Assembly (NCBI RefSeq): GCF_002749975.1
Contig: NZ_PEIG01000008.1
Coordinates: 1-64,000, forward strand
Direction: 5' to 3'
Source of the DNA: Gloeocapsopsis sp. IPPAS B-1203
GTDB taxonomy: Bacteria > Cyanobacteriota > Cyanobacteriia > Cyanobacteriales > Chroococcidiopsidaceae
DNA length: 64,000 nucleotides
Shown: positions 1-64,000 of the stretch, piece by piece
How the letters are laid out: every line of letters starts with the position of its first letter
How positions within the stretch are numbered: position 1 is the stretch's first letter
The notes under the pieces: model-generated
Told to the model about the DNA's origin: nothing
Databases searched by the model: none
Seen by the model: the letters and a program-made list of their open reading frames with translations, nothing else
Position numbers and translations under genes: made by a program

Positions 1-59
1 GATGTGCTTTATTTGGCTTTCAAACTATTATTCTTTTCTTGGTTCAGTTGCCCTTCCGG

Positions 60-78
60 AGGCGCTTTGCGCTCGCCT
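60..78. repeat. Short GC-rich inverted repeat upstream of glyQ
   Basis: A short palindromic, GC-rich segment (AGGCG...CGCCT arms) stands out in an AT-rich leader before glyQ. It looks like the short dispersed repeats common in cyanobacterial intergenic DNA. The rest of bases 1-239 shows no convincing gene; a 60-codon open frame there has no family-like features. Confidence 0.35.
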
Positions 79-239
79 TTCCTTCTGGCGCTTTACTAAT
101 ATATCTAACCTCAATCGATATTGTCAAGCTTTTTGGAGAAAGTTTTTCAAAATTGCTGAAAATACAGTAACAGAGGGCATTTGAAAGCAACCATAAGGCA
201 AACTTTGAGAAGGAGTTACGAAAAAAGGTTTGAAATAGG

Positions 240-1133
240 ATGAATTTTCAGTCAGTCATTGCGGCATTGCATCAGTTTTGGACTGATCGCGGTTGCTTAA
301 TCGCCCAGCCTTATGACATTGAAAAGGGTGCAGGAACGAAAAATCCCCATACATTCCTCAGGGCTTTAGGCCCTGAACCCTGGGCAGTGGCCTATGTTGA
401 ACCGTGTCGTCGTCCTACTGATGGACGCTACGGAGAAAATCCTAATCGCTTTCAGTACTACTATCAGTATCAAGTTTTGATTAAGCCTTCACCAGATAAC
501 ATTCAAGAAATTTATCTTGACTCGTTAAGAGCTTTGGGGATTCGTCCAGAAGATCATGACGTGCGATTTGTGGAGGATAACTGGGAAGATGCCACGGTTG
601 GTGCTTGGGGTACTGGTTGGGAAGTTTGGCTCGATGGAATGGAGATTACGCAATTTACTTACTTCCAACAGTGTGGGGGGATTGATTGTCGTCCAGTTTC
701 AATTGAAATTACCTATGGACTGGAGAGGTTAGCAATGTATCTTCAAGAGGTTGAGGCGATTATAAAGATTCAGTGGACAGACAACATTGCTTATGGCGAT
801 GTCCACCTGCAAGGAGAAATAGAACAGTGTACTTATAACTTTGAAGCATCAAATCCAGAGTTGTTGTTTACTTTGTTTAATCTATACGAACAAGAAGCAC
901 AGCAACTAGCAGATAGAGGATTAGTTTTACCAAGCTTAGATTATGTTTTGAAGTGTTCGCACGCGTTTAACTTGTTAGATGCGCGAGGAGTGATCGCTGT
1001 CACGGAACGAACTCGATATATTGCTAGAATCCGTAGCTTAGCAAGGAAAATCGCTCAGCTTTATGTACAGCAAAGAGAAACCCTCGGTTTCCCGCTATTG
1101 AAAGCAAAGGGAGGCGTCGAGGCAAATGTTTAA
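240..1133 (+). CDS. glyQ: Glycine--tRNA ligase alpha subunit
   Basis: Alpha subunit of the tetrameric (alpha2beta2) bacterial glycyl-tRNA synthetase. It forms the class II catalytic core that makes glycyl-adenylate and charges tRNA-Gly in the cytoplasm. The 297-residue length is normal for the family (about 300). The N-terminus runs straight into the conserved family start ([14 protein letters not shown]), and residues 57-70 ([14 protein letters not shown]) form the class II motif 2 region. The beta subunit gene glyS is not in this window, as is usual in cyanobacteria where the two genes are unlinked. The stop codon overlaps the start of the following DUF4079 gene by 8 bases, suggesting co-transcription. 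Confidence 0.97.
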
Positions 1134-1605
1134 CTTAACTGAAGTGTTAGAAGCGATCGCGCTTTGGTTTCGTAGTTTGGGAATACCAGAACCGATTGTG
1201 CATTGGGGACACCCAGCAATGATGGCAATTGTCATATTTGTTATGGGTAGCTTTGTGGGATTTGCTGGATGGCGGGGACGAGTTGCGACAGATAAAGCTA
1301 TCACCAGTAAGAGTTTGGCAGATCATCGGACATTAGCACCGTGGATGTTTTTGTTTATGGCGCTTGGTTATATCGGTGGTGTGTTGTCTTTGGTAATGCA
1401 ACGTCAGCCGATTAGGGAAAGTCCGCATTTTTGGACAGGTTCGAGTTTGCTAGTGTTGTTGCTAGTGAATGCGGCGATCGCATTATTTGGTTTTGGACGC
1501 GATCAAGGTACATTACGCACAATTCACGCCTATTTCGGAAGTACAGTCCTCGGTTTGATGGTTCTTCATGCTGTATTCGGGTTGAAATTAGGTTTAGCGA
1601 TTTAA
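1126..1605 (+). CDS. DUF4079 family membrane protein
   Basis: A 159-residue integral membrane protein with about four hydrophobic segments (near residues 35-50, 70-90, 100-120 and 135-158). It matches the cyanobacterial/plastid DUF4079 family, whose function is not established. Histidines near the membrane edges would suit a haem-binding or cytochrome-like role, but that is only a guess. The ATG lies inside the end of glyQ (8-base overlap), so translation is probably coupled. The downstream ComEC-like gene begins 9 bases after its stop codon. Confidence 0.75.
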
Positions 1606-1613
1606 CAACGCAG

Positions 1614-3785
1614 ATGAACGCAGCTATTCTATGTTTAGCTTTTATTGCAGGTTTGTTATCTACAGCTTTTGTGTGGGGAGGATATGCAGTATTATCTATC
1701 GGGATAGTTGCGTCTGTTTTCATTAAACGCTTTTGGCGGGGTAGTCCTAAACCACAAGTTTGGCTAATCGCCGGAGTCATCGGCTTGTTAGCAAGTTTGT
1801 ACTTTCAAGCGCGGATACCGCAACCAGCAAAGAATGATATTAGTCAGTTAATTGAAAACCAACAGCAAGTTGTTACTGTTCAGGGAGAAATTACAAGTAC
1901 GCCGCGCTTAACTCGGAGTCAACGAGGACAATTTTGGTTAGCGACGAGTTGGTTGGAAGGAAGTAAAGTCACAGGAAAAGTTTACGTTACTGTACCTTTA
2001 CTCCAAGCAACAGGGTTATATCCTGGACAAAGAATTGCAGTCACTGGTGTCTTATATCAACCTTCAATAGCAACAAATCCAGGAAGCTTTGATTTTCGGG
2101 CGTATTTAGCAAGAGAAAGTACGTTTGCAGGTTTGAGTGGGCGACGAGTTGAAGTTACGGAAGGACAAGAATTTCCTAAATGGGGTTGGTGGAAGATTCG
2201 TCAAAAAATTGTGCGATCGCAAGTACGGTGGCTAGGTAGTCCAGAAGGACCACTTGTGAGTTCAATGGTAATGGGTGGCAGAGCAGTTGATTTACCTTAT
2301 GATATCCGTGACTTATTTGTACAAGTTGGATTAGCCCATGCTTTAGCAGCATCGGGATTTCAAACTTCATTGATTTTGGGTGTGATGTTGGCGTTGTTAC
2401 GGCGGTTTTCGGTAGTGCTGCAAACGTGTTTTGCAGGAGGTGCATTACTACTCTTTTTAGGATTAACTGGCGTGCAGCCTTCAGTGTTACGTGCTGTTAT
2501 TATGGGGTTTGCGGTACTTGTTGCAATTGGAACAAAGCGTAAAGTTAAACCCTTAGGTTCACTATTATTAGCTGCAACCTTATTATTGCTATTCAATCCC
2601 CTGTGGATTTGGGATTTAGGATTTCAACTAAGCTTTTTAGCTACTTTAGGGTTATTAGTTACTGTACCACCGTTAATTAAACGTTTGGATTGGCTACCAG
2701 TGGCGATCGCGACTTTGATGGCTGTTCCGCTAGCAGCAACTTTGTGGACTTTACCATTACAACTGCAAGTGTTTGGCGTTGTTCCGCTTTATAGCTTGAT
2801 AGTTAATGTTTTGAGTACGCCATTGATCTCGGTAATCAGTATCGGTGGAATTATAAGCGCGATCGCATCCATAATTTACCCTGTTGTAGGAAGTGCTTTA
2901 GCTTGGCTGTTATATTACCCAATTCATTTTTTAATTGGATTGATAGGATTTTTTGCGCAGTTACCAGGAAACTCAATTAATGTAGGTAGAATTTCAGTTT
3001 TACAGTTATTGATGGTCTATGGATTAATTGTCTTAGTTTGGTTACAACCTTGGTGGCAAAAGCGTTTGTGGTTAGCTGGAGTTATGGCGATGAGTATCGT
3101 TTTAATTCCGATGTGGCATACTCAAGCTACTGTATTTCAAGCAACAGTCTTAGGGACTACGAATGAACCAGTATTGGTAATTCAAGATCAAGGCAAGGTG
3201 CTGCTAATCAATAGTGGTGACGTGAGTACAGTACGATTTGCAGTATTACCTTTTATGCAACAGCAGGGTGTCAATCAAATTGAGTGGGCGATCGCTACTG
3301 ATAGGGAAAGTTACCAGAGTTGGAAAGAGATTAGCAAGCGCTTATCAGTTAAGAATTTTTATACTCCGACTAATTCAATCGAAGCAAGTGTTCGACGCCC
3401 TGAACAAACAATAGTGGCAGGTACTGCAAAGATCCAAATTCACAAAAGCAATGTACTGCAATTGCAAATAAAAGAGCAAACGTGGTTATTACTGGATAAT
3501 GTTGCACCTGATGAGCAAAAGCAGCTAGCCTCTACAAAAAAATTGCCTCATGCACAAGTGCTGTGGTGGTCTGGAGAGACTTTAGAAAAGGAAGTATTAG
3601 CAACGGTGAAACCAGAAGTTGCGATCGCTTCTGCTATCAACGTGGATGCTGACATCATATCGTTACTCAGTAGAGACAAAATTCAGCTTTTTTGGACAGG
3701 AAGAGACGGAGCGATCCAATGGACACCTCAAGAAAGGTTTAAAGCAACGATGGATGAGGTAGAAAATGGTGCTGCGTTGCTGTAA
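1614..3785 (+). CDS. comEC: ComEC/Rec2-family DNA uptake membrane protein
   Basis: Polytopic inner-membrane protein of the ComEC/Rec2 family, which forms the channel for single-stranded DNA in natural transformation. The chosen ATG is the first one after the DUF4079 gene and gives 723 residues; the open frame extends further upstream but overlaps that gene. An N-terminal DUF4131-like region is followed by the multi-helix competence domain (for example GLAHALAASGFQ and LTGVQPSVLRAVIMG). The C-terminal metallo-beta-lactamase-like domain is degenerate: where canonical ComEC has a histidine-rich HxDH metal motif, this protein has ATDRESYQSW, with no metal ligands. It may therefore be a channel without its own nuclease. 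Confidence 0.85.
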   Translation: MNAAILCLAFIAGLLSTAFVWGGYAVLSIGIVASVFIKRFWRGSPKPQVWLIAGVIGLLASLYFQARIPQPAKNDISQLIENQQQVVTVQGEITSTPRLTRSQRGQFWLATSWLEGSKVTGKVYVTVPLLQATGLYPGQRIAVTGVLYQPSIATNPGSFDFRAYLARESTFAGLSGRRVEVTEGQEFPKWGWWKIRQKIVRSQVRWLGSPEGPLVSSMVMGGRAVDLPYDIRDLFVQVGLAHALAASGFQTSLILGVMLALLRRFSVVLQTCFAGGALLLFLGLTGVQPSVLRAVIMGFAVLVAIGTKRKVKPLGSLLLAATLLLLFNPLWIWDLGFQLSFLATLGLLVTVPPLIKRLDWLPVAIATLMAVPLAATLWTLPLQLQVFGVVPLYSLIVNVLSTPLISVISIGGIISAIASIIYPVVGSALAWLLYYPIHFLIGLIGFFAQLPGNSINVGRISVLQLLMVYGLIVLVWLQPWWQKRLWLAGVMAMSIVLIPMWHTQATVFQATVLGTTNEPVLVIQDQGKVLLINSGDVSTVRFAVLPFMQQQGVNQIEWAIATDRESYQSWKEISKRLSVKNFYTPTNSIEASVRRPEQTIVAGTAKIQIHKSNVLQLQIKEQTWLLLDNVAPDEQKQLASTKKLPHAQVLWWSGETLEKEVLATVKPEVAIASAINVDADIISLLSRDKIQLFWTGRDGAIQWTPQERFKATMDEVENGAALL

Positions 3786-3839
3786 AAAAGAACCAGTTCG
3801 TGATACTGTTATTTATACTAGGCAAAAGTGTACCTACCT

Positions 3840-3926
3840 GGAGAGGTGGCAGAGTGGTTGAATGCGACGCACTCGAAATGCGTTATGGCGGCAACGTCAT
3901 CGTGGGTTCAAATCCCACCCTCTCCG
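3840..3926 (+). tRNA. tRNA-Ser(CGA)
   Basis: An 87-nt type II tRNA with a long variable arm. The acceptor strands GGAGAGG and CCTCTCC pair perfectly, followed by discriminator G. The anticodon stem ACGCA/TGCGT encloses the loop CTCGAAA, giving anticodon CGA for serine codon UCG. The T arm carries GGTTCAAATCC. CCA is not encoded. Confidence 0.95.
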
Positions 3927-3990
3927 TTTAAACAGTTATTCAATATGAGTTATTGAGTTGTGACACCACAGGAAACGTTGGTGCAAAATT

Positions 3991-4428
3991 ATGCCGATAA
4001 AGAATGAGCTAATTGACATCAAAACATCTGAAGGGATTAGCATTCACAATATTACGTCTGAAATCGAGAAAATTCTGAGTGCTACAGCAATTCAAAATGG
4101 TCAAGTTTTGGTATTTTCGCGACACACAACTACAGCTTTGGCAATTAATGAAGATGAGGAGAGATTACTGCACGATATTAAGGTGCATTTAGAGAAGTTA
4201 GCGCCTCCTTCTGAGAAGTACTTACACAACGACTTGCATTTGAGAATTGTTCCACCAGGTGAACCGATGAATGCGCACTCGCATTTGATGGCTATAATGC
4301 TGAGTAGTAGCGAGGTTATTCCAGTCGCGGACGGAAAGTTGGCATTGGGGACATGGCAATCGGTATTATTTTTTGATTTGGATGGTCCGCGTACGAGAAG
4401 TGTATTTGTGCAGATTAGTGGAGAGTAA
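3991..4428 (+). CDS. YjbQ/UPF0047 family protein
   Basis: A 145-residue cytosolic protein of the YjbQ (UPF0047) family, a small trimeric fold. Some members have weak thiamine-phosphate synthase activity in vitro; the true role is unsettled. The family signatures are all visible: HTTTAL at residues 45-50, NAHSHLMAIM at 94-103, and LGTWQSVLFFDLDGPR at 119-134. The clustered histidines fit a metal site. The gene stands alone between the tRNA and the convergent DUF4174 gene. Confidence 0.88.
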   Translation: MPIKNELIDIKTSEGISIHNITSEIEKILSATAIQNGQVLVFSRHTTTALAINEDEERLLHDIKVHLEKLAPPSEKYLHNDLHLRIVPPGEPMNAHSHLMAIMLSSSEVIPVADGKLALGTWQSVLFFDLDGPRTRSVFVQISGE

Positions 4429-4445
4429 TTCTACATTTTCAGCCT

Positions 4446-4928
4446 TTAATTAATTTTTGAGCGCATTTCTCGCTGGCGCATTGGCATAGCATCTATTTTT
4501 TGAAAAATAGCTGTGGGTTCAATGGGAGTAGTTTCGCGGCGTTTGACTGTACCATCTTTGCCAATAAGAACTACGCTGAATTCGTTACTAATATTAAATT
4601 GTTGTTTGATTTGGGTAACATCTGCTGAATCAACATTTTTACCGTTAATGCGGCTTGTACCTTGGGAGAACAATTCAATTAAGAGTAAGTCTCGGTCTGC
4701 AAATTCTGCAGTTTGATCTGAGAACAGTTGCATTTGTTGTTGGTATTCTGGGGTATTTTCTGATGGGGCGGCTACTAGTAGCAGGCGGTTTTTCCATTGA
4801 TATGATTTGAGGTCAAGCATAAGGGGTTTTTCTTGGGCGAGCGCTCTTGAATTGAGTGTAGAAATGATAGATGAATTAGAAGAGAACGTAAGGAGGCTTA
4901 ATAAAAGCGGGATTAATTTTATAAGCAT
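4446..4928 (-). CDS. DUF4174 domain protein, probably exported
   Basis: A roughly 160-residue protein with an N-terminal hydrophobic segment (MLIKLIPLLLSLLTF) that looks like a signal peptide ending near ALAQE. A DUF4174 domain follows (YQWKNRLLLVAAPS; FNISNEFSVVLIGKDGTVKRR). The domain is thioredoxin-like but no CxxC pair is present, so redox activity is unlikely. An upstream GTG at 4961 would add 11 residues; the ATG at 4928 places the signal peptide at the terminus and is preferred. It faces the YjbQ gene tail to tail with only 17 bases between them. Confidence 0.7.
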   Translation of the reverse strand: MLIKLIPLLLSLLTFSSNSSIISTLNSRALAQEKPLMLDLKSYQWKNRLLLVAAPSENTPEYQQQMQLFSDQTAEFADRDLLLIELFSQGTSRINGKNVDSADVTQIKQQFNISNEFSVVLIGKDGTVKRRETTPIEPTAIFQKIDAMPMRQREMRSKIN

Positions 4929-5079
4929 ATATTTGAGATAGAGAATCACGCAAAAGGACACGTGAAAAGATACAGAGTTTTCTTATTGAAGCAACTAATA
5001 ATTGAAGCAACTAATAACAGAGTGTTTGTAGTATAGAAAAACTCACCAACAAGGATTAGGGGATATTTTTGTTGTGATT

Positions 5080-5826
5080 TTAACCTAGGTAAGCTTTTTT
5101 GACTTGTTCGTTTTTGAGTAAGTTAGAGGCTTTGTCAGTAAGGGTAATGCAGCCTGCGTCTAAAACATAGCCTCGATCGGCGATTTGCAGGGCGAGGTTG
5201 GCGTTTTGTTCGACTAAGAGAATAGTGACGCCAGTAGTGCGGAGGTTTTGGATGATAGAGAAGATTTCACGAACAATCGCGGGTGCGAGTCCTAGGCTAG
5301 GTTCGTCTAAGAGTAAGAGTTTCGGTTTACTCATTAAAGCGCGGGCGATCGCTAGCATTTGTTGTTCGCCACCACTAAGGGTTCCTGCAAGTTGATTGCG
5401 GCGTTCAAATAGACGTGGGAAAATCTTGAACTGATAATTGATATCAGCTTTGACAGTTGCGGAGTCGGGGCGGATATATGCACCAAGTTTTAAGTTATCG
5501 AGAACTGTTTGGCGGGCTAGTACTCGTCTTCCTTCGGGACAATGTGCGATACCACCGTGAACAACTTTGTGCGCAGGATAGCGAGTGATGTTGCATCCGT
5601 TGTAGGATATTTGTCCGCTACGACAATTGACAAGTCGAGAGATTGCACGTAGTGTAGTAGTTTTTCCTGCACCATTTGCACCAATTAGGGTAACAACTTC
5701 ACCAGAATTAACAGTAATATCAATATTTTTTAGTGCTTGAATTCCGCCATAATTTACCGATAAGTTTTTGATTTCTAATAAATAGTTGATAGGATAAATT
5801 ACTTCTTTGGAATTACCTAAGCTCAT
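5080..5826 (-). CDS. livF: Branched-chain/neutral amino acid ABC transporter ATPase, LivF type
   Basis: One of the two ATPases of a hydrophobic amino acid (HAAT) ABC importer. It shows Walker A GANGAGKTT, signature LSGGEQQ and Walker B LLLLDEPSLGLAP, with the short LivF architecture (248 residues). Its ATG overlaps the end of the livG-like gene by 4 bases, so the two are translationally coupled. The order livM-livG-livF on one transcript is the classical arrangement, but no LivH permease or binding protein is encoded here. In cyanobacteria such subunits (for example the Nat systems) are often scattered. Substrate cannot be read from sequence. Confidence 0.88.
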   Translation of the reverse strand: MSLGNSKEVIYPINYLLEIKNLSVNYGGIQALKNIDITVNSGEVVTLIGANGAGKTTTLRAISRLVNCRSGQISYNGCNITRYPAHKVVHGGIAHCPEGRRVLARQTVLDNLKLGAYIRPDSATVKADINYQFKIFPRLFERRNQLAGTLSGGEQQMLAIARALMSKPKLLLLDEPSLGLAPAIVREIFSIIQNLRTTGVTILLVEQNANLALQIADRGYVLDAGCITLTDKASNLLKNEQVKKAYLG

Positions 5827-6638
5827 GATTCTGCTCCTAGGTAAGCTTTTATGACTGCTGGATCAGTTCTGACTTTTTCGGGTTTTCCGAGCGCAATTAA
5901 CTGACCAAAATCTAAAACAGCAATGCGATCGCATAATCCCATTACAAGTGGTACATGATGCTCTATTAGGATGATTGTTAAGTTAAAATCTGTAGCAATT
6001 TGCCGAATAAATTTACTTAAACCTTGTTTCTCGTTGGGGTTCATTCCTGCTGCTGGTTCATCTAAAAGTAAAATTTGTGGTTCTAAAGCTAACGCGCGAG
6101 CAATTTCTAATCTTCGTTGATCGCCATAAGGTAAGTTATAAGACCTTTCTGAAGCACGACTGCTTAAACCAACCATGGCAAGAAGTTCTAGTGCTTTTTG
6201 CCTATTATTTTTCTCTTCTTTAGGCGCGGGTGGTAAACCTAAAACTCCAGTAATCACATTACTATTAGTATGAATATGTCTAGCAACAACAATATTTTCT
6301 ATTGCAGTCAGTTCGCCGAATAAGCGAATATTTTGAAATGTTCTAGCGATTCCTTGAGAGGCAATTTGATGCGGGCGAAGTTTAATAAGTTCTTTACCAC
6401 AATACAGTAATGTTCCACTAGAAGGTTGAATTAATCCTGTAATTAAATTAAATAGTGTTGTTTTACCTGCACCATTAGGACCAATTAGACCAAAAATCTC
6501 ATTTTTATTAACAGTAAACGAAACAGTATTTACTGCAACTAAACCACCAAATCTCCGCGTTAGCTGCTGTGCTTCCAAAATAGGATGATTATGCTTTAAG
6601 TTTACCTCTTCCACGATCTTATCCCTCGCCCCTTCCAT
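5823..6638 (-). CDS. livG: Branched-chain/neutral amino acid ABC transporter ATPase, LivG type
   Basis: The second ATPase of the same importer. It contains Walker A GPNGAGKTT, the LivG-type signature LPYGDQRR, Walker B LLLDEPAAGMNP and the C-terminal extension typical of LivG (VIKAYLGAES). Its start lies 37 bases inside the end of the livM-like gene, an unusually long overlap. A shorter start would need a non-standard codon before the conserved LEAQQLTRRFGG, so the upstream ATG is kept. Confidence 0.88.
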   Translation of the reverse strand: MEGARDKIVEEVNLKHNHPILEAQQLTRRFGGLVAVNTVSFTVNKNEIFGLIGPNGAGKTTLFNLITGLIQPSSGTLLYCGKELIKLRPHQIASQGIARTFQNIRLFGELTAIENIVVARHIHTNSNVITGVLGLPPAPKEEKNNRQKALELLAMVGLSSRASERSYNLPYGDQRRLEIARALALEPQILLLDEPAAGMNPNEKQGLSKFIRQIATDFNLTIILIEHHVPLVMGLCDRIAVLDFGQLIALGKPEKVRTDPAVIKAYLGAES

Positions 6639-7534
6639 AATTCTGGTGTGACCAAACCTTGAGGGAAAAATATTGTACCAACGACAATCAGCAATCCAAA
6701 TATAATTAAACGACCATCACGGAGAAATTGTGCTAATGTCACTGGTAATCCTGCGGTGTCAGCGATCGCTCTTAACACTTCTGGTAATGCTGTAAATACC
6801 ATACCGCCTAATACTGGCCCAACAAAGCTTCTTGAGCCACCAATCAACACAAAAGTGAGATAGATGATACTCGCATCAAAAGTTCCTTGACGAGCATTCC
6901 AGGTGTTGAGAAAGTGGGCACTAAGCGCACCTACCATTCCTGCTAAAATTGCGCCTAGAGTGAAAGCCAAAACCTTGTAGTAAGTTGGATTGATTGCCAT
7001 TGCATCAGCGGCGAGTTCATCTTCGCGAATTGCAGCAAAAGCCCTTCCAACACGAATTTTTTCTACGCGGTATAGAAAGAACATACTGAGTGCAAGTAAA
7101 GGAACTGCAATCCATAGGTACTCAATCGCAGTTTGAAACGGTTGCGGAATACCAAAAATACCTACTGCACCGCCAGTAATTTCGAGATTAAGGGAAATAA
7201 CCCGTAATACTTCAACAAAAGCAATTGTGGCGATCGCCAAATAAATTCCGCGTAACCGTAATGCAGGAATTCCAACAATGACGCCTAGTATCCCACATAT
7301 GACACCAGCAACTAGCATTTCTAACAGTAACAGTGGAACCGGAAATAACCCTTGCGTAGCAGAAAAGACTTGCGTTGACAGAATTGCAGCAACATAGCCT
7401 CCCAAAGCATAAAAGCCAGGACTTGCTAAAGACAGTTGTCCAGCCATGAGAGGTAAGTATAATGATAGTCCGAGCATTGCCCCAATAACCATTGAGACAA
7501 TTAAAAACCCATAGGTATCAAAAAAGCCAACCAT
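6602..7534 (-). CDS. livM: Branched-chain/neutral amino acid ABC transporter permease, LivM type
   Basis: A 310-residue inner-membrane permease with about eight to nine hydrophobic segments and the LivM signatures (LSLASPGFYALGGYVAA near residue 35; AFAAIREDELAADAMAIN near 170, the EAA-like loop that contacts the ATPases; FVLIGGSRSFVGPVLGG near 230). It is first in a three-gene unit with livG and livF. The partner LivH-type permease and the periplasmic binding protein are not encoded in this window. Confidence 0.87.
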   Translation of the reverse strand: MVGFFDTYGFLIVSMVIGAMLGLSLYLPLMAGQLSLASPGFYALGGYVAAILSTQVFSATQGLFPVPLLLLEMLVAGVICGILGVIVGIPALRLRGIYLAIATIAFVEVLRVISLNLEITGGAVGIFGIPQPFQTAIEYLWIAVPLLALSMFFLYRVEKIRVGRAFAAIREDELAADAMAINPTYYKVLAFTLGAILAGMVGALSAHFLNTWNARQGTFDASIIYLTFVLIGGSRSFVGPVLGGMVFTALPEVLRAIADTAGLPVTLAQFLRDGRLIIFGLLIVVGTIFFPQGLVTPELWKGRGIRSWKR

Positions 7535-7606
7535 GAGTCGTCATGCAGTTGTTATATGAAGAGGTATTCTCCCATAAAAACTGCTCCAGCTACGCTACTC
7601 TTAAAG

Positions 7607-8974
7607 TTATTTGTGATGGACATTTACCTGAATTCCGCGAATTGAGTAATCTAGTAACTCCATCGGATGCATCACAGCAATTTTGCTACTTTGCTGCTGC
7701 ATATGCTTAGTAATTTGCAAAGTACAACCAGGATTAGCAGACGCAACTAATTCTGCACCTGTATTCAAGAGATTTTGTACTTTCTGCTTACCTAACTCAT
7801 CCGCAACTTCAGGTTGTAGCATATTGTAAACACCTGCGCTTCCACAGCACAAAGCTGCATCAAGGGGTTCTCTTAGTTGTACTCCAGGAATTTGTCGAAG
7901 TAACTGGCGGGGTTGAATACTAATTTTTTGTCCATGTAATAAATGACAAGCATCCTGATAAACTAAAGTTAGAGGTTTTTCAGCTAGAGATGAAAGTTTG
8001 GCTGTTAAACCAACGGTAGCAAGAAACTCTTGTGCATCTTTAACATTTGCAGCAAAGTCTTTAGCTTGATCGCGGTATTCTGGATCGTCTTGCAGTAAAT
8101 GCCCGTATTCTTTTAATGTATGACCGCAACCAGCTGCATTGATAATAACAGCATCTACACCAGTATCTGTAAAGCTATCAATCATCTGACGTGCTAAGGC
8201 TTTAGCTTGTTCTTCTTGCCCCTGATGATGTGGTAATGCTGCGCAACAGCCTTGTGTTTTGGGAATAACAACTTCGCAGCCATTTGCTGTTAAAACTCTT
8301 ACAGTAGCTTCGTTGACTGGTGAGAAAAAAAGTCGCTGTACGCAACCTAAAATCATACCTACGCGATAGCGTTTCTCACCTTGGGCAGGAATAATTGTTG
8401 GTAGTTTGTCTTGAAATGAACTGAAACTAATTTGCGGTAAGATTGATTCCATCGCGGCGAGACGAGGAGAAAAGCGTTGAAGTAACCTTGTCGAACGAAC
8501 AAGCTTTTGCACACCTGTCTTTTGATATAGCAGTAAAGGTGCAAGTAGCACCCGCAGACGATTAGGATAGGGAAATAAGGAAAAAATGAGTTGACGATAC
8601 AAGCGATCGCCTAAATTACGTGGATAGTTTCGTTCTACTTGGGGACGTGTTGCAGAAATTAGTTTGTCGTATTGTACGCCGGAAGGACAAGTTGTCACAC
8701 ACGCAAGACATCCTAAACACGAGTCAAAATGCTGTACTGTTGCTTTACTTAGTGGAATTTCTCCTTCATTCACAGCATCCATAAGATAGATTCTGCCGCG
8801 GGGAGAATCCATTTCTTTGCCAATTACACGATAACTCGGACATGTTGACAGACAAAATCCACAATGAACGCAAGTGTCGATTAACTTTGGATCGGGTGGA
8901 TGTTGCGGATCAAAGCCACTCCCATGACTCAAATTAGCAGGTATTGCATCTTGTGAAGAATTTGAAGTTTGCAT
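7607..8974 (-). CDS. glcF: Glycolate dehydrogenase iron-sulfur subunit GlcF
   Basis: Iron-sulfur subunit of glycolate dehydrogenase, which oxidises photorespiratory 2-phosphoglycolate-derived glycolate to glyoxylate and passes electrons to the quinone pool. Two 4Fe-4S motifs are clear: C35, C38, C41, C45 and C86, C89, C92, C96. The C-terminal half has the cysteine-rich CCG repeats (GCCAALPHH and LCCGSAGVYN) of this family. GlcE and GlcD are encoded upstream on the same strand, but each is separated by unrelated DNA (a Uma2 remnant and an antiparallel kinase gene), so this is not a tight operon. Confidence 0.92.
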   Translation of the reverse strand: MQTSNSSQDAIPANLSHGSGFDPQHPPDPKLIDTCVHCGFCLSTCPSYRVIGKEMDSPRGRIYLMDAVNEGEIPLSKATVQHFDSCLGCLACVTTCPSGVQYDKLISATRPQVERNYPRNLGDRLYRQLIFSLFPYPNRLRVLLAPLLLYQKTGVQKLVRSTRLLQRFSPRLAAMESILPQISFSSFQDKLPTIIPAQGEKRYRVGMILGCVQRLFFSPVNEATVRVLTANGCEVVIPKTQGCCAALPHHQGQEEQAKALARQMIDSFTDTGVDAVIINAAGCGHTLKEYGHLLQDDPEYRDQAKDFAANVKDAQEFLATVGLTAKLSSLAEKPLTLVYQDACHLLHGQKISIQPRQLLRQIPGVQLREPLDAALCCGSAGVYNMLQPEVADELGKQKVQNLLNTGAELVASANPGCTLQITKHMQQQSSKIAVMHPMELLDYSIRGIQVNVHHK

Positions 8975-8997
8975 TGTATTCTTATTTTCTCAGAAAT

Positions 8998-9564
8998 TTA
9001 ATCCCAAATCTCGGTAAAATCTAAAATAAATTCTGGTAATGTTTCTTTGCATGAAAGCATTTGAGGAGACTTTATAATTTCTACTTTCTAATTTTGTTGA
9101 TATATTTCTACTTGTTGATTTTGCAGATCAATTAACCAACCTAAAGTCATACCATTTTCAAGGTATTCTTGCATCTTAGCGCGTAATTCTTTGAGGATAT
9201 CTGATTCTGATCTTAGCTCGATAATAAAATCTGGGCAGAGGGGAGGAAACTTTTTCTTTGCTTCATCACTAAGCGATCACCAGCGTTCTAACTTAATCCA
9301 TGCAGCATCAGGAGAGCGATCGCTACCTAAGGGTAACTTGAATTCGGTTGAAGAATTCAAGACAACTCCTAGTTTCTTTTTTTTATTCCAAACGACTAAT
9401 TGACTAACAATATCTGCATTTTTTCCTCCTGTAGGTGGCATAATAATCAGTTGACCTGAGGAATTTCTTTCTAATTTCAAATTAGGATGTTTTTGACATA
9501 ATTCATAATATTGATCGTCGGTTAGATCGAGAAAAGGTTGTAAATCTAAGATAATGCTACTCAT
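8998..9564 (-). pseudogene. Uma2 family (DUF820) nuclease, inactivated by two in-frame stops
   Basis: Read in one continuous frame, this segment encodes a complete Uma2-type protein of about 188 codons, the usual family length. It runs from MSSIILDLQPFLDLTDDQYY to LPEFILDFTEIWD and a TAA stop. Two nonsense codons interrupt it without any frameshift: a TGA at 9277-9279 after IKLERW, and a TAG after DLQNQQVEIYQQN. The conserved catalytic part (PDFIIELRSESD, then LRAKMQEYLENGM) lies beyond the first stop, so the remaining 5' fragment cannot be an active nuclease. The clean frame indicates recent decay. It sits between glcE and glcF. Confidence 0.85.
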
Positions 9565-9591
9565 TTTTATAAACCACAGAGGTACAGAGGA

Positions 9592-9632
9592 GCCAGTGCG
9601 TTGCGGAGGTTTCCTCCGTTGTAGCAACTGGC
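9592..9632. repeat. Dispersed palindromic repeat (REP-like hairpin)
   Basis: A 41-base imperfect palindrome: outer arms GCCAGT/ACTGGC, inner arms GGAGG/CCTCC around TTT. Such hairpins, often beside a string like AACCACAGAGG as here, are typical dispersed elements of cyanobacterial intergenic DNA. It lies just before the decayed Uma2 gene. Confidence 0.6.
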
Positions 9633-9659
9633 GTAACGCAGAGGAAGAAGGGTGAAGAT

Positions 9660-10952
9660 TTAAAGTTCCTCAACAAAACAAGATGGACTCAAAAGATTAT
9701 TGGGATCGAACTGGTATTTAATTCGCTGCATTAGTTCTAAAGCATTACCTCGATATCCCCAAACATCGATTGTTTCTTTGAGAATTTTTGGGGCTGATAA
9801 AACTGTGAGAAAACCTCCTTGAGAGTGACAAAAATCTCGTATTTGTAAAATACTTTGCTTGTCCACATCAGCATCAAACCGCAATAAACCTAAACCACTA
9901 CCAGTGTGAATCAAACCCATGTGCGGATCAAATTGCGTAAGCGTTGTAACAGCATTTATAGGCAATACACCTATTTTGCAAGTAATTTTAGTAGATTTGG
10001 TAGGCGATCGCATTTGTTGTTGTAATTTCTGCCATAACTCAGTCTCATCATCTGTGTAAACTGCGCCCTGTAAATTTAACTGTTGTCCTAATTCCAAAAG
10101 TGATGTAGCTTGTTGTTTGACACTTGCAGCGAGGTTTTGAAACCGAACAACCAAGCCTAAACCTTGACCAAGAGCTAAATTTGCAACTAATTGCTTTGAG
10201 AGTAAATCAGACGCAACTGGAGTTAAAGCCGATGCGCGTAAACTTTTAACAGCTTGGGCGATCGCATTTGCATTTCCAGTCAACACTACTGTACTAGAAG
10301 CTGCTGGAATGGGAAATACGCGGAATGTAACAGTTGTAATAATACCTAACGTACCATACGATCCAGTAAACAACTTCATTAAGTCATAACCAGCAACGTT
10401 TTTAACAACTCTGCCTCCAGCTTTGGCAATTTTGCCATCGGCGCGTACAAAAGTGATTCCTAATAGTTGATCGCGCACTCCTCCGTAACGTTGACGCAAC
10501 GAACCAGTATCGGCGGTGGCGACGATTCCTCCTAATGTAGCTGCTTGAGGTGCAAATGGATCAAGTGCCAGAAATTGTCCTGCGGCTGCTAACCTTGTTT
10601 GTAAATCTGCAAAGAGAATTCCAGCTTCTGCTGTTATGGTTAAATCGCCAACTGCGTGTTCAATTAATTGGTGAATGCGTTCGGTACTGATAACAACTTG
10701 TACGCCTTGTGCTAATCCACCCCAATCGAGTTTAGTCATGTTTCCGCAGCATAGGATTTTCCATTGATTTTGGCAAGCACAGGTAACAACTGCTGCAAGT
10801 TCTGCTTGAGTTTGGGGATAAATAAGATAAGGATAGTTTTTTGTTGCGATCGCCTGTTGTATCCGTTCGCGATGCTTAGCTTCAATATCATCCCATGCTA
10901 CAACTCCAGAACTACCAACAATAGTTTCTAGTTTTTGGGCGATCGCATCCAT
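9660..10952 (-). CDS. glcE: Glycolate dehydrogenase FAD-binding subunit GlcE
   Basis: A 430-residue FAD_binding_4 protein similar to GlcE, the second flavoprotein subunit of glycolate dehydrogenase. Visible are the p-cresol methylhydroxylase-type FAD segments (LAALGGIVATADTG-like region near residue 140: ATLGGIVATADTGSLRQRYG; GGRVVKNVAGYDLMKLFTGSYGTLG near 180-205) and the short C-terminal IKYQFDPNNLLSPSCF typical of the family. It lies on the same strand as glcD and glcF but is separated from glcD by an antiparallel histidine kinase gene. Confidence 0.88.
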   Translation of the reverse strand: MDAIAQKLETIVGSSGVVAWDDIEAKHRERIQQAIATKNYPYLIYPQTQAELAAVVTCACQNQWKILCCGNMTKLDWGGLAQGVQVVISTERIHQLIEHAVGDLTITAEAGILFADLQTRLAAAGQFLALDPFAPQAATLGGIVATADTGSLRQRYGGVRDQLLGITFVRADGKIAKAGGRVVKNVAGYDLMKLFTGSYGTLGIITTVTFRVFPIPAASSTVVLTGNANAIAQAVKSLRASALTPVASDLLSKQLVANLALGQGLGLVVRFQNLAASVKQQATSLLELGQQLNLQGAVYTDDETELWQKLQQQMRSPTKSTKITCKIGVLPINAVTTLTQFDPHMGLIHTGSGLGLLRFDADVDKQSILQIRDFCHSQGGFLTVLSAPKILKETIDVWGYRGNALELMQRIKYQFDPNNLLSPSCFVEEL

Positions 10953-11516
10953 ACTACTTAAGTGATTACATTAACGTTGCTTTCAAAGTAGATTTTACTT
11001 AGATTGTGTTGACTTGAGCCTCACTATTTAGATTTAACTTAATACTTTACATATAATTCTTAAATATTAAGATACTTGTGCTAATTTTACTTTTTCTATT
11101 TTAACTACTTTTGCTATAGTCAAAAAGTTTTTAGACGCGCATTATATATTAGTCAATTTTTTATGAAATGATTTTTCCGTAATCGTACTATTATTTTTTG
11201 ATAACACTTGTATTATATTTGACTCATTCTTCTAGAGGAAATTATTAAAATGCACAGTTAATAATGAATTAAAAGTTACAATATTGCAAAAACACAATAA
11301 TTATCATATTTCGTCTAAAAAGCAAAAATAGAAATAAACTATAATATTTTTTGTTGAAATATTAAGCTTGTGTCCTTGTTTATCTATATACAAGAGTTTC
11401 AATTACCTGTTATTAATAATTCTATCTTAAGAAGTTTGATAATCATATTCTTTTGTGGTCTATTTTTTTGCATAATAATTTAATTGAGTCATTTAAAAAT
11501 TGCAAAAGCTATCACT
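10953..11516. other. AT-rich intergenic region between divergent glcE and kinase genes
   Basis: About 560 bases, very AT-rich, between the divergently transcribed glcE and histidine kinase genes. Promoters for both must lie here. I see no open frame of note, no tRNA and no clear riboswitch or terminator. Confidence 0.6.
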
Positions 11517-12809
11517 ATGTGGGAAAAGACAATTATTCAGATAAAGTCATTTTTGAATCACAAACAAAATGCGATCGCTTACAATAAACAGTCAAATAAA
11601 ATTCAAAAAATCAATCAAACTTTAGAGCAAAAGCTTCAAAAACAAACTCTACAGTTACAACAAGTTAATCAACAACTAGCAGATAAAATTGTTGAACAGC
11701 AGCAGATGGAAATAGCTCTACGCGAAAGCGAAGAAAGATACCGCGATTTATTTGAAAATGCGAATGATTTAATTCAATGCGTTACACCAGAAGGTAAATT
11801 TATTTATGTAAATCAAGCTTGGAAAGCCACTCTAGAGTACAGTGATACGGAGATAGAAACTCTTTCCATATTTGAAGTTATTCATCCTGATTGCTTAGAT
11901 CATTGTATGGAAATTTTTAAAAAAATAATGGTTGGTGAGGTTTGTAATGAAGTTGAAGCTACGTTTATTTCAAAAAGTGGTAGGAAAGTTATACTTTCTG
12001 GAAGCATTAATTGTAAGTTTGTTCAAGGTAAACCAGTTTCAACTAGAGGTATATTTCGGGATATAACTGAGCGCAAGCAAGCTGAAGTCGAAATTCACTA
12101 CGCTTTGGCGAAAGAACGAGAATTAGTTGAACTTAAATCGCGTTTTATCACGACAGCATCGCATGAGTTCCGTACACCACTTGCAGTTATTCTTATGGCA
12201 GCTAAATTACTTGAAAAGTTCAGTAACCAAATATCAGAAGAAAAGAAACAACTTTATCTCGAACGTATTCAAACTGCAGGTAATCACATGACACAGTTGT
12301 TAGATGATATTTTAATAGTTGGTAAACTTGAAGCGGAAAAGTTACAGTTTGCTCCAACTTATTTAGATTTAATACAATTTTGTGGTGAAATAGTAGAACA
12401 TATGCAAATTAGCAGTACTACTAATTTGCATACAATTAAATTCAACTGTACAAGTTCAGTTACTCATGTTTACCTAGATGCAAAACTATTGAGACATATT
12501 CTCATAAACTTATTATCTAATGCTATTAAGTATTCGCCTCAGGGTGGAAATATTAACTTTGAATTAGCATATAAATCACAAGAGATTACTTTCAGAATTC
12601 AAGACCAAGGAGTTGGTATTCCAGAAAAAGACCAAAAATATTTATTTGACTCTTTTTATCGTGGTAGCAACACTAGTACAATTCCTGGAACAGGTTTAGG
12701 TATGTCCATAGTAAAACAGTGCGTGGATTTACACAATGGAAATATTGTCATAGAGAGTCAAGTTGGAGTTGGTACTACAGTCACTGTCACAATACCTGAA
12801 CAATGCTAA
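11517..12809 (+). CDS. PAS-domain sensor histidine kinase, soluble
   Basis: A 430-residue kinase without membrane segments. Order: N-terminal coiled coil (about residues 25-75), one PAS domain (about 72-190, ending in the PAC-like RGIFRDITERKQAE), HisKA with phospho-acceptor His216 in SHEFRTPLAV, and HATPase_c (NLLSNAIKYSP, DQGVGIP, GTGLGMSIVKQCV). The ATG at 11517 is preferred over a TTG at 11484 that adds 11 residues. No response regulator is adjacent. It is inserted antiparallel between glcD and glcE, with only 32 bases between its stop and that of glcD. The signal it senses is unknown. Confidence 0.87.
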   Translation: MWEKTIIQIKSFLNHKQNAIAYNKQSNKIQKINQTLEQKLQKQTLQLQQVNQQLADKIVEQQQMEIALRESEERYRDLFENANDLIQCVTPEGKFIYVNQAWKATLEYSDTEIETLSIFEVIHPDCLDHCMEIFKKIMVGEVCNEVEATFISKSGRKVILSGSINCKFVQGKPVSTRGIFRDITERKQAEVEIHYALAKERELVELKSRFITTASHEFRTPLAVILMAAKLLEKFSNQISEEKKQLYLERIQTAGNHMTQLLDDILIVGKLEAEKLQFAPTYLDLIQFCGEIVEHMQISSTTNLHTIKFNCTSSVTHVYLDAKLLRHILINLLSNAIKYSPQGGNINFELAYKSQEITFRIQDQGVGIPEKDQKYLFDSFYRGSNTSTIPGTGLGMSIVKQCVDLHNGNIVIESQVGVGTTVTVTIPEQC

Positions 12810-12841
12810 AGTGTATTATTTATTTTTGCTTTTATTCACAT

Positions 12842-14314
12842 TTAAAATCGCTCTACTGAATCAAATTTATTTGCTAATTCAGCCCTTGCAGCTTCTCCAC
12901 ACGTACGAGGTGTCGGAAATATTTTTCCAGGATTTGCCAGTCCTTTCGGATTAAATGCTTGACGAATATATTGCATGGTTTCTAGATCGGTTTGGGTAAA
13001 CATATCTGGCATATAGCATCGCTTATCAGCACCAATTCCATGTTCACCTGAAATACTTCCACCGACTTTAACACAAAGCTTGAGAATTTCTCCACCTAAT
13101 TCTTCCACTTGTTCTAATGCACCAGGAATGGAGTTATTGTACAAAATTAAAGGATGAAGATTACCATCACCCGCATGGAATACATTAGCAATTCGATAAC
13201 CGTATTGTTTACTTAAGTTCTCAATTTCTTGCAAAACAAACGGCAATTGTGTACGGGGAATAACTCCATCTTGGACATAATAATCGGGGCTAAGATGTCC
13301 TGCAGCGGCAAAAGCTGCTTTACGTCCTTTCCATAGCTTCAAGCGTGTTTCTGGATCATTTGCTGTAGTAATGTTTCGTGCGCCATTCTGTTTACAAATA
13401 TCAGCAATTCGTTGTTTATTTGTAGCCACTTCTATAGCTAAGCCATCGATTTCGACTAATAGAATTGCTTGTGCGTCTCTAGGATAGCAGCCTGTCGCAA
13501 CAACATCTTCCACTGCATTAATACTGAGGTTATCCATCATCTCCATCCCCGCAGGAATGATTCCAGCACTGATAATATCAGACACAGCAGCACCTGCGGC
13601 TTCTACGCTGGTAAAATCTGCTAAGAGAACGCAAATTGATTCAGCTGTTTTGAGAATCTTTAGTGTAATTTCTGTGGCAATACCTAGTGTTCCTTCTGAA
13701 CCAACAAACACTCCTGTAAGATCATATCCAGGCATTTCTGGAACTTGTCCGCCCACTTCAGTAATTGTGCCATCAGGAAGTACAAGCTTTAATCCTAAAA
13801 CATGATTTGTCGTTACGCCATATTTGAGACAGTGGACGCCACCCGAATTTTCTGCAACATTACCACCAATTGAGCAGATAATTTGACTAGAAGGATCGGG
13901 AGCATAATAGAATCCAGCACCGCTAACAGTTTGCGTTACCCAATTATTGATGACTCCAGGTTGGACAATAACTTGCTGATTTTCCAAGTCTACCTTGAGA
14001 ATTTGCCGCATCATGGCGGTTACAATCAAAACACAATCTTCAATTGGTAGCGCACCACCAGATAAGCCAGTACCAGAACCGCGTGCTATGAAGGGAATTG
14101 AATTGCGATCGCATATTTTCACTATCTCTGCGACTTGTTCAGTTGTGCGTGGTAACACAACTACCGCAGGGCGTTGACGATAACTAGTTAAACCATCACA
14201 CTCATAAGTAATTAATTCTTCCTTGCGCTGCACTACGCCATTTTTGCCAAGAACAGCCTCAAATTGCTTAATAAGTGGTTTCCATTTGCTGTGCTGCTGA
14301 TTTCTAAGAAGCAT
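12842..14314 (-). CDS. glcD: Glycolate dehydrogenase FAD-linked subunit GlcD
   Basis: The 490-residue catalytic flavoprotein of glycolate dehydrogenase (FAD_binding_4 plus FAD-oxidase C domain). The FAD-binding loop ARGSGTGLSGGAL is at residues 77-89. The SIGGNVAENSGG segment, the DGLAIEV region and the C-terminal GEHGIGADK motif are all present. It should work with GlcE and GlcF in glycolate oxidation during photorespiration. It has its own upstream region and is the first glc gene in the direction of transcription. Confidence 0.92.
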   Translation of the reverse strand: MLLRNQQHSKWKPLIKQFEAVLGKNGVVQRKEELITYECDGLTSYRQRPAVVVLPRTTEQVAEIVKICDRNSIPFIARGSGTGLSGGALPIEDCVLIVTAMMRQILKVDLENQQVIVQPGVINNWVTQTVSGAGFYYAPDPSSQIICSIGGNVAENSGGVHCLKYGVTTNHVLGLKLVLPDGTITEVGGQVPEMPGYDLTGVFVGSEGTLGIATEITLKILKTAESICVLLADFTSVEAAGAAVSDIISAGIIPAGMEMMDNLSINAVEDVVATGCYPRDAQAILLVEIDGLAIEVATNKQRIADICKQNGARNITTANDPETRLKLWKGRKAAFAAAGHLSPDYYVQDGVIPRTQLPFVLQEIENLSKQYGYRIANVFHAGDGNLHPLILYNNSIPGALEQVEELGGEILKLCVKVGGSISGEHGIGADKRCYMPDMFTQTDLETMQYIRQAFNPKGLANPGKIFPTPRTCGEAARAELANKFDSVERF

Positions 14315-14493
14315 AGTGGCTTGTGTTAAACGAAGGGCTTAAATAATATTCTGACAAGATTTGCGACTAATTTGTTATTTGTCATGATTTGTTCTTCCCT
14401 GTACCCCTATACGAGAAGCTCAAGAAGCTGACATATATTATTTAGATCGCATCTATCAACTAATCTAGAAATAGCGTTTCTCAAGTGGTAATC

Positions 14494-15195
14494 ATGGTTG
14501 AGCCAACTTTCATCTGTGACGATGACTACTACGTACCAGATGCTAATCAGCTAATTACTGAAGACGATACACCTGTGGATAATTTCGCCTCTGCTAAACA
14601 GCAACGCCTGCTTGTTAGTTCCCTTTACAGTGCATTAAAAACACAAATTTTTTTAGCTGAAGCAAACGTTGGCGTTTACTACACCGATTTGCAACCCGCG
14701 ATTGTACCCGATGTGTTTCTCAGTTTTGACGTGCAAGTTCCACAAAATTGGTGGGAAAAGCAAAATCGTTGTTATATGGTGTGGCGTTTTGGAAAACCAC
14801 CAGAAGTTGCGATTGAGATTGTTTCTAACAAAGAAGGGGATGAACTGGGTAAGAAACTAAGAATCTACGAGCATATGCGCGTCAGCTACTATATTGTGTA
14901 CGATCCTACTGGGCAATTTGGACAAGTGCTACGGGTGTATGAACTCAGAGGAATGCGATATTCGGAAATTAGTGAAACTTGGCTCGAACAAGTCGGACTA
15001 GGTGTGACAATATGGCAAGGAGAATTTGAAGGCAGGCAAGATACATGGTTACGCTGGTGCTACCAAGATGGAAATATTTTGCTTACTGGAGATGAACGCG
15101 CTTCACAAGCCGAACAACGCGCTTCACAAGCTGAACAACGCGCTCAACTCCTTGCTGAACAACTACGGAGGATGGGAATTGAGCCTTCCGACTGA
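14494..15195 (+). CDS. Uma2 family (DUF820) putative endonuclease
   Basis: An intact Uma2-family protein (PD-(D/E)XK-type fold, hugely expanded in cyanobacteria, biological role unproven). Likely catalytic residues lie in QPAIVPDVFLSF and PPEVAIEIVSNKEGDELGKK. The C-terminus is a charged coiled tail built from a 7-residue repeat (ASQAEQR). The ATG at 14494 is chosen; a GTG three codons upstream is possible. It is a separate copy from the decayed Uma2 gene near 9.3 kb and differs clearly in sequence. Confidence 0.82.
   Translation: MVEPTFICDDDYYVPDANQLITEDDTPVDNFASAKQQRLLVSSLYSALKTQIFLAEANVGVYYTDLQPAIVPDVFLSFDVQVPQNWWEKQNRCYMVWRFGKPPEVAIEIVSNKEGDELGKKLRIYEHMRVSYYIVYDPTGQFGQVLRVYELRGMRYSEISETWLEQVGLGVTIWQGEFEGRQDTWLRWCYQDGNILLTGDERASQAEQRASQAEQRAQLLAEQLRRMGIEPSD
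15100..15141 (+). repeat. 21-base tandem repeat inside the Uma2 gene
   Basis: Two nearly identical 21-base units (one base different) encode two copies of ASQAEQR, with a third partial copy following. Such repeats lengthen the C-terminal coiled tail of Uma2-type proteins and probably arise by slippage. Confidence 0.8.
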
Positions 15196-15201
15196 AGTCG
15201 G
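15188..15201. repeat. Palindrome overlapping the 3' end of the Uma2 gene
   Basis: CCGACT-GA-AGTCGG forms a perfect 6-base-pair hairpin across the Uma2 stop codon, followed by GGGCTACATAGACGAAG. The look is that of a dispersed cyanobacterial repeat that supplied the last codons and stop of the gene. It might also act as a weak terminator between convergent genes. Confidence 0.5.
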
Positions 15202-15302
15202 GGCTACATAGACGAAGTATGCCTACGCACACTTTATAAACAGAATTTTATGGGTAATACTATCTCACTCAATGAGAACAACAAATTTATTTGCACTCGC
15301 AT

Positions 15303-16241
15303 TTATGTAAGAGGTTTTTTATTTAAAAATGCTTGTACTCGCTGGTAAACTTGGTCAAATAAGCTAGGCGCATCAGCATTAAACCATTCAATTTGAGGAT
15401 ACGCACGAAACCAGGTACGCTGTCGCTTGGCAAATTGCCTTGTATGCAAAACTATCAGTTCTTTTGCTTGAGTTAGTGTGACTTCGCCAGCAAGGTACTG
15501 CTTGATCTCGTGATATCCCAGTGTATTTAATAGTGGTAGATCAGCACCGTATTTGTGATAAAGATATTCCACTTCAGCTACTAAGCCGTCTGCAATCATT
15601 TGTTCGGTGCGTTGAAAAATGCGATCGCGTAAGCACTCTGTACTACAATCTAAACCAATCTGTAAAATTGGATAACTCGGTGGCTGCTCTCCTTGTTGCT
15701 GTGAAATTGGACAACCTGTCACGTAAAACACTTCCAACGCCCGCAATGTTCTGACTAAATCGTTACTGTGAATTTTCTGCGCTGCAATTGGATCGACCTG
15801 CTGCAAAATACTATAAAGTTGGGTTTGACCGAGCGATTCTAGCTGCGATCGCAACTCGGTATTCGGTGCGACTCTCGGAATTTTTAACCCTTGCACTACT
15901 GAACGAATGTATAGCCCTGTTCCACCCACTAAGAAGGGAATTTTTCCTTGCTGCTGAAACTGAGTAATTAAACCTTGTGCTTGTGTTTGGTAATCTGCGA
16001 CAGTGAGAGTTTGAGTAGGTGCGCAGATATCAATTAAATAGTGTGGTGCTAAATTTTGTTCAGCAATTGATGGCTTGGCTGTGCCAATATTAAACTCGCG
16101 GTATACTTGGCGCGAATCTGCACTGAGAATCACAGCCAAACCGAGTTTCGTTGCAAGTGCGATCGCAAGTTGTGATTTACCTGTTGCTGTCGCACCACAA
16201 ATTGTGATTAAGCAAGATCGATAAAAATTACTTGGGTACAT
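15303..16241 (-). CDS. miaA: tRNA dimethylallyltransferase MiaA
   Basis: Transfers a dimethylallyl group from DMAPP to A37 of tRNAs reading UNN codons. The 312-residue protein has the P-loop GATATGKS at residues 16-23, the ILSADSRQVYREFNIGTAKP segment, VGGTGLYIRSVVQGL and the C-terminal LHTRQFAKRQRTWFR tRNA-contacting motif. It diverges from gyrB across a 131-base gap that must hold both promoters. Confidence 0.95.
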   Translation of the reverse strand: MYPSNFYRSCLITICGATATGKSQLAIALATKLGLAVILSADSRQVYREFNIGTAKPSIAEQNLAPHYLIDICAPTQTLTVADYQTQAQGLITQFQQQGKIPFLVGGTGLYIRSVVQGLKIPRVAPNTELRSQLESLGQTQLYSILQQVDPIAAQKIHSNDLVRTLRALEVFYVTGCPISQQQGEQPPSYPILQIGLDCSTECLRDRIFQRTEQMIADGLVAEVEYLYHKYGADLPLLNTLGYHEIKQYLAGEVTLTQAKELIVLHTRQFAKRQRTWFRAYPQIEWFNADAPSLFDQVYQRVQAFLNKKPLT

Positions 16242-16372
16242 CCCCCTGAAAAATTCCTCTAAAATACCTCTACAGCCGTCTTCAAGGCTTTTATGCTACA
16301 ATTTATGAGTGTTTTTTTATTTTTTGAGTCAGATAGCTGCTCAAACTTTAAATTTCGTGGAGAATACCTTGC

Positions 16373-18313
16373 ATGACTAGCAGTTACAGCGCCGATCAGA
16401 TTCAAGTTCTGGAAGGTCTGGAACCGGTGCGCAAAAGACCGGGTATGTACATTGGCTCCACTGGTCCGCGAGGACTCCATCATCTAGTTTACGAGGTTGT
16501 AGACAATTCGATCGATGAAGCTTTAGCGGGACACTGCACTCATGTGGAGGTGGATTTAAATGCAGATGGTTCAGTTACAGTAACAGATGATGGTCGAGGC
16601 ATTCCCACAGATACGCACCCCCAAACTGGCAAATCAGCATTAGAAACAGTAATGACAGTATTACACGCCGGAGGAAAATTCGGTGGAGGTGGTTACAAAG
16701 TTTCTGGAGGATTGCACGGAGTTGGAATTTCCGTTGTCAATGCTTTATCTGAGTTGATTGAAGTTACTGTATGGCGTGACAAACGTGTTCACGTTCAACG
16801 TTTCGAGCGTGGCATTCCTGTGACTGAATTACAAGTTAAAGCTTTTAATGAGGGTAAAACAGGAACTTCTGTCACCTTTAAGCCAGATGCAACGATTTTC
16901 ACAACAGGAACCGAGTTTGATTACATTACTCTAGCTGGTCGTTTGCGCGAACTCGCATACCTCAATGCTGGTGTCAAGATTACTTTTAGCGATCGCCGCT
17001 TAGAACTATTAAAAAGCAGCGAACCGAAAGTCGAGACATATGAGTACAAAGGTGGAATTAAAGAGTATATCGCGTACATGAACCGGGATAAGCAGCCTTT
17101 ACACGAAGAAATTATCTTTGTGCAAGGAGAACGCAACAACGTCCAAGTTGAAGTTGCTTTGCAATGGTCTGTTGATGCATACACAGATAATATATTAGGT
17201 TTTGCTAACAATATTCGTACTGTTGACGGTGGTACACACCTAGAAGGATTAAAAGCTGTACTAACACGTACACTGAACGCGATCGCTCGTAAGCGGAACA
17301 AAATTAAGGATAATGAACCTAATCTGAGTGGCGAACATGTCCGCGAAGGTTTAACAGGAGTCATCTCTGTTAAAGTTCCAGACCCTGAGTTTGAGGGACA
17401 AACGAAAACAAAGCTGGGTAATACCGAAGTTCGGGGTATTGTTGACTCGCTTGTTGGTGAAGTTCTCACCGAGTATTTAGATTTTCATCCTAATGTTGCT
17501 GATTCGGTTCTAGATAAAGCAATTCAAGCTTTCAAAGCTGCAGAAGCTGCACGTCATGCAAGAGAACTAGTCCGGCGTAAATCAGTACTAGAATCATCTC
17601 CCTTACCTGGTAAGTTAGCAGATTGTAGTTCTAGAGATGCCAGCGAGTCAGAAATCTTCATCGTGGAAGGGGATAGTGCAGGAGGAAGTGCAAAGCAAGG
17701 ACGCGATCGCCGCTTTCAAGCAATTCTGCCATTGCGTGGTAAGATTCTCAATATTGAGAAAACAGACGACGCCAAAATCTACAAGAACACCGAAATTCAA
17801 GCCTTAATTACTGCATTAGGATTAGGTGTTAAGGGTGAAGAATTTGATGCTTCGCAATTGCGTTATCACCACATTGTCATTATGACTGATGCTGATGTTG
17901 ATGGAGCGCATATCAGAACACTCTTATTAACTTTCTTTTATCGCTATCAGCGCGAACTGATCGATCAAGGTTATATTTACATTGCTTGTCCCCCACTATA
18001 TAAAGTAGAACGCGGGCGCAATCACTACTACTGCTATAGCGAACGCGAACTGCAAAACTTGATTCGGCACGAGTTCCCTGACAATGCTAACTATACAATT
18101 CAACGCTTTAAAGGGTTGGGTGAAATGATGCCTGAGCAACTATGGGCAACAACAATGAACCCTGAAACGCGCACGATGAAACGAGTCGAGATTGAAGACG
18201 CTGCCGAAGCTGATCGCATCTTTACGATTTTGATGGGCGATCGCGTCGCCCCACGTCGTGAGTTTATTGAAACTTACGGTTCTCGCCTAAATCTTGCTGA
18301 ACTTGATATCTAA
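16373..18313 (+). CDS. gyrB: DNA gyrase subunit B
   Basis: ATPase subunit of DNA gyrase, which introduces negative supercoils with GyrA. The 646-residue protein has the GHKL ATPase residues ([10 protein letters not shown] at 41-50, DDGRGIP at 72-78, SGGLHGVG at 111-118), the transducer domain, the TOPRIM motifs EGDSAGG and [12 protein letters not shown], and the C-terminal RFKGLGEM region. It stands alone; gyrA is not in the window. A hairpin with a T-run follows the gene. Confidence 0.97.
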
Positions 18314-18342
18314 GCTGCTAAATAAGTAGTATTTTACACATG

Positions 18343-18374
18343 AGGAGAAAAGTCTCAAGGCTTTCTCCTTTTTT
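18343..18374 (+). terminator. Rho-independent terminator after gyrB
   Basis: Arms AGGAGAAA (18343-18350) and TTTCTCCT (18362-18369) form a stem, followed directly by a run of T. It lies 30 bases after the gyrB stop codon. Confidence 0.75.
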
Positions 18375-18437
18375 GTTTCCTTGGTTTTCTTGCGTAACTA
18401 CATAAACTTAGAGTAGTTTAATTGTGTGACAAAAAAT

Positions 18438-19088
18438 TTAATAAGCACCTTTACCTGTAATCACAACCATAACGGTTTGCCAGATAATATATAGATCTAA
18501 CCATAAAGACCAGCGATCGCGATAAATCATATCTAAGTGCAGCATATATTCAAAGCTCACCTCACTACGTCCACTAATCTGCCACAAACCAGTGACCCCA
18601 GGCATGAGTTCTAAACGTTTTATAAAAGTATTGCGATGGTTTTTGATGGCTAGAGTACAATCGCGTAATTGCAGAGGACGCGGACCTACTAAGCTCATAT
18701 GACCTTGAACAACGTTAAATAGTTGTGGCAACTCATCTAAACTAGTCCGTCGCAAGAATTTACCAACGCGGGTGATACGAGGATCTTCTTTCATTTTAAA
18801 GAGTACTCCACCGTCTGATTCATTTAAATGCTCTAGCTCTTGCAAAAGTTGCTCAGCATTCACTACCATAGTGCGAAATTTCCAGATCAAGAAAGGTTTT
18901 CCACCGCGCCCCAAACGTTCTTGCCGAAAGAAAATTGATCCTTTTGAGTCTAGAGAAATCACAAGTGCGATCGCAAGCATCAAAGGACTCAGCAGAAGTA
19001 TTCCTACACCAGCGCCCAAAATGTCAATAATTCGCTTACTAACAAGTTGCAACGTATATCGTGGGTGACTGACAAAACTAAGTTGCAT
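18438..19088 (-). CDS. Bacterial sugar transferase (polyprenyl-phosphate glycosyl-1-phosphate transferase)
   Basis: A WbaP/WcaJ/PglC-type monotopic phosphoglycosyl transferase, which puts the first sugar-1-phosphate on undecaprenyl phosphate to start exopolysaccharide or O-antigen synthesis. Landmarks: KRIIDILGAGVGILLLSP re-entrant helix, FFRQERLGRGGKPFLIWKFR, DELPQLFNVVQGHMSLVGPRP, and GLWQISGRSEVSF. Only the catalytic domain is present (about 216 residues), without the long N-terminal membrane region of WcaJ. ATG at 19088 is preferred to a GTG at 19121. It could prime the polysaccharide made by the Wzx/Wzy genes at 51-59.5 kb. Confidence 0.87.
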   Translation of the reverse strand: MQLSFVSHPRYTLQLVSKRIIDILGAGVGILLLSPLMLAIALVISLDSKGSIFFRQERLGRGGKPFLIWKFRTMVVNAEQLLQELEHLNESDGGVLFKMKEDPRITRVGKFLRRTSLDELPQLFNVVQGHMSLVGPRPLQLRDCTLAIKNHRNTFIKRLELMPGVTGLWQISGRSEVSFEYMLHLDMIYRDRWSLWLDLYIIWQTVMVVITGKGAY

Positions 19089-19184
19089 AGTACAGTAAAC
19101 CCTTAACAGTCTAGTTGACACTTATAGCCAATAGGAAAGGTTGGTAATTGGTGATTAGAAAAATATTTATTAACAACTTAAAAC

Positions 19185-20546
19185 TCACGCATTTAAAACT
19201 TTCTTAACTTGTGCTTGGAGACTATCTTGATACTTGGAAGGCTGACGCACTGGCACGATTGCACTTGGTTCAGGAGTCACACTCCAGTCGTAACGCAACA
19301 ACTTGGAGAGGATAATCTTCATTTCCATCTGGGCAAATTGCCAGCCCAAGCAACTGTGCGGACCACTACCAAAGCCTACTAATGCAAAGGAGTGCTTTTT
19401 ATCTTCTTCACGCGGTGGGGCAAAACGATCAGGATCAAAGCGATCGGGATCAGTATAGATTTCAGGTAAACGATGCGTTAGCAGTGGAGAAATATCGACG
19501 TGCCAGCCAGCGGGAATGCAGTAGCCTGCGTAATAAATATCTTTAACAACCCCACGCGACATATTTTGTACAGGAGGATACAGACGTTCTACCTCTTTGA
19601 GGGCGTAGCCCATTTGAGGAAGTTGTTTAAGATGAGATAAGTTAAGTGGTTCATGACCCACGACTTGGGCGTATTCAGTACGTAGGCGATCGCACCACTC
19701 AGGATGCGCGACTAACTCAAACATCAACCATGCAAGTAGCACTGCCGGATTTTCATGTCCTGCAAATAGGACCATCAGTAATTGGTCAATAATATCCGAT
19801 GCACTCAAAGAGTTACCATTTTCATCAACAGATGCGAGTAACAATCCAAGAAAATCGCGTGACTCTTGTAGTAATCCCTGTTGTCTGCGTTGAGCAATTT
19901 TACGCCGTAAGAAAGCTTGTAAATTGCGCCGTGCTTGCTGCGATCGCCCATATAATGTTTGGGGAATATCGAGTTTTAACTTTGCCCTTCGTCCCACAAG
20001 CATTCCTAAAAAATACTGTGTTGCTTCTGCAAATTCGCTTTCGGTTTCAGTGCCTAAGATGAGGCGAATTGCAATTGTTGTTGAAAGATTGGTGAATTCT
20101 TCAATGAGGGAAATTGTACTACCTGCTTGCCAGTCTTCAAAAAACTTATCAACAATTTCTTGAATTGTGTCAAAGTAATTATTAAGCGATCGCCCGTGCA
20201 TTCCTGGATACATTAAGCGGCGTGTTGCTTGATGTTCTGCACCATCTTGTAAGAGCAACCCTTTACCAAAAATGGGTTCTAAAAAAATCCAACCTAGTCG
20301 TGCAGAAAGATGATCTGCTTTTTCTGCTAGAACTAAGCGGTTAGCATCAGGACCAACTAAAAAAGCGAAATTTTTACCAAAAATCCGTGATTTAAAAACT
20401 GAGCCATAGCGCTGAAAGTGATCCCAGTAAAAAAGTTCTTCGTCTCTAAATAGCTCTTTTGTCTCACCTCCAAATAGCTTACCAAAGCTACCAGGCATTT
20501 CCTCTGCTGGTTTAAATTGTGACGTTGGTTTTGTTTGGACAACCAT
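19185..20546 (-). CDS. Cytochrome P450
   Basis: A 453-residue soluble-type P450. The haem-thiolate motif FGSGPHSCLG gives ligand Cys399; the K-helix ExxR is E318-V-E-R321. The I-helix motif reads AGHEN (262-266) where most P450s have AG-x-(D/E)-T, so the conserved threonine that helps oxygen activation is replaced by Asn. The overall pattern recalls cyanobacterial CYP120-like enzymes, with low certainty. It lies 18 bases after the preceding O-methyltransferase gene in the same operon, so a tailoring hydroxylation or oxidative coupling of an aromatic product is a reasonable guess. Redox partners are not encoded nearby. Confidence 0.9.
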   Translation of the reverse strand: MVVQTKPTSQFKPAEEMPGSFGKLFGGETKELFRDEELFYWDHFQRYGSVFKSRIFGKNFAFLVGPDANRLVLAEKADHLSARLGWIFLEPIFGKGLLLQDGAEHQATRRLMYPGMHGRSLNNYFDTIQEIVDKFFEDWQAGSTISLIEEFTNLSTTIAIRLILGTETESEFAEATQYFLGMLVGRRAKLKLDIPQTLYGRSQQARRNLQAFLRRKIAQRRQQGLLQESRDFLGLLLASVDENGNSLSASDIIDQLLMVLFAGHENPAVLLAWLMFELVAHPEWCDRLRTEYAQVVGHEPLNLSHLKQLPQMGYALKEVERLYPPVQNMSRGVVKDIYYAGYCIPAGWHVDISPLLTHRLPEIYTDPDRFDPDRFAPPREEDKKHSFALVGFGSGPHSCLGWQFAQMEMKIILSKLLRYDWSVTPEPSAIVPVRQPSKYQDSLQAQVKKVLNA

Positions 20547-20564
20547 TAAAAATAGCTCCTTTGC

Positions 20565-21605
20565 TCAAGCGCGTACAGCTTCGATGATGCTATTAGCAGT
20601 TTGTGTAGGGATAATTCTTGTTACCTGAAGACCAGCAGATGCTAAGAGAGATCGGTATTGTGCTTCAGTACGTTCATAGCCACCAGGAGTTGTGAGTAAC
20701 GATTCTAAATCAATTAACTTTCCGACAAAAGGCTGATTACCAAGAGGCATAATCATTTCTACGATTAAAAGTCTGCCATCTGCTGACATTGCCTCACGAC
20801 AGTTTTTCAGAAGTTGCACTGCGCGATTGTCATCCCAATTGTGAACGACAAACATGAGAATGTATGCATCACCGCCACTAGGTACTGAATCTAAACAATT
20901 ACCTGCAATCAATTCACAGCGATCTGCAACTTTGGCTGATTCAATTGCTGAAGTTGCCGCAGCGATCGCCGCAGGATAATCAAAAAGTACCCCTTGCATT
21001 GTGGGGTTTGCTTGTAACAGTGAAATAACTGTGCCGCCACTGGCAAAAATACCAATATCAACGACTTTATTAATCAATGAAAAGTCATAATTTGCAAGTA
21101 GCGATTGCGCTGCACGCTGCGAAATACTCGCCTTGGACTCGTTAGAAACTCGCGCAACTTCGGGATCTTGATAAAATTCAAATAATCCTTGTTTATAAAG
21201 GTATTCAAACGCAGGTTCTCCAGTTTTGACACTGTAATGCAGATTTTCCCAAACATTCCAGTGCCAATCTTGACCAAAAAATTTAACAGCAGCGCGGACT
21301 GAATCAGGAGTGTCACTTTGAAGGAACTCAGCAAGGGGCGTTAAGCTAAAATAACACTCATACTCGGCAAAAATACCAACACTTGCAAGCGATCGCATCA
21401 ACCGATAAAGTGATGGTGCATGAGTTCCGGTTGCTTGTGCCAACGCCTCAACAGTTTGAGAACCATCTGCTAATAAGTCAGCAATGCCCAATTCAGCAGC
21501 AGCATAGATTAATCGTGCTACTCGTAAACCCCCTAACATTTGCATCATTGCCACTTGTGGAGGTAAGTCTGGTGGCATATTGGGATTTGGTTTAGTAGTA
21601 ATCAT
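20565..21605 (-). CDS. O-methyltransferase-like protein with altered SAM motif (paralog 1)
   Basis: A 346-residue member of the plant-COMT/acetylserotonin O-methyltransferase type (N-terminal winged-helix dimerisation domain, C-terminal Methyltransf_2 domain). The general-base histidine is retained (H255 in VVHNWDD). However, the glycine-rich SAM motif I, normally VDxGGGxG, reads VDIGIFASGG at 182-191, so SAM binding may be weakened or lost. Non-methylating COMT-fold enzymes are known in aromatic polyketide pathways. It is flanked by the P450 gene and a second methyltransferase gene on the same strand. Confidence 0.85.
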   Translation of the reverse strand: MITTKPNPNMPPDLPPQVAMMQMLGGLRVARLIYAAAELGIADLLADGSQTVEALAQATGTHAPSLYRLMRSLASVGIFAEYECYFSLTPLAEFLQSDTPDSVRAAVKFFGQDWHWNVWENLHYSVKTGEPAFEYLYKQGLFEFYQDPEVARVSNESKASISQRAAQSLLANYDFSLINKVVDIGIFASGGTVISLLQANPTMQGVLFDYPAAIAAATSAIESAKVADRCELIAGNCLDSVPSGGDAYILMFVVHNWDDNRAVQLLKNCREAMSADGRLLIVEMIMPLGNQPFVGKLIDLESLLTTPGGYERTEAQYRSLLASAGLQVTRIIPTQTANSIIEAVRA

Positions 21606-21687
21606 TTCTCTAGATAGTTAGATGGTGAGGGGCATACTAATTTGTAATGAACGATTCTTCTATGTAACTTGCTATTGTTTTCCCTGA

Positions 21688-22803
21688 TCAACTAACACCA
21701 ACAGCCTCAATGATTTTCCAAGGAGATGCTGTGGCAAAGACTTTTGTCAGCTTGAAACCTGCGGCATCAAAAAGTGTGCGATATTCTGCTTCTGTACGTT
21801 CGCGTCCACCAGAAGTTGTTAACATTTCTAAATCCAGAAGTTTACCGAAATAAGGTGTATTTCCAGGAGGAATTACTGCTTCAACAAGCAATAGCTTGCT
21901 GTGTTCTGTCATGGCGCGACGACAGTTTTTGAGAATCTTAACTGCATTATGTTCATCCCAGTCATGAATAACGGTTTTAAGAAGGTAAACATCACCGCCT
22001 GGCGGTACAGACTGAAAAAAGTCGCCAGCAACTAACTCACACCGCTCCGCTAGTCCATTTTCTGTAATAAACTCTTTAGCACCAGCAATGACAGATGGCT
22101 GATCGAATAGAACACCTTTGATTGATGGATATGTTTTAAGAATTGTTGTCAGATGACTACCATAACCACCACCAATATCAACTAATTTAGAGATTCCTGA
22201 AAAATCGTAGCCAGTGGCGATCGCGCTATTATTTAACGAAGCTAAATTAGTCATCGCCTCATCAAAATGATTGCCAGCTTGAGAATCTTGGACAAAGTAC
22301 TCAAAAATATTTGGCTTACCAAAGGTATATTCAACAGCGGTTTTACCTGTTTTGACACTTTCAATCAAGTTACTCCACAAATTCCAGTGCCACTTTTCAC
22401 CTGACATAATTGCCCAAGCACGTACTGATTCAGGAGAATCTATTTGTAACGTCACAGCTAAAGCTGTTAAGTCAAAGCATTTTTCCTCGTCTTCGGCAAA
22501 TATTCCAAAACTCGCAAGCGATCGCAATAATCGATAAAGTGACTGTTCATCTACTCTAGTCAGGTGTGCTAGTTCCTTACTACTTTTAGCGCCATCTTTA
22601 AGCAAGTCAGCAATTCCTAGTTGTGCTGCAACATAAATTGCTTGCGAAACCTGGTAAGCATTGATCATCTCCACCATTGCCACTTGGGGTGGCATCATTT
22701 TGGCTCTAAATTTCTGCAATGAACTGGTAACATTCATCATTGCTTGAATCAGCGCCATAGGAGGCTTTTTAGGTTTTGGTTGAAGATTTGCTTGAGACAT
22801 CAT
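21688..22803 (-). CDS. SAM-dependent O-methyltransferase (paralog 2)
   Basis: A 371-residue COMT-type methyltransferase related to its two neighbours. The core shared segment (MINAYQVSQAIYVAAQLGIADLL in outline) marks the dimerisation domain, and SAM motif I is canonical (VDIGGGYGS). The catalytic histidine sits in VIHDWDE. It should methylate a hydroxyl on a small, probably aromatic, substrate. Of the three paralogs this is the one with a fully standard cofactor site. Confidence 0.9.
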   Translation of the reverse strand: MMSQANLQPKPKKPPMALIQAMMNVTSSLQKFRAKMMPPQVAMVEMINAYQVSQAIYVAAQLGIADLLKDGAKSSKELAHLTRVDEQSLYRLLRSLASFGIFAEDEEKCFDLTALAVTLQIDSPESVRAWAIMSGEKWHWNLWSNLIESVKTGKTAVEYTFGKPNIFEYFVQDSQAGNHFDEAMTNLASLNNSAIATGYDFSGISKLVDIGGGYGSHLTTILKTYPSIKGVLFDQPSVIAGAKEFITENGLAERCELVAGDFFQSVPPGGDVYLLKTVIHDWDEHNAVKILKNCRRAMTEHSKLLLVEAVIPPGNTPYFGKLLDLEMLTTSGGRERTEAEYRTLFDAAGFKLTKVFATASPWKIIEAVGVS

Positions 22804-22978
22804 CCCTCTTTACTCATTTGGCAACCAGAAATTCTTAAGGTAAGTGGGCATAGTTATGTACCACATTTTTTATGTCAGTTAATAGTTAATTGTTGATTTT
22901 CCGTTGACTATTAATTCTTTACAGGTGTAGTTATTGACTCTCGCTCACTCTTTGATGTCTTGATTGTTTTGAAAAATG

Positions 22979-23326
22979 CTAAGAATGTTTGGTGTAGCAA
23001 ACTTCGTAAAGCGTCGGATCGGATTGTGCAATTTTACCGATTGCAGGCATATGTGCCACAGCTTCAGGATTATTAAAAATACCGCGAAAGTCCTCAATAC
23101 TTTGCCATTGTGCGTAGTTTGTTACTCTTTTACCGTCTAAACTTTTGTGGATATTTGCCGCAATAAAACCAGGAAGATTACACATGACTTCTTCAGTTGC
23201 TTTTACTAATAAATCAACGAGTAATTGCTGGTTTTCTGGCTCAACAATAAATACATTAATTAAAGTGATGCAGTCAGTATCTTTAGATATTGTGGTGAGT
23301 TCTTCGTTGTTGACGATTGTAGTCAT
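22979..23326 (-). CDS. Antibiotic biosynthesis monooxygenase (ABM) domain protein
   Basis: A 115-residue ferredoxin-like alpha/beta protein of the ABM family: INVFIVEPENQQLLVDLL, then the LPGFIAANIHKSLDG strand and NYAQWQSIEDF. Small cofactor-free ABM enzymes oxidise phenolic rings to quinones in type II polyketide pathways, although some family members are simple stress proteins. Its place between two O-methyltransferase genes favours a biosynthetic role. Confidence 0.85.
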   Translation of the reverse strand: MTTIVNNEELTTISKDTDCITLINVFIVEPENQQLLVDLLVKATEEVMCNLPGFIAANIHKSLDGKRVTNYAQWQSIEDFRGIFNNPEAVAHMPAIGKIAQSDPTLYEVCYTKHS

Positions 23327-23451
23327 GTTGACTCCTTGAGTAATTTCTAAGTAGTTACTTTAGAGAATGAATACTCCTAAAAAATTCATGATTCATTTTC
23401 GAGAAAGTTACTTTGCAAAGAACAAATAATTACAAATTATGAATTATTTAA

Positions 23452-24525
23452 TCAAGCTGGTATAGATTCAATAATGCTCATTGGAGACTTTGAGGAGATA
23501 ACGTTTGTAAGTTGGAAACCAGATGCGCTGAGGACTTCTCGATATTGTTCTTCGGTGCGTTCGATTGCACCCGTACTCATTAGCAGTGCTTCTACATCTA
23601 AAATTTTGCCTAAAGATGGTTCGTTACCTGGAGGAATAACTATCTCAATAAGTAACAGTTTGCCATGTTCTGCGATCGCCTGACGGCAGTTTTTTAAAAT
23701 AGCGATCGCGCGATCGTCATCATAATCGTGAATTAAATTTTTAATAATGTAAACATTACCACCAGAAGGAAAAGATGCAAAGACATCACCTGTGACAACT
23801 TCGCAGCGATCGCTCAGCCCTGTTACTTCAACAAGCCGTTTTACCTGTTCAATTCGAGTTGGACTGTCGAAGTAAACTCCACGTTGCAATGAGTTGTTCT
23901 TTAATATGGAAGCAATGAGTTTACCATCTCCTTGACCTCCTGTTCCAATATCAACGATGCACTCAAACGAGGCAAAGTCATAGTTAGCTAAAATTGCCAC
24001 GTCAGTCATCGCTAAAGCACTGACCATTGCTCCATCAAAATTTTTGGCAACTTCAGGATTTTGCTGATAGTATTCTTCAAACTCCATTCCAAAAAGATGG
24101 TCAAAGGCAGGTTCACCTGTTTTAAAACTGTGAAGAATTCCTCCCCACATCCGCCAGTGCCACATTTCACCAACAACGATCGCATAATCTCGTAGCGAAT
24201 TGGAAACGTTACTCTGTAGTAACGCACCTCTAGGGGTCAAGTGAAATAAACCGCTCTCGTCTTCAGTGAAGATATCAAAACTAGCAAGTACTCTCAACAA
24301 TCGATAAAGTGACTGTTCGTGAGTTGCTGTTGTTTGTGCTAACTCTGTAATACTCTGTGGTTGTGTCAACAAGTCTGCAATACCAAGCTTTGCCACCACA
24401 GAAATCGACTGTGCAAGTCGATAAGCATTCATCATTTGAAGAATTTTTACTTGCGGTGGTACGCCTTGAGCAACTAGTGGACGAGGTGCTGTAGCGTCTG
24501 AGGGTTTGTGTTGCGATGAAACCAT
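23452..24525 (-). CDS. O-methyltransferase-like protein (paralog 3)
   Basis: A 357-residue COMT-type methyltransferase. The catalytic histidine is present (LIHDYDD). SAM motif I is modified: VDIGTGGQGDGK has an insertion relative to VDxGGGxG but keeps several glycines, so activity is plausible. The dimerisation domain (MMNAYRLAQSI, VVAKLGIADLL) closely matches its two neighbours, indicating local duplication. Its gene starts 14 bases after the Type ISP C-terminal-like gene. Confidence 0.87.
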   Translation of the reverse strand: MVSSQHKPSDATAPRPLVAQGVPPQVKILQMMNAYRLAQSISVVAKLGIADLLTQPQSITELAQTTATHEQSLYRLLRVLASFDIFTEDESGLFHLTPRGALLQSNVSNSLRDYAIVVGEMWHWRMWGGILHSFKTGEPAFDHLFGMEFEEYYQQNPEVAKNFDGAMVSALAMTDVAILANYDFASFECIVDIGTGGQGDGKLIASILKNNSLQRGVYFDSPTRIEQVKRLVEVTGLSDRCEVVTGDVFASFPSGGNVYIIKNLIHDYDDDRAIAILKNCRQAIAEHGKLLLIEIVIPPGNEPSLGKILDVEALLMSTGAIERTEEQYREVLSASGFQLTNVISSKSPMSIIESIPA

Positions 24526-24539
24526 GCTTTAGCCTTGCC

Positions 24540-25061
24540 TTACTGATGAGCGGCGATAAATAATTGTTCTTTATTTGAGCCAAGCTGAAATACTGCCTCA
24601 ATTCCTGCCATTAACTCAATCATTTCATTCAATGCGGTTACTATCCGTTGATATTGTCGAATATCTTTGTTACTGAGATAAGAACCTTCACGATCTTTGA
24701 TCCATTTTTGACAAATTTGATAGTTCCAAACTTGTGATGGTATGTTCTTGAAGTACTGCTTTTTGTTGATCCAAATTAGTCCGTTTTCGCCACTCTGCTT
24801 TGGTTCTGCGTAACGCACTACATCGACAATGTTATTACCTATAACAGGGTAGTCAGCGAGTATCGATATAGGCTGTTCGTCATTACGCTTTTGTGAATAT
24901 ATACGCATAATTCCGCGAATACGAACATCTGCTATGAATCTTCCTTGCCGTTGAGAATGAACTTCATGCCAAGCTGCTTTGCGCAATGCAGGATAAAGTT
25001 TATTATCTTGTTTGTTAGATGATTGGCGATTTCTAACGTGTTGTTCCACTACTGTGTTCAT
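24540..25061 (-). CDS. Protein resembling the C-terminal domain of Type ISP restriction-modification enzymes
   Basis: A 173-residue protein. From about residue 65 it carries the pattern I associate with the C-terminal domain of Type ISP restriction-modification proteins: DYPVIGNNIVDVVRYAEP, IWINKKQYFKNIPSQVWNYQI, CQKWIKDREGSYLSNKDIRQ and YQRIVTALNEMIELM. None of the helicase, nuclease or methyltransferase parts of those enzymes is present here or nearby, so it is a stand-alone domain. It is the first gene of the methyltransferase/ABM/P450 run, which argues for a role in small-molecule metabolism or regulation rather than restriction. The function is unknown. Confidence 0.6.
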   Translation of the reverse strand: MNTVVEQHVRNRQSSNKQDNKLYPALRKAAWHEVHSQRQGRFIADVRIRGIMRIYSQKRNDEQPISILADYPVIGNNIVDVVRYAEPKQSGENGLIWINKKQYFKNIPSQVWNYQICQKWIKDREGSYLSNKDIRQYQRIVTALNEMIELMAGIEAVFQLGSNKEQLFIAAHQ

Positions 25062-25430
25062 ATTTTTTGCCGTACATTATTTATGCAGCTTGTAGTTAGG
25101 TAAGACGGAATTTATTTCCTGGAAAGTAGAATTTTTTGCTCAAGCTTGAAAAATTGGCATTAGACAAAAGAGCAATCTAATTCCGTGTAGAACTATTTTT
25201 TAGAGAAATTTAAAGCTTTGACTAAAAATACCAACTTTTTAAAGGAATCAAAACTACAAAAACCTAGATTTATTACGTTATTGAGTTTTTCAAGATAGCA
25301 GTTTAGAAGGATAAAAACATTAGAAAATACTTACTTTTAGTAATTTAGTAAATAGTTTCTCACATAAATGCGATAAGTAAGTTTTAGAAAAGAGTAGATC
25401 CTGTACAACTTATGTGTAACTTTTTGTTTG
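25062..25430. other. AT-rich intergenic region between devA and the tailoring operon
   Basis: About 370 AT-rich bases between the end of the DevBCA genes and the start of the downstream same-strand operon. It probably contains the operon promoter on the minus strand. No gene or clear hairpin is visible. Confidence 0.5.
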
Positions 25431-26159
25431 TTAGGTGTTACTCTCAAATTGCCTCGATAGGCGTGCTGGTGTAAGGCTATTGTTGTAGCTTAAGCGACCA
25501 TCTTCCATATGAATAATGCGATCTGCAACGTCTAAGATGCGATTATCGTGTGTCACCATCACGATCGTACACATCTGTTCTTGAGCAAGATGCTGCATTA
25601 ACTCGACGACAGCACGCCCAGATGTACTATCTAATGATGCTGTAGGTTCGTCAGCTAACACAAGTTTGGGTTGATTTACTAAAGCCCTAGCAATTGCAAT
25701 GCGTTGTTTTTGCCCGCCTGAGAGGTTTTCCGGATAGTAATTTAGGCGATCGCCTAAACCAACTGCCTGTAGCATCGTTTGCGATCGCGCACGGGCAGCT
25801 TGCATCGAGATGTTATCATTGACCTGCGCTGCCATTTGAACATTTTGTTGAGCAGTGAGAAAGCCTAGCAGGTTGTGCGATTGAAAAATATAGCCAATTT
25901 GACGCCGCAGTTGAACTAATCTTTTCTGACTAGTACCAGATAATTCCTGACCAAGAAACTGGATACTTCCTGTTTGTACAGATCTTAAACCACCAATCAA
26001 ACTTAGTAGCGTTGTTTTTCCTGAGCCTGATTGCCCTGTAATAATGACAAACTCTCCTACACCAATTTCCAAATTAATATCTAGTAAAGTTTGCTTTTGT
26101 AAAACACCTCTACCATAGTAATGATTGAGAGATTGAATTTTAAGTGCTGGTTTTTGCAT
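25431..26159 (-). CDS. devA: DevA-type ABC exporter ATPase
   Basis: ATPase of a MacB/DevBCA-type efflux pump. Walker A GQSGSGKTT, signature LSGGQKQR and Walker B VLADEPTASLD are present, about 242 residues. The ATG at 26159 starts just before the conserved LKIQSLNHYYGRG and avoids overlap with devC; an ATG at 26201 would add 14 non-conserved residues. In Anabaena, DevBCA exports heterocyst glycolipids with TolC. Related DevBCA sets occur in non-heterocystous cyanobacteria with other substrates, so the name marks family only. Confidence 0.88.
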   Translation of the reverse strand: MQKPALKIQSLNHYYGRGVLQKQTLLDINLEIGVGEFVIITGQSGSGKTTLLSLIGGLRSVQTGSIQFLGQELSGTSQKRLVQLRRQIGYIFQSHNLLGFLTAQQNVQMAAQVNDNISMQAARARSQTMLQAVGLGDRLNYYPENLSGGQKQRIAIARALVNQPKLVLADEPTASLDSTSGRAVVELMQHLAQEQMCTIVMVTHDNRILDVADRIIHMEDGRLSYNNSLTPARLSRQFESNT

Positions 26160-26169
26160 ATACTGTTGC

Positions 26170-27336
26170 TTAATTAAAGATATCTGCTGGGTCAGCAGCA
26201 CTTAGTTTACGTATGGCGATCGCACCCGATATGCAGCACATTAAAACGGTCAAAAGTAATACCAATAGTGCTCGACCTATCGTCATTGTAATTGGCAAAA
26301 GCGTTTCTTTTTGTACTATGCTATATTGAAAAGTTGCGAAAGCAAATCCAGGCATATAGCCTAAAATGGCTAATATTAAGGCTTGTTGAAAAATAACAAT
26401 TAATAAGTAGATTTGAGTATAACCTATTGCTTTGAGTGTTGCATATTCTGGTAAATGATCGGCAATTTCACTGTACAATATTTGATAAACAATCACAGTT
26501 CCCACAACAAACGCCATGATTGTTCCCAGAGTAAAGATAAAGCCAATTGCCGTACTACTTGCCCAATAAGATTTTTCAAAATCAATAAACTCTTGTTTCG
26601 ATAGTAATCTAATATCTTTCTGGGTTATCGAACTGCGTAGTTTTTCAAGAACAACCTCAGTGCTTGCTCCTGGTTTAAGTTTAACTAAACCTATATCAAT
26701 GAGTCCGAAGTTCCGTCCATCTTGATTAAATAATCGAAAAAAATTCAAATCGCTTGTCATCAAATTACCATCAGCACCAAATGATGTTCCTAACTGAAAC
26801 AATCCACCAATTTTAATTGTGCGACCTCCTACTTCAGTTGCGATCGCCTTCCCTTGCAGAAAATCAGCGGCGATTGTACCGAACTCTTGACGCGAACCTT
26901 GGTCGAACAAAAAAACATCTGGTTGCTTAATTTTATCGAGGTTTTGTTGGACTCCTGGTAAGTTAACGATAGAAGCATCTGGGTCAAATCCAATGACTTG
27001 AATACTACGCAGCTTGCGTGTTTGAGGGTTTCTCCATGAAGTAAAACCTATATAAATAGGATGAACGGATTCCACTTCCTCAAGTGCTAAAACTTGGTAC
27101 AAACGCCGCTGGGAAAAAGTTTTCAGAGAAAGTAACGCATCCGATTGAGGATTGATGACAACAATTTCGCCATTCAAGCTTTGGTGAAACTGAACATTAC
27201 CATCAAACAGTGCTTCTCGAAAACCTAATTGCATAAACATTAAAATATTGGCAAAAGCAATTCCAGCTAATGCTACGATTAACCGTGTTTTTTCACGCGT
27301 GAGTTGTAACCATGCCAAAGGAATTTTACGAATCAT
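26170..27336 (-). CDS. devC: DevC-type ABC exporter permease
   Basis: A 388-residue FtsX-type permease with one N-terminal helix (about 15-35), a large periplasmic domain, and three C-terminal helices (about 260-385), as in DevC. It starts IPLAWLQLTREKTRLIVALAGIAFA, close to the typical DevC N-terminus, and forms the inner-membrane part of the pump with devA and devB. Confidence 0.88.
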   Translation of the reverse strand: MIRKIPLAWLQLTREKTRLIVALAGIAFANILMFMQLGFREALFDGNVQFHQSLNGEIVVINPQSDALLSLKTFSQRRLYQVLALEEVESVHPIYIGFTSWRNPQTRKLRSIQVIGFDPDASIVNLPGVQQNLDKIKQPDVFLFDQGSRQEFGTIAADFLQGKAIATEVGGRTIKIGGLFQLGTSFGADGNLMTSDLNFFRLFNQDGRNFGLIDIGLVKLKPGASTEVVLEKLRSSITQKDIRLLSKQEFIDFEKSYWASSTAIGFIFTLGTIMAFVVGTVIVYQILYSEIADHLPEYATLKAIGYTQIYLLIVIFQQALILAILGYMPGFAFATFQYSIVQKETLLPITMTIGRALLVLLLTVLMCCISGAIAIRKLSAADPADIFN

Positions 27337-27366
27337 TTTCTTGGCATTAAATAAGTATTGTTCGAT

Positions 27367-28599
27367 TTAAACATTAATTTCTACAACCACTTTGGCGTAA
27401 GTAAAACCAGAAACTAATTCGCTAGCCGTTGTGGGTAAACTAATTCTCACTTCTACTACTCTGGCATCAACATCCGCAGCAGGATCGCTATCTAGAATAT
27501 TTTGTTTACCAATTTGTCTGCCAACTTGAGCTACAGTTCCCTTAATTTTTTCAGTAAAAGCGCGGTTTTCACTAGTAACACTTACTGCTTGACCAGGACG
27601 CACTTTGCTAATATCTTCTTCAAGAACTTCTGCAATGACAACCATTTGATCGGTACGAGCCAGTTCAGCAATTCCATTTGTGCTAATTGTTTCTCCAGAA
27701 CGAGTGTGAAGTTTAATGATTTCACCATCAATTGGAGCTTTAATATAGCTCAACGCTAAATCTGCTTGAGTTAATTTAACAGCAGCAACCATACGATTTA
27801 CTTGGGCTTGGGCTTCGCGCACATCAGTTGGGCGTACTTCTGTAATGCGGTTGAGATTGGCTCGCGCTTCATCAATTTGTCGTTGCAGAGTTACAATTGT
27901 TTCGTTACGACTTGCTTGGCTTTCATTCACTTGCTGTTGTGCAGTTTCTGCATTTAAGCGTCTCGTCTCAAGTTCTTGAGTAGAAATGGCACCCTCTTGA
28001 TACAATTGCTGGTAGCGTTCGTAGTCACTTTGGGCATTGCGCAGCGCTGCTACTTGACGAGCAACTGTTGCTTGCAAAGTTTCTTGTTGTCCTTCTAATT
28101 CAGCTTCGAGACGTGCGATCGCAGCTTTTTGAGCTTCGATTTCTCCTGTTTGCGCTCCCGCCTGGATTTTTGCTAACGCCGCCCGCGCAACTTGAACATC
28201 GGCTTGAGCATTTTCTAGCGCAGCTGCAAGACGAGTATGAGTGTCTAGAACCGCAACTGTTTCACCTGCTTTAACCCAATCGCCCTCTTTTACTAAGATC
28301 TGCTCAACCCTTGCGCCTTGTGCTGAACTTGGTGGAGACAGTGTTATGACTTCTCCCTGCGGTTCTAAACGCCCTAAAGCAACAATAGATTGAGTAATTG
28401 GTGTCGTCGGAGTGACTGTTGTAGGGGTATTTTGATTTGGAACCTGATAAAATCTTATTAAAGCAACTGTTCCGATAACAACACTTGTCGCAAGGGCTAG
28501 AGAAACACGCCACTTACCTTTTGAATTTGAATGCGGCTGCTCAACTGACCTTGGCTTCTCTGTGACGCTTGACATAGTATCTTGCTCATATATCTGCAT
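27367..28599 (-). CDS. devB: DevB-type periplasmic adaptor (HlyD family)
   Basis: A 410-residue membrane fusion protein linking the DevCA pump to an outer-membrane TolC. It has one N-terminal helix (about residues 30-50), a lipoyl/barrel-sandwich half motif (VEQILVKEGDWVKAGETVAVLD), a long alpha-hairpin coiled coil (about 120-255, rich in Ala/Gln/Glu), the second lipoyl half (APIDGEIIKLHTRSGE) and the beta-barrel. An alternative ATG lies 8 codons downstream. It is first in the devBCA transcript. Confidence 0.9.
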   Translation of the reverse strand: MQIYEQDTMSSVTEKPRSVEQPHSNSKGKWRVSLALATSVVIGTVALIRFYQVPNQNTPTTVTPTTPITQSIVALGRLEPQGEVITLSPPSSAQGARVEQILVKEGDWVKAGETVAVLDTHTRLAAALENAQADVQVARAALAKIQAGAQTGEIEAQKAAIARLEAELEGQQETLQATVARQVAALRNAQSDYERYQQLYQEGAISTQELETRRLNAETAQQQVNESQASRNETIVTLQRQIDEARANLNRITEVRPTDVREAQAQVNRMVAAVKLTQADLALSYIKAPIDGEIIKLHTRSGETISTNGIAELARTDQMVVIAEVLEEDISKVRPGQAVSVTSENRAFTEKIKGTVAQVGRQIGKQNILDSDPAADVDARVVEVRISLPTTASELVSGFTYAKVVVEINV

Positions 28600-28968
28600 G
28601 ATCCTGCTGTAATGCGAACAGATATAGGCACTGTACAGCAGAGAATTTTGGGCAATAGTTATTGAAGTCGGGAAAAACCTAGATATGATAATTCGATCAA
28701 GTACCCCACACCTTTTATCAAGCTATAATTCCCAAGATCTATCTGTAGTTATTAATTGAGATTTCAAGCTCTAAACGATTCGTAACCACATCATGCGTTA
28801 CATTTTACTTTAAGCCTTTATACACATCTACGAAGTAGCAACTACGAATCTACATTACAAATTAGTATGACACAATTTGTCTTTAAACTACTCTCAACAA
28901 CTGTGTAAAAGTGTGTAACTTGTGTTTTTTTTGTGTGTATAAATGGGCAAGAATGCTTGCCCACAATT
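28600..28968. other. Intergenic region upstream of devB
   Basis: About 370 bases that must carry the devB promoter on the minus strand. Apart from the hairpin at 28944-28963 I see no structured element and no convincing gene. A 65-codon open frame here overlaps the repeat-protein gene and has no family-like features. Confidence 0.5.
28944..28963 (-). terminator. Stem-loop after the tandem-repeat protein gene
   Basis: A perfect 8-base inverted repeat (TGGGCAAG and CTTGCCCA) around a 4-base loop lies 5 bases beyond the stop codon of the minus-strand gene. On that strand it is followed by TTTATACACAC, a weak T-tract, so termination is likely but not certain. Confidence 0.55.
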
Positions 28969-30123
28969 CTACTTACCAACTGAATTATGCCATTTACGCC
29001 AACACAAACCAACCATAGCGAAAATGCTGACAGATACAAGAGAGAGTGTACCGCTATGAGATTGAGTCACTGGATCAGCACGAAAAACTGCAATACTACC
29101 ATTTTCTAAGATTGCTTCAAAGGTAACTTGACCAGCATTATTCAAACTGTTTCCTCCAATAATCAAATCTACCACTTTAGAACCAGCAAGAGGATCGCCA
29201 ACCGCAATAACTTTATTAGTATTCGGGTTTTTTCCTGTATAAATACCACTACCACCTCCTGCGTCAAGATAAGCTAAAAAGGCAATTTGACCTTGGTCAT
29301 TAAGTGCAGGATTCGATTGAAAAAAGCTAAAAGGACTACTATCGTCAACAAATGTCTCTATTTCTTGATCGCGTCTCTTTTTAAAGATACCGTGCTTGCC
29401 ATCATTCAATTGAGCTAAAAAAGCAACAGTTCCATTGTTATTAATTGATGGTGAACTGAAAGATCTAAATCTACCAGTACTATCAGCAACTGTAATAGTT
29501 CCTTTACCTCTACCGAGAAAGATACCAGTTGCTCCTGTATCCAAGGTAGCGTGAAAGGCAACTGTGTCAGCATCATTAATAGATGGTACGCTAAAAGCGC
29601 TAGCAGGACCATCAGTTCCTACAGTTCTAAAACCGACATTGAAATTACTAAAGCGATCGCTACTTGAAGCAATATTTGTAACTTTGCCATCTTTACTTAC
29701 AAAAATCCCAGATTCTGCTGTATCCAAAAGGGCATTAAAAACTATTGTACCTTTGTTGTTCATCTTGGCGTGGCTAAAGTAACCAAATTCGCTATTGCTA
29801 TCAACAATAGTACTAACTTCCCCATTCTTCTTGACAAAAACACCTCTATAAGATTCTACGAAATCTGGACTATAAAAAACACCGATAAATGACTTAGTGT
29901 TGTTGTTATTGATATTAGAACTGAAGAAAATATGAGTGAAAGGGCTGCCATCAACAACTGTTGCATTCTCCTCTCCTTTACTAGCAAAAATTCCACTCGG
30001 CGGATAAGCTTCGTTACCAAAGCCTTCAAAAATTACGGTTCCTTGGTCATTGATAGTAGCGCCTCTAAATACAGCATGGGAAGCACTAACTTGACTAATT
30101 TGGGTAAACTTATATCGAGACAT
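28969..30123 (-). CDS. NxxGxxAF tandem-repeat protein with C-terminal membrane anchor
   Basis: A 384-residue protein made of about six repeats of roughly 50-60 residues, each with a core like INDQGTVIF, MNNKGTIVF, INDADTVAF, INNNGTVAF, LNDQGQIAF and LNNAGQVTF followed by a GIF(V/L) strand. Families of this type (choice-of-anchor NxxGxxAF repeat) are predicted beta-propeller-like surface proteins. The C-terminus has a hydrophobic segment, LSLVSVSIFAMVGLCW, then basic residues, which looks like a sorting/anchor tail. No N-terminal signal peptide is visible, which is odd for such an architecture; the start may be wrong or secretion unusual. Confidence 0.7.
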   Translation of the reverse strand: MSRYKFTQISQVSASHAVFRGATINDQGTVIFEGFGNEAYPPSGIFASKGEENATVVDGSPFTHIFFSSNINNNNTKSFIGVFYSPDFVESYRGVFVKKNGEVSTIVDSNSEFGYFSHAKMNNKGTIVFNALLDTAESGIFVSKDGKVTNIASSSDRFSNFNVGFRTVGTDGPASAFSVPSINDADTVAFHATLDTGATGIFLGRGKGTITVADSTGRFRSFSSPSINNNGTVAFLAQLNDGKHGIFKKRRDQEIETFVDDSSPFSFFQSNPALNDQGQIAFLAYLDAGGGSGIYTGKNPNTNKVIAVGDPLAGSKVVDLIIGGNSLNNAGQVTFEAILENGSIAVFRADPVTQSHSGTLSLVSVSIFAMVGLCWRKWHNSVGK

Positions 30124-30390
30124 TTCGTTCGTTATGTGGTTAAAAGTTTAAAATTCATAGCTCTTCGATTGACGTCGGAGGTACTCAAAAAAATGTGACA
30201 AAACACACCGAAGTCAGAATAAGAATAATAATTTCACGTACTGCTTAGACTTTATTTGTTTAATAACATTATTCAAGCTCGTAATAATTCTGAGTTGACA
30301 GTTGCAGGGGAAAGCTGTTTATCTAGCTGCTAAAAGTCTTTCATAAAATAACTACAACTGCATCCAAATAACTAAGCAGATATGTGTATT

Positions 30391-31566
30391 TTACGTGTGA
30401 TATGTGTGCAACTTTGATGACGAACTACGAATATCCCGAATTGATTCCAACCCAAGTGCTTGCATCAATTCCTCATCGCGAACATCTAACTCAAACCATT
30501 GTCCCCAGCCAATCTCCAAAGACTCTAGCACTTGTCTAACATCTTTAAGATAGTGCAGCAGTGAACTTCGAGGAACTGTCCAGGGAATTGCACCGAATTC
30601 GTTACACAAAACTGCTACTTTGTTCGTTCTTGCCCAGTTTGCAATAGGAGATAAGAGACTTATCAGCCGACCTCGATCCCACTGTTGTTGAGCATAATGC
30701 TCTATAGCCTTTTTTGCCTCGGTATCCTGAATTGCATTGAGTAGGGGATCAACTTTGGCAAGAGTTGCAGGATAGGGGATGTTCTTCATAAACTGTGTAG
30801 CACGCCATCCCCAGGAAGCACCTTGATGGGTGAAAACAAATGGCTCGTAGAAGTGAAAGTTGTACACTACGTTCTTATCTGCAACAATGCGAGTCATCGG
30901 TAGCGATCGCGCGTTGTTCCAATCATTTGTAGTAGCACTGACATTGGAACTTGCAATAATTGTATGATCTGGTGCGCCCGAGCGAATAGCTTTAACTAAC
31001 TCAGTTTGCACTCGATCCCAGGCTTGAGGTGTTTCTGCATTCGGTTCATTCATTACTTCCAAAAACACTTTCTCGGGATCGGTGCGGTTCATGTGAGCCG
31101 CAAAAGCGTTGAAGAATGCGACAAATTTAGCCAGTACAGCAGGATCAGAATACAACGATTTAGGATGATTGAACGGCGACAATATAATTCCTAGCCCTGT
31201 TTTGATATGAAGACGCACGATCGCATCAAGTGCCGCTAGTGAGTCAGTTTTTAAAACACCAGGGTTGTTGTCATTAAAAAATGTTGATAAAACAACTGGT
31301 AGGCGGGTGTAAGTTAGCCCTAAATGCTTGTACTGCTGCAATTTTGCCTCAGTATAGTATCCATCTAAGAGGCTGTGTCGTTGCCAGTGTGCGAGGTTGA
31401 AACCTTTGGCTAAAGTCTGTAATCGGCTGGTTTTAACTGTTGTAGGTTGTGCCGCTTGGAGGCGATCGCATATCATTGTTGTCAATCCAGAAGACAGTAC
31501 CAGTAGCCCAAACCGGATAAAACGAGACCGAGAACAAGGGCGGTTAGCATACTTCATGGGATTCAT
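30391..31566 (-). CDS. Glycoside hydrolase family 5 protein, exported
   Basis: A 391-residue GH5-type (cellulase superfamily, TIM barrel) enzyme that would cleave beta-linked polysaccharide. A signal peptide is visible (RFIRFGLLVLSSGLTT to about LQAAQ at residue 40). The acid/base is E174 in the NEP motif and the nucleophile E323 in CNEFG; HFYEP (238-242) is also conserved. Its ATG overlaps the stop codon of the preceding glycosyltransferase gene (ATGA), so it is translated with the two glycosyltransferases and may trim or release the glycan they help build. Confidence 0.87.
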   Translation of the reverse strand: MNPMKYANRPCSRSRFIRFGLLVLSSGLTTMICDRLQAAQPTTVKTSRLQTLAKGFNLAHWQRHSLLDGYYTEAKLQQYKHLGLTYTRLPVVLSTFFNDNNPGVLKTDSLAALDAIVRLHIKTGLGIILSPFNHPKSLYSDPAVLAKFVAFFNAFAAHMNRTDPEKVFLEVMNEPNAETPQAWDRVQTELVKAIRSGAPDHTIIASSNVSATTNDWNNARSLPMTRIVADKNVVYNFHFYEPFVFTHQGASWGWRATQFMKNIPYPATLAKVDPLLNAIQDTEAKKAIEHYAQQQWDRGRLISLLSPIANWARTNKVAVLCNEFGAIPWTVPRSSLLHYLKDVRQVLESLEIGWGQWFELDVRDEELMQALGLESIRDIRSSSSKLHTYHT

Positions 31567-32561
31567 CCTGATTGTCTGGCTTGCAAAATGCGGTACTTTT
31601 GTACAGCCCCTATGGCTTTTAAAGCAGTAGTCTCAATCCGGCGATAAAAAGATTCTGGTAAAAACCAAAGTAAGTACGCAGCAACTACAGTCATTAGCGT
31701 ACGACGCGGTTCTTTCAAAATGCTCCAATGAGTCGCCAAAGCTTGATGCATTAACTTGACAGCTACAAAGCCTGCTTGTAGTCGAATCGCACTACGCGCC
31801 AGCGACTTGAGTTGATAAGCCTTAGCGGGACGTTCGCACTGTGCAATTAGTTCAGGTGCATAGGTTCGGGTCTTTGCTAATACCTTCTCAAAAGACTCTA
31901 GCTGCTTGAGTAAATTTTTTGAAGCTCCTTGAGGATTGACTCGATACAATGTAAGGGCATCAGAAATTCCCTCAATTTGCCAAGAAGTTTGAATTGCAAT
32001 ACGCAGCCAATATTCCAGATCCTCAGCATGATGCAATTGCTCGTCGAAACAACAATCCTGCATCGCACTATCTTTTATAACTTCTCGCCGGATCACAGCC
32101 GCAGAACCGTTCCCAACGACACTATCAATCAGGAGATATGACGGAGTAATATCTTTAAGTTTAGGCATCATAAATGTCCCAAGCAACTTGCCTGATTCAT
32201 CAATAAAAGCGGAACGGCTAAAGCTGACACCCACACGAAAAGAAGATTCTAGATGCGCCAGATGTTTTTCCAGCTTTTGTGGTAGCCATAAGTCGTCGCC
32301 ATCTAAAAATGCTATATATTCACCTTGGGCATGACGAATTCCCGTATTGCGTGCTGCGGATACACCACTGTTTGACTGTTGAATAATTTTTATTCTGGCA
32401 TCGTCAAACTGCTGACAAATTGTCACACTTGCATCCGGTGAGCCATCATCCACGATCAACAGTTCCCAGTTTTGATATGTCTGTGCTAGTACTGATGCTA
32501 CTGCTGCACCTATATACTTCTCTACTTTGTACACCGGAATAATCACCGTTACTTTTTTCAT
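31563..32561 (-). CDS. Glycosyltransferase family 2 (tandem copy A)
   Basis: A 332-residue GT-A fold transferase: VTVIIPVYKVEKYIGAAV at the N-terminus, VDDGSPD, the DxD-type motif FLDGDDLW near residue 90, and an acceptor part with EDLEYWLRIA. The first 124 residues are identical to those of the upstream copy; the rest is homologous but diverged. It is the middle gene of a GT2-GT2-GH5 minus-strand unit. Sugar and acceptor cannot be inferred. Confidence 0.9.
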   Translation of the reverse strand: MKKVTVIIPVYKVEKYIGAAVASVLAQTYQNWELLIVDDGSPDASVTICQQFDDARIKIIQQSNSGVSAARNTGIRHAQGEYIAFLDGDDLWLPQKLEKHLAHLESSFRVGVSFSRSAFIDESGKLLGTFMMPKLKDITPSYLLIDSVVGNGSAAVIRREVIKDSAMQDCCFDEQLHHAEDLEYWLRIAIQTSWQIEGISDALTLYRVNPQGASKNLLKQLESFEKVLAKTRTYAPELIAQCERPAKAYQLKSLARSAIRLQAGFVAVKLMHQALATHWSILKEPRRTLMTVVAAYLLWFLPESFYRRIETTALKAIGAVQKYRILQARQSG

Positions 32562-32568
32562 TTTGAGG
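32191..32568. repeat. 378-bp direct repeat, copy A
   Basis: This stretch, covering the 5' third of glycosyltransferase copy A and 7 bases upstream of its ATG, is identical by eye to 33240-33617. The edges are abrupt on both sides. Such perfect identity between otherwise diverged paralogs points to recent gene conversion or partial duplication. Confidence 0.9.
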
Positions 32569-32590
32569 TGTGACTTTGTCGTAATGTGGT

Positions 32591-33610
32591 TTATACCAAT
32601 TGCCTAGATTGTTCTTGAAGAATGCGGCGTTTTTGACTATTTCCTGTTATTTTGAGAGCAACTGCTTCCATCTTTTTGTGGATTGAGTTAGGTAGAAGCC
32701 AAAGTGAGTAAGCAGCAGCTAAGGTTAGAAATGTTCGGCGTGGTTCTTCCCACAAGATCTGCCAATGAGTCGCCAAAGCTCGATGGACAAGTTGTATAGC
32801 TTTTGAGGTAGCTTGGATGCGTATTGCTCTACGAGCTAAAAACCTTAACTGATAAGCTTTCGCGGGACGTTCCCATTGTGCAATCAATTCGGGGGCGTAG
32901 CTTCGCGTTTTTGCTAGTACCTTTTCTAATGACTCTAACTGTTGCAATCCGTTTGTGGAAGCTCCCTTTGAATTGACACGATATAGTGTGAGGGCGTCAG
33001 GAATTCCCTCGATTTGCCAAGAAGTTTGCAGTGCAATACGCAGCCAACATTCAACGTCCTCAATATGATGTAGCTGCTCATCAAAATAACAGTCGTTTCG
33101 ATTATGTGTGTATTTAATTGCCTCTAAAACCTCGCGTCGAATGACTGGAGCCGAGCCATTGCCGATTGGATTGCGGTAAAGTATGTACGATGGTGCGATC
33201 GCCTTTAGTTGGGATAGCTGGTAAATCCCTAAAGAACTTCCTGATTCATCAATAAAAGCGGAACGGCTAAAGCTGACACCCACACGAAAAGAAGATTCTA
33301 GATGCGCCAGATGTTTTTCCAGCTTTTGTGGTAGCCATAAGTCGTCGCCATCTAAAAATGCTATATATTCACCTTGGGCATGACGAATTCCCGTATTGCG
33401 TGCTGCGGATACACCACTGTTTGACTGTTGAATAATTTTTATTCTGGCATCGTCAAACTGCTGACAAATTGTCACACTTGCATCCGGTGAGCCATCATCC
33501 ACGATCAACAGTTCCCAGTTTTGATATGTCTGTGCTAGTACTGATGCTACTGCTGCACCTATATACTTCTCTACTTTGTACACCGGAATAATCACCGTTA
33601 CTTTTTTCAT
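32591..33610 (-). CDS. Glycosyltransferase family 2 (tandem copy B)
   Basis: A 339-residue paralog of the downstream gene, with the same GT-A landmarks (VDDGSPD, FLDGDDLW, HHIEDVECWLRIA). Identity is complete over residues 1-124 and then drops, with different acceptor-side segments, so the two probably use the same kind of sugar nucleotide but different acceptors. It is the first gene of the unit. Confidence 0.9.
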   Translation of the reverse strand: MKKVTVIIPVYKVEKYIGAAVASVLAQTYQNWELLIVDDGSPDASVTICQQFDDARIKIIQQSNSGVSAARNTGIRHAQGEYIAFLDGDDLWLPQKLEKHLAHLESSFRVGVSFSRSAFIDESGSSLGIYQLSQLKAIAPSYILYRNPIGNGSAPVIRREVLEAIKYTHNRNDCYFDEQLHHIEDVECWLRIALQTSWQIEGIPDALTLYRVNSKGASTNGLQQLESLEKVLAKTRSYAPELIAQWERPAKAYQLRFLARRAIRIQATSKAIQLVHRALATHWQILWEEPRRTFLTLAAAYSLWLLPNSIHKKMEAVALKITGNSQKRRILQEQSRQLV

Positions 33611-33617
33611 TTTGAGG
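33240..33617. repeat. 378-bp direct repeat, copy B
   Basis: Partner of the repeat at 32191-32568, in the same orientation, offset by 1049 bases. Recombination between the copies would delete one gene and leave a chimera. Confidence 0.9.
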
Positions 33618-34052
33618 CTTAATTTGTATAATTTATAGATTCTTCATTTGACCGGAATCGTGTACATAAAAAGATAGATAAGTTCGTAAACTATTTTTGA
33701 GCAGAAGCTGATCCAGCTAGAAAAATATTTGAGTAATATATGTACAATTTTCTACTTAAGTTCACTAAATCATAGAACTAAAAACCAAAATGAACGTATT
33801 TTTTATGTCAGACTTTTGGTGTAGATATGTGCAATATTTGTTTTTAGTCAATCACTACTTTAAAAAAGTTGAATATTAATATATCTAGTGATATGACATT
33901 GCTAAAATTCCTATAAATCATGCTGTTGAAAAGTCAAATAACTATTGATTCAACAATGTATTAAGCATAAAAATATTTTCATGCATCCCCTTGATGATGT
34001 GTGATGCAATATTATTTCTTCGCAAATAATTTAAGTTTTTATCATGATGATT
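33618..34052. other. AT-rich intergenic region upstream of yjdF
   Basis: About 435 bases between divergent genes. In Firmicutes yjdF is preceded by a structured yjdF RNA; I could not recognise that fold here. No gene is visible. Confidence 0.45.
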
Positions 34053-34062
34053 GGAGTGAGAA
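34053..34062 (+). promoter_or_regulatory. Ribosome binding site that supports a TTG start
   Basis: GGAG at 34053-34056 is 6 bases before TTG, which begins the conserved YjdF N-terminus. No ATG or GTG fits as well. Confidence 0.75.
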
Positions 34063-34473
34063 TTGAAACTGACAATTCTATTTAACGGTCAATTCTGGGA
34101 AGGAATAGTTGAAGTAAACTACGAAGGTTGTTTTAAAGCAGGAAAACATATATTTGGTTCAGAACCTAAAGATCCTGAAGTCTTGAATTTTGTAATTCAT
34201 TCAGCATTAAAAATATTAGAAAACACGACCTCTTCAATAGAGATAAATATAGCTGAAGAGAAAAGAGTTAATCCTAAAAGGCTTGCAAGAGAAGTTGCCA
34301 AAGAATCTATTAGAGGAGTGTCTACAATGGCACAAGAAGTAATTCAACAAGAGCTAGAAACTCGAAAAAAAGAAAAGAAAGTGACCTCTAAAGCCCAGAA
34401 AGAAGCTGAAAAAGAGCAAAAGCGCCTAATTGCACAGCAAAAAGCGAAGGCAAGACATCGTGGTAAAGGTTAA
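34063..34473 (+). CDS. yjdF: YjdF family RNA-binding protein (DUF2992)
   Basis: A 136-residue protein matching the YjdF family: KLTILFNGQFWEGIVEV at the N-terminus, KAGKHIFGSEPKDPEVL, then RVNPKRLAREVAKE, and a lysine-rich helical tail ending KAKARHRGKG. YjdF proteins are predicted RNA-binding and of unknown role; in Firmicutes their mRNAs carry a riboswitch for azaaromatic compounds. The family is mostly Firmicute, so its presence in a cyanobacterium may reflect transfer. The TTG start is supported by a well-placed ribosome binding site. Confidence 0.85.
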   Translation: MKLTILFNGQFWEGIVEVNYEGCFKAGKHIFGSEPKDPEVLNFVIHSALKILENTTSSIEINIAEEKRVNPKRLAREVAKESIRGVSTMAQEVIQQELETRKKEKKVTSKAQKEAEKEQKRLIAQQKAKARHRGKG

Positions 34474-34502
34474 AGAGCGCGATCGCAATTAGAATAAAAT
34501 TT

Positions 34503-35309
34503 CTACTTTAACAAAACCATTCCTGCTACTTGAGGATTAAAATTACTAGGAAAGATGGTAGGACAAGGATACCTCAAAAAATATTGGTGACAAAGTTCTG
34601 ATGTAGTATTCTTATCTGTATATTTTGCTCTTTGCAAATCAACTACTTGAATGTTGGCTTGATATAAGTTAGCTCCTGCTAAAACCGTTTCTTGCAAATT
34701 AGCTCCTGCCAAATCAGCATTTTGTAGATTAGCTCCTGCTAGGTTAGTCTTCTGTAAATTAGCTTCTTCTAAAATAGACTCTTGGAGATTAGCTTTGAAT
34801 AAGGTAGCCTGTTGCAAGTTTGCTTTTGCGAGAATAGCTTGCTGTAAATTGGCATTAATCAAAATTGCATCAGAGAGTTGAATATTTACCAAATAAGCTT
34901 TTTGGGCTGCTAAACCTGCTAAACTTTGTTGCTCCCACTCTAACCAAAACCAAGGAATTCTTCTAGGTGTACTATTTAAAAACTCAAGTGCTTCAATGCG
35001 CCCACCACTTCCAGATTGATCGTATGCTGCGGTAATCACTTGCCATGCTTGATAAATTTCTGTATTGCGCTGTTGGCGCTCATTAAAAACAACAAAAATC
35101 ACAGCAGAAAGAATTGATAAATTTCCGATGAGTTGAATAATTTCTATAAAGGCTAAGTTTTTGAGCCAATCAAGAATAGTTTCTAAGCGCTTTTCAAATA
35201 AGTAAAATGCTGCTAAAAACTGAGTCTGCTTATCGGGTGGAATATAGTGTCCGCAACGCTTACGATGCTCTCGATCTACTCGAAATACTTGCTTATTCCG
35301 CTTTTTCAT
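34503..35309 (-). CDS. Pentapeptide-repeat membrane protein
   Basis: A 268-residue protein. The N-terminal half is basic, with one hydrophobic segment (about residues 58-78, IEIIQLIGNLSILSAVIFVV). The C-terminal half is a run of A(N/D)LQxx pentapeptide repeats (about residues 148-235) that form a right-handed quadrilateral beta-helix. Such membrane-linked pentapeptide proteins are common in cyanobacteria and function is generally unknown. Confidence 0.82.
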   Translation of the reverse strand: MKKRNKQVFRVDREHRKRCGHYIPPDKQTQFLAAFYLFEKRLETILDWLKNLAFIEIIQLIGNLSILSAVIFVVFNERQQRNTEIYQAWQVITAAYDQSGSGGRIEALEFLNSTPRRIPWFWLEWEQQSLAGLAAQKAYLVNIQLSDAILINANLQQAILAKANLQQATLFKANLQESILEEANLQKTNLAGANLQNADLAGANLQETVLAGANLYQANIQVVDLQRAKYTDKNTTSELCHQYFLRYPCPTIFPSNFNPQVAGMVLLK

Positions 35310-35385
35310 AGTAATTCAGTAGCTTCAAAAAACCTCCTACATGGCTCCCAGATGCCCTTCAATCAAAATCAAGGCTATTAGCGAA

Positions 35386-36282
35386 CTAAACTAATAACGC
35401 CTCAAGTAAACGTTTCCACTCAACTAGATCGCCATTATTAGTTGCAAGAATGTCAGTTAAATCATCAAAATCTCGATGAATTCCATCCTTAAACTTTTTG
35501 ATTTTCTCTTTATAGAACTTCACCCTCATAATATCTGTTTTGCCCTGGAGTAGAAAATAGCAAAAATAGTCAAATAGATCGATTAGTATTTGAAATGGCA
35601 ATACTAGTTTGTCATAACCTAAACTTTGAGAATACTCATCATATTCTTCTAGCATTCCTCTGATGATGAGATATTCTAAATAGTTGAGTTTTACAAAAGG
35701 GTTGTTAGGGAATTTTTGCAATGCATCTTGCATAACCTGCACAGAACGATTAGAGTCATTCTGTTTCAGTAAGAAAACTGCATACCTTTTTATTGCCCAA
35801 GTGTAAGCAGGATTTTTGGTAAGAACATCATTGTAAACTTGTTCTGCTTCTTCTAGGCGGTTGTACTTTTCTAGAAAGTAAGCATAATGTGAGAGAGTCC
35901 ATAAGTCATCGTCATAGCCATTCTTTAAAGCTTTGTGATACCACTCATAAGCACGATCCATCAGAAAATTTCGTTCTAGAATGTAGGCGTAATAATTTGC
36001 TCCCTCGTTTCTATTTGTGATAAACGCTTGTTCAAGATGATAAAGCGAAGTTTCGTAATTGTAAGTTTTGCCATAACATTGACCGATTCCATAGTGAAAG
36101 TCTGGTGTCTCTTTATGTTTTAGTAAGTGTTGATATAATTTTGTCGTTACTTTGTACACATCTTCCGCGCGTAAGAAATCTGCAACTTCAGCAATAGAAG
36201 CGATCGCATAGTCTTGATACTGATTAAGAATCTTTTCATACTCTTGGTTGCGAGCAAGATTCATCAACTCGTTTTCTACCAT
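35386..36282 (-). CDS. TPR-like helical repeat protein
   Basis: A 298-residue all-helical protein with at least four TPR-like units, for example YHYGIGQCYGKTYNYETSLYH-type, NYYAYILERNFLMDRAYEWY, LEEAEQVYNDVLTKNPAY and VQVMQDALQKFPNNPFVKL. It probably mediates protein contacts. It starts 26 bases after the stop of the NACHT gene on the same strand, so the two are probably co-transcribed and may work together. Confidence 0.7.
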   Translation of the reverse strand: MVENELMNLARNQEYEKILNQYQDYAIASIAEVADFLRAEDVYKVTTKLYQHLLKHKETPDFHYGIGQCYGKTYNYETSLYHLEQAFITNRNEGANYYAYILERNFLMDRAYEWYHKALKNGYDDDLWTLSHYAYFLEKYNRLEEAEQVYNDVLTKNPAYTWAIKRYAVFLLKQNDSNRSVQVMQDALQKFPNNPFVKLNYLEYLIIRGMLEEYDEYSQSLGYDKLVLPFQILIDLFDYFCYFLLQGKTDIMRVKFYKEKIKKFKDGIHRDFDDLTDILATNNGDLVEWKRLLEALLV

Positions 36283-36308
36283 TAGTTATATTTCCTACTT
36301 AATATTAT

Positions 36309-38666
36309 TTAGCTTGCTTGACAAGCATCGTACCAAGTTGACAATGATTGAAGTTCGGCAAGTGGCAGTAACAAAGTATCTTGAATTTCCTGCTGCACTC
36401 TATTACTGACATAACAGCTATTGTTCAGGCAATCTATCAATAATTGATTGGTATCGTAGTACTGTTTAAGTTTTTCCATCTGCTGAGTATTAAACTGCCA
36501 ATTGTAGCCAAAATTGCGATAGGAAATCGATACTAGCTTTAACTGTTCCATCCAAGTATCACCGTTAGCTTTCCACCACAGGTCAAATTCACTGTCCTGA
36601 AGTGAACTGAATACTTGTTTAAGTTGTTGCAATTCTTGCTCTAGATTGGAATCAACAACACTAGCACGGGTAATTGCTCGTTCAAGAACGCGCTTAAAAG
36701 TCAAAATACATTTTGGAGTGTCTTTAATCACGTAGTTAAGCGCAAGCGTACGATCAAGTGCAAGATCAAGCGCCAGCTCATCATTAATTTTTCGAGTCAT
36801 TGTCGGCTCAAGTGCACGCGCTAAATCTAAAGTACTACTAAGTAAATTAGAGGTACGCGCTAAGTCAAGGTCAAAATAAAAAGCTCTCACAAGTACCGAC
36901 TTCTGTAGATACATACTACGGGCTTTTTGACTAATCCAGGTGAGAAACTCTTGTAATCGCTCATCTGCAACAAGGATTTGATCGACGTGTTGCTTCATTG
37001 ACTGAAGCAGGTAGTCAGCATTTTGTAACATACTAACGCTGAATAAAAATACTTCCCGCCAGCGTTTCTCCGTGACATGACTAACTAGTTGTTGTAAACT
37101 TTGATTTAAAGCTTGAACATCAGAATTATCAACAATTGTTCGTGCAGTGAAATATTCATGAAATGTCAAGTGGGAAAACGAATAAATTCCTCTAGCACGC
37201 TCGACTAACAAGCCATGTTGAGCTTCGATTGATTTGAGCACGATCTCACTATCGAGTTGCAACGGTTGAGTAGCTGTCACAACACTAGGCAAGCTACGGA
37301 TATAATCAGCAATGTATTGTTCTAGTTGCTGCTGTCTAAAGAAGTATTCACCTTGCTCAAATGTCTGTAAAGCAATCTGGCTTAATAGATCTTCCTTGTG
37401 TCTAACTGACAAGTTTTTGTAAACCTGCTCGCGTTCAATATTACGCTTAGCATCCCATTTTTTTAGTAGTAAATTTATTCCTTCTTTGTAAAATTGGGTG
37501 CGATTTATGGGAAAACTAGCTGTTTCTGCAAAGACTAGACATATCAGTGTCAGTAATAACGGATTAGTAGCTAGTTCGCGAATTGTAGAGTTTTGCTGGA
37601 GTTTCTGCAGAAAACTTCGACTCTCTTCTTGAGAAGCAAACCAATTATAAGCAAAACTAGTTATCTGATCGGCATCAAAATCAGCAATTTCTACCTCAGT
37701 AAACTCTTCAAAGGTATATTCGCGTGTTGCAATTCTACAGGTAAGTACAAAATGGCTATGAAGAAACTTAGCTGAAAAACTTCGGATCTCCTGAACAACG
37801 CGATAGCAATTTTTTCCCTGTACTTCATCGAGTCCATCAAGTAAGACTAGCGCCCTACCATGACTTAATATTTGTGCAATGACTGTAGAATCCGTCACTC
37901 CGCAAGTTGTCAACTGCTGTGCTATGTACTCAAGCAGATTTGGCTGTTCTGGTGCTTCAGCAAAGTCTTTGAGCGCGATTAATATTGGTACTCGGTTATC
38001 TTTTAGCTTGCCATTAATACACTGCAAGGCAATATGTTTTAGAAAAGTAGTTTTACCTGCGCCTGGTTTACCCAATACGACTAACTTGGTGTACTCTTGC
38101 AGTGCTTCTAAACCAGATATTGAGCTTTGAGTAACTTCCCCAAAGTTAGGACGCTCAAATTCGTCTGGTGCGCAAACTTTGAGCAAATCAGTGAGTTCTA
38201 ATCGGCGTCGTCCTGTAATTTTTTTGAGTAGGTTTACCTTAGTATAAATGTTATTTAATTCGATGGGCTGGGACATATCTAGTACCCGCATTAGCCCACA
38301 CCTTTGTTGTATGGTAGTGCGCACTTTATCGCGTATGTCTTGTACTAATACGTCTAGGTCACACTTACTATTGAAGTGAGCTAACCCTAACTGAACAAGT
38401 TCAACTTCCTCAATTAAGTCAGCAGTTTCTTCCTCCCAATTTTCTAGTTCAGCAACATCTTGCCAAGGTAATTCTAATCTTTGACAGATTTTATGAAAAT
38501 TTTCCCGCCCTACTGGTTTGCCAGCAAAAAACTTTTGTACTGTCGAGCGAGAGACTTCTAACTCATCTGCCAAGTCAAGTTTAGTTGCAAACATCAACAT
38601 AGCCCGATTAGCACGGTTGAGTCCTTCTGGTGATGCTTTTAGCGATCGCCCTGCCTGTACTTTCAT
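36309..38666 (-). CDS. NACHT-domain STAND NTPase with N-terminal helix-turn-helix
   Basis: A 785-residue signal-transduction ATPase. The N-terminus (about residues 15-70) looks like a DNA-binding helix-turn-helix: LADELEVSRSTVQKFFAGKP. After a linker comes a NACHT ATPase with Walker A GKPGAGKT at 199-206 and Walker B LVLLDGLDEV ending near 282, then sensor-like helical segments (TNPLLLTLICLVFAE) and a C-terminal helical region without obvious leucine-rich or WD repeats. NACHT proteins of this build are abundant in cyanobacteria; some bacterial NACHT proteins act in phage defence. The effector is not evident, unless the N-terminal domain or the adjacent TPR protein supplies it. Confidence 0.85.
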   Translation of the reverse strand: MKVQAGRSLKASPEGLNRANRAMLMFATKLDLADELEVSRSTVQKFFAGKPVGRENFHKICQRLELPWQDVAELENWEEETADLIEEVELVQLGLAHFNSKCDLDVLVQDIRDKVRTTIQQRCGLMRVLDMSQPIELNNIYTKVNLLKKITGRRRLELTDLLKVCAPDEFERPNFGEVTQSSISGLEALQEYTKLVVLGKPGAGKTTFLKHIALQCINGKLKDNRVPILIALKDFAEAPEQPNLLEYIAQQLTTCGVTDSTVIAQILSHGRALVLLDGLDEVQGKNCYRVVQEIRSFSAKFLHSHFVLTCRIATREYTFEEFTEVEIADFDADQITSFAYNWFASQEESRSFLQKLQQNSTIRELATNPLLLTLICLVFAETASFPINRTQFYKEGINLLLKKWDAKRNIEREQVYKNLSVRHKEDLLSQIALQTFEQGEYFFRQQQLEQYIADYIRSLPSVVTATQPLQLDSEIVLKSIEAQHGLLVERARGIYSFSHLTFHEYFTARTIVDNSDVQALNQSLQQLVSHVTEKRWREVFLFSVSMLQNADYLLQSMKQHVDQILVADERLQEFLTWISQKARSMYLQKSVLVRAFYFDLDLARTSNLLSSTLDLARALEPTMTRKINDELALDLALDRTLALNYVIKDTPKCILTFKRVLERAITRASVVDSNLEQELQQLKQVFSSLQDSEFDLWWKANGDTWMEQLKLVSISYRNFGYNWQFNTQQMEKLKQYYDTNQLLIDCLNNSCYVSNRVQQEIQDTLLLPLAELQSLSTWYDACQAS

Positions 38667-39759
38667 GTCTGTTTGTAATGAATAGAACTTGTCTAACAGT
38701 ATTTAGAGCTAACTCAAAAAGTCAGGAAACTAGCTTGGGAAGATCACTCACATTAGCTAATTTTTTGTGATTATAGAATAATCTAATTAATTCAGTCTGT
38801 ATTCACCACAACAATCAATATTTTTTCGTGCTTATCCAACCTTACATATGCCCCAAAATATATATAGAATAAGCTCATCTAATAAGTCAAGCTATTCATA
38901 ACAAATGAGCTAAACTATTCTTGGTAATTTTTTACACCAGATACTCGCTATTATCTAGCTCTCAAATTATTAATTTTACAAAGCTACTATTTATTGTTTA
39001 CATAAAGCTTGAGGGTTGAATTTATAATATTTTTCCTACTTTAACATTTTTTTTCCTCTTCCTTACGGAGGATTAATATGTAAAAGATATTTGTAGTGTA
39101 AAAAACAAATTTTTCGTATAAAAAAAACAAAAATTGTATTAAAAATAACAGATTATAGAAAAAACCACTCAAACTAAACTGTATACAAAAAAAACACATA
39201 AAATACACATCTTTAAACCCTTACTGGGCTTGATTAATTTGTCAGATATGCAAAAATATAAAGCATCATTTGCATGTTGCTTCTTGTGTCAACCTTGATG
39301 GAAAAAATTTAATGAATTTTTTATCTAGTTATAGATGGTGAAATTTTCAAATAAACTGTTATGAAGCAGCCAAGTTTTTTCCTTATTGAGTTAAGAATCT
39401 CAATACTTGTGAGTCATTCTTATTCTTTTAAAAATGAGGATACTTGATTTTAGTTTTAAGGGTTAGAATTCTTAAGTTGTAGCTTTGTGTATTACTAAAG
39501 AATTTGATTTTATTAAAAACATTAAGTAGGAGTAATTAACTGTAAACTCAAATTCTCATTGCCATATAAGATAGTATCATCAAAAACACTTAGCCATAAC
39601 TGACAAAACAATAAACTAAAATATTTTAATTACTTGAGAATACTTCAATTAAGTAATTTTAGTATTAGAGCAAGAGCTAATTTAGAAATATCTAAATACC
39701 TGTTGAACAGGTGATATATCTCTCGTGACTTGTTGGTATTCAAGCATTAAATTTAATCA
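38667..39759. other. 1.1-kb AT-rich non-coding region before the polyketide cluster
   Basis: The longest gene-free stretch of the window, very AT-rich with many A- and T-runs. It separates the minus-strand NACHT gene from the plus-strand polyketide cluster and must hold both promoters. I see no tRNA, no transposase remnant and no ORF of note. The one distinct element is a ribosome binding site leading into ATG-TAA near 39.07 kb. Confidence 0.6.
39067..39083 (+). promoter_or_regulatory. Shine-Dalgarno followed by an ATG-TAA start-stop
   Basis: GGAGG (39067-39071), 6-base spacer, ATG (39078-39080) directly followed by TAA. This could be a minimal start-stop element in a leader RNA, or chance. 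Confidence 0.3.
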
Positions 39760-40683
39760 ATGATTGCTGCAAATAGGTTACAAACATTGTTAAATGCTGG
39801 TCATTTTGTTGTGTCAGCTGAATTAACACCGCCGCGACACTACAAGATAAAGCCATTGATTAGCAAAGCGGAAAAGATTGCTGCCTACGTAGATGTAGTA
39901 CACATAAATGACAATGCGCTTTCACAAGCACGGTTATCTAATGTTGTAGCCGCACACTTAATCCAGCAAATAGGAATTGAACCTGTTGTGCAATTAACAC
40001 TACGTCACAAAAACCGGATTGCTTTGCAGAGTGACTTATTAGGACTAGCAGCACTAGGAATTCGTAATGTCATGATTTTAGGGGGTTATCCCTGTTCAAT
40101 TGGTAGCGATCCAGATGCTAAGGAGGTAAATGACATCTCTGCAATTGATGCGATCGCCGCAACTCACAACCTAACAACGTACGGCAAAATGTTTAATGGA
40201 GATGCGATCGCGCCAGCTCCAGATTTTTATATAGGTACAATCGCAGTTCCTTCCACAGCGCCCGATAAATTAGATGAGAGCATGGCTCTTTTGGCGGCAA
40301 AGATTAATCGTGGTGCACGCTATATTCAGCTACAAGCAACTTTCGATCTGACCACAATGCAGCAATGGATGGCAGAAGTTGTGAAACGAGGATGGCACAA
40401 ACGAGTTCATTTTATTGGAGCAGTTTTTCCTGTTAGTAGCTGGAAAGGACTTGAGTTTTTACAAACAATCCCAAGTTTCATCATCCCAAATGATGTAGTT
40501 GAGCGCATTCGCAGCAGCGATCGCAAGTCAGAAAGCCTTAAAGTCACTTTAGAGTTAATTCAAGGTATACAAGCCATCGAAGGCATTCGCGGTATTCACT
40601 TGCGATTAATTGGTTCTAGTGACTGTTCTCAGATTGTCGAATTAGCAGGACTACGACAAGCCCAACGCAGCACAATCACTTGA
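39760..40683 (+). CDS. Methylenetetrahydrofolate reductase-like protein
   Basis: A 307-residue TIM-barrel protein of the MetF/MTHFR superfamily. Recognisable are the N-terminal SAELTPPRH (normally S-x-E-x-x-P-P), VVHINDNALSQARLSN, VVQLTLRHKNR, LGIRNVMILGGYPCSIGSDP and IGAVFPVSSWKGLEF. It would bind FAD and folate and reduce methylene-THF to methyl-THF, feeding methionine and SAM. It is divergent from housekeeping MetF, and its position as first gene before the KS genes suggests it serves the pathway, perhaps supplying methyl groups or acting as a flavin reductase on another substrate. Confidence 0.75.
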   Translation: MIAANRLQTLLNAGHFVVSAELTPPRHYKIKPLISKAEKIAAYVDVVHINDNALSQARLSNVVAAHLIQQIGIEPVVQLTLRHKNRIALQSDLLGLAALGIRNVMILGGYPCSIGSDPDAKEVNDISAIDAIAATHNLTTYGKMFNGDAIAPAPDFYIGTIAVPSTAPDKLDESMALLAAKINRGARYIQLQATFDLTTMQQWMAEVVKRGWHKRVHFIGAVFPVSSWKGLEFLQTIPSFIIPNDVVERIRSSDRKSESLKVTLELIQGIQAIEGIRGIHLRLIGSSDCSQIVELAGLRQAQRSTIT

Positions 40684-40741
40684 AAGCACTTAGCAATTGG
40701 CTAAAAGCTAATTAAACACTTTTCTTACTAAGAATTAAAGA

Positions 40742-42019
40742 ATGAAACGAGTAGTAATTACAGGCATTGGTGTTGTGGCTCCTTTAGGAATCGGTAAGGA
40801 GCAGTTTTGGAAAAATGCAATTCGCGGACAATCGTATTTGCAAGCTGACCCTGAAATGGAAGCAATGGGTATTAAAAGCAAAGTCGTGTGTCGAGTTGCT
40901 GATTTTGATCTTTCCGATTACTGTTCAGGAGCGGAGTTTGACCATTTGGTTGAGCAAGATCGCGTAGTGCAGTTTGGTGTTGTTTCTGGTACGGCGGCGA
41001 TCGCTGATTCAGGTTTAGACTTAAGTCAAGAAAACCCAGAATCTTTAGGAATTATCTTTTCCTCAGCGATCGGTGGTACGCCAACAATCCAAAAAATCTT
41101 TGAGCGATGCAGTGAAAAAGGCAGCCAACCCTTAAGACACGTTGCCACTGGTGAGAATTTCTACAACGCAGGTATGTTCAACTATCCTGCGGCACTTCTA
41201 GCACGAAAGCACGGATTTCAAGGACCGTGTACCTCGCTATCGACAGGTTGCACTGCTGGCTTAGATGCTTTAGGACTAAGTTTTGAACTGATTCGTTCTG
41301 GAGAATGCCAGGTGATGCTGGCAGGAGCTTCTGAAGCGCCGCTTACTAGTTTAACTTATGCCACACTCGACGTCATTGGTTCTCTTTCGGTAGCCGATTG
41401 CGAACCAGAAAAGGCATCTCGTCCATTTGATGCGAAGCGCGGTGGATTTGTCATTAGTGAAGCTGGTGCAGTATTAGTGCTAGAGGAATTAGAACATGCA
41501 CTTGAGCGCAACGCCCACATTTATGCCGAAGTTGTGAGTTATTACAGCGTCAGTAATGCCTTTCATATGACTGATCTTCCCGATCACGGAGTCCCAATGG
41601 CAGCAGTGATGGAACGAACGCTAAACCTAGGCAATGTTGAACCAGAAGAGCTTGATTATATCAATGCACATGGCAGTTCTACACCGCAAAATGATCTATT
41701 TGAAACGAATGCTTACAAACAAGTACTAGGCGATAAAGCCTATCGCTTGCCAATTAGTTCAACTAAATCAATGATCGGTCATTCGCTTTCTTCTGCCAGT
41801 TTAGTAGGAGTTGTGGCAACTTTAGGTGCAATTGAACTTTCTGTTGTTCACCCAACAGCTAATTATGAGTTTCCTGATCCTAACTGCGATCTTGACTACG
41901 TACCCAACGAGGCACGTTCTACAGATGTCAACACTGCACTACTAACTGCGAGTGGCTTTGGTGGCATCCATTCCGCAGCAATTTTCAAAAAGTATCGGGA
42001 GGAATTTTTAGGTGAGTAA
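40742..42019 (+). CDS. Type II polyketide ketosynthase, KS-alpha
   Basis: Beta-ketoacyl synthase of 425 residues that condenses malonyl-ACP units. The thiolase-fold catalytic set is complete: nucleophile Cys170 (STGCTAGLD), His310 (NAHGSSTPQND), Lys342 and His347 (MIGHSLSSAS). The gene overlaps the following CLF-like gene by 8 bases, the classical KS-alpha/KS-beta coupling of type II PKS. The STGCTAGLD context and the pairing with a cysteine-less partner distinguish it from housekeeping FabF. Minimal PKS partners (ACP, holo-ACP synthase) follow directly; malonyl loading presumably uses the FabD of fatty acid synthesis. Confidence 0.92.
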   Translation: MKRVVITGIGVVAPLGIGKEQFWKNAIRGQSYLQADPEMEAMGIKSKVVCRVADFDLSDYCSGAEFDHLVEQDRVVQFGVVSGTAAIADSGLDLSQENPESLGIIFSSAIGGTPTIQKIFERCSEKGSQPLRHVATGENFYNAGMFNYPAALLARKHGFQGPCTSLSTGCTAGLDALGLSFELIRSGECQVMLAGASEAPLTSLTYATLDVIGSLSVADCEPEKASRPFDAKRGGFVISEAGAVLVLEELEHALERNAHIYAEVVSYYSVSNAFHMTDLPDHGVPMAAVMERTLNLGNVEPEELDYINAHGSSTPQNDLFETNAYKQVLGDKAYRLPISSTKSMIGHSLSSASLVGVVATLGAIELSVVHPTANYEFPDPNCDLDYVPNEARSTDVNTALLTASGFGGIHSAAIFKKYREEFLGE

Positions 42020-43220
42020 ACACGATGTAGTCATTACTGGCATTGGTATTATTAACCCTGCTGGTACTGGCAAAGATGAGTTTTGGCACAATATCAGTAC
42101 AGGTAAATCTGCAATTCGTGCGATTAGCCGTTTTGATTCTACAGACTTTCCAACCAAGGTAGCAGGTGAGATTGCAGAGTTTGAACCAGCAGACTATATT
42201 CCGCGTCGCTTCATTGTCAAAACAGATCGATTCACGCACTACGCCTTGGCTGCAACTGAATTGGCACTGCAAGATGCAGCACTTGATTTAACACAAGAAG
42301 ATTCCTATCGCGTTGGTGTTTGGTTTGGTAACAACGCAGGCGGTTGGGATATCTGCGAACGTGGATTTTACGAACTGTATAACGACGGCGCAACGATGGT
42401 TAATCCTTGGCAAGCAACGGCGTGGTTTCCGACAGCGGCTCAAGGGTATGTTACAATCCGCTACGGTATTCGCGGGTACAGCAAGAGTTTTGTTTGCGAT
42501 CGCGCTAGTGGCGCAAGTGGATTGTACTTTGGCATCAAGTCAATCCAAGAAGGATTTAATGATGTCGTTATTGCTGGCGGTTCGGAAGCACCGATCACGC
42601 GGTTTGGGATGACGTGTTATTACGAAACAGGAGAAGTTAGTGCCGCGAGTGATCCAGAAAAAGCTTATTTACCATTTGACCGCAATCGCTCAGGCTTAGT
42701 ACTAGGTGAGGGCAGTACCGTTTTGGTACTAGAATCAAAAGAACACGCACTTGGGCGTGGTGCGAAGATTTATGGCAAGGTTGTCTCTGGTTGTATGACG
42801 ACGGATACCGATCCCACTAGCGGTGCTAACTTTGAGCGCTGCATGGCACGCGCGATTCAATCTGCACAACTCCAACCAACAGATATTGATATTGTCTTAG
42901 CCGAAGGATGCGGAACGCAACAAAACGATCGCGTTGAGGGCGGAGCGATCGCCAATGTTTTTGCCCAAGCACCAAATGTCGCGGTTTCAGTTCCTAAAGC
43001 ACTCTACGGGCACCTTTATGGTGCAAGTTGTGTTACTGAGGTAGCTTGCAGCCTTTTGGCAATGGAGACAGAACAATTACCTACAATGAACCAAACTGAG
43101 CCAGATTCCGACTGTCGGCTCAACTTTGTCACTCAACCCCAAAGTCATCCGGTGCGCCATGCACTAGTGAATTCTCGCGCTCGCGAGGGAGTCAATGCAT
43201 CGTTTGTGATTGGTCAGTAA
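42012..43220 (+). CDS. Type II polyketide chain length factor (KS-beta)
   Basis: A 402-residue KS homologue that lacks condensing activity. In an ungapped alignment with the upstream KS-alpha, Cys170 is replaced by Arg164 (CDRASGASG) and His310 by Glu298 (LAEGCGTQQND), while Lys329 and His334 are kept. Most chain length factors carry Gln at the cysteine position, so Arg is unusual. It should pair with KS-alpha and set polyketide length. It starts with GTG inside the end of the KS-alpha gene. Confidence 0.9.
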   Translation: MSKHDVVITGIGIINPAGTGKDEFWHNISTGKSAIRAISRFDSTDFPTKVAGEIAEFEPADYIPRRFIVKTDRFTHYALAATELALQDAALDLTQEDSYRVGVWFGNNAGGWDICERGFYELYNDGATMVNPWQATAWFPTAAQGYVTIRYGIRGYSKSFVCDRASGASGLYFGIKSIQEGFNDVVIAGGSEAPITRFGMTCYYETGEVSAASDPEKAYLPFDRNRSGLVLGEGSTVLVLESKEHALGRGAKIYGKVVSGCMTTDTDPTSGANFERCMARAIQSAQLQPTDIDIVLAEGCGTQQNDRVEGGAIANVFAQAPNVAVSVPKALYGHLYGASCVTEVACSLLAMETEQLPTMNQTEPDSDCRLNFVTQPQSHPVRHALVNSRAREGVNASFVIGQ

Positions 43221-43310
43221 TGTGTTGCGATCGCATGAAAGTGCCAAAGTTCGCCCAATCGCTCTTCATCACAGCAAATACCAATCAAAACTAAAGTTAC
43301 ATTTTTAATT

Positions 43311-43323
43311 GAGGTATCTACTT
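43311..43323 (+). promoter_or_regulatory. Ribosome binding site deciding the ACP start
   Basis: GAGG at 43311-43314 is 9 bases before the ATG at 43324; upstream in-frame TTG at 43309 has no site. Confidence 0.6.
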
Positions 43324-43566
43324 ATGGTCATGGATGCGCTAAAAGACATTTTGCTTGATTTAGGAATTCCTGAACAAGAAATTACAGCAGCAGCACTCCT
43401 CCGCAAAGACTTGCAGCTCGACTCAACAGAAACAGTAGACATTTCTCTAGGATTAAAACGTCGCTTCGGTGTCAATGTCAAACTCGAATCACGCAAAGAC
43501 ATGACATTAGGGGATGTCTGCGAGATGGTTAACCAAGCGATCGCTGCTACTGCTACTGCTACATAA
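43324..43566 (+). CDS. Acyl carrier protein of the type II PKS
   Basis: An 80-residue acyl carrier protein. The phosphopantetheine attachment serine is Ser34 in DLQLDSTETVD (DST in place of the usual DSL). The four-helix layout is normal. A dedicated ACP between the KS pair and a holo-ACP synthase gene completes the minimal PKS. The start at 43324 is chosen from its ribosome binding site. Confidence 0.9.
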   Translation: MVMDALKDILLDLGIPEQEITAAALLRKDLQLDSTETVDISLGLKRRFGVNVKLESRKDMTLGDVCEMVNQAIAATATAT

Positions 43567-43595
43567 GACTTCCTAGCAAAGGAACACAAGTTTTC

Positions 43596-44003
43596 ATGTA
43601 TCTACAACTTGCCCAACCAAAACTTGCCGAAGTTAAAGGGATAGGAATTGATATTGCATCTATTAGTAAAATTGCCTCTTTAGTAAGCCGCTACAACAGC
43701 GAAACGCTTACTCTACTTTTTACTCCCGACGAAATTGAACAGTGTCAGTTTGCACCGCATCCTAGTCGATATTACGCCGTCTGTTTTTCGGTTAAAGAAG
43801 CTGTAGGCAAAGCTTTAGGAACTGGATTAGTTGATATCAACTGGAATGAGATTGAAACAGTCATAGTTCAGTCGGGCTTGACAATTAAGTTGCGCGGCGT
43901 AGCACAACAAAAAGCATTGCAGTGTGGAGTGAAAGCATGGCTGGCAACTTGGTGCTATTGGGATGACTATGTGATGGTTCACGTTCTTTCAAAGGGCGAA
44001 TAA
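43596..44003 (+). CDS. Holo-ACP synthase (AcpS-type phosphopantetheinyl transferase)
   Basis: A 135-residue AcpS-family enzyme that moves phosphopantetheine from CoA to the ACP serine. Motifs GIGIDIASI near residue 16 and FSVKEAVGKALGTG near residue 65 carry the magnesium and CoA-binding residues. Many cyanobacteria rely on a single Sfp-type transferase, so an AcpS-type enzyme next to this ACP probably serves it specifically. It starts 29 bases after the ACP gene and ends 2 bases before the ligase gene. Confidence 0.9.
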   Translation: MYLQLAQPKLAEVKGIGIDIASISKIASLVSRYNSETLTLLFTPDEIEQCQFAPHPSRYYAVCFSVKEAVGKALGTGLVDINWNEIETVIVQSGLTIKLRGVAQQKALQCGVKAWLATWCYWDDYVMVHVLSKGE

Positions 44004-44005
44004 AC

Positions 44006-45553
44006 ATGAATCAGTACGAACAACTACCTGATATTTTTAATGTGGCAGCTTACTTTATCAAAGGTAATTTGCATAAAGGATATGGTGAAAAAATTGCTCT
44101 GTACTATCACGATGAGACGTACACGTATCGTAAAGTAAGTAATGAAGTTTGCGCTGCTGCTGGATTACTCGCTGAGTTAGGTTTAGAACGCGAAAATCGA
44201 ATCGCACTCCTATTACCCGATAGCCCAGACTTTGTATTTGCCTTTTGGGGTGCGATTTGGTTAGGTGCTATACCTGTACCAATCAACACTGCGTGTAACT
44301 TGAATGATATTGAGTATATTCTGCAAGATTGCCGCGCTAAAATCTTACTCACAACTCAAGACTGGCAAGAAAAGCTTTCTCCAATTCAGTCTCCATTCTT
44401 ACAAAATATTCTCCTTATAGATGGAGAGAACTCTTTTAGAACACTCTCAAACTCATTTTCTCAAGAACTATCGCCGGCACAAACATCACCCGACGAACCA
44501 GCATTCTGGCTGTATACTTCCGGTAGTACAGGTAGACCCAAAGGCGCGATTCACATTCATCGCAGTATGATTGTCTGCGCAGAGCAGTACGGTAAAGCGA
44601 CTCTTGGTTTGCATCATAACGATATTACATATTCAATCGCCAAGATGCCATTTGCCTACGGTCTAGGAAACACTTTGTATATGCCAATGGCAGTTGGTGC
44701 AGCATCAATTTTATCGGATGCAAATAATGCCTTCGACATCATTGCCGATATTCATCACTATCAACCAACAATTTTGTTTGCAATTCCTGCTACTTATGCT
44801 AGTATTCTGGCAGTGCAAGACATTGCCCCTTTAAATGCTGCAACATTACGCTTATGTGTATCAGCAGCTGAGCAACTACCTAAAAGCATTTGGCAAAAAT
44901 GGCGCAATACCTACGGTAAAGAAATTTGTGAAGGTATTGGCACAACTGAATTTTTACATATCTTTCTTTCAAATCGTTTAGGCGAATGCCGTCCAGGTAG
45001 TTCAGGTAAACCTGTTGCTGGTTACGATATCCGCATCATTGATGAGAATGGTGTCCTAATGCCTACTGGCGAAATTGGCAACTTGCAAGTAGGTGGCGAT
45101 AGTTTGATGCTGCGGTATTGGAACCGTCATCAAGAAACACGCCAAGTGATCTACGGTAAGACCATGCGTACCGGAGATAAATATCTCTGTGATGAAGATG
45201 GCTATTTCTGGTTTATGGGACGCAAAGACGACCTTTTTAAGGTTAACGGGCAATGGGTGTCGCCCTTTGAAATTGAAGACGTGTTGCTGCAACACGAGAG
45301 TGTGCTTGATGTTGCAGTAGTACCAGAATCTGAAAGTGGTGAAAATTTAACTCAAGTTGTAGCCTACGTTAGCCTGAAGTTTGGTTTTTCCGAGTCGGCT
45401 GAACTAGAAGAAAGCATTCGTAGATTTACCAAAATGCAATTGCCTCGATTTAAAGCTCCGAAAAAGATTCAATTTTTAGAACGATTACCGCGTACGTCAA
45501 CAGGAAAAATTCACCGCAAGGCATTACTTAAAGCTAGTCAATTGGTTCAATAA
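44006..45553 (+). CDS. Benzoate-CoA ligase-like adenylating enzyme
   Basis: A 515-residue ANL-superfamily acyl-adenylate enzyme. It has the P-loop YTSGSTGRPKG at 170-180, the GIGTTEFLHIFLSNR region that in benzoate/4-hydroxybenzoate-CoA ligases forms the substrate pocket, the RTGDKY aspartate and the catalytic lysine in STGKIHRK near the C-terminus. The closest family I recognise is benzoate-CoA ligase. With a salicylate-synthase-like gene in the same cluster, it probably activates salicylate or another benzoate as the polyketide starter and transfers it to CoA or directly to the ACP (as EncN does in enterocin synthesis). Confidence 0.87.
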   Translation: MNQYEQLPDIFNVAAYFIKGNLHKGYGEKIALYYHDETYTYRKVSNEVCAAAGLLAELGLERENRIALLLPDSPDFVFAFWGAIWLGAIPVPINTACNLNDIEYILQDCRAKILLTTQDWQEKLSPIQSPFLQNILLIDGENSFRTLSNSFSQELSPAQTSPDEPAFWLYTSGSTGRPKGAIHIHRSMIVCAEQYGKATLGLHHNDITYSIAKMPFAYGLGNTLYMPMAVGAASILSDANNAFDIIADIHHYQPTILFAIPATYASILAVQDIAPLNAATLRLCVSAAEQLPKSIWQKWRNTYGKEICEGIGTTEFLHIFLSNRLGECRPGSSGKPVAGYDIRIIDENGVLMPTGEIGNLQVGGDSLMLRYWNRHQETRQVIYGKTMRTGDKYLCDEDGYFWFMGRKDDLFKVNGQWVSPFEIEDVLLQHESVLDVAVVPESESGENLTQVVAYVSLKFGFSESAELEESIRRFTKMQLPRFKAPKKIQFLERLPRTSTGKIHRKALLKASQLVQ

Positions 45554-45567
45554 GAAAGGATAACTCA

Positions 45568-45966
45568 ATGGTAACGCAGCAACAAAGACACTTGGTAATG
45601 GGACCAAGTGATGTTCCGACGATCGCCGACAGAGGTGGTGAAATTCATGTATTGATTTCTCCTACCAGCGTGCAGTCCACCAAGTTAATTATGGGCACAG
45701 CAACCGTACCAGTTGGCGGCAGAGTATTATGTCACGCACACCCACATGGTGAAGAGTGTTTTTACGTACTGCAAGGTCAAGGTGAAATCGAGATTGCAGA
45801 CGTTGGTGTTGTACCCTTTCAAGCCGGACAAGCAGTACTGACTCCCCAAGGTGCAGCGCATTCGATTGTTAACGTTGGTAATGAGGAAATCCGAGTTGTC
45901 TTTGCCTCGGCTCCCTTAGCACCTTCCCCCAAAGACGGACACATTATTCTTGAAGGAGAACACTAA
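45568..45966 (+). CDS. Cupin domain protein
   Basis: A 132-residue single-domain cupin. Both metal-binding motifs are textbook: CHAHPHGEE followed by YVLQG, and PQGAAHSIVN. The His/His/Glu/His set should hold Fe, Mn or Zn. Small cupins in aromatic polyketide clusters serve as oxygenases, cyclases or isomerases; which applies here is unknown. Its stop codon abuts the ATG of the next gene (TAAATG), indicating close coupling. Confidence 0.85.
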   Translation: MVTQQQRHLVMGPSDVPTIADRGGEIHVLISPTSVQSTKLIMGTATVPVGGRVLCHAHPHGEECFYVLQGQGEIEIADVGVVPFQAGQAVLTPQGAAHSIVNVGNEEIRVVFASAPLAPSPKDGHIILEGEH

Positions 45967-46299
45967 ATGAAGAACATGATGCAAGAAGCGCCGGATGTTG
46001 CCCAGAGTTTCTTCGATCTGGCAAAATCGGTGAAGCAGTATTCTCCGCTTGATGAAAAGGTTAATGAGTTAGTTATTATCGGTATATTTAGCGCACATCG
46101 GGGTTTACGAGGCATCAACACGCACGTAGAGCGCGCGATCGCAGCTGGAGCAACCAAAGAAGAAGTGATTGCTGCAATTCTCTTAGCACTACCAATTGTT
46201 GGCATTACAGATGTCAATATGGCATTAGATCAAGCAATGGAGACGATCTCACACACCACAGCCGAAACAAAGGAGGTTGCAGGTGCGACGGCTAGTTGA
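45967..46299 (+). CDS. Carboxymuconolactone decarboxylase-fold protein lacking the redox cysteines
   Basis: A 110-residue all-helical protein of the CMD/AhpD superfamily: LDEKVNELVIIGIFSAHRG, then THVERAIAAGATKEEVIAAILLALPIVG. The usual active-site pattern CxxCxxxH reads GLRGINTH here, so both cysteines are Gly and only the histidine remains. Peroxidase activity is therefore excluded and an acid/base role (decarboxylation, lactone or ring chemistry) is more likely. It overlaps the following cyclase gene by 17 bases. Confidence 0.85.
   Translation: MKNMMQEAPDVAQSFFDLAKSVKQYSPLDEKVNELVIIGIFSAHRGLRGINTHVERAIAAGATKEEVIAAILLALPIVGITDVNMALDQAMETISHTTAETKEVAGATAS
46271..46282 (+). promoter_or_regulatory. 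Ribosome binding site deciding the cyclase start
   Basis: AGGAGG (46271-46276) lies inside the CMD-like gene, 6 bases before GTG at 46283. A TTG directly after the site would have no spacer and is rejected. Confidence 0.75.
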
Positions 46300-47074
46300 C
46301 TTGAGTGTCTTAGTCGAAAACTCGGCTTCAGAGCCGATGGAAATTCGCGTTGAGCGACTCGATCACATCAATGGTGCTAAGCATTTTTGTGCGGAAGTGG
46401 CAACGCGAAATGCTGCTAAGTCTGACGATCGCCGTCTTGAACCTGAAGATTTTCCCAATGGTGCCTTTATTACTTTAGATACTGTCACCTTACCCACACA
46501 CATGGGGACGCATATTGACGCCCCGATTCATTACGGTTCAGATTGTGCAGGTTCTCCAGCGCGTTCTGTCGATGAATTACCCCTAGAGTGGTTTTTCAGT
46601 GATGGAGTACGACTCGACTTACGCCACAAACAGCCACAAGACTTTATTAGCATTGCAGACATCAAAACTGCCTTAGATGCAACTAAACACCAACTCAAGC
46701 CTCTAGATATTGTTCTAGTTTGGACAGGAACCGATAAACTTTGGGGTAAGCGTGAGTATTTTTCCCATGCACCAGGCATGAGTCGAGAAGCGACTGAGTG
46801 GTTAGTAGAACAAGGCATCAAAGTTATCGGCATTGACACCTACGGCTTTGACCGTCCATTTGTCACGATGCTAGAAGACTTTTGGCGGACAGGCGATCGC
46901 AGTTATCTTTGGCCAGCACACTTCTATGGTCGCGAACGCGAATACATTCAAATCGAACGTCTCGTCAATCTCGAACAGCTACCCGATACAGGATTTCAAG
47001 TTGCTTGCTTTCCTTTGCGTGTTAAAGGATTAGATGCAAGTTGGGTACGCGCAGTAGGGATAGTAAATGGGTAA
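46283..47074 (+). CDS. Metal-dependent cyclase/hydrolase (kynurenine formamidase-like)
   Basis: A 263-residue member of the PF04199 cyclase family, whose members include kynurenine formamidase and proteins annotated as polyketide cyclases. The metal-binding motif is complete: HMGTHIDAPIH. WTGTDKLWG and IGIDTYGFDRP are further family landmarks. It could hydrolyse an ester, amide or lactone or assist ring closure of the polyketide. It is translationally linked to the CMD-like gene through the overlap. Confidence 0.87.
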   Translation: MRRLVDLSVLVENSASEPMEIRVERLDHINGAKHFCAEVATRNAAKSDDRRLEPEDFPNGAFITLDTVTLPTHMGTHIDAPIHYGSDCAGSPARSVDELPLEWFFSDGVRLDLRHKQPQDFISIADIKTALDATKHQLKPLDIVLVWTGTDKLWGKREYFSHAPGMSREATEWLVEQGIKVIGIDTYGFDRPFVTMLEDFWRTGDRSYLWPAHFYGREREYIQIERLVNLEQLPDTGFQVACFPLRVKGLDASWVRAVGIVNG

Positions 47075-47090
47075 TGGGGAATAGGAGTAT

Positions 47091-47119
47091 TTACCGATTA
47101 CCAATTACCAATTACCACC
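47091..47119. repeat. Heptanucleotide short tandem repeat (STRR-like)
   Basis: Four copies of a 7-base unit, TTACCRA-like (TTACCGA, TTACCAA, TTACCAA, TTACCAC), between the cyclase and aromatase genes. Such heptamer repeats are common in cyanobacterial intergenic regions; a similar string (ATTACCAATTACTCATTACC) follows the salicylate synthase gene. Confidence 0.8.
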
Positions 47120-47164
47120 TAACTACTTCACAACAGTAACTTATAGATTTTACGGAGTGTAAAT

Positions 47165-47647
47165 ATGACAGGTTACACAGAGAACAATATTGTTATTTTG
47201 CGAGATTTTAATACTGTTTTCGATCTAACAAACGATATTGGGCTTTGGCCACAACTATTTACTGAGTACGAAAAAGCAGAAGTACTAGAGCGCAATGGTA
47301 ACGAAGTTTTGTTTAGTTTGACGACTTATCCTGAAGGCGATCGCCCTTCACGAACTTGGGTTTCGCGGCGGCTGATTGACAAGCCTGGTAAACAAGCTAC
47401 GGCGGAACGCGTAGAAAAAGCCTTTCCATTTAAGGACATGAAAATTCACTGGACTTATGAGGAGTTACCTCAAGGCGTGGGTGTGGTGATGACTTGGATG
47501 CAAAAGTTTGAGATCCACGATGAATGCAAGTGGACAACTGAACAGATGGAGTCATTTCTTAACCGAAATACTCGCGTTCAAATGCGAGCGATTAAAGAAA
47601 AAGTTGAAGCTTGGTCTGCTAAGACTCTTACAACAAACGCTGTCTAA
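47165..47647 (+). CDS. SRPBCC aromatase/cyclase
   Basis: A 160-residue START/Bet v 1-fold protein resembling the TcmN/WhiE-type polyketide aromatase/cyclases: FDLTNDIGLWPQLFTEYEKAEVL, RTWVSRRLIDKPG, MKIHWTYEELPQGVGV and MTWMQKFEI. These bind the nascent poly-beta-ketone and direct first-ring closure and aromatisation. It is strong support for an aromatic polyketide product. Confidence 0.88.
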   Translation: MTGYTENNIVILRDFNTVFDLTNDIGLWPQLFTEYEKAEVLERNGNEVLFSLTTYPEGDRPSRTWVSRRLIDKPGKQATAERVEKAFPFKDMKIHWTYEELPQGVGVVMTWMQKFEIHDECKWTTEQMESFLNRNTRVQMRAIKEKVEAWSAKTLTTNAV

Positions 47648-47681
47648 TACTTGCCGCGACAACCCCAAGGAGTAACTATCA

Positions 47682-49004
47682 ATGTACCAGCTAGCCAGTG
47701 ATTTTTTAACATATCACGAAATGTTTGTTCCAGGTCAAAAAGACCCACTCGTTATCTTGCAAACTTTATTGCAAACTGGGGTTTTTTCTGAATATGTGAT
47801 GTACGAAAGCGAGAGCGAGGTACGGATTGCGGGTAATGCTTTAGCTGAGGTTTCAGTCAGTGCTGAAGCTGTGTCTAGTCGCTTTATGAGCCAGAAGCAC
47901 TCAGAAATTTGCACCGATCCACTGAAGCAAGTCGAGTCAATTTTTGCATCTTTGCCAGTAGAAAACTGGACAGCTTATGGTTACGTTGGCTTTGACATTG
48001 CCCGTTTTTATTACTCCTACTCCAAAGCTATTGACCAGCCTTTACTTTACTTTTTGGTTCCAGAAACCGAACTTTACATTACCACAAAGGGAGTACACAT
48101 TAGAAGTATTAAGTCACCTGCAAAAGTGCTAGAAGTCTTATCTGCTGATAGCAAATTAGCAGAATATGTACCAACGCCTCCCGTTGTAGCTGCAACTGAA
48201 AACCAACAGTATGAAAAACAAGTTGCAACTCTAATTGATGCCATTCAAAATGGCGAACTGCATAAAGCGATTATCTCGCGATCAGTAAAGGTGAAGGGCA
48301 ATATGGATGTGCTTGGCACTTATATATTAGGAGCTAAGAGTAATAACGCTGCGCGTTCGTATTGTATAAGTGTGGGAGATGTCTGCGCTGTAGGGTTTAG
48401 CCCTGAGATTTTGATGGAAGTTAGCACAGATGGTTTTGTTGTAACAAATCCTCTAGCAGGAACGCGACCGCGTAGTTCAGATTTAGAAGAAGATACGCGT
48501 TTGAGTGATGAGTTATTTATTGATGCTAAAGAAGTTAAGGAACACGCACTTTCTGTTTGGTTAGCGCAAAGTGAGATTAGCACAGTTTGCTCACCTGAAA
48601 CTGTACAGATTTTTGATTTTATGCAAGTTAAGCAGTACCGTTGCGTTCAACACTTATCTTCACGGGTAGGCGGTCAACTCAAATCAGGAAAGACGCTATG
48701 GGATGCATTGAAAGTGCTGTTTCCTGGTATTACAGTCTCTGGAATTAATAAACAAGAAGCTTTAGCATGGATTGACCGCTTGGAGGAAGAACCAAGAGGA
48801 ATTTATGCTGGTGGTATTGGTTGGATTGATAGCAGTGGTACAGCAGATTTAGCGATCGCAATTCGCTCTGTTTATCAATATGGTGACTCTGTTCATCTCA
48901 ACGCGGGTGCAGGTATTGTAGCTGAATCGGTTCCTCAAAACGAATATGTTGAATCGGTTAACAAGATGAATACGATGCTAACCAATCTCGTGATGGAGTC
49001 CTAA
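47682..49004 (+). CDS. Salicylate synthase-like chorismate-utilising enzyme
   Basis: A 440-residue member of the MbtI/Irp9/YbtS branch of chorismate-binding enzymes, which convert chorismate through isochorismate to salicylate and pyruvate. Diagnostic segments: VTNPLAGTRPR, DAKEVKEHALSV, QIFDFMQVKQYRCVQHLSS, LFPGITVSGINKQEA and PRGIYAGGIGW, ending with LNAGAGIVAES. The pattern fits salicylate synthase better than menaquinone isochorismate synthase MenF or TrpE. In this setting it would make the aromatic starter acid for the polyketide; the nearby ligase would activate it. A siderophore role is less likely because no NRPS genes are present. Confidence 0.87.
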   Translation: MYQLASDFLTYHEMFVPGQKDPLVILQTLLQTGVFSEYVMYESESEVRIAGNALAEVSVSAEAVSSRFMSQKHSEICTDPLKQVESIFASLPVENWTAYGYVGFDIARFYYSYSKAIDQPLLYFLVPETELYITTKGVHIRSIKSPAKVLEVLSADSKLAEYVPTPPVVAATENQQYEKQVATLIDAIQNGELHKAIISRSVKVKGNMDVLGTYILGAKSNNAARSYCISVGDVCAVGFSPEILMEVSTDGFVVTNPLAGTRPRSSDLEEDTRLSDELFIDAKEVKEHALSVWLAQSEISTVCSPETVQIFDFMQVKQYRCVQHLSSRVGGQLKSGKTLWDALKVLFPGITVSGINKQEALAWIDRLEEEPRGIYAGGIGWIDSSGTADLAIAIRSVYQYGDSVHLNAGAGIVAESVPQNEYVESVNKMNTMLTNLVMES

Positions 49005-49045
49005 TTAGTCACCCCATTACCAATTACTCATTACCTATTGCAAGT

Positions 49046-49849
49046 ATGTCTTTTATTCAGGTTGCAAATCGCAAAGTTTATTACAATGCACCTTTTGGGT
49101 TGCCGTCTCAAGGCGATCGCAAAATAATGTTGCTAGTACATGGTGCTGGAGGTAGCAGCCGTCATTGGGAACCAATGCTAGCTCAATTCGATGCGACAGA
49201 ATTTCCTGTAGCGCTCGATTTACCAGGACATGGGGCTTCGGAGGGGTATGTACCTGATTCAATTGATGCCGTTGCTGAATTTCTCAATGTTTTTTTGAAT
49301 CGCTTAGGCATTGAGCATCCTATTTGTTACGTAGGACAATCGATGGGAGGCTTGATCGGACTTCAATTTGCGCTTGCTTACCCAGATCGAGTTGCACAGT
49401 TGGTCTTAATGGCAACCTCTGCACGCATTCAACTTCATCCTGATTTTCTGCAGCAGGCGATAACTGGGCAATGGCATTATGAAACTCTCCGTCAAAGTTT
49501 TGCTCCTGAAATTCCTGAAAATGTTAAAGCTCTTGTATTAAGTGAATTCCAATATACTTTATTGCAAGCAGATGCTTCTGATTTCATGGGTGTAAGTCGT
49601 GTCGATCTCAGTAGTGCCGTGTCAGCTTTACGGCTACCGACATTGATTCTCACCGGAGACGATGACGTAATTATCTCGCCACGCAAATCTAAGATGTTAC
49701 AGTGGCAAATTGAAAACTCTCGCTTGGTTACGATACCTAATGCGGGTCACTACTTGCACGTCGAACAACCGGCAAAAGTTGCTGCTGAAATTCAGCATTT
49801 TGTCAAGGGCGATCGCTTGGTGTCAGCATCTCAATCACAGGAAAGTTGA
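49046..49849 (+). CDS. Alpha/beta hydrolase
   Basis: A 267-residue alpha/beta hydrolase with a complete triad: Ser99 in GQSMGG, an aspartate in LTGDDD (about 205-207) and His235 in NAGHY. The oxyanion motif is LVHGAGGSSRHW. It could release the polyketide from the ACP (no other thioesterase is visible), cleave a diketone or edit the chain. Confidence 0.85.
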   Translation: MSFIQVANRKVYYNAPFGLPSQGDRKIMLLVHGAGGSSRHWEPMLAQFDATEFPVALDLPGHGASEGYVPDSIDAVAEFLNVFLNRLGIEHPICYVGQSMGGLIGLQFALAYPDRVAQLVLMATSARIQLHPDFLQQAITGQWHYETLRQSFAPEIPENVKALVLSEFQYTLLQADASDFMGVSRVDLSSAVSALRLPTLILTGDDDVIISPRKSKMLQWQIENSRLVTIPNAGHYLHVEQPAKVAAEIQHFVKGDRLVSASQSQES

Positions 49850-49915
49850 AGCCTAATTTACAGTTGAACCTTTGATTTCTCTAGCAATCCTGCGTCCCTA
49901 CTCAAGATCATTGGT

Positions 49916-49925
49916 GAGGATTGAT
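49916..49925 (+). promoter_or_regulatory. Ribosome binding site deciding the reductase start
   Basis: GAGG at 49916-49919 is 6 bases before a GTG at 49926. The longer TTG start at 49872 has no comparable site. Confidence 0.55.
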
Positions 49926-50939
49926 GTGGAAGTACTATCTGACTCTAAGTTCAATTCTCCTGCTACGCGGCTGAGCGAAAACCGCAGCTATGCAATTCTT
50001 GGCACTGGAGCATTAGGTGGGTTTTATGGTGCTCGCTTACAACAGGTTGGACTCGATGTTCACTTTCTGTTGCGTAGTGATTATGAGTATGTCAAGAAAC
50101 ATGGTTTATTTATCGAATCTCCAGATGGATCTTTCCGCCTCTCCCATGTTAATGCCTACCGTAACGTGCTCGATGTACCACCTTGTGATGTTGTTATCGT
50201 TGCGCTAAAGACAACGCAAAATAATTTATTACGGCAAATGCTACCTAGTTTAGTTAAAGATAACAGTGTTGTCTTAGTCTTGCAAAATGGTCTAGGTGTA
50301 GAAGAGGACGTCGCGGCGATCGTCGGCTCGCATCGCGTCATGGGTGGCTTGTGCTTTACTTGCAATGACAAAGTTGCTCCAGGTCACATTCGTCATCTTC
50401 ATTACGGTGTAATTACGCTCGCCGAATATGCTTGTAATTATCTAAGTTGTGGAATTACCGAGCGTATGCTTCAAGTCAAAAGTGACTTTGAGAGTGCTGG
50501 GGTTCTCATTCAGTTAGCTGAAGATCTGCTTTTAGCTCGTTGGAAAAAACTTATCTGCAACATTCCCTTTAATGGTCTAACTGTTGTACTCAATGCAACT
50601 ATCAAAGACTTGATAAGTGACGTTCATACACGGGCTTTGATCGAGCAGATGATGCAGGAGATGGTAGCTGTTGCGGCGGCTTATGGTCGAGCGATCGCAG
50701 ATGACTATATCGAAAAACGGCTCAAATTTATTGCCAAGATGGGACCATATCGCACGAGTACAAAAATTGATTTTGATCAAAGGCGATCGCTAGAGGTGGA
50801 AGCAATCTTTGGTAAACCTTTATATGCTGCTCAAAAAGTTGGGCTTGATACTCCACAACTTGCCATGCTTTACCGACAGCTAAAGTTTTTAGATACCTAT
50901 TACTGTACTAATCAAGCGATCGCAGTTTTATCGCATTAG
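49926..50939 (+). CDS. Ketopantoate reductase-like (PanE/ApbA) oxidoreductase
   Basis: A roughly 337-residue NADP-dependent reductase of the 2-dehydropantoate 2-reductase family. The Rossmann motif YAILGTGALGGFYGARL opens the N-terminal domain; VALKTTQNNLL and LQNGLGVEED follow; the C-terminal helical domain has RWKKLICNIPFNGLT with the conserved catalytic lysine. It could be the housekeeping enzyme of pantothenate synthesis or a pathway ketoreductase. As the last gene of the polyketide run it may do either; phosphopantetheine supply is a possible link. Confidence 0.82.
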   Translation: MEVLSDSKFNSPATRLSENRSYAILGTGALGGFYGARLQQVGLDVHFLLRSDYEYVKKHGLFIESPDGSFRLSHVNAYRNVLDVPPCDVVIVALKTTQNNLLRQMLPSLVKDNSVVLVLQNGLGVEEDVAAIVGSHRVMGGLCFTCNDKVAPGHIRHLHYGVITLAEYACNYLSCGITERMLQVKSDFESAGVLIQLAEDLLLARWKKLICNIPFNGLTVVLNATIKDLISDVHTRALIEQMMQEMVAVAAAYGRAIADDYIEKRLKFIAKMGPYRTSTKIDFDQRRSLEVEAIFGKPLYAAQKVGLDTPQLAMLYRQLKFLDTYYCTNQAIAVLSH

Positions 50940-51084
50940 GCATAACAAGATAACTAAGATTCATTGACACATCAGTTGGTTCTGGCGATTGGCTAATAGC
51001 TAATCGTAACGAATAAGTTTTCTATTAGTAATGAACAGTTAGCAATTAGCGATGTAAAACCATAAGCAAATTGACTAATGAATT

Positions 51085-51095
51085 GGAGAAGAAAA
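51085..51095 (+). promoter_or_regulatory. Ribosome binding site deciding the glycosyltransferase start
   Basis: GGAG at 51085-51088 with a 7-base spacer to ATG at 51096 favours this start over the ATG at 51078. Confidence 0.7.
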
Positions 51096-52091
51096 ATGCA
51101 AAAGGTAAATTTGCTAAATGTTGAAATTGATAATTTACCCACATCAAAACTTTTAAAAGAATTAAACAAAGGAATTGTTTTTACAACCAATGTAGATCAT
51201 CTCATTAAATTACAAAAAGATAAAGAATTTGTAGAGGCTTACAATGTTGCCGATTACAAGGTTTGTGATAGTCAAATAGTTATGTATGCATCTAAATTTT
51301 TAGGCACGCCTATTAAAGAAAAAATATCTGGTTCTGATTTCTTTCCTGATTTTTATAACTACCATAAAACCAATGAGAATATTAAAATATTTTTGTTAGG
51401 AGCAGGTAAAGGAATAGCTAATCAAGCTCAAAAAAATATTAATAATAAAATTGCAAGGAACATAGTTGTAGGGGCACATTCTCCATCTTTTGGGTTTGAG
51501 CAAGACGAAGAAGAGTGTCAGGAAATTATAAAAATGATTAACAGCACAGATGCTACAGTTCTTGCAGTAGGGCTAGGCGCACCAAAGCAAGAAAAATGGA
51601 TCTATAAATATAGACGTAAGCTATCAAAAATCAAAATATTTTTAGCTTTAGGAGCTACTATTGATTTTGAAGCAGGTAATTTGAAAAGATCTCCAAAATG
51701 GATGAGTAGTTTTGGTTTGGAGTGGTGTTACAGATTACTGTGCGAGCCTCAAAGATTATGGCAAAGATATTTAGTAGATGATCTGCCTTTCTTTTGGTTG
51801 ATTTTGAAGCAAAAGCTTAATTTTTCTGACTGTCAAAATACTCAGACAGTAAGTATGGCAAATACAAAATTCATTAATTCTAAAAAAGAAATTGATATTT
51901 TTCGATTTAATTCAACTCAATATAAGTATCAAAATTTAAATGGCTTGAATCGAACTGAACTAAAGCGTTCAGCTTGGACAAAACCAACTTCAGCTATCAA
52001 CTTAGGAATAAATTTTAGGCGATCGCATTTATACAAAGTTGAGAAGCCTAACGTACAAACTCAACTTACAAATAGATTCTCTTACCGTTAG
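51096..52091 (+). CDS. WecG/TagA/CpsF family glycosyltransferase (GT26)
   Basis: A roughly 331-residue GT26-family enzyme, which adds a second sugar to a polyprenyl-linked monosaccharide. Typical features: FTTNVDHLIKLQKDKEF, SGSDFFPDF, FLLGAGKGIANQAQ, VGLGAPKQEKWI and ALGATIDFEAGNLKRSPKW. After the family core (about 235 residues) there is an extra C-terminal tail of about 90 polar residues of unknown role. First gene of the exopolysaccharide run. Confidence 0.9.
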   Translation: MQKVNLLNVEIDNLPTSKLLKELNKGIVFTTNVDHLIKLQKDKEFVEAYNVADYKVCDSQIVMYASKFLGTPIKEKISGSDFFPDFYNYHKTNENIKIFLLGAGKGIANQAQKNINNKIARNIVVGAHSPSFGFEQDEEECQEIIKMINSTDATVLAVGLGAPKQEKWIYKYRRKLSKIKIFLALGATIDFEAGNLKRSPKWMSSFGLEWCYRLLCEPQRLWQRYLVDDLPFFWLILKQKLNFSDCQNTQTVSMANTKFINSKKEIDIFRFNSTQYKYQNLNGLNRTELKRSAWTKPTSAINLGINFRRSHLYKVEKPNVQTQLTNRFSYR

Positions 52092-52132
52092 TTGCAACTA
52101 AGTCAAGTTCAAACTTTTATTGAGGATTTCTA

Positions 52133-53551
52133 ATGGCTGGTTCTGTAATATTCCCCAAATCATTTCCCAAAACAAGTTTTAAGCAAAGCTATTGGCAGCG
52201 TTATTTACTTCTAGGATTATTAGCTAACGCAACCTTTGGAATTTTAGCTTTACTCTACTTAAAGCTAGTACCACCAACTTATACAAGTCACTCAGCAATT
52301 ACTTTACCAGAAGCCGGATCGGCGGCAAATGTGAACTTACCAAACATAGGACAAGCTTCTTATGAAAATTCCTCTCTCTACGCTAGTACAACCCAAGATC
52401 CAAGAGAAAATTATAAGTTTATTGCCCAAAGCGAACCTGTATTGAATGCAGCAGCTAATCAGCTAAATATACCCGTAGCAAAATTTGGTAAACCGCGAAT
52501 TGGAATTATCGATGGCACTACAATTATGACTGTCGATTTTAGGGGTGCGAGTCCTGAAGAAGCGCGGAGTAAATCTTTAGCTTTCTATAATGCTTTTGAA
52601 GCTAAACTTAATGAATTAAGAAGTGAAGAAGCAATTCGCCGAGAGTCAAGTGTTCAAAACGCGCTAAGTGACTCTTGGAAAAAGTTAGAAATTGCTCAAC
52701 AGCGACTTTCCACTTACAAAACTAGTTCAGGTTTGAGTTCTAACGAGCAACTTAGAGATCTTTCTAATAATATTGAACAGCTACGCAAACAAAAAGTTGA
52801 GATTTTAGCTCAACAGCAGCAAGCTAGTGCTCGTTTAAGTCAATTATCAGCCAGTTTAAATTTATCAAATTTAGAAGCTGTAGATGCCTTTACATTACAA
52901 ACAGATCAAATATTTCAGCAAAACTTGAAAGATTACAGTGAAGCTAGCGCTACACTAAGTGTTCTAGACGCAAAGTTTCTACCTGGCAATCCTCAGTTAG
53001 TTGCACAGCAAGCTAAACAAAATGCTGCTCAAACAGCATTACTCAATCGCAGTCAGTATCTTTTAAGAAAACCAGTTAGCCAAGCAACCATACATCAACT
53101 TAATCTTAATAGCACTAACTCGGATTCAGCACGCGAAAGTCTTTTTCAACAACTAGTAACGACTCAAGCAGAACAAAAAGGATTTCAAGCACAAGCACAA
53201 ACCACTGACGAGCAAATTACCCTACTTCAAAATAGACTTAACCAATTAGCACAAAAAGAATCTGATTTAGATGCTTTGCAGAGAGATTTACAAGTTACTG
53301 AAGCAGTCTTTTCTTCCACACTAACTAGACTAGATATAGGTAAGTCAGATACTTTTGGTTCTTATCCACTTGTTCAATTTGTTACACAACCTAACTTACC
53401 ACAAACTACAAGTTGGCCAAAAAAAGAATTTGTTTTGTTTGGTACTGTATTAGCTTCGATTTTCGCAACTACAAGTATAGCACTGTTTGGAATGTATCGC
53501 TATCAAAAATCAGTTGATCCTCGACCAAAATCAAAGTTTCAAAAACCATAA
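52133..53551 (+). CDS. Wzz-type polysaccharide chain-length/export protein
   Basis: A 472-residue polysaccharide co-polymerase. One helix near residues 25-45 and one near 432-452 bracket a periplasmic region with a long coiled coil (about 160-400). No C-terminal tyrosine-kinase domain is present. Such proteins set glycan length with the Wzy polymerase, which is encoded next. Confidence 0.85.
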   Translation: MAGSVIFPKSFPKTSFKQSYWQRYLLLGLLANATFGILALLYLKLVPPTYTSHSAITLPEAGSAANVNLPNIGQASYENSSLYASTTQDPRENYKFIAQSEPVLNAAANQLNIPVAKFGKPRIGIIDGTTIMTVDFRGASPEEARSKSLAFYNAFEAKLNELRSEEAIRRESSVQNALSDSWKKLEIAQQRLSTYKTSSGLSSNEQLRDLSNNIEQLRKQKVEILAQQQQASARLSQLSASLNLSNLEAVDAFTLQTDQIFQQNLKDYSEASATLSVLDAKFLPGNPQLVAQQAKQNAAQTALLNRSQYLLRKPVSQATIHQLNLNSTNSDSARESLFQQLVTTQAEQKGFQAQAQTTDEQITLLQNRLNQLAQKESDLDALQRDLQVTEAVFSSTLTRLDIGKSDTFGSYPLVQFVTQPNLPQTTSWPKKEFVLFGTVLASIFATTSIALFGMYRYQKSVDPRPKSKFQKP

Positions 53552-53584
53552 ATTTGAGCTATCACTACACCATTAAATTTTAGG

Positions 53585-54823
53585 ATGAAACCTCAAAATC
53601 TTGAAGAGAAAGTCATATTATACTCGGCAATATGTACTTATGTTTTTTATTTGCTAGGAGCACAGTACATTTTTATACCTGCGATCGCCTGGCTTTTAAC
53701 ACTCTACCTATGTAAGCGAATTTGGCAGCAAATACAAAATCCTTTAGCTGAGAAAGTTAAAATTCCTGTTTCAATCTGGGTATGGATTGTTGCTATGTTC
53801 CTTTTAGAGTTTGCTTTAATTATGGGGCATATAGATTTTGATTTAGGGTTAATCAAAACTATTTTTTCATCAATTAACAATTGGGCTAGACAATATGTCC
53901 TTTTAGCCTTGTTTCCCTTAGTAGGCTGCCTTAGTATACGACCTCAAATTCTTTATCGTGCAGCTTGTATTATTTGCTTGCAAAGCTTAGTTTTTGCTTT
54001 TATTTCTTATTTAGTTTTTATATTACCTCTACCTCACATTGAATATATTTCTCCTTTAGCAATCTTAGGAGGCGGTTCAAACGAGCTTTATTCAGTAGCT
54101 TTTTATGAAATTGAATATGGAACTAATTTGTTGCGATTAAAATTGCTAGCTCCCTGGTGTCCTGAGTTAGGAATGATAGCTAATATTTATTTTCTTCTTA
54201 CTATTCAAGAAAAAAATAGTAAATGGAGAATTATTGGTGTAATTGGTGCGATCGCTATGGTTATTGGTTCTTTCTCTCGCGCAGCTATAATCTGCTTACC
54301 AACTGTTTTTGCACTAGTTTGGGTATTAGGAAAGCTGACTCAGCCTACAACTCATATTACTTTAGCAGTAGCCAGTTTTCTTACCAGTATATTTACTCCT
54401 CAATTATTTAATTTGATTCAAACTTCCCGCGAACAATTCGATAGTTTCCGTGCAAGTTCTTCAGAGGTAAGAGGACTTTTAGTTAACTTAGCATTAGATC
54501 GCTGGTATGAAGCTCCTCTTTGGGGACATGGCATTGTTACTCCTTGGCTAAACACTCCAGGAATTGGCACTCATCACACTTGGGTTGGTCTTTTGTTTAT
54601 TCGAGGAATAGTTGGTTTAAGTGCTTTTGTCATTCCCTTATTTTGGAGTTTCATTAATTTATTATATAAAGCTCAAAAAAATGCGACTGCTAGAGTTGGT
54701 TTAGGCATTGTTTTAGTCCTATTTCTTTTTAGCTCTGTTATAGATATTTCCTACATAGTTCACCTGTATTGGTTAGGCTTAATTATGCTAGGTGTTGCAC
54801 TTAAAGAAGAACTAGAGTATTAA
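53585..54823 (+). CDS. Wzy-like O-antigen polymerase/ligase family membrane protein
   Basis: A 412-residue protein with about ten hydrophobic segments and a large loop containing RWYEAPLWGHGIVTPW and GTHHTWVGLLFIRGIVGL, the Wzy_C pattern shared by O-antigen polymerases and ligases. It likely joins repeat units flipped by the Wzx protein encoded at the end of this run. Confidence 0.82.
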   Translation: MKPQNLEEKVILYSAICTYVFYLLGAQYIFIPAIAWLLTLYLCKRIWQQIQNPLAEKVKIPVSIWVWIVAMFLLEFALIMGHIDFDLGLIKTIFSSINNWARQYVLLALFPLVGCLSIRPQILYRAACIICLQSLVFAFISYLVFILPLPHIEYISPLAILGGGSNELYSVAFYEIEYGTNLLRLKLLAPWCPELGMIANIYFLLTIQEKNSKWRIIGVIGAIAMVIGSFSRAAIICLPTVFALVWVLGKLTQPTTHITLAVASFLTSIFTPQLFNLIQTSREQFDSFRASSSEVRGLLVNLALDRWYEAPLWGHGIVTPWLNTPGIGTHHTWVGLLFIRGIVGLSAFVIPLFWSFINLLYKAQKNATARVGLGIVLVLFLFSSVIDISYIVHLYWLGLIMLGVALKEELEY

Positions 54824-54910
54824 TTATTTTTTGTTGATTTTATCAAAGAAATCATAAATAAAACTTAGAAAAAAGCAAAGAGTTAATTTTGCATAGTTAA
54901 AGGTTACTGT

Positions 54911-56050
54911 ATGCACGTTATTGTTTTAGAAAATCAACCATCTTCACAACGCGGTGGACAAGAGCTAATTTTACTAGATGTTTGTAAAGGTTTAGCCGAA
55001 CGCGGGCATCAAATCAGTTTACTTTATCTGGAGGAAGGCAACTTAATTAAACAATACCAAGAGTTCTGTACTCATTTAATTAAAGTCAATAGTTTTCTTC
55101 TCGATCGAAATACTATTAAAAACAGCTTAAAATTCTTTACAGATATTTGGAAAGTACCGATTAGTAAAAATAGTGTAGTTTATAGTAATCGATATCATGA
55201 TGTTGTTTTTGGGTATCTGTTGTCATTAATTAAACAGATTCCCTTTGTTTGTTACTTACAACTACCTCCACACACAAAAAAGTTTGGTCGTCCACATACA
55301 CTTGGATTAAAAGGTGTAAATAAGTTTATTGCGCTTTCAAAACAAACAAAATTAGACTGGCTTGATGTTGGCTTGAAAGAAGAAAAATTTGATATAGTTC
55401 ATGTCGGTATTAATTGGGAAACATATCAGCCTACGGGTAGCTTATCTACTTTGAAAAAACAGTGGGGTATTTCCGAAGATACTAGAGTTATTTCATATGT
55501 AGGTAGAATTGATAAAGAGAAAGGAATAGAAGTATTAATTAAAGCTTTTGCTTTACTCATAAAAAGTAGCACTAATATTAAGTTACTAATTGCTGGAAAG
55601 CCAGTAGCCCACTCCACTCCTGAAGAAGGTGAAATTTACAAGAAATCCTTAGAACAGTTATCAATTAATTTAGGTATAGCAGAATATGTAAATTTTCTTG
55701 GTCATGTAACAAATACAACTTATATTTATCAAGTTAGCGATGTTACAGTTGTACCTAGCTTGTGGTCTGAACCTTTTGGCAGAGTCATTATTGAGTCCAT
55801 GGCTTGTGGAACTCCTGTAGTAGCTAGTCGCACTGGAGGAATCCCCGAAATTTTAACAGAAGAGTTTGAGAAAAAGCTTTTTGAACCAGGAAATGAACAA
55901 GCTTTATTTAATACTCTAACTCAAACAATTGATTGGCGAGATAGAGATTCTGATCTAGGTAATAGGTGTCGCAAACATATTTTATCAGAGTTTAATTTAG
56001 ACAATATGATCAATGGAATTGAAAAGTCGCTGCTGAGTGTTATTAAGTAG
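54911..56050 (+). CDS. Glycosyltransferase family 4
   Basis: A 379-residue GT-B transferase. The C-terminal nucleotide-sugar half has the family signatures VISYVGRIDKEKGIEVLIKA, VPSLWSEPFGRVIIESMACGTPVVAS and GGIPEIL, with the EX7E pair. The N-terminal half (SSQRGGQELILLDVCKGLAERGHQ) binds the acceptor. Confidence 0.9.
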   Translation: MHVIVLENQPSSQRGGQELILLDVCKGLAERGHQISLLYLEEGNLIKQYQEFCTHLIKVNSFLLDRNTIKNSLKFFTDIWKVPISKNSVVYSNRYHDVVFGYLLSLIKQIPFVCYLQLPPHTKKFGRPHTLGLKGVNKFIALSKQTKLDWLDVGLKEEKFDIVHVGINWETYQPTGSLSTLKKQWGISEDTRVISYVGRIDKEKGIEVLIKAFALLIKSSTNIKLLIAGKPVAHSTPEEGEIYKKSLEQLSINLGIAEYVNFLGHVTNTTYIYQVSDVTVVPSLWSEPFGRVIIESMACGTPVVASRTGGIPEILTEEFEKKLFEPGNEQALFNTLTQTIDWRDRDSDLGNRCRKHILSEFNLDNMINGIEKSLLSVIK

Positions 56051-56129
56051 TACTTACTACAATAATTAACTTTTTAAGAGCATTTTTAAGGCATTTATTC
56101 AAGTAGATTGTTGAAGTTATAAAAATTAA

Positions 56130-57098
56130 ATGGCAAAAGTAACAGTAATAGTACCAGCATACAATGCAGAGCAAACAATAGTAGCCACAATCGCCAGCGT
56201 TCAACAGCAAACAATTCAGGATTGGGAACTGATTGTGATAGATGACGGGAGTAGCGATCGCACACCAGAACTACTCAAGCGGATCAGAGAACCAAGAATG
56301 CGAGTGTATCACTACAGCAACGCAGGAGTATCAGTAGCACGTAATCGCGGCATTGCCCTAGCCCAAGGCGAACTGATTGCATTTTTGGATGCAGATGACT
56401 TGTGGAGTGCAGACAAACTTGAGTTGCAAGTTGCGGCTTTGCAACAATATCCTCATGCAGCAGTGGCATATAGTTGGACATATTTCATGAATGCCACAGC
56501 AACAACGATGCATGCTGCGCCAGGGGTGTGGTTTGAGGGGGATGTGTACCAGCAGTTGTTAGTGCGCAACTTCCTTTACAGTGGTTCCAATCCTTTAGTG
56601 CGCCGTGATGCACTTGTCCTAGTGGGTGGGTTTGAACCTACGCTGACTCATGGTGAAGACTGGGAGTTGTTTGTCCGCTTGGCTGCTGTTGTCCAGTTTG
56701 TTGTTGTTCCTGTTGGGCAAGTTTTCTATCGTCAATCTTCCACTTCAGCTTCGGCACAAGTCGATTTGATGGAACAACGTCTTCTCCTCGTCATTGACTC
56801 TGTTTTCTCTGCTGCTCCTCCTCAGTTCCAACACTTTAAAAATAAAAATTTAGCAAATCTCTATCAATATCTAACAGGTTTACGTTTGGCTCAAGCTACT
56901 AATCTTGAGGATGTTAAACAAGCCGGAAAAAAACTACAGATAGCAGTACGTTTATCTCCAAGAATTTTACTTAACCACACAACTCAGTACTTCTTTATAA
57001 AATGGTTTTTGATGCAACTCTTTTCACCTGATATTACTAAAAAAATTAGTCAAATTAGTACAGCTTATACAACGTACTTTAAGCTTAAGCAAGTATAA
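56130..57098 (+). CDS. Glycosyltransferase family 2
   Basis: A 322-residue GT-A transferase: VTVIVPAYNAEQTIVATIASV, IDDGSSDRT, FLDADDLWSADKLELQ and the HGEDWELFVRLA motif. Base composition changes inside the gene: the first two thirds are visibly richer in G+C than the neighbouring genes, while the last part (from about 56.83 kb) returns to the AT-rich style of its surroundings, suggesting a mosaic origin. Confidence 0.9.
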   Translation: MAKVTVIVPAYNAEQTIVATIASVQQQTIQDWELIVIDDGSSDRTPELLKRIREPRMRVYHYSNAGVSVARNRGIALAQGELIAFLDADDLWSADKLELQVAALQQYPHAAVAYSWTYFMNATATTMHAAPGVWFEGDVYQQLLVRNFLYSGSNPLVRRDALVLVGGFEPTLTHGEDWELFVRLAAVVQFVVVPVGQVFYRQSSTSASAQVDLMEQRLLLVIDSVFSAAPPQFQHFKNKNLANLYQYLTGLRLAQATNLEDVKQAGKKLQIAVRLSPRILLNHTTQYFFIKWFLMQLFSPDITKKISQISTAYTTYFKLKQV

Positions 57099-57100
57099 AA

Positions 57101-58268
57101 TTGAATATTTTAGAAAAAATAAGAATTAAACCATTACTCCCACAAAAGATATGTTTTTTATTTATAGTTCTGTCATTAATAGGAGCTTTTTTCGATTTAT
57201 TAATTTTGACCAAAAAGTTTACTGGTATGATGAAACTATAACATCACTAAGAGTTGCAAGCTACAGACACGCTGAAGTAGTTCAGCAAATATTTGATGGT
57301 AAGAAAATCAGCGTTCAAACTTTACAGAAATACCAAAAAGTTAGTTCAAAAACAACGCTACTTGCTACAATTTATTCTTTAGCAACAGAAGCCCCACAAC
57401 ACCCGCCTTTGTACTTCTTAGCTGCTCAACTCTGGACGCAATGGCTAGGTGATTTAGTTGCAACGATGAGAAGTTTATCTGTATTGATTAGTATACTCAT
57501 TTTTTCCTATTTTTATTGGCTATGCATAGAATTATTTGGCTCTTCACTGACTGGATGGATAGCTATTGCATTAATAGCAGTCTCACCATTTCATGTATTG
57601 TATGCTCAAAAGGCAGGAGAATATAGTTTGTGGACAAGTATAACTATACCTATTCTAATTTTGGAGATATATTCAACATATTTTTGTAAAAAATCTCTAC
57701 AAAAAGCTTGGCTATTTATTCTGACATTAGTAGAAGTTACAGCAATAGCTTTAGTCCTACCAGATTTACTTTGGGGAGGGCGAAGATCGACCGTTAGTCG
57801 ATATTTCATAACTTGCTATTTAGGTATTCATCTATCTGTTGCTTACTTGATTGCTACTCAAATAACTTCTACTAGTTTTCCACAAAGAAAGATCTGGCAA
57901 ATAATTATAGCTATGCTGATCTCATGTGGGATTCTATCTTGTGCAATTAGTCCTCAATCAGTGGTGTGGTGGAACAAATACAACAGCTATGATAATCCAC
58001 AAGTAGCCCGCACACATAATTGAGCTAATCGTCCACTTTTAAGCAGCGATCTGGCATGAGTTTTGGTTATGTATTATCGCTTAGTTATCTACTGGCTCCG
58101 GAAGTAAAGCTGCAATTATTTACAGAGCCAAGCGTAACAGAAATTTCTACTGATGCCTAAAATATTTTCTTATATAGACCTTCCCAAAAATTGCGGAATC
58201 AACTGGAGACAAAGTATACGGTAGTGCCAATTAAAGAAAATCAGAACTTCTGGAGGTTAGAGAGATAG
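57101..58268 (+). pseudogene. Decayed GT39-type (mannosyltransferase-like) membrane glycosyltransferase
   Basis: Remnant of a polytopic family 39 glycosyltransferase (KVYWYDETITSLRV, EAPQHPPLYFLAAQLW, ALIAVSPFHVLYAQKAGEYSLW). Several lesions are visible. (1) The N-terminal helix (KICFLFIVLSLIGAFF) is in another frame from 57101 and joins the main frame if one T is added to the T-run near 57190. (2) The middle appears deleted: the protein jumps from about 57.65 kb to the C-terminal helices. (3) TGA at 58021-58023. (4) A frameshift near 58053, after which the C-terminus (GMSFGYVLSLSYLLAPEVK) continues in a third frame. (5) TAA at 58158-58160. The final TAG overlaps the GTG start of the flippase gene. 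The longest open piece is 57151-58023 (290 codons). Confidence 0.85.
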
Positions 58269-59539
58269 TGAGTTTTATTCAACAACCTGTCAGTAAGCTA
58301 AAACAAAAGTTATCTAATCAGTTTATTTCTAATTTAGGCTGGCTTAGTAGTGCAGAAGTAGTTACTCGAGTTTTTCGTGTAGGAATCACAGCTATTGTTG
58401 CCCGATTTTTAACGCCATATGACTATGGTTTAATAGCAATTATTACGACAATTAATGAATTTGCTAGAGTTCTAATGGAGGTGGGTATTGGTGCCAAAAT
58501 TATTCAGTCTGATTTTAAAGATTTGAAGCAGTTTTGTAATTCTGCTTATTGGTTAAACTGGATTATCTATACAGGAATTTTTATAGTTCAGTGCTTAGCA
58601 GCTTTTCCTATTGCTTGGTTTTACCGTGACACTCAGTTAGTTTTTCCAATTTGCGTGGCAGCAATTCCTTATCTAATTTGGCCTATTGCTGCAATACAAT
58701 GCGTTTTAATTCAGAAAGAAAATAAGCTTAAGATTTTAGCAATTAGTAATACGATAAAAAATCTCGCTAGCTACACTTTATTAGGAATATTTGCTGCTTT
58801 AGGTTGGGGGGTATGGTCATTTGTTCTCTCTTGGGTTATAGTTGCTCCTATTGATGTATTTGTCTACTATAATTATCACTCATGGCGTCCGAATAAAGAA
58901 ATTAGTATAAAATATTGGAAAGGTTTTTTTCTTTTTGGTAAAAACATTTTTGGTACTCATCTTTTAAAAACATTAAGAAACAACTTAGATTATTTAATTA
59001 TTGGTCGCTTTTTAGGAATTAATGAATTAGGACTCTATTTCTTTGGTTTTAATGCAGGATTAGGAATTAGCTTAAGTTTCATTTCTGTTCTCAACACAGC
59101 TTTATTCCCTCATTTGTGTGCAGCAAGCTCAAACCGATTTGAGCTTAAAAAGCACTATTTACATAGTCTTAAAGCTATTGCCTTAATTATTATCCCTTTA
59201 GTTTTACTGCAAACAAGCTTAGCTCCTTTCTATGTCCCTATTGTGTTTGGACAAAAATGGGTATTAGCAATTCCAATTTTAATGTTAATTTGTTTATCTG
59301 CAATTCCACGGGCTTTTGCAGATGCTGCATCGCTATTATTAGTATCAATAGGTAAACCTAACTTAGACTTATATTGGAATGTACTCTTTACTACTATATT
59401 CAGTGCTGCTTTATTCATTGGAATTCATGGGCAAGCTATTGGGGTAGCTACAACCGTTTTCTTAGTCCACGCCGTTACTATACCTTTGTTCATATACTGG
59501 ACTACAGGCTACGTATTCCGTAAGTTAAGGAATACATAG
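58268..59539 (+). CDS. Wzx-type lipopolysaccharide/polysaccharide flippase
   Basis: A 423-residue protein of the polysaccharide exporter (MOP) superfamily with about 12 membrane segments. N-terminal landmarks are NLGWLSSAEVVTRVFRVG and ARFLTPYDYGLIAII; RNNLDYLIIGRFLGINELGLYFF lies in the middle. It would flip the lipid-linked repeat unit for the Wzy polymerase. The GTG start shares a base with the stop codon of the decayed GT39 gene, so the two were once translationally coupled; its expression may now suffer. Confidence 0.85.
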   Translation: MSFIQQPVSKLKQKLSNQFISNLGWLSSAEVVTRVFRVGITAIVARFLTPYDYGLIAIITTINEFARVLMEVGIGAKIIQSDFKDLKQFCNSAYWLNWIIYTGIFIVQCLAAFPIAWFYRDTQLVFPICVAAIPYLIWPIAAIQCVLIQKENKLKILAISNTIKNLASYTLLGIFAALGWGVWSFVLSWVIVAPIDVFVYYNYHSWRPNKEISIKYWKGFFLFGKNIFGTHLLKTLRNNLDYLIIGRFLGINELGLYFFGFNAGLGISLSFISVLNTALFPHLCAASSNRFELKKHYLHSLKAIALIIIPLVLLQTSLAPFYVPIVFGQKWVLAIPILMLICLSAIPRAFADAASLLLVSIGKPNLDLYWNVLFTTIFSAALFIGIHGQAIGVATTVFLVHAVTIPLFIYWTTGYVFRKLRNT

Positions 59540-59852
59540 AGGTCGCCCTGTCAATGCAATGAAAATTTCTTCAGCTTATCTCACTGTTGAGTATTATTAA
59601 TACTTTCTAATCTTTTGCTGCATCTATCAATCTTAAAATTCCCTTTCTATCAAAGGCTATTAGGGTTGTAGTATTTTGTTTGAATGCATATTCAAATTTT
59701 AAGTATGCCATTACTGTCTTTGAGGCACACTTACTTTTGTTTATTTGTATAGTCTAATTTTTATTGCAGCTTCAAAAATTTTAACAAATTTCTTCGCCAA
59801 ATCAGTCTAATGTAACGATTTAGTGGCATTATTTTAAGACTGGACTTTTAGC
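59540..59852. other. Intergenic region upstream of heme oxygenase
   Basis: A 313-base AT-rich region with the heme oxygenase promoter. I see no gene or stable structure in it. Confidence 0.5.
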
Positions 59853-60569
59853 ATGAGCAATAATTTAGCGACCAAGTTACGTGAGGGTACAAAAAAAGCA
59901 CACACAATGGCAGAAAACGTTGGTTTTGTGAAGTGCTTTCTCAAAGGAGTCGTAGAGAAAAATTCTTATCGCAAGCTAGTCGGCAATTTTTACTATGTTT
60001 ACTCGGCGATGGAAGAAGAAATGGAACGACATCGCCAGCATCCTATTGTTTCCAAAATTTACTTTAAAGAACTTAACAGACAGCGGAGCTTAGAACAAGA
60101 TCTCAGTTACTACTACGGTGCTAATTGGAAAGATCAAATTGAGCTTACCCCAGTAGGCAAGGCTTACGTCAAGAGAATCCGCGAAGTTTCCGACACCGCA
60201 CCTGAACTTCTGATTGCCCACTCTTACACCCGTTACATCGGCGATCTATCTGGGGGACAAATTCTCAAGAAGATTGCCCAACGTGCCATGAACCTTTCTG
60301 AAGAACAAGGTGTTGCTTTCTACGAATTTGAAGATATTCCTGACGAAAAAGCTTTCAAATCACGCTATCGTGAAGCTTTAAATGAACTACCAATTGATGA
60401 AGCAACAGCAGATCAGATTGTTGATGAGGCAAATGCGGCGTTTGGGTTGAATATGAAGTTGTTTAACGAGCTAGAAGGCAATTTGATCAAAGCAATTGGT
60501 CAAATGCTATTTAACACCCTAACACGCCGTCGCACTCGTGGCAGCACAGAATTAGCAACTGCTGAGTAA
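59853..60569 (+). CDS. ho1: Heme oxygenase (biliverdin-producing)
   Basis: A 238-residue heme oxygenase that opens haem to biliverdin IX-alpha, CO and iron with reduced ferredoxin, the first step to phycocyanobilin. The proximal ligand is His17 (REGTKKAHTMAEN). The distal helix YTRYIGDLSGGQILKKIAQ is fully conserved. Length and sequence fit the cyanobacterial HO-1 type. Nearby CpcT/CpeT-like and HemF genes fit a bilin/haem context. Confidence 0.95.
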   Translation: MSNNLATKLREGTKKAHTMAENVGFVKCFLKGVVEKNSYRKLVGNFYYVYSAMEEEMERHRQHPIVSKIYFKELNRQRSLEQDLSYYYGANWKDQIELTPVGKAYVKRIREVSDTAPELLIAHSYTRYIGDLSGGQILKKIAQRAMNLSEEQGVAFYEFEDIPDEKAFKSRYREALNELPIDEATADQIVDEANAAFGLNMKLFNELEGNLIKAIGQMLFNTLTRRRTRGSTELATAE

Positions 60570-60679
60570 ACTAGAATAATCAAGCATAATTATTTGGGGC
60601 AGTAGCCTTGAGGTTCCTGGGATGTTTATTCAGGCGATCGCAAGGAGATTGCCCCACAATCATCTCAATAGAAGTACAC

Positions 60680-61723
60680 ATGACATCCAAAATCCCTGTT
60701 ACGATCGTCACTGGTTTCTTAGGCAGCGGTAAAACAACTTTAATTCGCAACCTACTTCAAAATAACCAAGGTAGACGCATTGCTGTTTTGGTCAACGAAT
60801 TTGGCGAACTAGGAATTGATGGTGAATTATTAAAATCTTGTCAGATCTGCCCAGAAGACAACATCGATAACATTGTGGAACTCACAAATGGCTGTTTGTG
60901 CTGTACGGTACAAGAAGAGTTTTTACCAACAATGCAGCAGCTACTACAGCGGCGCGATCGCATTGACTGTATCCTAATTGAAACTTCGGGTTTAGCCCTA
61001 CCCAAGCCCCTAGTTAAAGCTTTTCGTTGGCATGAAATTCGTAATGCTGCAACGGTAGATGCAGTCATTACAGTCGTAGATTGTGCTGCTGTTGCTGCTG
61101 GAACTTTCGCTAGCAATCCAGAAGCAGTCGAACGCGATCGCCAAGCAGATCCCAATTTAGAACACGAAACTCCTCTACAAGAATTATTTGAAGACCAGTT
61201 GGCGTGTGCTGATTTGGTTGTACTGAATAAAACTGACTTGGTTGATGCTGCAACACAAACGGAAATCATCAGCTTAGTGCAACAAGAGTTACCCAGAGTT
61301 GTCAAAATTGTTTCTGCAACTCACGGACAACTTGACGTTGATATTCTCATTGGCTTCAATGCTGCAGTGGAAGATGATTTAGCAGCACGCCCTAGCCATC
61401 ATGATACTGAGGAACACGACCATGATGATGAAATAACTTCAACTCACGTTGTCCTCAACCGCAGATTTGAACCACAAAAGCTACAACAGCAATTGCAAAA
61501 TCTGGTACAAGAACAAGAAATTTATCGCATCAAAGGCTTTGTTGCAGTACCTAATAAACCAATGCGCTTAGTACTGCAAGGAGTAGGAGGGCGCTTTGAA
61601 CAATTTTATGACCGTATGTGGCAACCAGAAGAACAGCAACAAACCAAATTAGTCTTTATTGGGCGTCATCTTCAGCCATCAGTTATTGAATCGCAGTTGA
61701 ATGTGGTGAGTGCTAATAGGTAA
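60680..61723 (+). CDS. CobW/COG0523 family GTPase, putative metal chaperone
   Basis: A 347-residue G3E GTPase: Walker A GFLGSGKTT at 12-20, metal-binding GCLCC at 71-75, LNKTD, a His/Asp-rich stretch (HHDTEEHDHDDE) and the CobW C-terminal domain. Members insert Zn or Co into target proteins; the histidine-rich segment suggests zinc. The ATG at 60680 begins directly before the conserved IPVTIVTGFLG; the open frame extends upstream without conserved sequence. Confidence 0.88.
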   Translation: MTSKIPVTIVTGFLGSGKTTLIRNLLQNNQGRRIAVLVNEFGELGIDGELLKSCQICPEDNIDNIVELTNGCLCCTVQEEFLPTMQQLLQRRDRIDCILIETSGLALPKPLVKAFRWHEIRNAATVDAVITVVDCAAVAAGTFASNPEAVERDRQADPNLEHETPLQELFEDQLACADLVVLNKTDLVDAATQTEIISLVQQELPRVVKIVSATHGQLDVDILIGFNAAVEDDLAARPSHHDTEEHDHDDEITSTHVVLNRRFEPQKLQQQLQNLVQEQEIYRIKGFVAVPNKPMRLVLQGVGGRFEQFYDRMWQPEEQQQTKLVFIGRHLQPSVIESQLNVVSANR

Positions 61724-61773
61724 TTGCTGCCAACCTTTAAGCTACGTTTGTTTGCTTCTACTTGTCCAGAACT

Positions 61774-62364
61774 ATGAATTTATCGTCTGAACTTACAGCG
61801 ATCGCCCAATACCTCACCGGCGAATTTACAAATCAAGAACAAGCGATCGCGGAACCAGCTTGGTACGTTCACTTACGTCTTTGGCATCAACCAGTATCCT
61901 TGTTTACCGAAGACAGCTTTACGCTATTTGCCGAACAAGCCAATGTCCTCAAGCTCGATCAACCTTATCGACAACGCTTGATTCGCATTCAACAGCAGCC
62001 TAGTCAGGCGTCATTACAAGTGCAATACTATATGCCGAAAAATCCTACTGCTTTACGCGGTGCAGGTGCTAACCCTACAGTTCTCAAATCCCTTACAACA
62101 AATGATTTTGAATTACTTCCAGGTTGTCTTCTCGATGTCACTGCAAACCAATTAGAACGCGATTGCTATCACTTTAAAGCCACACTACCATCAGATCGCC
62201 GCTGCTGTTTTTCCTATGCTGGTAATACTGTACAAGTCTCAATCGGCTTTGAAGCCACTCCAGATGAGTTTTTAAGCTACGACAAAGGAATTGACTCCAC
62301 AACTGGTAAAGCCACCTGGGGAGCCATTCTTGGCCCATATCGTTTTCGGAGAGTGAGAAGCTAG
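61774..62364 (+). CDS. CpcT/CpeT-type chromophore lyase
   Basis: A 196-residue beta-barrel bilin lyase of the CpcT/CpeT family, which attaches phycocyanobilin to phycobiliprotein cysteines (CpcT acts on Cys153 of the phycocyanin beta subunit). Landmarks: AWYVHLRLWHQPV, YRQRLIRI, LPGCLLDV, DRRCCFSYAGNTV and YDKGIDSTTGKATWGAILGPYRF. The ATG at 61774 is chosen over TTG at 61762. Which phycobiliprotein it serves cannot be told. Confidence 0.85.
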   Translation: MNLSSELTAIAQYLTGEFTNQEQAIAEPAWYVHLRLWHQPVSLFTEDSFTLFAEQANVLKLDQPYRQRLIRIQQQPSQASLQVQYYMPKNPTALRGAGANPTVLKSLTTNDFELLPGCLLDVTANQLERDCYHFKATLPSDRRCCFSYAGNTVQVSIGFEATPDEFLSYDKGIDSTTGKATWGAILGPYRFRRVRS

Positions 62365-62471
62365 TGGGAGAGTGGGAGTGTTGGCGAGTTGGCAAGTGTT
62401 CGAGTAGTAGAGAAATTACCATACCCTCTTACCCTTCTACTCAACTACCCGCCTACCCTTTCGTCACCCAG
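62365..62471. repeat. Low-complexity spacer between convergent genes
   Basis: G-rich strings (GTGGGAGAGTGGGAGTG, GGCGAGTTGGC) followed by C-rich strings (CTTACCCTTCTACTC, CTACCCGCCTACCC). The partly complementary halves could fold into a stem and end both convergent transcripts. It resembles repetitive spacers seen in related genomes. Confidence 0.4.
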
Positions 62472-63506
62472 TCATCCTTGATCTTTCCAATTTGCCCAAT
62501 CTTGGGGTCTTAAAAAGGTTTCGTACAACTCAGCTTCTGGAGTATTTGGTTCAGGTTCGTAACAATATTCCCAACGTACTAATGGTGGTAACGACATCAG
62601 AATTGACTCAGTACGTCCATTAGTCTGTAAGCCAAAAATAGTACCTCGGTCATAGACTAAATTAAACTCTACATACCGACCTCGACGATAAAGCTGGAAA
62701 TCACGTTCGCGATCGCCATACTCGATATCTTTGCGCCGCTTGACAATTGGTACATATGCTGGTATGAAAGCGTTGCCACAATCTTGCACGAAAGCAAAAA
62801 GTTCTTCCCAACCGCGCCGCGGTAAATCGCCGAGAGAGTTACTATAGGCAGCTGATATGCCATCGGGAGTAGGACCGCGATACAACTGTCCTTGCCCATC
62901 TTGGTAGTCAAAAAAGATACCGCCAACCCCTCTTGTTTCCTGGCGATGCTTGAGATAAAAATACTCATCACACCACCGCTTAAAGGTTGGGTAATATTCT
63001 GAGTGGTGAGTATCACAGGCTTGCTTAAGAGTTGTGTGAAAATGCCTAGCATCTTCAGCAAATGGATAGTAAGGGGTTAAGTCTGCACCCCCGCCAAACC
63101 ACCATACTGGACCTGCTTCAAAGTAACGATAATTCAGGTGAACAGTGGGGACATAGGGATTTCGCGGATGCAACACTAATGAAGTACCTGTCGCAAACCA
63201 TTTATGTCCTGCTGCTTCGGGACGCTGTGCCAAAATCGAAGGGGGTAGATGCGAACCCCACACTTCTGAAAAACCAACACCGCCTTGTTCAAAGATTGCA
63301 CCATCACGCATGACACGCGATCGCCCACCGCCACCTTCTTCGCGATCCCAAGAGTCTTGGCGAAACTTACCAACTCCATCTAGTTGCTCTAACTCCTGAC
63401 AGATGTTATCTTGCAGATTCTGCATGAGCTGTTTAACTCTGGCTTTTGCATCTTCTGGTGGTGGAGATTGGAAAGAAGATATCTGAGGATTTAAAGCAGT
63501 CGTCAT
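62472..63506 (-). CDS. hemF: Oxygen-dependent coproporphyrinogen III oxidase
   Basis: A 344-residue HemF, which decarboxylates coproporphyrinogen III to protoporphyrinogen IX in haem and chlorophyll synthesis. Conserved stretches: [22 protein letters not shown]-type region, [43 protein letters not shown] and [19 protein letters not shown]. Its place beside the heme oxygenase/lyase block groups tetrapyrrole genes on both strands. Confidence 0.96.
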
Positions 63507-63962
63507 AAGTCAACTTATCTTAAAAGCGATATTTCCAAAATTTGTGCCGAGTCGAGTCAATAAAGGTGTTTTGTCTTGCTATCAACATTTATAAACTGAG
63601 GCACAAATAATAATTGTGCCTTGTTCTGCCCCTTCAATTTTAAAATGCAACAATTCTTTCCACAGCACTCGCACACCGAGGTCAGATGCGTCTGCTGTTG
63701 CTATCAAAAATACTAAGGTTAAGCACGCATTATTTTTTTATCAAGTTCTACCATTCGAGAGAAGACAACAGCTAAATTATCTTAGACAGTCTGACTAGTC
63801 AATTGACTGTTACAGATGAAATAGGCAGCAATTGAAATTTTTCGATAAACATACTAGATTTTAGCGAAGTAGCTTATTTGATAAGCTACACTGAGCGCTC
63901 AAATTAGTAGCGATCGCCAAAGAATACGCTGGCAAAGCGCTACAGACAGGAGGATTAGAAAA
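63507..63962. other. Intergenic region after which a partial gene begins
   Basis: About 455 bases between divergent genes, holding the hemF promoter and that of the gene cut by the window end. A 60-codon open frame inside it has no family-like features and no ribosome binding site, so it is not called. Confidence 0.5.
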
Positions 63963-64000
63963 ATGCGAGGCTGGTTGTCCAAAATTATTCACCGCAAAGG
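63963..64000 (+). CDS. Start of an unidentified gene (cut by window end)
   Basis: ATG preceded by a strong AGGAGG (63948-63953, 9-base spacer). The 12 complete codons read MRGWLSKIIHRK, basic at the N-terminus. Too short to identify. Confidence 0.5.
   Translation, partial: MRGWLSKIIHRK

Follow-up and report, generated by a model that had tools for sequence, protein, structure and literature searches.

What does a run of same-strand genes in a cyanobacterium make, and how far does the cluster to which these genes belong extend? The window, i.e., the whole stretch of 64,000 nucleotides from Gloeocapsopsis sp. IPPAS B-1203 that was analyzed, had been described in an earlier note as carrying thirteen such genes between 39760 and 50939. 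All thirteen are found on the plus strand, each as an open reading frame without internal stops (Table 1). Taking together gene content, intactness, phylogeny and linkage, the locus is best read as encoding the biosynthesis of a predicted planar aromatic polyketide, thermorubin-like and primed with salicylate, and we assign this reading a probability of roughly 0.87.

Table 1. Features of the cluster and its flanks in the window (G, genomes; L, loci).
Feature	Coordinates	Strand	Evidence	Homologues
Cytochrome P450, probable tailoring	19185..20546	-	PF00067, E 8e-68	91% in G395/G396; 67% close to yjdF in G542
O-methyltransferase 1	20565..21605	-	PF00891+PF08100	47% to methyltransferase of G422 yjdF region; 48% to one upstream of PKS in L033
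O-methyltransferase 2	21688..22803	-	PF00891, E 1e-53	49-50% to the same G422 and L033 genes
ABM-fold antibiotic biosynthesis monooxygenase, probable oxidation	22979..23326	-	PF03992, E 7e-8	86-88%, seen only in close relatives G395-G397
O-methyltransferase 3	23452..24525	-	PF00891	44-45% to the same G422 and L033 genes
ABC exporter ATPase, DevA-like by position	25431..26201	-	PF00005	58%, close to yjdF in G422/G542
ABC exporter permease, DevC family	26170..27336	-	TIGR01185, 585.3 bits (cut-off 290.35)	57% in G422/G542
Exporter membrane-fusion protein, DevB family	27367..28599	-	TIGR02971, 321.5 bits (cut-off 129)	32-34% in G422/G542
DUF7453 / NxxGxxAF repeat protein	28969..30123	-	PF24251	34-40%, close to yjdF in G422/G542
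YjdF / DUF2992, proposed self-protection protein	34063..34473	+	PF11208, E 9e-41; co-occurrence with CLF	
TPR protein linked to cluster	35386..36282	-		57-97%, near PKS in 9/10 loci
NACHT-STAND protein, HTH-like N-terminus by eye	36309..38666	-	PF05729/PF22727	
MTHFR-like protein, putative reductase	39760..40683	+	PF02219	
KS-alpha	40742..42019	+	Cys170-His310-His347; tree	
KS-beta / chain length factor	42012..43220	+	Arg replaces the active-site Cys, Glu the first His; tree	
ACP	43324..43566	+	Ser34 with Gln31/Thr35, positions as reported for gloACP	
AcpS-type PPTase	43596..44003	+	PF01648; TIGR00556 over cut-off	
Salicylate-activating ligase	44006..45553	+	TIGR02262, 491.6 bits (cut-off 375.25)	92% (G396 orthologue)
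Cupin, probable cyclase	45568..45966	+	PF07883	
CMD-fold protein	45967..46299	+	PF02627	
PF04199 metal-dependent cyclase/hydrolase	46277..47074	+	PF04199, E 1e-36; isatin hydrolase-like	
SRPBCC aromatase/cyclase	47165..47647	+	phmmer matches TcmN and further polyketide cyclases of solved structure, E about 1e-28	
Salicylate synthase	47682..49004	+	TIGR03494, 347.4 bits (cut-off 325.15)	
Alpha/beta hydrolase	49046..49849	+	PF00561	
PanE/ApbA-like reductase	49872..50939	+	PF02558; NF004887 over cut-off	

The KS-alpha proposed in the earlier note is borne out by a full Cys-His-His set. Its partner, the chain length factor (CLF), whose gene overlaps that of KS-alpha by 8 bases, had been called cysteine-less, and this is correct for the active site, although cysteines are present elsewhere in the protein. 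The ACP, with no Pfam match and only weak NCBIfam ACP matches, is better read from the ATG at 43324 than from the TTG at 43309, and its phosphopantetheine serine lies within a DST motif. As also proposed, this ACP is accompanied by AcpS, SRPBCC aromatase/cyclase and other cyclase-like proteins, recognized by sequence matches.

In a tree that includes no aryl-polyene or glycolipid sequences and leaves four rows ungrouped, three of them type I KS domains and the fourth another KS, the KS shares a clade with actinomycete type II KS (support 100/95) and the CLF one with actinomycete type II CLF (100/100), both apart from FabF; four FabF-like rows attach to these clades at an open, weakly supported fork (89/60). 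The FabF model TIGR03150 scores 391.9 for the KS and 335.0 for the CLF, both under its cut-off of 493.75. Three further models, which we take to be aryl-polyene models, stay far below their cut-offs (NF006587, 230.9 against 470, and NF006618, 140.2 against 407, for the KS; NF005084, 84.1 against 320, for the CLF). On the sub-cut-off scores and the starred tree support for grouping with type II KS and CLF, together with the loss of Cys and one His from the CLF and the presence of an aromatase and a salicylate synthase in the same operon, an origin of the pair as a duplicated fatty-acid or aryl-polyene/glycolipid synthase is rejected as extremely improbable, even though FabF models are the best-scoring ones for both proteins, the FabF-like rows meet both clades at that fork and non-actinomycete CLFs are often assigned to a FAS-like class (PMC10132072). 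The type II PKS reading of the locus thus holds against the counter-tests that the earlier note itself had set.

The adenylating ligase and the chorismate enzyme of the earlier note can be named more precisely as a member of the benzoate-CoA ligase family and a salicylate synthase, each over the cut-off of its model, and the top PDB matches of the latter are MbtI- and Irp9-type salicylate synthases. The presence of both enzymes therefore points to a salicylate-primed aromatic type II PKS. It is very unlikely that they serve a siderophore or another pathway and lie here by chance: relatives of both at 65-70% do occur in cyanobacterial NRPS-PKS plasmid clusters, one of which adjoins siderophore transport genes, but both genes lie within the PKS operon in all ten cyanobacterial loci, and in the published gloPKS system the engineered gloACP was primed with salicylate by gloSCL in vitro (PMC11744666). 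At the two ends of the thirteen-gene run, a housekeeping role for the MTHFR-like and PanE-like proteins is unlikely, since the genome carries another of each, the second MTHFR (at C5) being the higher-scoring; the PanE/ApbA-like reductase gene was not found in 2/10 cyanobacterial loci.

The KS and CLF of the window are 97% and 94% identical to those of G396, which we take to be probably Gloeocapsa sp. PCC 7428, the gloPKS strain, of a different genus from the window's host. Judging from these sequences, the window cluster and gloPKS are very probably orthologous. The kind of PKS is already known, gloPKS being the published orthologous system of a close relative. The novelty claimed in the earlier note has accordingly been overtaken, as this cyanobacterial orthologue was expressed and reconstituted in vitro (PMC11744666), and a published catalogue spanning 14 phyla already includes Cyanobacteria (PMC10132072). 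It has been established that, with an engineered ACP, the gloPKS ligase primes with a salicyl starter that KS/CLF elongates by 11 malonyl units to C29 products, likened by the authors to thermorubin (PMC11744666). KS/CLF, an ACP with Q31/S34/T35, the salicylate ligase and a PPTase are common to both systems (PMC11744666). The portions of that study drawn on here report no native product; they cover the minimal PKS and its priming, with no mention of YjdF, methyltransferases or an exporter (PMC11744666).

Actinomycete type II PKS of the actinorhodin and tetracenomycin type share with the window the KS-alpha/CLF/ACP logic and a TcmN-like aromatase, and differ from it by the salicylate starter and by separate clades in the tree; at the CLF Cys position, where the window has Arg, three of the four actinomycete CLFs in the comparison carry Gln and the fourth His. 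Type II clusters on Bacillota plasmids (Priestia megaterium, Lactobacillus gasseri and Apilactobacillus kunkeei) have the core order KS-CLF-ACP-ligase-cupin-(CMD)-cyclase-SRPBCC in common with the window, and likewise a YjdF in or near them. Unlike the window, they carry SAM methyltransferases within the operon and no salicylate synthase was found in the stretches compared, the Priestia plasmid carrying the core genes minus this enzyme; their ligase is only 31-41% identical to that of the window. Thermorubin itself is produced, in contrast to the cyanobacterial host here, by Laceyella sacchari, a Gram-positive thermophile, and 2022 work by McCord reportedly has its biosynthesis begin with a salicylate synthase. 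Its pathway shares with gloPKS the salicylate starter, the 11 malonyl units and the C29 backbone (PMC11744666), and it is on that source, rather than on Laceyella sequences, that the likeness of the window cluster to thermorubin rests. The L. reuteri pks cluster was set aside as a relative, because it includes both a ketoreductase and a dehydratase, and cyclase and cupin terms are absent from the portions of PMC6498181 drawn on here.

The claim that the cluster is complete within 39760-50939 proved too narrow, since tailoring, export and yjdF genes outside these limits very probably belong to it, and the cluster very probably reaches leftward to about 19.2 kb. Within the thirteen-gene run, the 11 genes from KS through hydrolase recur in 10/10 cyanobacterial loci long enough to judge, window included; L100 (G641), a 5.6 kb contig, was excluded from these counts, and identical loci were counted once (L033 = L068; L032 = L035; L031 = L034). 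This recurrence, together with Ka/Ks values of 0.015-0.22 across 27 window genes compared with G396, argues for a gene set that is more than chance; a stop lies inside one of the 27 matched stretches, that of the ABC ATPase. To the left, 19.2-34.5 kb holds three O-methyltransferases, an ABM monooxygenase, a P450, a DevBCA-type exporter and yjdF. This block is collinear in close relatives only; at greater distance only parts of it recur, rearranged, some of them again in the PKS neighborhood of a second family, and linkage is seen in G422, G542 and L033. Set against a tetracyclic, O-methylated, thermorubin-like product, the three linked O-methyltransferases are only suggestive. A second gyrB was considered as a self-resistance gene and rejected, since no gyrB other than that at 16373-18313 was found in the genome.

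Between this block and the PKS lies the TPR gene, whose homologues stand upstream of the PKS in some loci and downstream in others. The NACHT-STAND gene is divergent from and adjoins the PKS in 7/10 loci, and its product is a possible regulator. A proven role in regulation is not claimed, given genome paralogs at 42-50% and a tree that leaves the placement of Stenomitos open and does not establish orthology across loci. When the NACHT, TPR and pentapeptide proteins were screened with PADLOC, only two matches came back, both to NACHT.

YjdF is an orphan family, best known behind an azaaromatic riboswitch. Since yjdF travels with the cluster, its distribution offers a hint at its function. Within the host's order, it occurs in 9/376 genomes, all nine among the 10 CLF-bearing genomes (388 searched). 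It tracks the CLF across two families of the order and also into Stenomitos, and it lies 8-23 kb from the CLF in 7/7 genomes with both on one contig. It is also found in or near 3/3 of the related Bacillota plasmid clusters examined, one copy being preceded by an azaaromatic riboswitch; no Rfam riboswitch was detected near the window's yjdF (E<=1, 32-52 kb searched). In one comparison, 3/24 YjdF rows repeat an already listed gene. The single-sequence structure model of YjdF has a mean pLDDT of 55, and the weak resemblance to ribosomal protein eL24 found among PDB sequences (E 0.014) was not counted as evidence, because the family is lysine-rich.

Could YjdF and the left block be mere neighbors outside the pathway? 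In the close relatives G395-G397, synteny alone could account for their position by the PKS; the spread of YjdF in Bacillota exceeds that of the pathway (neither a KS nor a CLF lies within 12 kb in any of the 8 other YjdF plasmid loci inspected); and G641, at completeness 100, has a CLF with no YjdF found. However, YjdF was found in no CLF-free genome of the order sample, and its range over two families and Stenomitos, its short distance to the CLF and its presence in all three Bacillota clusters render this explanation unlikely. Based on this co-occurrence, we propose instead that YjdF shields the producer from planar, thermorubin-like products. The chemistry fits this proposal, because thermorubin, a linear tetracycle that is aromatic throughout, stacks on rRNA (PMC9938272) and the yjdF riboswitch binds planar multiring compounds (PMC10987639). 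In its full form, the proposal is tentative and, in our estimate, less likely than not: YjdF would confer self-protection against planar thermorubin-type polyketides, perhaps with its basic C-terminal part acting as a shield for rRNA, such polyketides would be the natural riboswitch ligands, and organisms with YjdF only would use it against producing neighbors.

For the pathway as a whole, we infer the following course. Salicylate synthase would convert chorismate into salicylate; the AcpS-type enzyme would first place the phosphopantetheine arm on the ACP, and the ligase would then load salicylate. The role of this PPTase is stated conditionally because wild-type gloACP was made holo neither by Sfp nor by the cognate PPTase, with misfolding of the latter a possibility (PMC11744666). 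KS-alpha/CLF would lengthen the starter by some 11 malonyl units, relying on a malonyl transferase of fatty acid synthesis, and the SRPBCC aromatase and the cupin, CMD and PF04199 proteins would fold and aromatize the chain, after which the reductase or the hydrolase may carry out a final step. The left block would probably contribute oxidation by the ABM monooxygenase and P450, O-methylation by three enzymes and export by the DevBCA-type system, and YjdF would probably protect the producer.

The window thus gives gene context to a newly characterized cyanobacterial PKS, in the form of probable tailoring, export and protection genes, which the in vitro minimal-PKS study, in the portions drawn on here, does not supply (PMC11744666). 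In addition, the function of YjdF and the natural ligand of its riboswitch, called open in papers of 2016 and 2024, would become testable through the link to this PKS.

All thirteen genes of the cluster described in the earlier note were recovered, intact and on a single strand, within a window that covers contig 8 (genome 5.9 Mb, 57 contigs) from its start to 64 kb. Family searches identify the first gene as encoding an MTHFR-like protein and the others as KS-alpha, CLF, ACP, an AcpS-type PPTase, a benzoate-CoA ligase family enzyme, a cupin, CMD, a PF04199 protein, an SRPBCC aromatase, a salicylate synthase, an alpha/beta hydrolase and a PanE-like protein. Both the salicylate synthase (347.4 versus 325.15) and the ligase (491.6 versus 375.25) score over the curated cut-offs of their models, TcmN and further polyketide cyclases of solved structure match the aromatase (E about 1e-28), and no malonyl transferase was found among the thirteen genes. 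KS-alpha keeps the catalytic residues Cys170, His310 and His347. The description of the CLF as cysteine-less holds at the active site, where Arg takes the Cys position in the alignment, and Glu takes that of the first His. Arg is likewise found in 9/9 cyanobacterial CLFs aligned and in those of Priestia and L. gasseri, with Lys in A. kunkeei; of four actinomycete CLFs in the comparison, three have Gln and one has His. In a 58-row tree, built without true aryl-polyene sequences and with unusual amino-acid make-up in 12 rows, 16 KS form one starred clade (100/95) and 16 CLF a separate one (100/100), with cyanobacterial and Bacillota sequences beside actinomycete ones within each. The KS-alpha/CLF phylogeny, suggested earlier as a check, thus does not place the pair with FabF: the FabF-like rows fall outside both clades, are not a single group, and an open fork (89/60) links four of them to the KS and CLF clades. 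Scores against the NCBIfam models that we take to be the aryl-polyene ones are far under cut-off.

At E<=1e-90, ten of the 388 genomes searched in the order have the CLF, as do six of 19 in the family. When named genomes were scanned, CLF matches of 75-98% came up in Gloeocapsopsis crepidinum, a Chroococcidiopsidaceae MAG, a Myxosarcina MAG, Pleurocapsales LEGE 10410 and Stenomitos frigidus, the other 21 of the 26 loci reaching at most 42%, one 35-residue match excepted. The 11-gene set from KS to hydrolase occurs in the window and in the nine other loci of sufficient length; eight of these ten have MTHFR whole, and PanE is present in eight. Between the window and genome G396, presumably Gloeocapsa sp. 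PCC 7428, Ka/Ks is 0.015-0.22 over 27 genes, with a stop within the hit stretch of one gene. The core gene order is also common to plasmids of Priestia megaterium, Apilactobacillus kunkeei and Lactobacillus gasseri (the last without CMD), three chosen for examination among 263 plasmid records that give a CLF-like match and that, judging by the 20 rows listed, are mostly FabF or actinomycete CLFs. Salicylate synthase was not found within the examined stretches of these three plasmids. Salicylate synthase and ligase genes at 65-70% to those of the window lie side by side in plasmid NRPS-PKS clusters of Chroococcidiopsis and Pseudanabaena; the similarity across the PKS clusters themselves (65-72%) is little above this, and the Priestia ligase at the same cluster place reaches 41%. 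From these comparisons, the starter pair seems to be a swappable module that cyanobacterial assembly lines of two kinds share.

According to the available text of Li et al. (PMC11744666), the minimal PKS of Gloeocapsa sp. PCC 7428 was produced in E. coli. Neither Sfp nor the cognate PPTase turned wild-type gloACP holo; an engineered ACP was primed with salicylate through the cognate ligase, with Streptomyces FabD added, and gave C29 products of 11 malonyl units that the authors compare with thermorubin. The residues Q31/S34/T35 of gloACP are also those of the window ACP. Expression plasmids for GloeA/B were constructed by Cummings et al. (PMC6638757), and the catalogue of PMC10132072 takes in Cyanobacteria. 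On the strength of what is accessible of these three papers, a cyanobacterial type II PKS of this sort is an already known kind, and the earlier note, which knew of no characterised product from such a set in this phylum, is overtaken on this point; the same portions name no native product of such a cluster.

The cluster very probably extends beyond the thirteen genes. Minus-strand genes to their left encode a P450, three O-methyltransferases, an ABM monooxygenase, a DevBCA-type exporter and a DUF7453 protein; this block is collinear (75-96%) in G395, G396 and G397. In two genomes of another family, G422 and G542, homologues in a rearranged order surround yjdF, some 6-20 kb beyond the PKS (permease and ATPase 57-58% identity, fusion protein 32-34%, DUF7453 34-40%); near yjdF, G422 has one O-methyltransferase (44-49%), as well as an MFS protein ahead of yjdF, and G542 a P450 (67%). 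A further locus, L033, has a single O-methyltransferase (44-50%) upstream of the PKS. This recurrence leads us to think that the tailoring and export genes belong to the cluster, the ABM gene less certainly so. The left border probably lies just short of gyrB, the only one found in the genome. A TPR protein is linked to the PKS in 9/10 loci at varying positions. The Type ISP-like fragment may be linked to the cluster too, since homologues at 35-43% precede the PKS in G422, G542 and Myxosarcina. The NACHT-STAND gene, of a multicopy family, is divergent and adjoins the PKS in 7/10 loci. The pentapeptide-repeat protein has 70-84% counterparts in G395 and G396 and no match in G397; some pentapeptide proteins confer drug resistance.

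Coordinates of the features in the window and in loci compared
Sequence	Position	Feature
Window	16373	gyrB
Window	24540-25061	Fragment like Type ISP restriction C-terminal domain, adjoining O-methyltransferase 3
Window	34063-34473	YjdF/DUF2992 ORF
Window	34503-35309	Pentapeptide-repeat protein, flanked by yjdF and the TPR gene
Window	36309-38666	NACHT-STAND protein, HTH-like N-terminus (by eye)
Window	39760-50939	Thirteen-gene operon
L097; L098	10305-13326; 10357-13320	Synthase-ligase pairs on cyanobacterial plasmids, one adjoining siderophore transport genes
L060; L069	14400-14834; 15134-15556	Small plasmids with YjdF and related type II PKS, honeybee and human-urine lactobacillus

YjdF was found in 9 of 376 genomes of the order, all nine among the ten with CLF; the tenth, G641, is without it at a given completeness of 100. 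Stenomitos, reached via its locus, has both. Within the family, YjdF occurs in 6/6 CLF genomes versus 0/13 others, one same-genus genome having neither. Fisher tests, which ignore shared ancestry, give 3e-17 for the order, on the premise that one of its two genome samples (388 and 376) is nested in the other, and 4e-5 for the family. Across the phylum sample, YjdF is present in 4/386 genomes, the three that have CLF and the distant G020, whose best CLF match is only FabF-like. The genes for YjdF and CLF are 8-23 kb apart in 7/7 genomes having both on one contig, and on separate contigs in G005, G399 and G070. YjdF also lies in or near all three Bacillota clusters examined, preceded in Priestia by an azaaromatic riboswitch (82.6 bits versus a gathering score of 45), none being found at gathering score in the stretches of L. 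gasseri and A. kunkeei. YjdF extends beyond this pathway: sixteen further plasmid records match it, and in 8/8 of those inspected no KS or CLF match lies within 12 kb, although in one of them, Herpetosiphon, a gene of a cyclase family is about 4 kb from yjdF. On three plasmids (L116, L117, L118), yjdF lies within 12 kb of genes annotated as antibiotic-modifying (macrolide phosphotransferase, macrolide-family glycosyltransferase, aminoglycoside phosphotransferase), and eight viral contigs (L130-L137) carry a YjdF identical to that of a Streptococcus agalactiae plasmid record.

In the available text of Li et al. 2016 (PMC4793209), the function of YjdF and the natural ligand of its riboswitch are stated as unknown; YjdF was suggested to lower the toxicity of planar compounds, and its knock-out was unchanged with the compounds tried. 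The accessible part of a 2024 structure paper (PMC10987639) again calls function and ligand unknown. Among the matches listed in literature searches, no published link between YjdF/DUF2992 and a polyketide synthase was found; the single listed paper in which both words occur, PMC4634765, has them for unrelated reasons. Thermorubin, as described in the text available from PMC9938272, is a fully aromatic tetracycle that stacks between h44 and H69 of rRNA. Past residue 70, YjdF is basic, with a net charge of +9 to +22 in all but one of the 24 rows, which represent 21 different genes; the exception is Herpetosiphon (+4). Taking together the YjdF literature, the rRNA stacking of thermorubin and this basic C-terminal part, we propose that YjdF would protect the producer, perhaps, as a speculation, by acting at the ribosome.
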